Virus record (IMG/VR): IMGVR_UViG_3300046817_000931
Location: 1 to 22,224 of that record
DNA: 22,224 nucleotides
Source of the DNA: a virus
Direction: 5' to 3' (one strand)
Shown: piece by piece, positions 1 through 22,224 of the stretch
How the letters are laid out: every line of letters starts with the position of its first letter
How positions within the stretch are numbered: the first letter of the stretch is position 1
Position numbers and translations under genes: made by a program
Notes under the pieces: generated by a model
What the model was told of the DNA's origin: nothing
The model's database searches: none
The model's input: the letters and a program-made list of their open reading frames with translations, nothing else

Positions 1-451
1 CGTTGGCGGCGGCGGAGGCGGTGGCGTCGGCAGCGTGGGCGGCGTTGGCGGCGGCGTTGGCGGCGGCGTCGGCGGCGTGGGCGGCGGCGTAGGCGTAGGC
101 GTAGGCGGCGTGGGCGAACTCGCCGTTCTCGTAACCGCGCGCCACACGCTCGATAGCCTCGCGGCACTTCCATTTATCGACGGTGATCGCCGGAAGGGCC
201 ACGTCCCGCAGCAACCAAACCGCGAACCGCGGCCACACTTCAGCCAGATCGCGGGTGGGGTCAACGGCGACAAGGAACTTCGGCAGGAAATCGGGAACCT
301 CGCGCCCGACGCGCTTCGCCACTGCGGCGAGTTGGCGCGGCAGCGGCGGGTCGAACGCATCGACCAAGGGAACGCCGTCCTGCCCGGTGAGCCGCGCGCC
401 GACGATGCGGGCGATGAACCGCTCACGGTCTGTCGGTTCGGCGGCGATCAT
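1..451 (-). CDS. Ala-rich repeat protein, C-terminus cut by window edge
   Basis: Reading leftward from an ATG at 451, the frame stays open to base 1, giving 150 residues with no stop, so the gene is partial. Residues 1-112 look like an ordinary globular domain (MIAAEPTDRERF..., with a Trp/Phe-rich stretch near 73-80). From about residue 113 it becomes a low-complexity run of Ala pairs or triplets separated by His, Tyr, Asp or Asn. In DNA this is a GCC-rich triplet repeat covering roughly 1-118. The start overlaps the stop of the upstream gene as ATGA, which supports translational coupling. Similar Ala-x-Ala-Ala tails occur in phage and prophage proteins of unknown role; I cannot name a function. 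Opposite-strand frames through this segment are Gly/Arg shadows. Confidence 0.75.
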   Translation of the reverse strand, partial: MIAAEPTDRERFIARIVGARLTGQDGVPLVDAFDPPLPRQLAAVAKRVGREVPDFLPKFLVAVDPTRDLAEVWPRFAVWLLRDVALPAITVDKWKCREAIERVARGYENGEFAHAAYAYAYAAAHAADAAANAAANAAHAADATASAAAN

Positions 452-936
452 GCTGCTTCGTCCATGCAAAAGGCGAGCGTGTCGCCTTGGGTGTCGTCCG
501 GTTTGCGCAGGTCAAAGACTTCCGGCGTGGTCCCGGCGCGGCGCTTCGCGACCAAGAACCCGCGGGTGACGTGCCACACAAGGGCCGTCCAGTCGGGCAT
601 GCGGACCCACAGGCCCATCTTCCGCTTGGCGACGCGGTACGCCTTGACGGTGGGTTCCAGATCAGGCGCCCCCATCTTCGCAGCGGTTATCAGCGCGCGC
701 TCCGCGTGCCGCCACCGCTCCCGAATCTCAGCCGCCTTCACCGCTGCCGTCTTGGTGCCGGCCTCTATCTCGGCGCGGCGTTCGGGCGGCAGCCGGCGTT
801 CATATCCTCGCACCTTGGCGCGCAATTCCTTGATCGCCTTCTCGGCGGCGGCCTTGCGCTTCTCGGCTCGGGCGAGCGCCGCGACGGCGATACGGTAGCG
901 GGTCGCCTGCGGGTCGCTGCGCTTGCGGTGCTTCAT
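448..936 (-). CDS. Basic, probably coiled-coil hypothetical protein (162 aa)
   Basis: The chosen start gives MKHRKRSDPQ and overlaps the stop of the upstream gene by ATGA; a longer reading frame to 999 would overlap that gene fully. Residues 17-60 are rich in Ala, Lys, Arg and Glu with heptad-like spacing and probably form a coiled coil. The second half (about 100-135) contains several Trp and hydrophobic residues and looks folded. The high positive charge would suit nucleic-acid binding, but no motif supports it. It is the third of four small genes downstream of the DUF3150-like gene and is probably co-transcribed with the MoxR cassette. Function unknown. Confidence 0.75.
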   Translation of the reverse strand: MKHRKRSDPQATRYRIAVAALARAEKRKAAAEKAIKELRAKVRGYERRLPPERRAEIEAGTKTAAVKAAEIRERWRHAERALITAAKMGAPDLEPTVKAYRVAKRKMGLWVRMPDWTALVWHVTRGFLVAKRRAGTTPEVFDLRKPDDTQGDTLAFCMDEAA

Positions 937-1103
937 TGCAGCGCCCCCCGGATAGCGTTCAGCGTCTTTATCGCCTCGTTCAGTTCCAGCATGAGCCACA
1001 GGATCGTCCCGTCCTTCTCGGTCTTGGGGTTGCTGAGAAGCTGATTGACGATATCTCGGGCCGACATGGCCCGCGGGTCTCTGCGCTTCCGGCGGCCCTT
1101 CAT
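933..1103 (-). CDS. Small hypothetical protein (56 aa)
   Basis: This short frame is bounded by overlaps on both sides: its ATG at 1103 overlaps the preceding stop, and its TGA (935-933) overlaps the next ATG as ATGA. The product starts with a basic segment MKGRRKRRDPRAMSA that resembles the MKHRKRSDPQAT start of the downstream gene. A Leu-rich helix follows (LWLMLELNEAIKTLNAI). The shared basic N-termini could reflect an old duplication or a common DNA-binding tail; that is inference. The overlaps are the main evidence that it is real. Confidence 0.65.
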   Translation of the reverse strand: MKGRRKRRDPRAMSARDIVNQLLSNPKTEKDGTILWLMLELNEAIKTLNAIRGALQ

Positions 1104-1291
1104 GACCGGCCCTCCAGCACCTTTAGCCGCCGGTCGATCGAGTCGATGGCGCGGTCAACCGCCATCTCCACCGGGCGGTTGCCGGCTTCGTGCGCCGCCT
1201 GCTGCGCGAACAGCAGTTCATAGCGGCGGATGCGCAGGTCAAGCCGGGCGTCGTCCATCGAGCGCGCGTTGTCGAGGTAGGGGCTGGTCAT
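1100..1291 (-). CDS. Small hypothetical protein (63 aa)
   Basis: The start MTSPYLDNARSMDD was chosen because a GGAG lies about 8 nt upstream, inside the end of the preceding gene, with only 5 nt between that gene's stop and this ATG. The stop overlaps the next start by 4 nt. The protein is a charged amphipathic helix throughout (DARLDLRIRRYELLFAQQAAHE, AVDRAIDSIDRRLKVLE) and ends LEGRS. It may be a small helical adaptor or oligomerising protein. It belongs to the operon downstream of the MoxR and DUF3150-like genes. No family recognised. Confidence 0.7.
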   Translation of the reverse strand: MTSPYLDNARSMDDARLDLRIRRYELLFAQQAAHEAGNRPVEMAVDRAIDSIDRRLKVLEGRS

Positions 1292-1296
1292 TGCCC

Positions 1297-2199
1297 CTAC
1301 TCCGCCGCGAGGGCGCTGCCGCCCGTGTATCCGGCCATCATATCGAGGATGCGGGCACAGTCGGCGGCTTGGGCGGCCCGCAGCGTATCGTTGTCTCGCA
1401 GGTCTTGCGGCTCGGCGGCGCACAGCTTATCGGCCATCAGGCGCCGCACGGACTCCAAGGCCGGATCGTCCCCGATATTTAGCTTCGCCATCAGCGCCAC
1501 CATGTCGCGCATGTTCTCGACGAGGCTATCGCGGAACGGGTTTTTCGCCTTGGTCCCGTCTGCCGCCGGCTCATAGTTGGCGAGGCGGTCGTGCATGTGC
1601 GCCACGGTCTGCTGCACCCGATCCCACAGCGAGCGCACCGCGCCCGCGACGGCCGCGTTGACGCTGGCGGTTATCTCGTCCCGAATGCGCGCTTCCTCGG
1701 CATCACCGAGTTGCACCCGGAAGTCCTTCGCGTCGGGCAGCGGCATCACGTCGATTTCGGAGCGGATCGAGGCGGCCAGCTTCTCGGCCTCGGGATAGTC
1801 TTCCTCCCGGTACAGGTCGCCGAGCTTCGCCTTGCGGGCCTCCTTGGCGGCATCGTAGGACGCCACCAGCTTGTCCCGCTCGCGGTGCAGGGTCGAGACC
1901 AGCCGCTTATGTTCGGCCATGTAGTCGAAGTAATTCGCGGCCGGCAGCAGCGCGACGCCGGTTATCGTCCACGGCAGGGTATTAGCGTCGTGGTGCTTTC
2001 GGATCGCGTTCACCGCCGACTCGACGCCGGCCAAGTGCTCGCGGTCGATCAGCAGCTTGTTGAACCGGCCGGCGTCGGCCGCGGCGTTGTTGATTTCGGC
2101 AATTTCGTTCGAGGCGTCGCGGTCCAGTTTCCGAGCCGTCCAGCGGCTTACGGAGAGTCGCACGAGCATCGCGCGAGAGGTCAGGCTGTGGTCGGTCAT
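1297..2199 (-). CDS. DUF3150-like protein, partner of MoxR-type ATPase
   Basis: The 300-residue product closely follows the pattern I know from DUF3150 proteins: an N-terminal LVRLSVSRWTARKLD block, then DAGRFNKLLID, then HDANTLPWTITGVALLPAANYFDY near residues 89-112, the LGDLYREEDYP segment, LPDAKDFRVQLGD near the middle, and FRDSLVENMRDMV before a helical C-terminus. The biochemical role of DUF3150 is not established. It is commonly encoded next to a MoxR-type AAA+ ATPase in phages, exactly as here, where the ATPase gene ends about 30 bp upstream. The start at 2199 is preceded by the CCCACCGAAAGG box, so this gene may be translated independently of the ATPase. The family call rests on remembered sequence pattern, not a search. 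Confidence 0.8.
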   Translation of the reverse strand: MTDHSLTSRAMLVRLSVSRWTARKLDRDASNEIAEINNAAADAGRFNKLLIDREHLAGVESAVNAIRKHHDANTLPWTITGVALLPAANYFDYMAEHKRLVSTLHRERDKLVASYDAAKEARKAKLGDLYREEDYPEAEKLAASIRSEIDVMPLPDAKDFRVQLGDAEEARIRDEITASVNAAVAGAVRSLWDRVQQTVAHMHDRLANYEPAADGTKAKNPFRDSLVENMRDMVALMAKLNIGDDPALESVRRLMADKLCAAEPQDLRDNDTLRAAQAADCARILDMMAGYTGGSALAAE

Positions 2200-2208
2200 G
2201 GTTCGGTC

Positions 2209-2222
2209 CCTTTCGGTGGGGG
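2209..2222 (-). promoter_or_regulatory. CCCACCGAAAGG box before the DUF3150-like gene
   Basis: On the minus strand this reads CCCCCACCGAAAGG and ends 9 nt before the ATG at 2199. The purine part (GAAAGGG) serves as the Shine-Dalgarno. The CCCACC part upstream of it is shared with boxes before the genes starting at 3543, 4385, 7094 and 9806, so it is more than a ribosome binding site. Confidence 0.6.
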
Positions 2223-2229
2223 ATTTGAT

Positions 2230-3249
2230 CTACAGCACCACGTCGGTATTGGCCGACGCCCAGGTGATGAAGCTGCGGGTCGGCAAGAGGCTGGCGTCCC
2301 GCTTCGTCGCGAGCGACACCACGAGAACCTCATATTCCTTTTGCAGCCGCTCGGCGTAGACCAGCGCCCGGTCGATGTTGTTCGGCGTCATCCGGTGCGC
2401 CAGGGCCGCGCTGATGGCGCAGCACGCCGCCGGCTCTTTCGGGACGGGCGCGCCTTTCGGATCGAGCAATATCTGATCGACGCTGACCATCTCGCGGAAG
2501 ACCCGCATGAACGCCACCATTTCGGTAGCGACGCCCTCGCCCACGGTGCCGCACAACAACTCGTGTTCCAGCCCCGGCGGCGCCGACTCGATGATGTCGG
2601 AGGCGAACACCGCCGTGCGCGGGCAGGAATACGGTTCAGCCTTCCGCGGGTCGAACGTCGTAAACAGGTCCGGCTTGAACTGGTAGAAGGCGATCACTTC
2701 GGTTTTCACGCCGGCGTTGAGCGCCCATTTCGTCCAGTCGGCAAGGTCCGGCTCCACCACCACCCGCGTCCAGCGTCCGATCAGCGGCATCGGGATTCGC
2801 TGCGTCGCGGCCCGGTCTTCGTCGCGGTTGCCGGTCGCCATGACGTACCACCCTGCCGGAAGCCGGTAGGCGCCGAGTTGGCCGTGCAGGAACAGGTCGT
2901 AAAGCCCGGCCTGCACCATCGGCGGCGCCGTGTTGATTTCGTCAATGCAGATGATGCCCTCGCCCGCGACCGGCAGCTTGTCGGCGAAGGGCAGAAACAC
3001 GGCATGATCGGCATAGCGCTGCTCGATGTCGTCCATCACCATCGCGCGAGCGGGCAGGCCCGAAAGCGTGATCGGGTCTTCGATCGTCGCCTGCCAGGAC
3101 CGGAACTCGATGCCGAGCCGGTTCGCGGCGGCGCGCGGTGCGTCGGATTTGCCGATGCCGGGTTGCCCCTGCGCGAACAGCGGCCGGCGCTTCTCGGGCG
3201 GCTGGCGGTACTGCGCCACGATGGCGTCAATCAGAGAGGATATTTTCAT
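2230..3249 (-). CDS. MoxR-type AAA+ ATPase
   Basis: A 339-aa AAA+ protein. Walker A is GQPGIGKS (residues 28-35), Walker B is IICIDEI (99-105, with D103 and E104). The sensor-1 region is MATGNRDED (N141), and a likely arginine finger is R159 in IGRW. The layout matches MoxR/AAA_5 proteins, chaperone-like ATPases that remodel a partner, often a von Willebrand A or metal-binding protein. Here the obvious candidate partner is the DUF3150-like protein just downstream. Walker A is followed by Asp instead of the usual Thr/Ser, a mild oddity. The start at 3249 follows a GGAGG and lies 3 nt after the preceding stop. Its role in the phage is not known; cytoplasmic. Confidence 0.9.
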   Translation of the reverse strand: MKISSLIDAIVAQYRQPPEKRRPLFAQGQPGIGKSDAPRAAANRLGIEFRSWQATIEDPITLSGLPARAMVMDDIEQRYADHAVFLPFADKLPVAGEGIICIDEINTAPPMVQAGLYDLFLHGQLGAYRLPAGWYVMATGNRDEDRAATQRIPMPLIGRWTRVVVEPDLADWTKWALNAGVKTEVIAFYQFKPDLFTTFDPRKAEPYSCPRTAVFASDIIESAPPGLEHELLCGTVGEGVATEMVAFMRVFREMVSVDQILLDPKGAPVPKEPAACCAISAALAHRMTPNNIDRALVYAERLQKEYEVLVVSLATKRDASLLPTRSFITWASANTDVVL

Positions 3250-3252
3250 GGC

Positions 3253-3543
3253 TCAGCCCTCCGCAACACGAAGGGCGCGTTCAGCGTTTAGCGACTCCTC
3301 GTAATCGTCAAACCACACGTAGAACGCTTCCGTTATCAGCGCGTCGAGGTCGTCGCCAACGATGCACCACGGGCCATTGCTGCCGTCCTCGGTCGGCAGT
3401 TCATCGTCGCCATAGTCCTCCGCAACCATGTACCGGCCGGGGTAGTTGGTGTTGATGCCGCGCGGGTCGCGCTCGCCGATGCGAAATCCCATCGCGTCGA
3501 GGTAGGCGCGCTTCTGATCAAGCGGGCTGTCTATGCTGAACAT
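3253..3543 (-). CDS. Acidic hypothetical protein (96 aa)
   Basis: A strongly acidic small protein (MFSIDSPLDQKRAYLDAMGF..., EDYGDDELPTEDGSNGPW, WFDDYEESLNAE) with a regular alpha/beta look. It is the first gene of the MoxR operon: upstream is the intergenic region 3544-3739, and downstream the MoxR start is 3 nt away. Its ATG at 3543 is preceded by the CCCACCGAAGGG box, and 56 nt upstream by a minus-oriented copy of the 17-bp intergenic motif. Function unknown; its position suggests it belongs to the same process as the ATPase. Confidence 0.75.
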   Translation of the reverse strand: MFSIDSPLDQKRAYLDAMGFRIGERDPRGINTNYPGRYMVAEDYGDDELPTEDGSNGPWCIVGDDLDALITEAFYVWFDDYEESLNAERALRVAEG

Positions 3544-3550
3544 CGTCTTT

Positions 3551-3563
3551 CCCTTCGGTGGGG
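3551..3563 (-). promoter_or_regulatory. CCCACCGAAAGG-type box before the gene starting at 3543
   Basis: Minus-strand sequence CCCCACCGAAGGG, 7 nt before the ATG. It carries the Shine-Dalgarno GAAGGGA and shares the CCCCACCGAA part with the boxes at 2209, 4396 and 3669. Confidence 0.55.
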
Positions 3564-3598
3564 TAAAATTTCAACCGCGATCAGGATACGCGCATGAT

Positions 3599-3615
3599 GC
3601 AGCAAAGTGCAATAC
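3599..3615 (-). promoter_or_regulatory. 17-bp intergenic motif, copy 1
   Basis: Minus strand GTATTGCACTTTGCTGC, matching 14 of 17 positions of the copy at 9767. It points toward the gene that starts at 3543. It may be a phage promoter element or repressor operator; the sequence alone does not decide. Confidence 0.5.
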
Positions 3616-3627
3616 CTAATCCGCCGC

Positions 3628-3644
3628 GTGTTGCATTATTTTGC
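3628..3644 (+). promoter_or_regulatory. 17-bp intergenic motif, copy 2
   Basis: Plus strand GTGTTGCATTATTTTGC, 15 of 17 identical to the copy at 9767. With copy 1 it forms a divergent pair separated by 12 bp. No plus-strand gene follows; instead a strong hairpin with a T-rich 3' side begins 40 bp downstream. Confidence 0.5.
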
Positions 3645-3668
3645 GATGGTGGGTAGGCTGCGCGCGTT

Positions 3669-3680
3669 CCTTCGGTGGGG
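3669..3680 (-). promoter_or_regulatory. Orphan CCCACCGAAGG box
   Basis: Minus strand CCCCACCGAAGG, the same box as before several genes, but here no start codon follows at a suitable distance. It sits between the hairpin at 3685-3731 and the 17-bp motif pair. This may be a remnant of a lost gene or a sign that the box has a role beyond translation. Confidence 0.4.
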
Positions 3681-3684
3681 ACAT

Positions 3685-3731
3685 GCCCCCGCGCTCCCGG
3701 ACCTCAACCAGCCGGGCACACGCGCGGGGGC
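3685..3731 (+). terminator. Strong GC-rich hairpin, likely terminator
   Basis: A perfect 10-bp inverted repeat, GCCCCCGCGC (3685-3694) and GCGCGGGGGC (3722-3731), encloses a second 5-bp stem CCCGG/CCGGG. On the plus strand it is followed by TTCCGCTTTTAG, so the intrinsic-terminator polarity fits plus-strand transcription best. It also lies just past the stop of the minus-strand gene at 3740 and could end that transcript too. Confidence 0.6.
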
Positions 3732-3739
3732 TTCCGCTT

Positions 3740-4054
3740 TTAGGGTTCGGCTTCCGGGTCGTCTATGCCGCGCCACGTCGCATAGGCGGCGTTGCCCTTC
3801 AGCACGTTCGGCGCGGCCCATAGCAAAAGTCCTTGGCCGATGCTGTACAGCCATGTTGGGCGCGAATCCCACGCCATCCCGTCTCGCGAAGGCTGCATGA
3901 CGGCAAACCCGCGCACGGTGCGCACGCGAAGCGGGGGCGAGCGGCCGCCCCCGTACACCCGAATAACGAAACCACCGCACAGTGCGGCAACAGCCCGCAG
4001 CGTCGCGATGGCCTCCCGCTCGCTCAGGCGCGCGGGGGCGGGCGCATCGTTCAT
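3740..4054 (-). CDS. Hypothetical protein (104 aa)
   Basis: The chosen start (MNDAPAPARLSEREA) overlaps the stop of the small membrane gene upstream as ATGA. A helical N-terminus is followed by a beta-rich part (GGFVIRVYGGG, LRVRTVRGFAVMQPSRDGMAWDSRP) and a Trp-containing segment YSIGQGLLLWAAPNVLKG near residues 70-87. It is the last gene of a three-gene minus-strand unit (4385 to 3740) and ends 9 nt before a strong hairpin. No family recognised. Confidence 0.6.
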   Translation of the reverse strand: MNDAPAPARLSEREAIATLRAVAALCGGFVIRVYGGGRSPPLRVRTVRGFAVMQPSRDGMAWDSRPTWLYSIGQGLLLWAAPNVLKGNAAYATWRGIDDPEAEP

Positions 4055-4149
4055 TGCTGCCACCCGCCCGAGAAGATCGCCACGAACAGCGCGGCCAGCG
4101 CCATGCCGGCGACGATGCCGACGATGGCGCAGCCGTGCCGCGGTTTCAC
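4051..4149 (-). CDS. Tiny single-span membrane protein (32 aa)
   Basis: This frame starts with GTG at 4149, overlapping the upstream stop as GTGA, and ends with TGA overlapping the next ATG. It therefore fits exactly between its neighbours. The product is VKPRHGCAIVGIVAGMAL followed by more hydrophobic residues and SGGWQQ: a short basic N-terminus and one transmembrane helix of about 20 residues. Such mini-proteins are common in phages and may act on the membrane or as lysis or exclusion peptides; nothing here decides which. Evidence is the double overlap plus the clear membrane segment. Confidence 0.6.
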   Translation of the reverse strand: MKPRHGCAIVGIVAGMALAALFVAIFSGGWQQ

Positions 4150-4385
4150 CGGCAAGCCCGATAGGCTTTGACGCAATCCAACAGGTTGCGGGCGCAGGTC
4201 CGCGCCTCGGCCTTTGTCTCGTAATCGTCGCGCCAGTAGAACGCGAGCGATACTTCGGTGCCATCGGTGCGGTCGTACCCACGCACGCGAGGCGCCCAGG
4301 CGCCCGGCCCGCCCGCAATGACGATATGCGGCTTGTCCGCGGCTTTCGCGTATTCGGTGAAGGTGACTAGGCTCAAATCGAACAT
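4146..4385 (-). CDS. Hypothetical protein (79 aa)
   Basis: MFDLSLVTFTEYAKAADKPH is followed by a Gly/Pro-rich turn (GGPGAWAPRVRGYD) and an amphipathic helical C-terminus with two Cys (ARTCARNLLDCVKAY). The start is supported by the CCCACCGAAAGG box ending 10 nt upstream. It opens a three-gene unit whose junctions are GTGA and ATGA overlaps. Function not recognised. Confidence 0.7.
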   Translation of the reverse strand: MFDLSLVTFTEYAKAADKPHIVIAGGPGAWAPRVRGYDRTDGTEVSLAFYWRDDYETKAEARTCARNLLDCVKAYRACR

Positions 4386-4395
4386 GGTTTCGTTT

Positions 4396-4407
4396 CCTTT
4401 CGGTGGG
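4396..4407 (-). promoter_or_regulatory. CCCACCGAAAGG box before the gene starting at 4385
   Basis: Minus strand CCCACCGAAAGG, followed by AAACGAAACC and the ATG. This is the cleanest copy of the box. A small perfect inverted repeat, CGGCGC/GCGCCG (4416-4432), straddles the upstream gene's stop just before it. Confidence 0.6.
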
Positions 4408-4422
4408 ATACCGGACGGCGCC

Positions 4423-4872
4423 CTATGCGCCGCCTTCTTTCAGCCACGCAACCGCCGCGGCTGTTTCGTCAGGGAATAGCTCCCCAAATTCCTCAACCAA
4501 GCCACGGATGATCCGCTCCGCCGTGGCCAGCCGTACCGCGGCATCGGCACGCGCGCGGGCGGGCGGGATCACTAACCGGGTCTGAGTCGCCACCGGGGCC
4601 TCGCTGGTAAGCGAAAGCGGCGGCGCGGTATATGGGACGGCGCGCGGCGTTACCGCGTCGAGGGCGCCCGTGGCGCGCGCGGTGTACCAATCCCGATAGC
4701 GAGCTTCCGCCAGCGCAGCGCCGGCCAACTCGCCGGCGGCATCCTCTATCGCCGCGGCCGTCATCGCGCGCCGCGTCTCCGAACCGTCGCCGAACAACGG
4801 GAACCGCTGCGGCGCGGCCATCGCGCGCGTGTGCGACGCGCGGGCCGTCGCGAGCCAACGGCCGCCGGTCAT
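4423..4872 (-). CDS. Ala-rich hypothetical protein (149 aa)
   Basis: The ATG at 4872 overlaps the stop of the 256-aa upstream gene as ATGA. The protein is Ala/Arg-rich. It has a helical middle (ETRRAMTAAAIEDAAGELAG), a Pro/Thr-rich linker (TPRAVPYTAPPLSLTS, about residues 74-89), and a helical C-terminus with an acidic EEFGELFPDE stretch. The linker between two helical parts suggests two domains. It is probably co-expressed with the second AAA+ cassette. Function unknown. Confidence 0.65.
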   Translation of the reverse strand: MTGGRWLATARASHTRAMAAPQRFPLFGDGSETRRAMTAAAIEDAAGELAGAALAEARYRDWYTARATGALDAVTPRAVPYTAPPLSLTSEAPVATQTRLVIPPARARADAAVRLATAERIIRGLVEEFGELFPDETAAAVAWLKEGGA

Positions 4873-5639
4873 TGCCGAACCTCCCGCAGCTTGGCTATCT
4901 GTTCATTCACCCATGCGACGGGCTGGTCTATCATCGGATCGGAAGCCCGCGCAGCGCCGATTACCAAATCCGCCGTGGCGCGAAGCGCGTCATCGGCCGC
5001 CGGCGCGAAACTCAGTCCGCACCGCTTCCGGCCGAAATGATGGTGGCGCGACAGGTTGTAGCAAAGGCGGCGCGCAAATCCTGCCGATGTCAGTGCATAG
5101 GCGGCCGTTGCCAAGTCTAGCGGTTGCGTGTTGATCGCCGCGACGATAACCGACTCGGCATCGTCATCGGCAACCGCGCAATACACGCTCAATTCAACCT
5201 GCCGGATGCGCGACAGTGCGATTACCAATGCCAGCACCGCGCAACCGCGGCGCATGAGCGTATCGGCATCTAGTGTCATGCTCGCCGCGACGGAGCACAA
5301 AATCCGCACCGGCGATTCGTCGTGTTCCACGGTATCGCGGCGGCGCATGCAATCCGGCATGCCGGCCAAAAAATCCGGAACTACCGCATAGGCGCCGGCG
5401 CAGTCGGCAATCCATGGCCGCTCAGAAACGTCTATCTCGGCGCTGATCTGAGACAGCAACCGTTCGGCATCGGCAACGCGCGACGGATCGCCATTGATTG
5501 CCTTCGCGATGCTCTCGGCTGCTGTCTCATGCCCAAAATAGGCGCCGCCCAAGCCCGACAGCGACAAGTGGAACGGATTGACCGCTTGCGCGTCGCGCGC
5601 CAGCGATGCAACCGAGGGATAGCGCTTTATCTGTTCCAT
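4869..5639 (-). CDS. Phage protein paired with AAA+ ATPase (DUF7192-like)
   Basis: A 256-aa protein downstream of the second AAA+ gene; the GGGAGG Shine-Dalgarno lies in the 12-nt gap before the ATG at 5639. The arrangement PWIADCAGAYAVVPDFLAG, then MPDCMRRR, then a hydrophobic strand (VRILCSVAASM), then a helix with ...RRGCAVLALVIALSR, then PLDLATAAYALTSAGFARRL, matches a phage family that I recall as DUF7192; the family name is from memory and uncertain. The alternating strands and helices resemble a Rossmann or VWA-like fold, which would be a natural client for a MoxR-type ATPase, but no MIDAS motif (DxSxS) is visible. Inferred role: substrate or partner of the AAA+ protein. Confidence 0.7.
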   Translation of the reverse strand: MEQIKRYPSVASLARDAQAVNPFHLSLSGLGGAYFGHETAAESIAKAINGDPSRVADAERLLSQISAEIDVSERPWIADCAGAYAVVPDFLAGMPDCMRRRDTVEHDESPVRILCSVAASMTLDADTLMRRGCAVLALVIALSRIRQVELSVYCAVADDDAESVIVAAINTQPLDLATAAYALTSAGFARRLCYNLSRHHHFGRKRCGLSFAPAADDALRATADLVIGAARASDPMIDQPVAWVNEQIAKLREVRQ

Positions 5640-5651
5640 GTTGCGCCCTCC

Positions 5652-6899
5652 CTACGCTACCGCTTGCCACTGGTCAGCGCTCATGCCTTTGCGCAGCGCC
5701 ATGGCGATTACCGTGTCGCGGTCCAGACCAGCGGCCAACAGCGCCGCGCCCTGATAGGATGCACGCGGCGAGATCAGGGCGCGCGCGATGCCGTGTTCAT
5801 TGACGCGGCGCCGAACCGCTTGCACGTAACCGCACCAATCCGTGTTGGGGCAGGTCGCGGTTTCCAGCGATTCGTCAATTTCCCAAGCGATCGGCACAAA
5901 GCGGTCCAAAAACGAAATGTCGAGTTTCGCGCGGCCCGTGTATTGATCGGTCGCGCCATGGCCGAACGTGTTCGCTGCTGCGAGAATCACGCAATCGGGA
6001 TGCCGGTCAACTGAGCCATCCGGAAAATCGCAATGCCCGTTCGATGTCGCGGCGTTGAACGCCAGCAGGGCGCCCGGTAGGCTCGCGTCAAGCTCGTCAA
6101 ACAGATAAACGCCACCATGCTCGTACGCATGCCGAAACGGCCGCGACACGATACGACCCTGCGCATCCGTAAAGCCCAGCAGTTTGTATTCGTTGTCGAT
6201 GGCGCCATTGAAATAGAACGGCAAACCCAGCGCTTTCGATACCATTTCGGCTGCGGTCGTCTTGCCGCTGCCGGCCGTGCCTACCAGCAACACGTTAAGC
6301 CGGTTCCCGGCATGGTCGCGCGCCGCGCATGCTCGCAGCAGCGTTTCGAATTGCCGATGCTGCGTTCCGATGTTGCGCCGCTCCCCCGTCTCGGGAACCG
6401 TCACCACGATTTCATGCTGCCGCGGCTTGGGCGCATGCTCACGGATCAATTCGATTACGCGCGCTTCATTGATCGCGCCGGCGGCAAGGGTCTGTATCAG
6501 CGCGGCAAGCTGCGCCGCGGCATCGCCGGGCGCCGCTGCTATCGCGGGAACCGTTGTCGCTGGCGTGGCCGCAGGAAGCGGCGCGGTATATTCCTGCGCC
6601 GACAGCATAGCATCGCTATGCGCCGGCATCGCGGCCGCCAGCATGTCGCCGGCTTCCTCGCTCGATGCCGGCAACGCCACGCCATCCCGCAAATGCGACA
6701 GCACGGCCGCGAAATACTTTTCGCGATTGTAGCACTTCCAAAGCGTGGCCAGCTTCATTGCCTTCGCGCGTGCACTCGGCACGCCATTGGCAACCAGCCA
6801 GTTCTGCACCAAGCCGCGGTTTGCGGTCGTGACAGCCGTGGCGCCGCGCGGCCCGATCTGGGCCTCTAATTCGGCGGCATCGTATGACGCTACTCGCAT
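5652..6899 (-). CDS. AAA+ ATPase (MoxR/CbbQ-like), second copy
   Basis: A 415-aa protein. Residues 1-160 form an N-terminal extension that includes an Ala/Pro-rich linker (about 100-135). The AAA+ core follows: Walker A GTAGSGKT (207-214), Walker B VYLFDE (264-269), sensor 1 in AAANTFGHG (N310), and a probable arginine finger R333 in FLDRF. It differs from the MoxR protein at 2230-3249 in size and in its long N-terminus, so it is not a recent duplicate. The start at 6899 follows GGAGG with normal spacing, 3 nt after the previous stop. It probably remodels the downstream 256-aa partner. A/T-ending codons seem commoner here than in the 1297-3249 cassette, which hints at separate acquisition. 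Confidence 0.88.
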   Translation of the reverse strand: MRVASYDAAELEAQIGPRGATAVTTANRGLVQNWLVANGVPSARAKAMKLATLWKCYNREKYFAAVLSHLRDGVALPASSEEAGDMLAAAMPAHSDAMLSAQEYTAPLPAATPATTVPAIAAAPGDAAAQLAALIQTLAAGAINEARVIELIREHAPKPRQHEIVVTVPETGERRNIGTQHRQFETLLRACAARDHAGNRLNVLLVGTAGSGKTTAAEMVSKALGLPFYFNGAIDNEYKLLGFTDAQGRIVSRPFRHAYEHGGVYLFDELDASLPGALLAFNAATSNGHCDFPDGSVDRHPDCVILAAANTFGHGATDQYTGRAKLDISFLDRFVPIAWEIDESLETATCPNTDWCGYVQAVRRRVNEHGIARALISPRASYQGAALLAAGLDRDTVIAMALRKGMSADQWQAVA

Positions 6900-6902
6900 C
6901 GC

Positions 6903-7094
6903 TCAGACCTCCAAAACGATGCGATCGCAACGCGCGCGATCGTAGACGTTCCACCACGATTGGCTGCCCCAATACTCAGGGTCATCGCTGATAAACGCGA
7001 TCATCGCATCGCGCACCATGCCGCGCAGCTTGTCGCCGCTGATCTCGCGATCTAGCCAAGCGTCCAGATGACGGATTGTGTAGGTATCGAGCAT
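6903..7094 (-). CDS. Small hypothetical protein (63 aa)
   Basis: MLDTYTIRHLDAWLDREISG... to RCDRIVLEV. It is an acidic, Trp-rich small protein (PEYWGSQSWWNVYDRA). It is the first gene of the leftward operon that leads into the second AAA+ cassette. The start is set by the CCTACCGAAAAGGA box about 9 nt upstream; frames extending to 7238 have no such signal and would cross the regulatory region. The gap to the AAA+ start is 3 nt. Function unknown. Confidence 0.7.
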   Translation of the reverse strand: MLDTYTIRHLDAWLDREISGDKLRGMVRDAMIAFISDDPEYWGSQSWWNVYDRARCDRIVLEV

Positions 7095-7103
7095 CGGATC
7101 ATT

Positions 7104-7117
7104 CCTTTTCGGTAGGG
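7104..7117 (-). promoter_or_regulatory. CCCACCGAAAGG-type box before the gene starting at 7094
   Basis: Minus strand CCCTACCGAAAAGG, 9 nt before the ATG. It is a variant of the 12-bp box with T for C in the CCACC part and one extra A; it supplies AAAAGGA as the Shine-Dalgarno. Confidence 0.5.
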
Positions 7118-7168
7118 AACCATAAAAATCAACCGTCGCCACAATGACGGATGCCGCGCCTATGTGCA

Positions 7169-7185
7169 ACAGAAAAATGCAATAC
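7169..7185 (-). promoter_or_regulatory. 17-bp intergenic motif, copy 3
   Basis: Minus strand GTATTGCATTTTTCTGT, 15 of 17 identical to the copy at 9767. It lies in the divergent gap between the leftward operon (start 7094) and the rightward regulator gene (start 7237), so it could control either or both. Confidence 0.5.
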
Positions 7186-7236
7186 CCCGAACGCCGCTGT
7201 TGACGCCACGCAACGCTTTGCGGGATACGGGACGCC

Positions 7237-7638
7237 ATGCTTACCGCTGATCAGGTCCGCGAAATCATTCGGGACGAAATGCCCCGGAAGCGGCGCCGCG
7301 GCATCGACCGCGATAGCTCCAGACCACAAGTGATCTGCCGCGTGCTCCCGGAAGAAATCGGCCTAATCGACGCCGCAGCCGAGCAACGCGGCGTCACACG
7401 CTCCCAATTTCTGCGCGATGCTCTCTCAGCGGCTATCGGAACGGAACTGCAACCGAGGCAGCCAATCCCCCCCGGTCTGCGCCGCTCAACGTCCCGGAAA
7501 ACCGATGACGCCATGTCTGCCGCATTGCATCAGCGGCGTGTCCTGCGCGCAGCGTCCGCGGCCATTGTGGAACCTGTTGTCGGGCAAGCCCCTGGCGTTC
7601 CCGTCCCGAAACTTCGCGGCCCCTCGCGTCCCGAATAG
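7237..7638 (+). CDS. Ribbon-helix-helix-like DNA-binding regulator (133 aa)
   Basis: Residues about 30-66 have the shape of a ribbon-helix-helix (CopG/Arc-type) domain: a short strand (QVICRVLP), a helix (EEIGLIDAAAEQRG), and a second helix introduced by a turn (VTRSQFLRDALSAAI). A basic N-terminus (PRKRRRGIDRD) precedes it. A Pro/Arg-rich, poorly structured tail of about 65 residues follows. It is transcribed divergently from the AAA+ operon, and a copy of the 17-bp motif lies in the shared promoter region. It is thus a candidate repressor of that motif. A TTGACG (7200-7205) 18 nt before GATACG could be its promoter. The RHH call is from pattern only. Confidence 0.6.
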   Translation: MLTADQVREIIRDEMPRKRRRGIDRDSSRPQVICRVLPEEIGLIDAAAEQRGVTRSQFLRDALSAAIGTELQPRQPIPPGLRRSTSRKTDDAMSAALHQRRVLRAASAAIVEPVVGQAPGVPVPKLRGPSRPE

Positions 7639-7675
7639 ACGGCCGTTCCCGTCCCGTTCGAACGCGCAAACCCGA

Positions 7676-7703
7676 ATGTCGCATAAGATGTATTCTGGAA
7701 AAT
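7676..7703 (+). other. dif-like site (candidate XerC/XerD recombination or attachment site)
   Basis: The 28 bp split as ATGTCGCATAA, GATGTA, TTCTGGAAAAT. Compared with the E. coli dif arms, the right seven bases of the XerC arm (CGCATAA) are identical and 8 of 11 of the XerD arm (TTATGTTAAAT) match, with the same 6-bp spacer length. Phages and elements that integrate by host Xer recombinases carry such sites and need no integrase; none is seen in this window. The match could be chance. Alphaproteobacterial dif sequences should be compared directly. Confidence 0.35.
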
Positions 7704-8085
7704 CGGTCTGTAAGCCGTTGATTTATCGTGCGCGATTGTGACGACCGCGACATTGGCCGCTAATGGGACGGTCTGAAATCAACATCTTGTGCTCGGTCTG
7801 TACCCCCGCGTGACCCTCCCCCGGTCCCGTATGGCCCCGCCGCCGCCTCGGTTCGAGCCGAGCATCTGGACGGCGATTCTCAGAAACCGGAGCTGCATCG
7901 TCTTTGGTTTTTTTCTCCCCGGCTGCCTTTTCAAGCCCGGTTCGAGCGCGTTTTTCCTCTCCTATTCACCCTATGGAGTTCTAGGAGGAGGGTTTAGGGG
8001 TTTACGGTGTCTCTTAAGGGGAGAGGTATGGTCTAGGAGTGTCCATTGGTGAGGACTGTTGTGAGGGCATAGGAGGTCAGTCCCC

Positions 8086-8352
8086 GTGGAGGAGACTGAC
8101 TGCCTAACGCCCCCACGGTGTCCACTGGAGCCGGACCGCCGCTACAGGCCCGAAGCTGAGAGGAACGACCTCGCTTCGGTTGACCGCTACTTACGAGGCG
8201 TCGTTGCCCCGGCGTTCGAGCGCTTCGGTCTTTCGGAGTGCGCTGCCCGCTATGAACGCTTCCCCCTGGTACGGGCTTTCGGGGTGTTCGCCAGCCAGTG
8301 CCACCGTAGGCGTCCTGGCGAACACGGCTGCCTTCACGCATACCCGGTGTGA
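8086..8352 (+). CDS. Possible small protein (88 aa), uncertain
   Basis: A GTG at 8086 has a full AGGAGG 9 nt upstream, the best Shine-Dalgarno in this region. The frame encodes VEETDCLTPPRCPLEPD..., with a plausible amphipathic helix (SVDRYLRGVVAPAFERFGL) and several Cys and His (C6, C12, then CHRRRPGEHGCLH near the end). Against it: third-position GC is lower than in typical genes here, and the frame overlaps strong hairpins and an opposing frame (8191-8457) that is itself coupled by ATGA to the gene at 8454. At most one of the two is likely real; I slightly prefer this one for its ribosome binding site. Confidence 0.35.
   Translation: MEETDCLTPPRCPLEPDRRYRPEAERNDLASVDRYLRGVVAPAFERFGLSECAARYERFPLVRAFGVFASQCHRRRPGEHGCLHAYPV
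8150..8179 (+). other. Strong stem-loop
   Basis: CCGAAGC (8150-8156) pairs perfectly with GCTTCGG (8173-8179), and an inner GAGG/CCTC stem closes a 5-nt loop, leaving a small TGA bulge. No T-run follows, so it does not look like an intrinsic terminator; it is more likely a structural RNA or protein-binding element. Confidence 0.5.
8284..8325 (+). repeat. 11-bp perfect inverted repeat
   Basis: GTGTTCGCCAG (8284-8294) and CTGGCGAACAC (8315-8325) are exact reverse complements separated by 20 bp. It could be a hairpin in RNA or a dimer-binding operator. No T-run follows on either strand. Confidence 0.6.
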
Positions 8353-8453
8353 CCACGCTGCGCTCCCGGCGACCGTCCCCCGAGGGGTCGCATCGGATCG
8401 GGCGACGAGGCGTGCGTCACTTGTCGGCGATGGCGTGAGCAGGCGGCCGATAG

Positions 8454-8681
8454 TCATGCCGTGCCCCGGTTACGGGATTCGGCTTGTTTCCATTTGAAGT
8501 CGAGGCCGGCGTTTTTCAGTTCGGCGATGGTATCGCTAGCTGCGGCTCTCGCACCGGGCTTGCTGGGGTCGAACAGCGCCCACCAGCTACCGGCGTATTT
8601 CGAAGGCTTGAAGCCGAGACGGGTCATCAGCCCGCCGTACCGGTCGGGAACCTTGTGCACGTTGAGGAACCAGACGCTCAT
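8454..8681 (-). CDS. Small hypothetical protein (75 aa)
   Basis: MSVWFLNVHKVPDRYGGLMT... to NRGTA, basic overall, with a regular pattern of strands and helices (GSWWALFDPSKPGARAAASDTIAELKNAGLDFKWK). The ATG at 8681 overlaps the preceding stop as ATGA. It is the last secure gene of the leftward five-gene unit 9538-8454. No family recognised. Confidence 0.65.
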   Translation of the reverse strand: MSVWFLNVHKVPDRYGGLMTRLGFKPSKYAGSWWALFDPSKPGARAAASDTIAELKNAGLDFKWKQAESRNRGTA

Positions 8682-8986
8682 CGTGGCTCGCCCTCGCACG
8701 AGGCATGGTCGCGCAGGCCACCGCTAAGGACGCCGCACCCTTGACGCACGCATTTTCGCGGCATGGCCGGGTAATCGAGAGCCGTCAGGATGGGATCGGG
8801 GTTAGGCACCCAATCATGGTCGCGGTGCAGCCGGTAGCCGCGCTCGGCGATGGCGGCGAGGATGGCGTCGGCCGCAGCCCGCGCCATTTCATCGTCAACG
8901 TCGTCTTGCCACGTATAGCGGCGGGCTTCATTAGCGGCATATTGGAGCACGCCGGCGAAAACCTCGCGCCAGTCCGGGGCGCTCAT
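8678..8986 (-). CDS. Hypothetical protein (102 aa)
   Basis: MSAPDWREVFAGVLQYAANEARRYTW... begins with an acidic helical domain (DDVDDEMARAAADAILAAIAERGY, about residues 29-52), followed by HRDHDWVPNPDP and a C-terminal part with three Cys (KCVRQGCGVLSGG, HASCEG). The Cys/His content hints at a small metal site, unproven. Both ends overlap neighbours by 4 bp, which fixes the start at 8986 rather than 9097. The early-type position and small size fit an accessory phage gene. Confidence 0.65.
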   Translation of the reverse strand: MSAPDWREVFAGVLQYAANEARRYTWQDDVDDEMARAAADAILAAIAERGYRLHRDHDWVPNPDPILTALDYPAMPRKCVRQGCGVLSGGLRDHASCEGEPR

Positions 8987-9084
8987 CGCCGCTCGATCCA
9001 TTCGCTGACAAAGATACCGATGACGGCCCCGATCAACGAGCCGACGCCGAGGGCGCCGATCAGGAGGCCGCAGTAGGCCATCAT
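8983..9084 (-). CDS. Tiny glycine-rich membrane protein (33 aa)
   Basis: The frame MMAYCGLLIGALGVGSLIGA... ending SEWIERR is nearly all transmembrane helix with small-residue spacing (G-x3-G type) and a charged C-terminus. It is fixed by ATGA overlaps at both ends (9081-9084 and 8983-8986). Such a single-span, Gly-zipper peptide may oligomerise in the inner membrane. It follows an exported small protein, so the pair could act together at the envelope, perhaps in lysis or exclusion (inference). Confidence 0.6.
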   Translation of the reverse strand: MMAYCGLLIGALGVGSLIGAVIGIFVSEWIERR

Positions 9085-9335
9085 CGTCGGCCACCATCGT
9101 TGTAGCCGCGGATCACTTCCGATTCGGGCGAGAAGCATCCTGGCGCCGGCCGGCACAGCACGTAGCCCGGCTCGATGGGCCAGCGTCGGTCGCGGATCGC
9201 GGCGGCGGCGGTCTCGCAGGTGATTTCGGACTTCGCGCAGATCGGCGGCAGGTCGGGCTGCGCCGGGGCGACAAGCTGCCAGTCGCCCGCGCTGATCAGG
9301 AGAACGCCGAGGGCGAAGGCGGCGAAGCGGCTCAT
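9081..9335 (-). CDS. Small exported Cys-containing protein (84 aa)
   Basis: MSRFAAFALGVLLISAGDWQL looks like a signal peptide (Arg, then a hydrophobic run) with possible cleavage near the APA at residues 23-25. The mature part has four Cys (PPICAKSEITC, LCRPAPGC) that could form two disulphides in the periplasm. There is no lipobox at a suitable place, so a lipoprotein (o-spanin) is not supported. ATGA overlaps exist on both sides. It is probably a small secreted or periplasmic factor; no family recognised. Confidence 0.65.
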   Translation of the reverse strand: MSRFAAFALGVLLISAGDWQLVAPAQPDLPPICAKSEITCETAAAAIRDRRWPIEPGYVLCRPAPGCFSPESEVIRGYNDGGRR

Positions 9336-9538
9336 CGGCGCTTCCGATCATGGCGCGCCTCGACGCGGCGCTGATGGCGATTAAGGCTGGTCATGTCGAT
9401 GCCAGCATGTGCCGTCGCGATGATGTCGTGAGCAATTTGGTTCAGATAAGCGGCGTCACCCTGCCCGTATTGGTACGGGTTGTGCGGCATGGCCTTTCTG
9501 CCAATCGGCTTCAAGCGCCGCAGCGGCAGACGGTTCAT
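9332..9538 (-). CDS. Small basic hypothetical protein (68 aa)
   Basis: MNRLPLRRLKPIGRKAMPHNPYQYG... to RHQRRVEARHDRKRR is basic at both ends. The middle (DAAYLNQIAHDIIATAHAG) is helical. It is the first gene of the leftward unit. The start at 9538 has a weak AAGGCGG upstream; an internal start at 9490 (MPHNPYQYG) is possible. A 17-bp motif copy (plus orientation) ends right at its leader, 9 nt upstream. Its C-terminal stop overlaps the next ATG. Confidence 0.6.
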   Translation of the reverse strand: MNRLPLRRLKPIGRKAMPHNPYQYGQGDAAYLNQIAHDIIATAHAGIDMTSLNRHQRRVEARHDRKRR

Positions 9539-9546
9539 CGCAAACC

Positions 9547-9563
9547 GCCTTGCACTATTCTGC
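9547..9563 (+). promoter_or_regulatory. 17-bp intergenic motif, copy 4
   Basis: Plus strand GCCTTGCACTATTCTGC, 14 of 17 identical to the copy at 9767. It abuts the start of the leftward operon (9538) but faces rightward into the gene-free stretch 9564-9704 that ends in a terminator hairpin. Confidence 0.5.
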
Positions 9564-9704
9564 CTGCTGGGCCATATTCCGTCGTGACGCGCATGTAACG
9601 CCCTTTCCATGTGCGTCCGGGTTAAGGGTTGCGGTCAAAACTTCCCTCGGCCCATCGGCGGTAGAGATACTGCCACCACGTCGCGCCGCAACGCAAGCGA
9701 CATC

Positions 9705-9738
9705 GCAAGCCCCGCTCGGCATCCCCGGCGGGGCTTGC
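9705..9738 (+). terminator. Intrinsic-terminator-like hairpin
   Basis: GCAAGCCCCGC (9705-9715) and GCGGGGCTTGC (9728-9738) are perfect 11-bp reverse complements around a 12-nt loop; a short T-containing tail (TGCGTTTGG) follows on the plus strand. It sits directly upstream of the promoter-like motif at 9767, so it probably insulates the packaging operon from transcription coming from the left. It may also end a short plus-strand RNA. Confidence 0.65.
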
Positions 9739-9766
9739 TGCGTTTGGGGTTGCGCCTGCGCTCGGC

Positions 9767-9783
9767 GTATTGCATTATTCTGC
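9767..9783 (+). promoter_or_regulatory. 17-bp intergenic motif, copy 5 (reference copy), before the packaging operon
   Basis: GTATTGCATTATTCTGC, 22 nt before the ATG at 9806, at the head of the rightward packaging operon and just after a terminator hairpin. This position is what one expects of a promoter or its operator. It is used here as the reference for the four other copies. Confidence 0.55.
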
Positions 9784-9786
9784 GCG

Positions 9787-9798
9787 ACCACCGAGAGG
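9787..9798 (+). promoter_or_regulatory. CCCACCGAAAGG-type box before the packaging operon
   Basis: ACCACCGAGAGG, 10 of 12 identical to the left-arm box, 7 nt before the ATG at 9806 and carrying its Shine-Dalgarno (GAGAGGA). It shows that the box is not restricted to the minus-strand arm. Confidence 0.45.
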
Positions 9799-9805
9799 AT
9801 CACCT

Positions 9806-10138
9806 ATGCCTGAAATCCCCATCGTCGGCGCCGCGCCGCCGAAACCCGACCCCGGCCATGTCGCGCTCGGCATCACCAATGAGACCCTGACGACCGCGAT
9901 CCGCATGATGCTGGACCTGCAATCGCCGGTCTCCTCGCTGGCCGCGACCGACATCATCAACATGCTGTTCGAGCACATCGGCAAGATCGTCTCGCTGATC
10001 GAGCCTGAGCAGCTTCGGAACGCGCTGATCGCCGACATCCGGCGGAACCTGCCGGGGGTGGTGAACCGGCATTTGCTGGCGCGCTCGGTGCAGCCGCCGG
10101 GCCTTGTCGCGCCACCGCCCGGCATGATGGTGCAGTGA
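9806..10138 (+). CDS. First gene of packaging operon (110 aa), unknown; small-terminase candidate
   Basis: MPEIPIVGAAPPKPDPGHVALG..., then helices NETLTTAIRMMLDL, ATDIINMLFEHIGKIVSLI and PEQLRNALIADIRRNL, then a Pro-rich tail (QPPGLVAPPPGMM). The helical core and the position at the head of the operon that leads to TerL would suit a small terminase or an associated protein, but I see no helix-turn-helix signature. The start follows AGAGGA at correct spacing. Downstream genes overlap: the next starts with GTG within this stop (GTGA). Confidence 0.65.
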   Translation: MPEIPIVGAAPPKPDPGHVALGITNETLTTAIRMMLDLQSPVSSLAATDIINMLFEHIGKIVSLIEPEQLRNALIADIRRNLPGVVNRHLLARSVQPPGLVAPPPGMMVQ

Positions 10139-10317
10139 TCGTGGCAGAGGCGCCGGATTTTCAGGCGATCTACCGCTGGTTCAATCATTGGCTGAAAGAA
10201 CCTCTCAACGACCGAGAGAAGTTGCTGATCCGCGAGACGCTGCATTGCCTGGAATCCCCGAACGATTATGCCCGGTTCAAACGGGCCATCCCGCCTTCGG
10301 GCGCGGGGGTATGGTGA
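10135..10317 (+). CDS. Small hypothetical protein (60 aa)
   Basis: Starts at GTG 10135 (GTGA overlap with the previous stop); an alternative GTG lies two codons later. The sequence AEAPDFQAIYRWFNHWLKEP, then NDREKLLIRETLHCLESPNDYARFKRAI, is a compact helical protein rich in aromatics. It overlaps the following gene by 7 bp. It belongs to the short run of genes before TerL. Function unknown. Confidence 0.6.
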   Translation: MIVAEAPDFQAIYRWFNHWLKEPLNDREKLLIRETLHCLESPNDYARFKRAIPPSGAGVW

Positions 10318-10574
10318 GCTTCACCCTCGCGCAGCGGCGCGCCCACTACCGGGCGCACCCGGAGAAGCGGAACGCGCTGCAAGCCCGCTGGCGTGCGCGG
10401 CATCCCGGCGCCGCCGCGGCGAATCAGCGGGCCTATCGCAACCGCCAAGCCCGCAAGGCCGAGGTCGCCGGCGCGCTTGCCTCGCTTTTGAGCGCGCACC
10501 GCCTTAGATTGATCGGCGTCCGGCTGGTGCGGTCGGGCCAGCGCGACGGGTTCGACTCATGGGCCATGAAGTAG
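10311..10574 (+). CDS. Basic helical protein (87 aa), possible DNA-binding packaging factor
   Basis: MVSFTLAQRRAHYRAHPEKRNALQ... followed by ARWRARHPGAAAANQRAYRNRQARK is strongly basic and helical over residues 7-50. The C-terminus (SLLSAHRLRLIGVRLVRSGQRDGF) looks strand-containing. The R-x2-H/Y-R pattern recalls small DNA-binding or HNH-associated proteins, but the HNH residues are not present. Its location two genes before TerL makes small-terminase function possible; this is inference. The ATG at 10311 overlaps the preceding gene. Confidence 0.55.
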   Translation: MVSFTLAQRRAHYRAHPEKRNALQARWRARHPGAAAANQRAYRNRQARKAEVAGALASLLSAHRLRLIGVRLVRSGQRDGFDSWAMK

Positions 10575-10738
10575 ACTGGTCGAAATTCCCGAAGCCGTGG
10601 AATCGGCTCGGACCGGCGCTCCAGACGGCGCTTCGGCGGGACGTGACCATGATCGTCGCGGACCGACCGCCGGCGCCGCCGCCACCACTGCCGGGTCGCT
10701 GGTTCGCTGACATCCGATATCCGACCCGCTTCACCTGA
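10559..10738 (+). CDS. Small hypothetical protein (59 aa)
   Basis: The frame MGHEVDWSKFPKPWNRLGPALQ... continues to a proline run (PPAPPPPLPGRWF) and ends RYPTRFT. Its start overlaps the end of the previous gene by 16 bp. Its TGA shares one base with the TerL ATG (TGATG), a classic termination-reinitiation junction, so it probably couples translation to the terminase. Function unknown. Confidence 0.55.
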   Translation: MGHEVDWSKFPKPWNRLGPALQTALRRDVTMIVADRPPAPPPPLPGRWFADIRYPTRFT

Positions 10739-12693
10739 TGGCCGTCTCCACCCTCCGCCAGCACGACAAGCTGAACCGGCTGGCGCGCCGTCAGCACTGG
10801 CTCGGGCCGTTCCTCAAATTCATCGACTCGATCCGCATCGACTCGAAGGAGGTTCCGGCCGAGGACGAGCGCGGGTCGAAGCTGCACCTGTGGACGACGC
10901 AGCGGCTTTTCCTTGAGCAGCTTGCCGAGGGGCTGGACCGGGGCCAACACACCTTCCTCACGCTGAAAGGCCGCCAACAGGGCCTCTCGACGATAACGCT
11001 GGCGGTGCTGCTGTTTTGGGTGGCGGTGCACCCGCGCTCGATCGCGGCGCTGGTCTGCAACGAGGAAAAGGTGCGCGACGCCTTTCGCGACCTGCTGAAG
11101 CGCTATCACGAGAGCTTCCCGCCTGAGTTCTTCGGCGACGCCTTCGCGAAGGTGCGGCACAACTCGTCGCACTTCCTGTTCACCAACGGCTCCCGCATCG
11201 ACTACCTGATCGCCGGCACCCGGAAGAAGAATTGGGGTGAGTCGCGCGGCTACAGCGCGTGCCTCTGCACCGAGGTTGCGGCCTACGGCGAGGAAGACGG
11301 CATCAACAACTTTATCGAAGCGCTCGCGCAGGAAAACCCTGACCGGCTGTTCATGTTCGAGTCCACAGCGAAGGGTCCGAACCACTGGCAGGAAATGTGG
11401 AACGACGCCGAGCGCGACGAGGAAAACACCTGTCGCATCTTCCTCGGGTGGTGGGCCAAAGACCTGAACCGCATCCGTAAAAACCAGCCGCATTACCAGA
11501 AATACGCCGGCGCCCTCAGTGGCGAGGAAACCGAGCTTTGCAACGAAGTGCTGGAGCGCTACGGCCACGTCGTCACGATGGAGCAACTGGCGTGGTGGCG
11601 GTACAAGCTGGCGACCAGCGACCGGCAGAGCGCCGAACAGAACCAGCCGTGGACGCCCGAGCAAGCCTTCGTCCTAAGCGGCTACAGCTTCTTCGCGACC
11701 CGGCTCCTGCAAGAGCAGTACGAGCGCGTCTATCACAAGCCCTTCAAGGCGTACCGCATCTACATCGGCACGTCGTTCTGGACGATGCGCGTCGAGCAGG
11801 TCGAGGCCAGCAGCGACGCGGAATTGAAGATTTGGGAAGACCCTGTGCGGGAGGCGCAATATGTCATCGGCTGCGACCCGGCCTACGGGCATTCCGACGA
11901 CAGCGATTCTCATTGCGTTTCCATCTGGCGTTGTTATGCCGACCGTCTCGTGCAGGTTGCCGAATATACGGATAATCGACCTGAGACAAAGCATTGCGCC
12001 TGGGTGCTGTGCGGTCTCGCTGGAGCTTATCGGAACTCCATCATCAATCTTGAGCTTTACGGCCCCGGCCGGACGGTGATGAACGAAATCGACAATGTTC
12101 GCATCCAACTCCAGGCCGATATGTATAAGGCCGCGCGGGACGACAAGGAGTGGGACGAGGATTTCATGGCCGGGGTGCGGTGGTTCCAGTTCCGCCGCAA
12201 CGACAACCCCGGTTCGGCCGGCTTCATCTACAATTTCGAGACGAGTTCCAAATCCAAGATGATGCTGTTCAATGGCTTTCGCGACGCCTTCACGTCGAAC
12301 ATGCTGGACATCAACTCGGCGCGCTGCATCGAGGAAATGAACAACATGGTGCAAGAAAAGGGCGACATCGCGCCCGCGGCGCCCGGCCGGCAGCACGACG
12401 ACCGGCCGTTCGCGGCGGCGCTCGCGCATTTCGCCTGGGATAGCGTCGCCTGCGGCGCGCTGCGCGGCTCGATGATCGCCGCCGGCATGACCTTCGAGCG
12501 GGTGTCGGCGGCCGAGCGCGGCGAGAACGTCGGCGGGCAAGCGATCGTCGATAAGCTGGTCTACTCCTACTTCGCCCGCGCCGAGGCGGAAGCCGAAGAA
12601 CGGGAAGCGGCTGGGCCGTGGGCGCACGAGGACAACCCGGACCCGTTCCTGTTGTCGGCGGCGGGCTGGCGAGCGCGGCGGGGGCTGGCATGA
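10738..12693 (+). CDS. terL: Terminase large subunit (packaging ATPase and nuclease)
   Basis: A 651-aa two-domain packaging motor. The ATPase has an adenine/Q-type region (LWTTQRLFLEQL, 51-62), a Walker A of the terminase form KGRQQGLST (77-85), a Walker B-like ACLCTEVA with catalytic E179, and a coupling motif ESTAKG (208-213). The nuclease (RNase H-like) shows CDPAYG with D380, an acidic E439 in NLELYGPG, and a third acidic site at D554/D555 in HDDRPFAAA. All expected catalytic residues are present, so it should be active. It cuts concatemers and pumps DNA into the prohead through the portal. The ATG overlaps the previous stop by one base. Codons between about 11880 and 12070 end in A/T more often than elsewhere in the gene. 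Confidence 0.95.
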   Translation: MAVSTLRQHDKLNRLARRQHWLGPFLKFIDSIRIDSKEVPAEDERGSKLHLWTTQRLFLEQLAEGLDRGQHTFLTLKGRQQGLSTITLAVLLFWVAVHPRSIAALVCNEEKVRDAFRDLLKRYHESFPPEFFGDAFAKVRHNSSHFLFTNGSRIDYLIAGTRKKNWGESRGYSACLCTEVAAYGEEDGINNFIEALAQENPDRLFMFESTAKGPNHWQEMWNDAERDEENTCRIFLGWWAKDLNRIRKNQPHYQKYAGALSGEETELCNEVLERYGHVVTMEQLAWWRYKLATSDRQSAEQNQPWTPEQAFVLSGYSFFATRLLQEQYERVYHKPFKAYRIYIGTSFWTMRVEQVEASSDAELKIWEDPVREAQYVIGCDPAYGHSDDSDSHCVSIWRCYADRLVQVAEYTDNRPETKHCAWVLCGLAGAYRNSIINLELYGPGRTVMNEIDNVRIQLQADMYKAARDDKEWDEDFMAGVRWFQFRRNDNPGSAGFIYNFETSSKSKMMLFNGFRDAFTSNMLDINSARCIEEMNNMVQEKGDIAPAAPGRQHDDRPFAAALAHFAWDSVACGALRGSMIAAGMTFERVSAAERGENVGGQAIVDKLVYSYFARAEAEAEEREAAGPWAHEDNPDPFLLSAAGWRARRGLA

Positions 12694-12965
12694 GCGAAAC
12701 GAGTGGTCCTGAATACTGGTGGTGCTCAGTTGGTGGGAATCCACCGGAGCCATGCACCCTTGTGCGAGAGATTGGGAAAGACGGGCAGCGGATATACGCA
12801 TACACCGCTAAATGCCCCGATCCGTTTGAGGCAGCGGATCAAAATTGCCCGCTTAAACTCATAAAGCAGATGCACCCGCCGCGGTTCAACGCGAAGAAGT
12901 TCAAGGCCGTGCCCGTACCATCCCGGTTTCACGGATATTTCAATTTCCATCGTGTGACACCATGA
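12690..12965 (+). CDS. Hypothetical protein (91 aa)
   Basis: Starts inside the terL stop (ATGA). The product MSETSGPEYWWCSVGGNPPEPC... carries four Cys (C12, C22, C42, C53) and ends with NFHRVTP. The middle (VREIGKDGQRIYAYTAKCPDPFEAADQNC) could be a small beta fold, perhaps with bound metal. Its codon usage is less GC-biased than terL, suggesting a more recent (moron-like) arrival, yet it is coupled to both neighbours by overlaps. No family recognised. Confidence 0.65.
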   Translation: MSETSGPEYWWCSVGGNPPEPCTLVREIGKDGQRIYAYTAKCPDPFEAADQNCPLKLIKQMHPPRFNAKKFKAVPVPSRFHGYFNFHRVTP

Positions 12966-13201
12966 TGGATTTCCTCGCCGCCTCGGCGGTGGTGATCCGG
13001 CATTTCGAGTCGCGGGCCGGGCTGCACCCGTCCTATACCGAGACGATGAACATGGCGCTCCAGCAGGGGCTACCGCTCGGCGGGCAGGCGATCCCGGTAG
13101 ACTGGTACGCTTATCTGCGCGACGGCCCGACTTTCGCGCATCTGCCGATGCGGCGGGACTTCAACCGGCCGCGGCTACTGGTGGGGTTTGAGGATGGCTG
13201 A
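12962..13201 (+). CDS. Hypothetical protein (79 aa)
   Basis: MMDFLAASAVVIRHFESRAGLH... contains the pattern TETMNMALQQGLPLGG followed by DWYAYLRDGPTFAHLPMRRD. Two ATGs (12962, 12965) are available; the first gives the ATGA overlap with the previous gene. The C-terminal end overlaps the next gene by 8 bp. It is probably a small structural or accessory protein of the head region; unknown. Confidence 0.6.
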   Translation: MMDFLAASAVVIRHFESRAGLHPSYTETMNMALQQGLPLGGQAIPVDWYAYLRDGPTFAHLPMRRDFNRPRLLVGFEDG

Positions 13202-13400
13202 CCCCAAAAATAACGATGATCGCGCCCGCGCCCGCGCAGAACTAAACATTCGGTGGTTGCGGAGCGGCGCATCCGAACTTGAGGCGAATATGCGGATGCT
13301 CGCAGAGTTGGGGAATTTCCGAGAACGAACCGCCGCTCGTAATTGGTTGCTCGCCAACGCCGCGGCACAGGAGAAACAAGACAATGCCGATCACGGTTGA
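13194..13400 (+). CDS. Small helical protein (68 aa)
   Basis: MADPKNNDDRARARAELNIRWLRSGASELEANMRMLAELGN... ending AAAQEKQDNADHG is a charged, mostly helical protein. Start 13194 is used (13188 also possible) and overlaps the end of the preceding gene by 8 bp. Its own end overlaps the lysozyme-domain gene by 17 bp. Less GC-biased than its neighbours. Function unknown. Confidence 0.55.
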   Translation: MADPKNNDDRARARAELNIRWLRSGASELEANMRMLAELGNFRERTAARNWLLANAAAQEKQDNADHG

Positions 13401-14361
13401 CGGCGAGACCTATCCGGACGTGGGGGCGTGGAACCGCGCGATGGATGCGCGCGCCGTGCAGAGCGAGGGCGCTAATCTGCCGAGTGCCGCTGCCAATGTC
13501 ATGTCGCCACCAGCGAGTGCCCCCGCCGCTGGAGTGGTCGCGTCCGCTAACGAAATGTCGCCGATGGCGCCGGGGAATCTGTCTCTCAGCCCCGATCTAT
13601 TCTCGTCTCCGTTCGCCGCCACGGCGCCGGGTGCCGGAAGCGCGCCGGCAGCGACCGCGACCCCAGGCGCCGGTCACGCGCTGGAAGTTCCCGGCTATCA
13701 AAGTCGGGGCGATTGGCTGGATACGGTCGTCATGCCGCGGGAGAGTCGTGGGCGTCCGAACATCGGGTGGGGCGAAACCGACCTGACGCCGTACCTCGCC
13801 GCCGGCAAGACGGTGTACGGGTTCCCTGATTGGCCCGGCAAGCCCGGCCCCGCTGGCAATAGCACCGCCGCCGGTCTCTATCAAATCACCAAGACGAATT
13901 GGCTCCATTACGCGCCGCTTCTCGGGGTCAATGACTTTTCGCCCGAATCGCAACGCAAGGTCGCGGAAGCCGTGCTGCGGGACCAAGGGCCGCGGGCGTG
14001 GGCCGCGTCCGGGCCAGTGCCCGGCCGCATTGGCGGGCGATTCGGCTCGCTCGACGCCGCGATGGCGCCGATGCAACTCGCCGCCGCCGAGCCGGTCGAT
14101 CCGACGAAGCGGATGGATCAGGTCCGGCCCGCGCAAGACTTGAACATCGGTATCTCGGCGCCCTCGGCCGGCACGCCGTTCCAAGACATGCTGAAGCGCG
14201 GCGGCGGCGCGGCGATCCCGCTGGTGCCGGGGCCGGGCCGCGGCGGCGCGTTGCAGCCGGTCCCGATATCGCCGGCGCCGAACCTATACAAAGGCTATCA
14301 GGACGCGCTCGCCTCGATCCTCAACGGCCAGCGCCGCGGCTTCGGGAGTATTTTCGGATGA
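13384..14361 (+). CDS. Lambda-type lysozyme-domain protein, probably virion-associated (325 aa)
   Basis: An N-terminal 100 residues rich in Ala, Pro and Ser precede a domain that follows lambda R endolysin: a catalytic Glu candidate in MPRESRG (E120), the segment STAAGLYQITKTNW (160-173, compare STGAGRYQ in lambda), and GVNDFSPESQRKV (181-193, compare LKDFSPKSQ). A Gly/Pro-rich C-terminal tail ends GSIFG. The enzyme would cleave peptidoglycan glycan strands as a transglycosylase or muramidase. The long low-complexity extensions and head-gene position suggest a virion-borne enzyme for genome entry, not the lysis enzyme; that is inference. The start is supported by AGGAG about 10 nt upstream. 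Confidence 0.8.
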   Translation: MPITVDGETYPDVGAWNRAMDARAVQSEGANLPSAAANVMSPPASAPAAGVVASANEMSPMAPGNLSLSPDLFSSPFAATAPGAGSAPAATATPGAGHALEVPGYQSRGDWLDTVVMPRESRGRPNIGWGETDLTPYLAAGKTVYGFPDWPGKPGPAGNSTAAGLYQITKTNWLHYAPLLGVNDFSPESQRKVAEAVLRDQGPRAWAASGPVPGRIGGRFGSLDAAMAPMQLAAAEPVDPTKRMDQVRPAQDLNIGISAPSAGTPFQDMLKRGGGAAIPLVPGPGRGGALQPVPISPAPNLYKGYQDALASILNGQRRGFGSIFG

Positions 14362-14549
14362 GGCGGTCCCGCCGCCGGCCGGACAGCGAGCCGCGCATGT
14401 ATATGCACGACATTCGCATGGGCGGGGCGATTATCTCGATCACCTGCGAGGGATCGGCCTGTGAGCTATGCGCCGCCGATCCGGCCGCCGCGAAACGCGC
14501 GAACAACCAGCACTTTCCGCACGAACTTGGCGAGGAGCCGCCGGCATGA
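14358..14549 (+). CDS. Small Cys-containing protein (63 aa)
   Basis: Starts within the stop of the lysozyme-domain gene (ATGA) and ends overlapping the next start by 4 bp. A basic N-terminus (MRRSRRRPDSEPR) is followed by a strand-like GGAIISITCEGSACELCAADP with three closely spaced Cys (CEGSACELC), which could bind metal. An internal start at 14397 would remove the basic tail. It lies between two lysozyme genes; no known role. Confidence 0.55.
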   Translation: MRRSRRRPDSEPRMYMHDIRMGGAIISITCEGSACELCAADPAAAKRANNQHFPHELGEEPPA

Positions 14550-15100
14550 CGGTCAAATTCAAAGACACCGACCCCTGCACGGACATCATCCTCGATTTCA
14601 TTGCCGGCGGGCTGTGGGGCGACAAGCTCGGCAACCCCATCGGCGAGTCGAACGGCAACTACAACGCCTTTTTCGGGCACCCGTCCTCGACGCGCGATTT
14701 CAGCCCCTACACGCTGGATTACATCTATGCCTTCCAGGGCGGGATGCTGAAAACCGACCCGCGCTCGACGGCGCTCGGGCGATACCAGTTTTTGCGGAAG
14801 ACGCTGAAGGCGCTGCAAGGCAAGCACGCGCTGCCCGGCTCGACGCTGTTCACGCCGGAATTGCAGGACGGGTTCGCCGTCGATCTGCTGGTGGGCCGCA
14901 GCTACAAGGCGTGGTGGCGCGGCGCCATCACCGACGCCGAGTTCGCGGTGAACCTCAGCCTGGAATGGGCTTCCCTGCCCGACCCCGACAATGCCGGCCG
15001 CTCGGCCTATGACGGCGATGTGGCCGGCAACCACGCGAGCACGACGCTCGGCCACGTCTACGACATGCTGGAGCGCGCTCGCGCCGCTCAGAAAAAATGA
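14546..15100 (+). CDS. Endolysin, lambda-type lysozyme (184 aa)
   Basis: A compact single-domain lysozyme. The likely catalytic Glu is E34 in PIGESNGNYNAFFG, followed by STALGRYQFLRKTLKAL (74-90) and LFTPELQDGFA (101-111), which match the lysozyme/endolysin pattern (SAAGRYQ, LFTPxLQD). The C-terminal block LSLEWASLPDPDNAGRSAYDGD is also family-typical. No signal peptide, so release to the periplasm would need a holin. None is certain here: no obvious holin lies beside it, though tiny membrane proteins are encoded at 4051 and 8983. Coupled by 4-bp overlaps on both sides. It may degrade the cell wall at lysis. Confidence 0.88.
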   Translation: MTVKFKDTDPCTDIILDFIAGGLWGDKLGNPIGESNGNYNAFFGHPSSTRDFSPYTLDYIYAFQGGMLKTDPRSTALGRYQFLRKTLKALQGKHALPGSTLFTPELQDGFAVDLLVGRSYKAWWRGAITDAEFAVNLSLEWASLPDPDNAGRSAYDGDVAGNHASTTLGHVYDMLERARAAQKK

Positions 15101-15363
15101 AGCGTGCGACCGACGCGGCTAAATGGGACGGGTCAAGGCGCATGGACCTGCGCGAGCGGGAGTTCGAAAAGGCTCCCGTCGAAACGTTGCTCACAATGGC
15201 GAGGGTCGCTGGGACGCCGATAGCGCACATATCTCGAATAACGCGAAGGTGGCGGAACCGCAGTTATACACGATGGCTTGCGATCCCGCTTAACGATGAG
15301 CACGCGGCTATCTGGTCGCCGGAAGCCGGCATAAAGGTGGTGCCGCTGCGGGTGGTTTGGTGA
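15097..15363 (+). CDS. Basic hypothetical protein (88 aa)
   Basis: MKRATDAAKWDGSRRMDLREREF... to VVPLRVVW, basic, with two helical segments and a short VETLLTMARVAG. The start overlaps the endolysin stop by ATGA. The codons (for example ata, aca, gca, cgt) are less GC-biased than in the endolysin gene, as in other small genes of this stretch, so it may be a late insertion. Role unknown. Confidence 0.55.
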   Translation: MKRATDAAKWDGSRRMDLREREFEKAPVETLLTMARVAGTPIAHISRITRRWRNRSYTRWLAIPLNDEHAAIWSPEAGIKVVPLRVVW

Positions 15364-15974
15364 TCCGCCGACTGATCCTGTGCGGCCCGTACACCCCGGA
15401 GGAAGCCCGCGCGGCGACGGCGATGGCGGGAAAGATGGTCGGCGGTAGCGGCGAGGAAATCGTCTACCGGGCCGCGCCGACCGAGCGCCGCATCGTGATG
15501 TTCCAATCGGGCACCATCTCGTTCCACTCGACCGGGCATCGCCGCGGCTTTGCGCGGATTCTCGACGATCCTACCGCGCAATCTCTGGCCGTGGTCAACG
15601 CGGCGGTGATCAAGGGCGAACCGGTCATCAACGTCTACACTGGCCTGGAGCGTGACGGCGAGATATACGCCTATTCAGGAACCGATGCGGTTCTGACGTT
15701 CGGCTTTCCGGACGGGGCCGGCGTGGCCTATTTCCATCGGAGCGCTGGCGGGGTAGCGCCGGGGGTCGCGGCACAATGCCTCTGGTTCGTCCATGGGGCG
15801 AGAAGCTCGCCGGTGTTTATGCCGCAAATGCGGGAACTGCTGGCCCTGCGTGACGGCGTGCGGTTCTCGTTCGTCAAACGCAAACCCTTCGGCTGGCAAG
15901 CCGGGCGGCAACTGGCAATCGAGCACGCGCGCTCGGTGCTCGCCGCATCTCTGGAGAGGTTCGGGCTGACTTAG
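15360..15974 (+). CDS. Hypothetical protein (204 aa), last gene of the rightward operon
   Basis: Begins at GTG 15360 (GTGA overlap with the previous stop; a TTG at 15357 is the alternative). It has a well-folded look: VIRRLILCGPYTPEEA, repeated strand pairs (ERRIVMFQSGTISFHS, PVINVYTGLERDGEIYAYSG, AVLTFGFPDGAGVAYFHRS), and a helical C-terminus (GRQLAIEHARSVLAASLERFG). I do not recognise the family. Its TAG overlaps the TAA of the convergent portal gene by 3 bp (shared TTAG), with no terminator between them. Confidence 0.7.
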   Translation: MIRRLILCGPYTPEEARAATAMAGKMVGGSGEEIVYRAAPTERRIVMFQSGTISFHSTGHRRGFARILDDPTAQSLAVVNAAVIKGEPVINVYTGLERDGEIYAYSGTDAVLTFGFPDGAGVAYFHRSAGGVAPGVAAQCLWFVHGARSSPVFMPQMRELLALRDGVRFSFVKRKPFGWQAGRQLAIEHARSVLAASLERFGLT

Positions 15975-17818
15975 TGCGCGGCGGAGCGGGACGGCTTCTT
16001 GCCGGTGAGCGCCGCGATCCGCGCATCCGGCGGCAACGACTCGATCATCGCCGCCTTGTTCGCATCGCGGGTCTCGATGTCGGCGATGATCGCCTCGGCC
16101 TGCGGCGGGTTCAGCAGCCGCACCAAATCCTCCGCCGTGATCGCGCCTCGCGATGCCAGCAGCATCGCCACTTCGCGCGCTTCCTTGCCGAAGATCGGCG
16201 ACGACGAATGGCTGTCCACCGAAACGCGATAGCGATCATCGACGTGGTGCATCTGGAACGGTAGTGCCGTCAGGCCGGGCGCCGGCGGTTCGTACACCAG
16301 CGGGTCAAGCTCGCTGCCCTTGAACGGACCCGATTCGGACTGCTTGATCCAAAGCACATGCTGGCTCGGGTCGTAGGCCCGCATCAGATCGAGCGACAGC
16401 CCGCCGAGTTCTTCGATCTGCCGCTCCAGCGTGATTGCGCGATCCTTGAACCGCGGCGAGGCCATGCGCACCAGCGTCTCGGCGTGGCCTTGCGCTCGCA
16501 CCCCCGATTCGCCCTGCCCCTGCAACACCGCCGGATAGCCGCCGGTGTCGTCGAACATGCCGATCAGTTCGTGCAAACTCTCCCACAGCCCGGCCGGCAG
16601 GTCCGGCGTCATCTTCTCGACTTTGACCGCGCCGCCTTGCTCGGTGTGGTAGCCGCCCGGCCGGCGCAGCGTCGCTTTCATCTTCGACGCGGTGGAGGTC
16701 GCGCCGGTGATCAGCCATGACGGGTCTTCCTGCCGCCGCAGCAGCCGGTTGATCCCGTCCACCCGGTTGTTGATCGCGTCCTGAAGCGCCTGGACGACGT
16801 AAACCTCCGACAGCCCCCAAAAATAGTCGGGGACGGGGTTCGGGCAGATTTCGATAAACGGGTGATGGCCGCTCAGCGGATTGCGTTCGTCGTTGGCCGC
16901 GGCCCGCCGGATGCGGCGTGCCCGCTGTGGCGCCGGGTTGCCGTCCGCGAACAGGTTGCGGAACTGGCCGACCGGCTCGATGACGGTGTTGCCGACGAGT
17001 TGGATCGTCACCCAATCGTCGTTGTGCCGGTCCCATACCCAAAGCTCGTCGAGCCGGATCAGCTTCGCCTCGGTGGTCGAATCGAGTTCCGGGGTTGGCG
17101 CGTTGAGCCATGACACTAGCCCGCGGCCCTGCCCGGCGCCCGCGCTGCCCGACACGCGGTAGGGGTAAAGCTGGCCGCCGATGATGACCTGCCGGCTGTT
17201 GTCGGCGGCATCGGGGCGATCCAGCTTGTCGGACGACACGTATTTCCGGATGTCGCGGATAATCTCGTCGCGGCGCGGGTTGTTCTGGATCAGGTCCGCG
17301 AACCGCGCCTCGGTGAACCACGTCGAATGCGTGAAGGCGTCTTGCAGATCGAGCCGCGGCAGGTCGTCCCGTAAGACGCCCATCGTTTCGGGCTGCACCA
17401 TGTACGCCTGAAGCCCGCGGGCATAATCCAGTTGCAGGAAGGTCTTGCCCTTCACCAGCGACCACTTCACCGCGTCAACGGCGGTGATATCGAGGTTGCC
17501 GGCGCGGAATTTCTCCAGCAGCACTTGCGAGGCGGAGCGGCCCATCGCCCGGTCTCGCGGGCCGGCCGGGCCGTAGGGCATGACGGTGAACCGAAGCTCG
17601 CTCGGCGAATACAGCATCGCCGCCAGCGTCTCGATGTAGGCGTAGGTTTTGCGATAGGTCTGCGCTTCGCCGCTGGCGGCGCCGGTCAGGTAATAGTTGC
17701 GGTATGCGGCGCCGCGCTGGCGGCGGGTCTCCAGCGATGAGTGGCACGCCTCGACGATTTCCAAGGCCCAATTCCCGAGCTTTTCGCGGGCGGTCGGGAT
17801 CGTGAGGATGGATGCCAT
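15971..17818 (-). CDS. Portal protein, on the minus strand
   Basis: A 615-aa portal (head-tail connector). The start MASILTIPTAREKLG at 17818 is set by the ATGA overlap with the upstream gene. Recognisable features are a helical clip/stem layout, ETLAAMLYSPSELRFTVMP (63-81), WGLSEVYVVQALQDAINNRVDGINRLLRRQEDPSWL (334-369), KATLRRPGGYH (381-391) and TLERQIEELGGLSLDLMRAYDP near 463-484. Portals form the dodecameric ring that terminase docks on. The oddity is orientation: terL before it and the capsid genes after it are on the plus strand, while this gene and four small partners run leftward. I am confident of the family from pattern, not from a search. Confidence 0.85.
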   Translation of the reverse strand: MASILTIPTAREKLGNWALEIVEACHSSLETRRQRGAAYRNYYLTGAASGEAQTYRKTYAYIETLAAMLYSPSELRFTVMPYGPAGPRDRAMGRSASQVLLEKFRAGNLDITAVDAVKWSLVKGKTFLQLDYARGLQAYMVQPETMGVLRDDLPRLDLQDAFTHSTWFTEARFADLIQNNPRRDEIIRDIRKYVSSDKLDRPDAADNSRQVIIGGQLYPYRVSGSAGAGQGRGLVSWLNAPTPELDSTTEAKLIRLDELWVWDRHNDDWVTIQLVGNTVIEPVGQFRNLFADGNPAPQRARRIRRAAANDERNPLSGHHPFIEICPNPVPDYFWGLSEVYVVQALQDAINNRVDGINRLLRRQEDPSWLITGATSTASKMKATLRRPGGYHTEQGGAVKVEKMTPDLPAGLWESLHELIGMFDDTGGYPAVLQGQGESGVRAQGHAETLVRMASPRFKDRAITLERQIEELGGLSLDLMRAYDPSQHVLWIKQSESGPFKGSELDPLVYEPPAPGLTALPFQMHHVDDRYRVSVDSHSSSPIFGKEAREVAMLLASRGAITAEDLVRLLNPPQAEAIIADIETRDANKAAMIESLPPDARIAALTGKKPSRSAAH

Positions 17819-18012
17819 CAGCCGAGCCAGTGGCGCGTGATGTGCGCGACCGCGTGCCAAGGGACGATCTGTTCCTCCGCGGGGCCTTCTCTGAAATAGC
17901 CGTTAGCGATTGTTGCGCGGAGCCAATCGCCGAAAGTTCCTGCGGGGATACGTATGCCGTGCGCGTCGCCGCCGAAGCGATGAATCATGATCGTTTCAGT
18001 TTCTCCGGCCAT
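17818..18012 (-). CDS. Small hypothetical protein (64 aa) upstream of portal
   Basis: MAGETETIMIHRFGGDAHGIRI..., then a Trp/Phe-containing middle and EEQIVPWHAVAHITRHWLG. It follows the zinc-ribbon gene by 3 nt, and its stop overlaps the portal start. Codons are less GC-biased than in the portal gene. It is probably co-translated with the portal; role unknown. Confidence 0.6.
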   Translation of the reverse strand: MAGETETIMIHRFGGDAHGIRIPAGTFGDWLRATIANGYFREGPAEEQIVPWHAVAHITRHWLG

Positions 18013-18015
18013 ATT

Positions 18016-18522
18016 TTACGCCGGGCCGCGCTCGGTCGCCACGGTCAGAACCGGCGGCGCCATGCGGGTGCGGTGCGCCGCGCCGATGGTCTGCGACTCG
18101 GTGCGCGGATCGCGCAGACCGCCGGCCAGCGCTGCTCGGGCATGGGCCGCCAAGTTGATCGGCATTCCGGAACCCGAGCGGCGCTGGCCCTTCGGTCCCC
18201 CACCGAAGAAGTTGTCGGCCTGCCGCTGAAGCACCGGCGGCAGCTTCGGTGCGGCGGATTCGGTCTCGCGCACGTCCGACCGCAGATCGGTCATGCCGTA
18301 ATCTTCCATGACGATTTTCGCGGTCTCGTCGATGGCCTTCACTTGGATGTTGCCGCCGATCGCCGCCGGCGCCTTGTTCAGCGTCAGGTCCATGCCAATC
18401 GGCTCGCCCTGCACGCCGCAATCGAGGTTCGGGCATGGCGGGTCGGGCCGGTCAGGATGCTTCGTGCGGTAAATCCAGCGATGGCCGCAGGTCGTGCAGC
18501 GGCATGTGACCTTAAATTGCAT
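18016..18522 (-). CDS. Zinc-ribbon protein (168 aa)
   Basis: MQFKVTCRCTTCGHRW opens a clear zinc ribbon: C9-x2-C12, then C30-x4-C35 (PPCPNLDCG). A flexible linker and a C-terminal part with a Gly-rich loop (NFFGGGPKGQRR) and helices (LAAHARAALAGG) follow. The start at 18522 overlaps the preceding stop as ATGA; longer in-frame extensions are less likely. It may act as a head-assembly adaptor or regulator; the position just before the portal is suggestive but not decisive. Confidence 0.65.
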   Translation of the reverse strand: MQFKVTCRCTTCGHRWIYRTKHPDRPDPPCPNLDCGVQGEPIGMDLTLNKAPAAIGGNIQVKAIDETAKIVMEDYGMTDLRSDVRETESAAPKLPPVLQRQADNFFGGGPKGQRRSGSGMPINLAAHARAALAGGLRDPRTESQTIGAAHRTRMAPPVLTVATERGPA

Positions 18523-18983
18523 CAGGCGGCTTCTTCCGCCTCTGCCGGCTCGCCTTCGTCCGGCTCCGGTTCCTCTGCCGGCTTCATCCACTCGGTCGGG
18601 GCCTCGGCCGGCAGCGGGACCATGCCATCGGCCGGCGCCCAGGTGCCGCCCGTAACCCAGCGGCGGTTGTTGAAGTGGCGGCCTTCGCGCCAGCGCACCA
18701 GCCGTCCCGTATCGTCGTCCGATCCCCAAAACGCGCGGAGGTAGCTGCCGTCCTGCGGCGCGGAGTGGATAGGCTCGCGGGCGGGCTGTGGCGACAATTC
18801 GGGGATATCGGACGTGTCGATGTCCTCGTCCCGGATGGCAGCAATCTCGGCAAGGCGCTCATCCGAAACCGCAGCCCGAACTACGGGAGCGGCTTCCTCC
18901 GCGCGCAACGCATCGAACGTGTCGCGTGGCTCAGGCGCGCGGTACGGGCGCGGCTTCGCGGCCGGGTGGTCGGAAGTCTTCAT
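18522..18983 (-). CDS. Hypothetical protein with BrnA-like acidic segment (153 aa)
   Basis: Starts at MKTSDHPAAK, fixed by ATGA overlap with the HTH gene. Residues 43-63 (RLAEIAAIRDEDIDTSDIPEL) resemble the N-terminal region of BrnA-type antitoxins (DEDIDTSDIPEL). A central part (DGSYLRAFWGSDDD, WREGRHFNNRRW, WAPADGMVPLPAEAPTEWMKP) looks like phage DUF551-type sequence with a terminal PTxWMxP. An acidic tail follows (EEPEPDEGEPAEAEEAA). No toxin partner (BrnT) is visible next to it. It may be a chimera of small phage modules; function unknown. Confidence 0.55.
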   Translation of the reverse strand: MKTSDHPAAKPRPYRAPEPRDTFDALRAEEAAPVVRAAVSDERLAEIAAIRDEDIDTSDIPELSPQPAREPIHSAPQDGSYLRAFWGSDDDTGRLVRWREGRHFNNRRWVTGGTWAPADGMVPLPAEAPTEWMKPAEEPEPDEGEPAEAEEAA

Positions 18984-19180
18984 GCGGCGTCCTTGCAATA
19001 AGGCGGGAGGTCAGACGACACCGCCGACATCCCGAGCAACACGATCATCGGCGGGTCTTGTTCGCCGCGATCATAGGCTTCGATGCGGCGCTTGCTATAC
19101 CCGAGACGGAGGGCTGCCTGTCGTTGCGATAGCCCGAGCGATGTTCGCCATTCTCGGAAAAGTATTGTGTGAACAGCCAT
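18980..19180 (-). CDS. Xre-type helix-turn-helix regulator (66 aa)
   Basis: The start at MAVHTILFREWRTSLGLSQRQ leaves a 66-aa protein; longer frames to 19246 carry an Arg/Ser-rich head with no signal. The HTH covers residues about 8-40: LGLSQRQAALRLGYSKRRIEAYDRGEQDPP is the canonical Xre pattern, followed by IVLLGMSAV. It is the first gene of the leftward portal operon and would bind its own promoter region (19181-19331), where two GCAATAGCG repeats lie. It may therefore control portal expression separately from the capsid operon. Confidence 0.75.
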   Translation of the reverse strand: MAVHTILFREWRTSLGLSQRQAALRLGYSKRRIEAYDRGEQDPPMIVLLGMSAVSSDLPPYCKDAA

Positions 19181-19216
19181 CTTGCCCGTCGCCGTTAGCA
19201 AAAATCGCCAGCCATC

Positions 19217-19251
19217 GCAATAGCGGCGACTACTGCATCGTAGCAATAGCG
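19217..19251 (+). promoter_or_regulatory. Two direct GCAATAGCG repeats (candidate HTH operator)
   Basis: Identical 9-mers at 19217-19225 and 19243-19251, 26 bp apart start to start (about 2.5 helical turns). They lie in the divergent 150-bp gap between the HTH gene and the plus-strand capsid operon. Flanking bases are partly shared (TCGCAATAGCG, TAGCAATAGCG). Probable operator of the HTH protein, by position. Confidence 0.4.
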
Positions 19252-19331
19252 ACAGAGAGAATACGCGCCGAAATTGTATTTAAACGGCGTGCCCCCGCCT
19301 GTGGGGGTCGCTACACAGCTTGGAGACGAAG

Positions 19332-19385
19332 ATGATCGAAATCGTCGGAAAGCGCGACCGCCGCCGCAAGCACAAGCGGAAGTAG
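19332..19385 (+). CDS. Possible basic 17-aa peptide
   Basis: ATG at 19332, with GGAG 6 nt upstream, encodes MIEIVGKRDRRRKHKRK followed by TAG. It is the first frame of the rightward capsid transcript and is almost entirely basic. A hairpin follows before the next gene. It might be a leader peptide, a small nucleic-acid binder, or not translated at all. No relative can be named. Confidence 0.35.
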   Translation: MIEIVGKRDRRRKHKRK

Positions 19386-19395
19386 TCGTAACCTG

Positions 19396-19435
19396 CGCGG
19401 GCCGGGGCTGTCCTCACACTCGCGCCGGCCCCGCG
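19396..19435 (+). other. GC-rich hairpin before the capsid operon genes
   Basis: CGCGGG (19396-19401) pairs with CCCGCG (19430-19435), and CCGG pairs with CCGG inside, leaving one bulged base. It lies between the tiny peptide and the gene at 19449. Without a T-run it is more likely a leader structure than a terminator. Confidence 0.35.
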
Positions 19436-19448
19436 TGGCTTCAACCGA

Positions 19449-19928
19449 ATGCCAGCAGACATCGCATCGCTCTTAGGGCGGCTCCCCGGCGGAATGCCGG
19501 GAGGAGCGCCGGGTGGTGCGCCTCCCGGTGCTCCAGGGGCACCCCCGCCGCCGCCGGGCATGATGCCGGCGAAGCCCAACACCGGGCCGGCGACATCGCC
19601 GCAGCCGAACGCCGGCAACGAAGCGGCAGCCATGAACAAGGTGCAACTCGCGCTCAAGACGCTGGAAGAAGCCCTTCCGCAAATCCCGATGGGCAGCGAC
19701 CTTCACCACGAAATCCTGAAGATCACGACGCAGCTTTCCAAAAAGCTCCAGCCGGGCACCGGATCGCCGGGGCTTCAGATGCAAGAGCTTCTTCAGATGG
19801 CGCGCGGCCAAGCGCAAAGCGCGCCGATGCAAGCCCTCGCCCGCATGCAGGCACCGGCCGACGCGCCGCCAGCCATGCCGGGCGGCGGCGCCCCCGGCGG
19901 CGGCCCGCCGATGCCGATGGCCGCTTAA
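19449..19928 (+). CDS. Gly/Pro/Met-rich structural-region protein (159 aa)
   Basis: The N-terminal 55 residues are Gly/Pro/Ala/Met-rich (LPGGMPGGAPGGAPPGAPG and more). A helical core (MNKVQLALKTLEEALPQ, then GSDLHHEILKITTQLSKKL, about 61-100) contains a conserved-looking amphipathic pattern. A Gly/Pro-rich tail ends MPMAA. Such proteins are often encoded immediately before scaffold and capsid genes in phages and may help prohead assembly. The start has little Shine-Dalgarno; inner ATGs are possible. Function inferred from position. Confidence 0.7.
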   Translation: MPADIASLLGRLPGGMPGGAPGGAPPGAPGAPPPPPGMMPAKPNTGPATSPQPNAGNEAAAMNKVQLALKTLEEALPQIPMGSDLHHEILKITTQLSKKLQPGTGSPGLQMQELLQMARGQAQSAPMQALARMQAPADAPPAMPGGGAPGGGPPMPMAA

Positions 19929-19940
19929 CAGGAGTGTGAG

Positions 19941-20117
19941 ATGGCGAGATTCCCCCGAGCCGGCCAGTCCGAGCCGAAAGCCGACGATCCGATGATGAAG
20001 CGGGTCGATCTGGATCACGGCGAAATCGGCTCCCGCCCGTCCGGAATGCCGAAGTCGATGGACGATGAGCGCATGAAGCTCTCGCACGTCGGCGGGTCCG
20101 GAAAGCAGGGCAGCTAA
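19941..20117 (+). CDS. Small basic/polar protein (58 aa) near the head genes
   Basis: Bases 19941-20117 encode MARFPRAGQSEPKADDPMMK... to HVGGSGKQGS. The ATG has an AGGAG at normal spacing. The composition (Pro, Ser, Asp, Lys, Met) and lack of clear hydrophobic core suggest a flexible peptide. It lies between the Gly/Pro-rich protein and the scaffold-like gene. Role unknown; possibly a minor head component. Confidence 0.65.
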   Translation: MARFPRAGQSEPKADDPMMKRVDLDHGEIGSRPSGMPKSMDDERMKLSHVGGSGKQGS

Positions 20118-20120
20118 GCC

Positions 20121-20735
20121 ATGTCGGACGATCTTCAGGTTCCGGCCGGCTACAAGCTGGTCAAGGACACCGACCTGAGCACGCTTCAGGCGTCCTACAA
20201 GCTGCTCAACGACTTGTGGGATCACCCCGAGCACGGCGCCACCACCAAGCGCGCCGCGAAATCGGTCAACCCGGCCCTGCGCGTCCCCGAAATCGACGTG
20301 GCCGAGCCGCTGCTGAAGCCGATCAACGAAAAGCTCTCCGCCTTCGAGGAGGAGAACAAGAAGCTCCGCGAGGAGCTTGAAGCCGACAAAAAATCCCGCG
20401 AGGACGACAAGGCGCTTGGCGACCTGCAATCGAAGCTGACTGCCGCGCAGAAAAAGCACCGCCTCACCGACGAGGCGATGGGCGAGGTCAAGAAGATCAT
20501 GGCCGAACGCGGCGTGGCCGATCCCGATATCGCCGCGCAGTACGTCGTCGCCAACATCGAGCCGGCGAAGCCCGTCCGCGGCAGCAATTTCGGCCCGCAG
20601 GAGGCCAACATCTTCGGCATCGACGGCAACTCGACCGAAGACGACACGAAGCTGCTCCACAATAATAACCAGAAATGGTTTGACGGAACAGTGGACGAAA
20701 TTATGGCTGAGTTTGAACGGCAAGACGCCGCCTAG
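20121..20735 (+). CDS. Scaffold-like protein (204 aa)
   Basis: Residues 63-114 form a strong coiled coil (KLSAFEEENKKLREELEADKK and beyond), typical of phage scaffolds. A compact helical region follows (TDEAMGEVKKIMAERG), then a C-terminal segment (FGPQEANIFGIDGN, DTKLLHNNNQKWFDGTVDEIMAEFERQ). Its place just before the capsid gene, with a 28-bp gap, fits. It would organise capsid assembly and later leave. The last 25 codons use far more A/T (aat aat aac, gaa att atg), which suggests a recombination joint. Called from shape and position. Confidence 0.75.
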   Translation: MSDDLQVPAGYKLVKDTDLSTLQASYKLLNDLWDHPEHGATTKRAAKSVNPALRVPEIDVAEPLLKPINEKLSAFEEENKKLREELEADKKSREDDKALGDLQSKLTAAQKKHRLTDEAMGEVKKIMAERGVADPDIAAQYVVANIEPAKPVRGSNFGPQEANIFGIDGNSTEDDTKLLHNNNQKWFDGTVDEIMAEFERQDAA

Positions 20736-20763
20736 CCCCGGCTGAATAGAGGAGGCAAGAACC

Positions 20764-21831
20764 GTGGCGTATCCTTCGACCTTTCAAGCTCCAGCAACTG
20801 TCGGTGGGCTAACCCCCGGCGGCCAACTTGGCGCACAGTTGGCCGCGATCACCCGCCGGGCGGTTATCCCCTCGGTGTTCGTCCAGATTTACCAGTCGCA
20901 CCCGCTGCTGAGCCTGCTGTGGCAGAACGCGCAGCGTGCGAAGGGCGGCGTCGGTCAGGTCGTGATCCCGACGCAGGGCGCCTCGTTCGTGTCGTTCTCG
21001 TGGGGCAGCTTCGCCGGCGACTTCCCGATGCCGGAAGACGTGGCGGCGATCCAGAACGCAACCTTCAACCTGAAGATCGGCATGGTGCCGATCGGCTTCT
21101 TCGGGTTCGAGGCGCTGGTGCAGTCGAGCGAGGTCATCATCCCGAAATTGCGGGCGGTCACGTCCGACGCGGCGGTGGTGATCAAGCAGGCATTCGCGCA
21201 GTCGTTGTATTCCAACAACTACGCCACGCCGAACGCGCTGGATTCGCTGGCGCAAGCCTACGACAACGGATCGAATGTCCCGGCCTACGGCGGCATCACC
21301 CGGTCGGGCGCCGCATGGTGGCAGGGCCAGTATCTCCCGAACCTAGCGGGGATTTCGAACCGCACCGGCATGGCGATCACGCAGACCCGCGTGGCGACCG
21401 GCGCCGGCGGCGATGCACCCGATTTCGCGGTGATGAACCCCGCCGATTGGTCAACCGTGCTGGCCGATTTCATGGGCTATGAGATGTACCAGTCTCGCCC
21501 GCGGTCGCAGTACGGCAAGGACGATCCGCAGAACGCCGGTTTCCGCGCGCTGCGGGTGCTCGACACGCCGATCTTCCCGGACCCGTTCTGTCCGCGCGGC
21601 GAGATGTACATGATCAACAGCCGGTATCTCTCGCTGTTCGTCAGCGAATACACGGCGCCGATGGTGTTTTCGGGCTTCGAAAGCGCCATCCCGCAGGGCC
21701 AGATCGCCGAAATCGGCGTGCTGATCTCGGCTCTGAACCTGATCTGCTCGAAACCGAGTTCCGGCGCGCACATTACCGGCCTGTCCGGCGCAGCGTGGCC
21801 GAACACCCCCGGCCCGCCGGCCGTCCTGTAA
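20764..21831 (+). CDS. Major capsid protein (probable)
   Basis: Starts at GTG 20764 after AGAGGAGG (spacing 7-8). The 355-aa product MAYPSTFQAPATVGGLTPGG... has the alternating hydrophobic strands typical of phage major capsid proteins of this size: SHPLLSLLWQNAQRAKGG, GQVVIPTQGASFVSFSWGSFAGD, an extended FNLKIGMVPIGFFGFEALVQSSEVIIPKL, and later DFAVMNPADWSTVLADFMGYEMYQSR, NSRYLSLFVSEYTAPM. No protease cleavage site is evident. It forms the HK97-fold icosahedral shell with the scaffold just upstream. Assigned by context and pattern. Confidence 0.8.
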   Translation: MAYPSTFQAPATVGGLTPGGQLGAQLAAITRRAVIPSVFVQIYQSHPLLSLLWQNAQRAKGGVGQVVIPTQGASFVSFSWGSFAGDFPMPEDVAAIQNATFNLKIGMVPIGFFGFEALVQSSEVIIPKLRAVTSDAAVVIKQAFAQSLYSNNYATPNALDSLAQAYDNGSNVPAYGGITRSGAAWWQGQYLPNLAGISNRTGMAITQTRVATGAGGDAPDFAVMNPADWSTVLADFMGYEMYQSRPRSQYGKDDPQNAGFRALRVLDTPIFPDPFCPRGEMYMINSRYLSLFVSEYTAPMVFSGFESAIPQGQIAEIGVLISALNLICSKPSSGAHITGLSGAAWPNTPGPPAVL

Positions 21832-21843
21832 GGAGGAAGCGAT

Positions 21844-22224
21844 ATGCCGCTCATTTTCGGTGGGCAGGGCGTCACCCCGACCCTGCGGGGGCAGCCGTCG
21901 AACGTCTACGCCCTGCAAGCCGGCGAGGTCATGCAGATTCCGGCCGGCGGCTGGATGCTGGAACTCGGCAAATACAGCGCCTATCAGGTGTTCGACCCGA
22001 TCACCGGGATTTGGCGGCCGCTGGCGACCGGCGGCCTCAGCGGCAAGAACTTCCACGTCCAGTCGGACGGGGTGAACCACCGGATCGCCAATCAGACGGG
22101 TTGCGCGGTCGGCGCGCTGATCACCAACGCAGGCACCGGCTATACCTCGGCGCCGACCGTCACGGCGTCGGCCGGGGCGAGCGTGTGGCAGGCGGTCGTC
22201 GGCGGCGCGGTCAACACGTCGATC
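21844..22224 (+). CDS. Virion structural protein, 3' end cut by window edge
   Basis: ATG at 21844 follows a perfect AGGAGG. The frame MPLIFGGQGVTPTLRGQPSN... is open to the last base (127 codons). It is rich in Gly, Val and Thr. It shows a beta-rich pattern (GEVMQIPAGGWMLELGKY, DPITGIWRPLATGG) and a repeat-like GTGYTSAPTVTASAGASVW, a motif common in phage fibres and head-decoration proteins. It may be a decoration, head-tail or fibre protein. Because it is cut, length and C-terminal features are unknown. Confidence 0.7.
   Translation, partial: MPLIFGGQGVTPTLRGQPSNVYALQAGEVMQIPAGGWMLELGKYSAYQVFDPITGIWRPLATGGLSGKNFHVQSDGVNHRIANQTGCAVGALITNAGTGYTSAPTVTASAGASVWQAVVGGAVNTSI

Follow-up and report, generated by a model that had tools for sequence, protein, structure and literature searches.

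The window analysed here, a stretch of 22,224 nucleotides from a virus (IMG/VR record IMGVR_UViG_3300046817_000931), carries in its left part two AAA+ ATPase genes, each followed on the same (minus) strand by a different partner gene. The first set, module 1, consists of a MoxR-clade ATPase of 339 aa of the N4 gp24 type (2230..3249) and a DUF3150-like protein of 300 aa (1297..2199), whose reading frame begins 30 b past the ATPase stop. The second, module 2, consists of a CobS-type ATPase of 415 aa (5652..6899) and a DUF7192 protein of 256 aa (4869..5639), which begins 12 b past the stop of its ATPase. All four frames are open and start with ATG. Between positions 1 and 7300 there are six ATG-started frames of at least 250 aa, counted in all frames, compared with a mean of 0.165 and a maximum of two in 200 shuffled sequences. 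The four genes and their arrangement in two ATPase-partner sets, as proposed in a sequence-only reading of this DNA, are thus real. That reading, however, omitted a further gene of module 1, a DUF2201 gene that lies outside the window on its left.

Smaller genes on the minus strand accompany both modules. A gene of 63 aa (1100..1291) lies between DUF3150 and the off-window DUF2201 gene, as does one at 448..999, which encodes 183 aa from a GTG or 162 aa from the ATG at 936. An Ala-rich repeat gene (1..469, phrog_18326) is cut by the window edge; in the contigs L010 and L009 it is complete with 211 aa. In module 2, a gene of 149 aa (4423..4872) overlaps the DUF7192 stop by 4 b. In the relative L215 it is found at the corresponding position (53% identity), and it is possibly a further member of the module. 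Predicted promoters and terminators were as numerous as in shuffled sequences.

The module 1 ATPase matches phrog_1297 (E 1.4e-70), has Walker A and Walker B motifs (GQPGIGKS and IICIDE), and in a profile search of the PDB finds midasin first (E 6.8e-17), which agrees with the MoxR clade to which it had been assigned. Matches to it were found in 763 phage records; in a rough regular-expression count, the strict Walker A pattern matched only 31 of 54 ORFs from an initial MoxR set. The module 2 ATPase (GTAGSGKT and VYLFDE) matches phrog_249 (E 4e-45), a family annotated as "porphyrin biosynthesis". It has a variable N-terminus and an AAA core at about residues 180-410, and its profile finds midasin (2.7e-47) ahead of CobS (3.8e-13), NorQ (5.7e-8) and CbbQ (3.5e-7). 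A simple duplication, already denied in the sequence-only reading, is rejected: BLASTP between the two ATPases gives E 0.11, and their profile-profile likeness (probability 96.8%) is confined to the AAA core. Judged by their sequences, the two ATPases therefore are of different families.

A phage bearing both modules is rare. Among 43 other CobS-type records tested both were present in only one, the colinear relative L215, whose proteins are 45-74% identical to those of the window. L215 keeps all five genes in unchanged order, and between it and the window codon positions 1 and 2 change less than position 3.

The partners of the first ATPase

The continuation of module 1 was found on contig L010, which overlaps the window with 99.84% identity over 1866 b. 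A DUF2201_N-DUF2201 gene lies at positions 2030-3229 of this contig, 164 b past base 1 of the window, and its start is overlapped by the stop of the Ala-rich gene. The gene is present in L215 too, where the order is identical. Its product (Pfam E 1.9e-55 and 3.3e-22) carries both the HEAMH motif of HExxH metallopeptidases and the DTSGS motif of VWA domains. DUF2201 was present in all 37 MoxR loci having 4 kb on each side; this metallopeptidase-VWA gene, of the N4 gp25 family, is the usual partner of the N4 gp24-type ATPase. The true partner of the first pair had been concealed by the window edge. The VWA and metallopeptidase domains of module 1, which had been sought in DUF3150, reside in a single gene outside the window.

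The DUF3150-like protein owes its name to homology with a Synechococcus phage MinM2 protein annotated as DUF3150 (tblastn, 30% identity, E 2e-24). In Pfam scans it had no match reaching the cut-off and none at E<=1, and the MinM2 protein had none at E<=0.1. The AlphaFold2 (AF2) model is confident (pLDDT 92, pTM 0.84) and mostly helical. Neither a VWA domain nor a metallopeptidase was among its Foldseek matches (best E 0.13) or those of a second fold search, although a family absent from such a list is not thereby excluded; the matches of the second search were for the most part helical bundles (Z up to 9.7), a result that the search tool itself rates as uninformative for helical models. A relationship to DUF7192 was rejected as well (hhalign 0.2%). 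Of 41 DUF3150 loci flanked by 4.5 kb in each direction, 38 contained MoxR and 38 contained DUF2201. In the reverse direction, 26 of the 37 MoxR loci that have DUF2201 and are flanked by 4 kb in each direction yielded no DUF3150; this protein is thus not an obligate client of the ATPase.

DUF7192 and its linkage to CobS-type ATPases

The module 2 partner belongs to DUF7192 (PF23822, phrog_1909; Pfam E 3.1e-14, 53.4 bits against a gathering cut-off of 27). Its AF2 model (pLDDT 83.9, pTM 0.80) has as best PDB match the VWA domain of NorD bound to NorQ (Z 8.4, 186 residues, 4.4 A, residues 1-253 of the model; 8-13% identity), followed by the MIDAS domain of Rea1 (Z 7.5, 177 residues, 4.2 A). With most ordinary VWA domains the alignment begins only at about residue 105. 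In a BFVD search the protein found its own family first and then phage CobT/VWFA models (from E 2.3e-4). These values have to be read with care, as the Foldseek E is only 0.062 and best Z values of 7-8 are common in models without a true match. Proof at the sequence level failed: the DUF7192 profile found no VWA domain in the PDB, and hhalign gave 1.3% to DUF2201 and 0.1% to cyanophage-type CobT-like proteins. The latter themselves matched neither a Pfam family nor a PDB entry; around HExxH, their N-terminal part shows a faint similarity to DUF2201 (hhalign 4%, E 0.011).

The metal site is degenerate in the window protein (S116-V-A-A-S120), and a complete MIDAS (DxSxS) occurs in 5 of 46 sequences of the family by a rough regular-expression count. 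Since MIDAS mutants of NorD are reported to lose function (PMC9976466), this was counted against the VWA assignment. Still, on the predicted fold, DUF7192 is most likely a cryptic VWA domain, closest in fold to the VWA partners of MoxR-clade ATPases, NorD and Rea1. The link to VWA or metallopeptidase folds suggested from the sequence alone would then hold for DUF7192, but DUF3150 had no such fold match. Our literature search found no paper on DUF3150 or DUF7192, no VWA assignment of the latter, and none linking N4-like phages, or phage CobS/porphyrin genes, with von Willebrand domains.

The pair of CobS-type ATPase and DUF7192 also occurs in Staphylococcus, Listeria, Mycobacterium, rhizobial and crAss-like phages. 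DUF7192 was present in 26 of 31 CobS loci (25 by the first count; one, L117, was added by Pfam), adjoined the ATPase gene in 10 of the 11 closer loci, and lay downstream of it in all ten annotated phage records examined. In four of the five phrog_249 loci without DUF7192, its place is taken by a large protein containing the motif DxSGS. Contigs of the window's own population (L009, L010 and L014) were excluded from the 31 CobS and 41 DUF3150 loci at the first count, and all these numbers are loci and not independent events, some loci being near-copies of one virus. In both modules, the adjacency on which the sequence-only reading was built is thus not sporadic. A hidden VWA domain in DUF7192 would explain why the gene pair recurs in very different phages.

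Two proposed remodelling modules and their known relatives

We interpret the locus as two independent MoxR-clade AAA+/VWA remodelling modules in a tailed phage, a reading to which we assign a probability of about 0.7. In module 2, a hexameric AAA+ ring resembling CobS, NorQ and midasin would be paired with DUF7192 as a small VWA domain. Docking of DUF7192 on the ring would most likely involve its conserved segment from G82 to M98; this inferred position is just ahead of the first core strand, where NorD has its 'finger'. ATP hydrolysis would then twist or pull whatever the VWA face holds and, as the MIDAS is mostly lost, the target would be gripped without a bound metal. In module 1, the ATPase would act with the DUF2201 metallopeptidase-VWA protein, and DUF3150 may serve as a helical adaptor or scaffold. 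The modules could serve to remodel, assemble or process complexes of the phage or the host; an ATP-driven role in their remodelling or assembly is likely. A further and rather tentative idea is that DUF7192 and the phrog_249 ATPase form a minimal, phage-wide 'split midasin' without metal-dependent adhesion that has been misread as porphyrin or B12 metabolism in the five phage groups named above. Phages would normally keep either this pair or MoxR-DUF2201, as alternatives for related jobs, and the present lineage both.

One or both modules could instead be conflict systems that counter host defences, exclude superinfecting phages or take over the host; one conceivable form is a regulated protease, DUF2201, armed by MoxR. 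Bacterial MoxR-vWA ternary systems have been proposed as such (PMC7159879), homologues are expressed early or in mid-infection according to notes in the PEV2 record and the account of N4 middle genes in PMC4193335, and the PADLOC IetA model matches the CobS-type ATPase (E 3e-8). However, this match covers the AAA core only. The IetAS defence system pairs IetA with the serine protease IetS; no protease model was found among the four proteins scanned. No defence model matched MoxR or DUF3150, and the best for DUF7192 was no better than E 0.0039. Moreover, module 1 (N4 genes 24 and 25) is described as belonging to the core genes of N4-like phages (PMC4193335), unlike patchy conflict genes. We therefore regard a conflict function as unlikely.

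Even less probable is the initial proposal that DUF3150 and DUF7192 are clients activated by the two ATPases. The strict gene adjacency fits it, and NorQ-type ATPases do serve a dedicated target encoded nearby. But DUF7192 resembles a VWA co-chaperone, and DUF3150, which had no VWA or peptidase match, was not found in many MoxR-DUF2201 loci; the former is better read as a co-chaperone with a hidden VWA domain, the latter as an accessory protein. A phage CobS/CobT pair lending the host a cobalt chelatase (CobN) for vitamin B12, a role proposed for viral CobST (PMC8651126) and in keeping with the CobS family of the ATPase, is similarly improbable, because DUF7192 has only 256 aa and mostly lacks the MIDAS, the ATPase profile is nearer to midasin than to CobS, and scans of part of the window's ORFs brought up no recognisable cobalamin gene.

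With two remodelling modules as the preferred interpretation, an uncharacterised gene that several well-studied phage groups have next to an ATPase of doubtful name gains a testable fold and partner, and the implied vitamin B12 or porphyrin function is weakened. If true, dedicated remodelling machines driven by ATP are present in many phages. The sequence-only reading had considered the function undescribed. This is only half correct, given two published combinations, phage CobS/CobT (PMC8651126) and MoxR with a metallopeptidase-vWA protein, the latter reported from jumbo phages with a proposed role in virion assembly (PMC7824862). The module 1 type is thus already published for jumbo phages. 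Here the partner sits outside the window. With that pair and with N4 gp24/gp25, module 1 shares the ATPase type (phrog_1297), the DUF2201_N-DUF2201 partner (phrog_1314, N4 gp25-like) and the location on one strand in a single gene cluster; it differs from them in having DUF3150 as a third component and small genes interspersed.

Module 2 has a phrog_249 ATPase with an adjoining partner, like the phage CobS/CobT pairs as described in PMC8651126 and PMC9503304. Those partners are CobT, with a VWA domain and a DxSxS MIDAS, whereas here the partner is the short DUF7192 with S-V-A-A-S in this position. The NorQ/NorD system of denitrifiers is similar in that the DUF7192 model is nearest to the NorD VWA domain in complex with NorQ and the ATPase profile finds NorQ; in contrast to NorD, DUF7192 lacks the N-terminal domain and its MIDAS is degenerate. 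In midasin/Rea1, ring and MIDAS domain are parts of one giant chain, whereas module 2 consists of two small genes, presumably forms a homohexamer and has no ribosome link. Yet the top profile match of the ATPase and the second-best fold match of its partner converge on this same protein.

Gene order and the partner beyond the window edge

The left arm (about 7.2 kb) of the window, a 22,224-base IMG/VR virus record, carries both modules on the minus strand; a terminase-like gene and likely structural genes follow to the right. In transcription order the arm begins with the CobS-type AAA+ ATPase (6899-5652) and DUF7192 (5639-4869), followed by a gene for a 149-aa protein (4872-4423) that overlaps DUF7192 by 4 bases, small genes, the N4 gp24-type MoxR AAA+ ATPase (3249-2230), the DUF3150-like gene (2199-1297), two further small genes and an Ala-rich gene crossing the window edge. 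The DNA of the latter (window 1-469; 1398-2033 on L010, a contig of the same population) is strongly repetitive, and its product consists of AAN/AAY repeat units (phrog_18326, E 2.6e-5). The element CCCACCGAAAGG occurs with at most one mismatch at 2209-2220, 3551-3562 and 4396-4407 on the minus strand, 7-10 bases upstream of three start codons (0.15 copies expected in the window), and was not found in L010 or in the related record L215. Could it be a repeated leader that includes the ribosome-binding site?

The sequence-only reading had proposed two ATPase-partner pairs with the DUF proteins as possible clients of the ATPases. The first pair is truncated by the window edge. L010 is 99.84% identical to the window over 1866 bases and extends 6.2 kb further, and its next gene starts 164 bases past window base 1. 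The 399-aa product contains DUF2201_N (putative metallopeptidase, HEAMH; Pfam E 1.9e-55) and DUF2201 (VWA-like, DTSGS; Pfam E 3.3e-22) and belongs to phrog_1314, together with N4 gp25-like proteins. PHROG labels this family HNH endonuclease, and the PEV2 RefSeq entry uses the label too; it looks wrong for a metallopeptidase-VWA family. Further past the edge, L010 carries on the opposite strand a radical SAM match below the cut-off (5514-7202) and a DnaB-type helicase (6533-8014).

Among 78 DUF3150 loci on viral contigs, MoxR was present in 69 and DUF2201 in 64, on the same strand every time; of the 41 loci flanked by 4.5 kb or more on each side, 38 had MoxR and 38 had DUF2201 (misses in L077, L086 and L087). 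Counted from the MoxR side (limited to the top 80 among 285 confirmed loci), DUF2201 was present in 71 of 80 and DUF3150 in 23 of 80, or in 37/37 and 11/37 of those with 4 kb on both sides. Because of these counts from both sides, the core of module 1 is the ATPase plus the metallopeptidase-VWA protein, and DUF3150 is a frequent accessory. In N4-like phages the metallopeptidase-VWA gene follows MoxR, sometimes with one gene in between. Synechococcus phage MinM2 has MoxR first, then DUF3150 after one small gene and the VWA-like gene after three more. DUF3150 itself is predicted to be helical. Its confident AlphaFold2 model (62 sequences; pLDDT 92.0, pTM 0.84) combines a small alpha/beta region at the N-terminus with two helices about 42 residues long and a helical C-terminal part. 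No convincing match to the model came from Foldseek (best E 0.13), and the rows listed in a second structure comparison were mostly helical bundles. A literature search for DUF3150 found no paper.

DUF7192 as the predicted VWA partner of the CobS-type ATPase

The module 2 ATPase was assigned to phrog_249 (E 4e-45), whose name "porphyrin biosynthesis" looks wrong for a CobS-type ATPase family. One scan detected DUF7192 in 25 of 31 CobS loci, and Pfam added L117. In a second scan all 11 loci contained it, adjoining the ATPase in 10 and about 6.4 kb off in L224. It also follows a phrog_249-type ATPase, directly or after two small genes, in 10/10 annotated phages read (Sinorhizobium phiM5, Mycobacterium LeBron, Tunturiibacter Tunturi_4, Rhizobium P106B and RHph_X2_24, Staphylococcus 812, Alteromonas PT11-V19, ct52p938, crAss-like cr118_1 and Listeria LP-013), as assigned by Pfam or, for RHph_X2_24, by alignment only. 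The two small genes separate the pair only in the two rhizobial Rigallicvirus phages; the order is reversed in locus L105. L004 and L101 (LeBron and one viral contig) have two DUF7192 genes per locus.

The remaining five CobS loci (L119-L123) form a separate, cyanophage-type branch, in which sliding-clamp and clamp-loader genes adjoin in the three loci scanned (L119, L121, L123). Four of the five encode a CobT-like protein of 720-800 aa with a DxSGS motif and HExxH residues invariant in the alignment (L119:810-3203, L120:1-2274, L121:1742-3910, L123:285-2552); a Pfam search of these four matched no family. Because of these two motifs, the combination of AAA and peptidase-VWA may recur within the CobS family.

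None of the sequence methods tried connects DUF7192 to a VWA; its structural model (AlphaFold2, 24 sequences; pLDDT 83.9, pTM 0.80) predicts a VWA fold. Foldseek's top PDB row was the NorD VWA in complex with NorQ (9qh8_G, E 0.062), followed by the Rea1 MIDAS domain (6qta_A, E 0.13). In a second comparison the top six rows were all NorD or Rea1 (9qhd_G: Z 8.4, 186 residues, 4.4 A; 6qt8: Z 7.5, 177 residues, 4.2 A), but Z alone is not decisive, since models that lack a clear match usually also reach a best Z of 7 to 8. Most other rows listed are, as we take them, VWA or I-domain proteins, and these align mainly from about residue 105 onward. The VWA reading gains weight from three further results: in BFVD, phage VWFA and CobT proteins rank straight after the DUF7192 family (E 2.3e-4, 3.6e-4, 4.8e-4 and on); the ATPase profile, independently of the partner, matched midasin, CobS, NorQ and CbbQ in the PDB; and elsewhere in the phrog_249 family the partner slot is occupied by a protein carrying a VWA metal motif.

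The metal site itself is mostly lost. Among 46 aligned DUF7192 sequences, 12 have D at the first MIDAS position and five the full D-x-[ST]-x-[ST]; the window protein reads S-V-A-A-S. G82, G93, P95 and M98, in the segment directly before the first core strand, are among the most conserved positions (G82 and P95 jointly in 43/46). In NorD, a finger (residues 403-448), early in the VWA domain (336-638), inserts into the pore and is required for iron insertion, and the ring rotates the VWA (PMC13036017, PMC9976466); MIDAS mutants retain NorQ binding while target activity is abolished (PMC9976466). By analogy, we infer that DUF7192 retains ring docking and holds its target in an altered mode.

Co-occurrence and conservation of the two modules

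DUF2201 was found in 0/32 CobS-type records (controls 6/6), and DUF7192 in 0/37 MoxR/DUF3150 records (controls 6/6). DUF7192 was likewise found in 0/40 further MoxR/DUF3150 records (controls 2/2). A CobS profile gave six matches in the 37 records (E 9e-8 to 2e-4); as these are short, they probably come from MoxR or another AAA protein picked up by the profile. Among 11 further CobS-type records (controls 2/2) one contained DUF2201, namely L215. Many of the records searched are fragments. L215 (63,956 bases) is colinear with the window and has the five genes in the order CobS, DUF7192, MoxR, DUF3150, DUF2201, with identities of 69, 45, 74, 59 and 59%. Differences at codon positions 1/2/3 were 0.24/0.17/0.49, 0.36/0.32/0.57, 0.24/0.16/0.47, 0.26/0.22/0.53 and 0.29/0.27/0.53, respectively, and by this pattern all five genes are evidently maintained as proteins. 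A likely capsid-type protein (20764-21831) is 92% identical to that of the relative behind L215, the terminase-like gene 59% and the gene at 15971-17860 61%; this uneven divergence perhaps reflects recombination or strong constraint.

Possible role and comparison with known systems

Identities, gene order, linkage and conservation are direct observations for both modules. We favour, with a probability of roughly 0.7, the reading that these AAA+/VWA modules assemble or remodel a phage complex; that purpose, taken by itself, is less certain than the reading as a whole. As in NorQD and Rea1, a ring with a single VWA plug would twist or pull its target, and in module 1 remodelling may be coupled to cleavage because its VWA carries a metallopeptidase domain. 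Conflict functions rank next and appear unlikely. Virion assembly has been proposed for the MoxR and metallopeptidase-vWA pair of jumbo phages, and an archaeal virus MoxR-vWA system, as cited there, is needed for tail assembly (PMC7824862). N4 genes 24 and 25 are described as core in N4-like phages and as middle-expressed in N4 (PMC4193335).

Module 1 is of an already known kind, with DUF3150 as a third component. A literature search for DUF7192 found no paper, and module 2 would be a new variant, in which the CobS-type ATPase is paired with a cryptic VWA protein that has mostly lost its MIDAS, as predicted from the model.

Follow-up and report, generated by a model that had tools for sequence, protein, structure and literature searches.

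Recurrent changes of portal gene orientation in a family of podovirus-type phages

Tailed phages are regarded as having an almost invariable order of terminase, portal and capsid genes, on which their annotation and classification draw. The stretch of viral DNA analysed here (hereafter the window) is a contig of 22,224 bases with no end repeats, in which a candidate portal gene faces the opposite way to both the terminase and the capsid genes. This raises the questions of whether the gene is a portal, whether its reversal is real, how often such a reversal has occurred among related phages and what in the layout of the head genes might allow it.

A reversed portal unit between terminase and capsid genes

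The plus strand of the window carries the terminase large subunit gene (10738..12693; PHROG phrog_2 terminase, E 1.2e-15; 35% identity to the annotated MW202753 terminase). Between this and the portal gene lie a transglycosylase-like protein, a probable lysis or entry enzyme (13384..14361; matched to Pfam Transglycosylas at E 9.6e-5, short of the curated cut-off), an ORF with no Pfam match (14468..15100) and a final plus-strand ORF (15357..15974). From 19180 to 15971 the minus strand holds five ORFs whose starts and stops overlap or abut throughout, in an operon-like manner. These encode an Xre-type HTH protein of 66 aa, the first gene of the unit (18980..19180), an ORF named 'BrnA-like' in the preliminary description (18522..18983), a zinc-ribbon protein of 168 aa (18016..18522), a small ORF of 64 aa overlapping the portal start (17818..18012) and the portal protein itself (15971..17818). 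The portal start was taken as the ATG at 17818; a longer, TTG-started version overlaps the small ORF. At the far end of the unit, the portal gene and the final plus-strand gene converge, their stop codons (15971-15973 and 15972-15974, respectively) overlapping within 4 bp, and this junction contained no terminator-like site. On the other side, a divergent intergenic region (19181..19331) is presumed to hold promoters for both units, given the layout and the sigma70-like signals that relatives show in the corresponding gap. It leads into the plus-strand capsid operon, which begins with an unannotated polybasic micro-ORF (19332..19385, MIEIVGKRDRRRKHKRK) and, directly 3' of it, an RNA hairpin (19393..19438; −29.4 kcal/mol). 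The first full-size gene of the operon (19449..19928) and a small gene (19941..20117), both conserved in the HMM map, precede a scaffold-like coiled-coil protein, assigned by its position before the capsid gene (20121..20735; HMM map), and a podovirus-type major capsid protein (20764..21831; NCBIfam capsid_maj_Podo, E 9.1e-27, above cut-off; PHROG 9953, E 2e-21). ORF coordinates and portal identity thus agree with the preliminary description, which had placed a minus-strand portal between plus-strand terminase and scaffold/capsid genes, at the end of a five-gene unit that meets the plus-strand genes in a 4-bp stop overlap without a terminator.

Homology and predicted fold both identify the product of the minus-strand gene (15971-17818) as a podovirus-type portal. 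The 615-aa protein shared 29% identity over 91% of its length with the annotated portals of the two Manatee Spring phages MW202753 (E 3e-62) and MW202825. Its AlphaFold model (pLDDT 77) found the portals of SU10, Pan3, N4 and T7 as best solved matches in Foldseek, with SU10 at the top (E 2.5e-16), so that the structure-prediction check proposed for the portal call came out in its favour. This likeness to the SU10-type podovirus portal lies in the fold, whereas sequence identity was ~12% and the Pfam SU10_portal score was 11.4 bits, below the gathering cut-off of 30. Similarly, a PDB sequence search with the portal profile gave no match, although the fold search did.

Every sequence considered here comes from metagenome contigs, which leaves room for an assembly artefact at 15970 or 19200, the joins that the preliminary description had singled out as a possible source of error. 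However, contig L004, from another IMG sample, was 99.9% identical over window positions 13079-22224, through both junctions, and contig L005 covered the lower junction and agreed with the window. As the samples of L004 and L005 possibly belong to one project with the window, stronger evidence against an artefact comes from L022, which belongs to a 63,956-base contig from another source; its portal was 62% identical to that of the window, and its gene order and strands were the same. Dozens of relatives also carry antiparallel portals of their own. An artefact is hardly credible on this evidence, and the agreement among contigs indicates that the reversed portal is no assembly error.

Portal orientation among relatives

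Relatives were gathered by scans with the capsid, portal and terminase proteins together with alignments, giving about 200 loci. The strand of every head gene was mapped with per-gene profiles and repeated contigs were removed. Contigs were counted where the portal orientation was known relative to the capsid genes or, failing those, the terminase (n = 146). The portal was antiparallel in 77/146 and co-directional in 69/146, counts that are not frequencies, as sampling was by pattern scans and many contigs were near copies. The distant outgroups, namely the Manatee Spring phages, contigs binned with MAGs and Myxococcus phage Mx9, were all co-directional. Four layouts were distinguished. Terminase, zinc ribbon, portal and capsid share one direction in layout (a), whilst layout (b), the commonest in the ingroup, differs in that the portal alone is reversed. 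Portal and zinc ribbon are both reversed, with an HTH gene in front, in layout (c), found in the window, L004 and L022. In layout (d), seen in L058, the HTH, zinc ribbon, portal and terminase genes are all reversed against the capsid; L134 has the same order of these four genes on a contig too short to show the capsid. Some antiparallel phages, and sometimes co-directional ones, have an extra 1 to 4 kb between zinc ribbon and portal.

The tree built from four capsid-operon proteins required 5 changes of orientation, 3 of which were forced by well-supported branches, and rejected a single antiparallel clade (dlnL 352, p 1.3e-6). The terminase tree required 6 changes (4 forced) and likewise rejected a single antiparallel clade (dlnL 407, p 4.6e-5). 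The portal tree required 7 (3 forced) and the capsid protein alone 6 (2 forced). These trees were quick searches, and phage recombination could mimic some of the changes. Since both the capsid-operon and terminase trees reject one antiparallel clade, the orientation changed at least three times. The clearest case was the antiparallel pair L036/L040, nested in a well-supported co-directional group (L039, L144, L049). On these trees, portal orientation has changed several times within this family of uncultured podoviruses, a recurrence that stands whichever direction the changes took, and the usual event was a flip of the portal gene alone. The proposal that the portal unit had been inverted was thus supported and broadened, with several changes in the trees and many close relatives antiparallel. 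The layout can also be stable, since a clade of 59 portals was uniformly antiparallel.

The window belongs to a lineage in which the reversed segment is larger. Its HTH protein matched Pfam HTH_3 at 26.5 bits, above the cut-off of 23 (E 6.6e-6), and homologues at profile level head the zinc ribbon-portal unit in L022, L058 and L134. HTH, zinc ribbon and portal recur in this order in the window, L004, L022, L058 and L134, bearing out the statement that the unit is led by its own HTH gene. The expectation that all five genes would recur held for these three; the small ORF was restricted to the window and the near-identical contig in the HMM map, and the ORF at 18522-18983 had a homologue in L022 only. 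Searches of the latter against Pfam and NCBIfam at E up to 1 returned no BrnA or other family match, which leaves the BrnA-like assignment unsupported. In the zinc-ribbon protein, four Cys columns were conserved at 94–95% of aligned homologues; these two Cys pairs place it in the zinc-ribbon class, with putative metal binding. A homologue sits between terminase and portal in most relatives. The portals of the window, L022, L058 and L134 grouped with support of 99, and the capsid-operon tree joined the window, L022 and L058 with support of 94. The terminase tree had seemed to split the window from L058, a reading that was dropped when an AU test left the window, L022, L058 and L134 unrejected as one group (p 0.74). 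Because of these portal and capsid-operon groupings, the unrejected terminase grouping and the homologous HTH proteins, we regard HTH, zinc ribbon and portal as an inherited block. Among these four contigs, the terminase has also switched sides at least once. The HTH protein may regulate the reversed unit in the window lineage. Upstream of its gene, the repeat finder returned no direct-repeat family and two weak 10-nt inverted pairs only, and GCAATAGCG repeats noted there by eye are not claimed as an operator.

The same trees bear on where the reversed units came from. Phages are mosaic, and the joint recurrence of HTH, zinc ribbon and portal would suit the earlier suggestion that the unit was acquired as a cassette, imported from another phage with no inversion in place. 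Against this, the portal and capsid-operon trees both group the window with L022 and L058, which fits an in-place inversion, the terminase does not reject this group together with L134, and other flipped portals also lie near the same kin in both trees; import is accordingly disfavoured and we think it quite unlikely. Somewhat less improbable, yet still unlikely in our judgement, is that the portal inverted once, early in the ingroup, and was later turned back in some lineages, so that most of the changes were reversions. Antiparallel is the commonest ingroup layout, and parsimony counts do not tell inversion from reversion, leaving the direction of change within the ingroup uncertain. However, the inverted segments differ (portal alone, zinc ribbon and portal, or the whole packaging block), which points to separate events, and L036/L040 look derived inside their co-directional group.

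A programmed switch, in which the portal segment is turned round within the living phage by a site-specific recombinase so that both orientations coexist, would account for a family that holds both orientations and for a flipped segment that is often a single gene. An invertible segment would carry inverted repeats at both ends, but none beyond chance length bracketed the portal segment; the best window pair (15998-16025 / 18102-18129, 79% complementary) falls inside the portal and zinc-ribbon coding regions. For want of such repeats a switch is very unlikely. Furthermore, orientation was uniform in the clade of 59 portals and no near-identical pair with opposite orientation was seen. Repeated inversion in the course of evolution seems to fit the pattern better than a switch does.

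The head of the capsid operon

The capsid operon is headed by the polybasic micro-ORF and then the RNA hairpin, a feature that may matter more than the portal flip. Micro-ORFs were defined by a ribosome-binding site, a start codon and a last ten residues of which ≥70% are Lys, Arg or His. Under these strict criteria one lay immediately 5' of the first full-size gene of the capsid operon in 126/142 loci, and several of the remaining loci carry one under slightly looser criteria. Length ranged from 9 to 27 codons (median 13), the start was ATG in 98/99 distinct sequences, and two or three micro-ORFs stood in tandem at 22 loci. None occurred on the reverse strand of the same regions or in shuffles (0/426). 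Across both strands of 1.56 Mb, 150 such ORFs were on-site and 3 off-site. A DNA pattern for the HKGRKGRK-stop version matched 19 contigs in the whole IMG/VR set; the newly fetched ones were all members of the podovirus family and the others were already in our set. Changes in the micro-ORF codons were mainly at synonymous sites (pN/pS 0.29 versus 1.23 downstream) in pairs that had been chosen by peptide similarity, whilst pairs chosen by capsid identity gave 106 synonymous versus 152 non-synonymous codon differences, so any estimate of the strength of selection on the micro-ORF is provisional. The hairpin after its stop had a mean MFE of −23.6 kcal/mol, compared with −13.5 kcal/mol after other gene stops, and was followed by a T-run in only 36/126. 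The micro-ORF may serve as an attenuator leader, or it may encode a genuine peptide. A literature search of partial coverage found nothing relevant on a basic leader peptide, which is weak evidence of absence.

Micro-ORF and hairpin head the shell genes in both portal orientations, which supports the shell block as a unit of its own. In antiparallel contigs the gap from the portal start to the micro-ORF was mostly 135–200 bp, and its shell strand carried signals resembling sigma70 promoters (mean z 1.9). The signal on the portal strand was weaker (z 0.8) and modestly greater than in co-directional phages (p 0.04). In the window's own gap (19181-19331) no sigma70 match exceeded the threshold. 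Several relatives carry a GC-rich hairpin exactly between the convergent stops, which could in principle end transcription both ways.

Probable separate blocks and the order of head genes

We consider it likely that the head region is made of separate transcription blocks, that the portal could be flipped without cutting either of them and was so several times, and that the HTH protein of the window probably regulates itself and the portal supply. A packaging block would comprise terminase, small ORF, zinc ribbon and portal, and a shell block the micro-ORF with its hairpin, two small genes, scaffold and major capsid gene; we infer that the two are separate transcription units with their own promoters. 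Co-directional relatives have the portal at the end of the packaging block, and since the shell block brings a leader of its own, the portal could be reversed with both blocks left intact. Whichever way the portal points, the shell operon apparently forms a unit by itself, which probably permits such flips. After a flip, the gap between the back-to-back portal and shell block would supply the promoter for the portal, which would converge tail-to-tail on the packaging block. The reversed block of the window lineage also includes the zinc ribbon and is headed by the Xre-type HTH gene, whose product probably acts on its own promoter and so on the supply of portal. Separate regulation of portal dosage from the shell is plausible, given the promoter-like signals in the divergent gap of relatives, and a flip may bring some benefit for portal dosage. 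More tentatively, and with rather less than even confidence, we suggest that portal orientation is labile and possibly selected, and that an autonomous shell operon is headed by a previously unannotated micro-gene in one to three copies with a hairpin, which would act as a leader for capsid transcription that senses ribosomes or, alternatively, as a small peptide that binds nucleic acid and is produced in larger amounts than the capsid protein.

Known systems share parts of this layout. A portal divergent from the capsid is well known in P2-type phages, where operon P-Q (terminase, portal) is divergent from O-N (scaffold, capsid; PMC3091744). The window likewise has its portal opposite scaffold and capsid, back to back. 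However, the P2 type keeps terminase and portal co-directional, whereas in the window the terminase is on the plus and the portal on the minus strand. Only L058, with terminase and portal together divergent from capsid, resembles P2 in this respect; the portal of the window, like that of most antiparallel relatives, opposes terminase and capsid alike. The capsid and portal families also differ, being of myovirus type in P2 and podovirus type here. The Manatee Spring phages MW202753 and MW202825 have homologous terminase, portal, scaffold-region and capsid genes in identical order, and their capsid operon is likewise preceded by polybasic micro-ORFs (a tandem pair in MW202825), but their portal points the same way as terminase and capsid. 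A distantly related capsid protein (26–27% identity) occurs in Myxococcus phages Mx8 and Mx9; of these, Mx9 was examined and has its terminase, portal and capsid genes on one strand. A literature search, again of partial coverage, found no description of a portal turned against terminase and capsid repeatedly in one family.

The repeated portal flips show that a near-fixed gene order of tailed viruses can break and still persist. Strand-based operon calls and orientation-based quality filters can mislead. Finally, repeated flips of the portal alone would provide natural replicates on the purpose of this order, be it the portal-to-capsid ratio, timing or limits set by recombination.

Polybasic micro-ORF at the head of the capsid operon

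The plus-strand capsid operon of the window is headed by a polybasic micro-ORF (19332-19385, +), followed on its 3' side by a hairpin (19393-19438, +). Among 142 related loci, at least 126 conserve this micro-ORF at the corresponding position, where it is 9-27 codons long (for example, MARRHKGRGKRK), is present in one to three tandem copies, and has a ribosome-binding site and a downstream hairpin. It is unannotated, and may either encode a genuine micro-protein or serve as a leader peptide.

A tRNA-like sequence was observed between the portal and the micro-ORF of L061, a related uncultured podovirus contig, upstream of the micro-ORF and within ~400 bases before position 8703. Judged by eye, this is apparently a candidate tRNA-Arg (TCT); the neighbouring micro-ORF uses AGA codons.

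Capsid-like motifs and minus-strand ATPase genes

A stretch resembling the N-terminal motif of the capsid protein (ITRRAFLPSAMVQIYRTHPVLQAI) was also found in three short non-capsid ORFs of related contigs (L022:3718-4227, +; L142:14386-14823, -; L098:412-750, +), two of which have an RRSFLRG- or RRGFLAG-type start. At a distance from the structural genes, the window encodes two AAA-type ATPases on the minus strand (2230-3249 and 5652-6899) near a DUF7192 protein (4869-5639).

Junction of the zinc ribbon and portal genes

In five related contigs (L006, L010, L076, L077 and L175), a compact hairpin, e.g. AAGGGGCttcgGCCCCTT, lies exactly between the convergent stop codons of the four-Cys zinc ribbon gene and the reversed portal gene. 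Runs of A and T border it on either side, the T/A run being contributed by the portal's Lys-rich C-terminus. This hairpin could act as a bidirectional transcription terminator.
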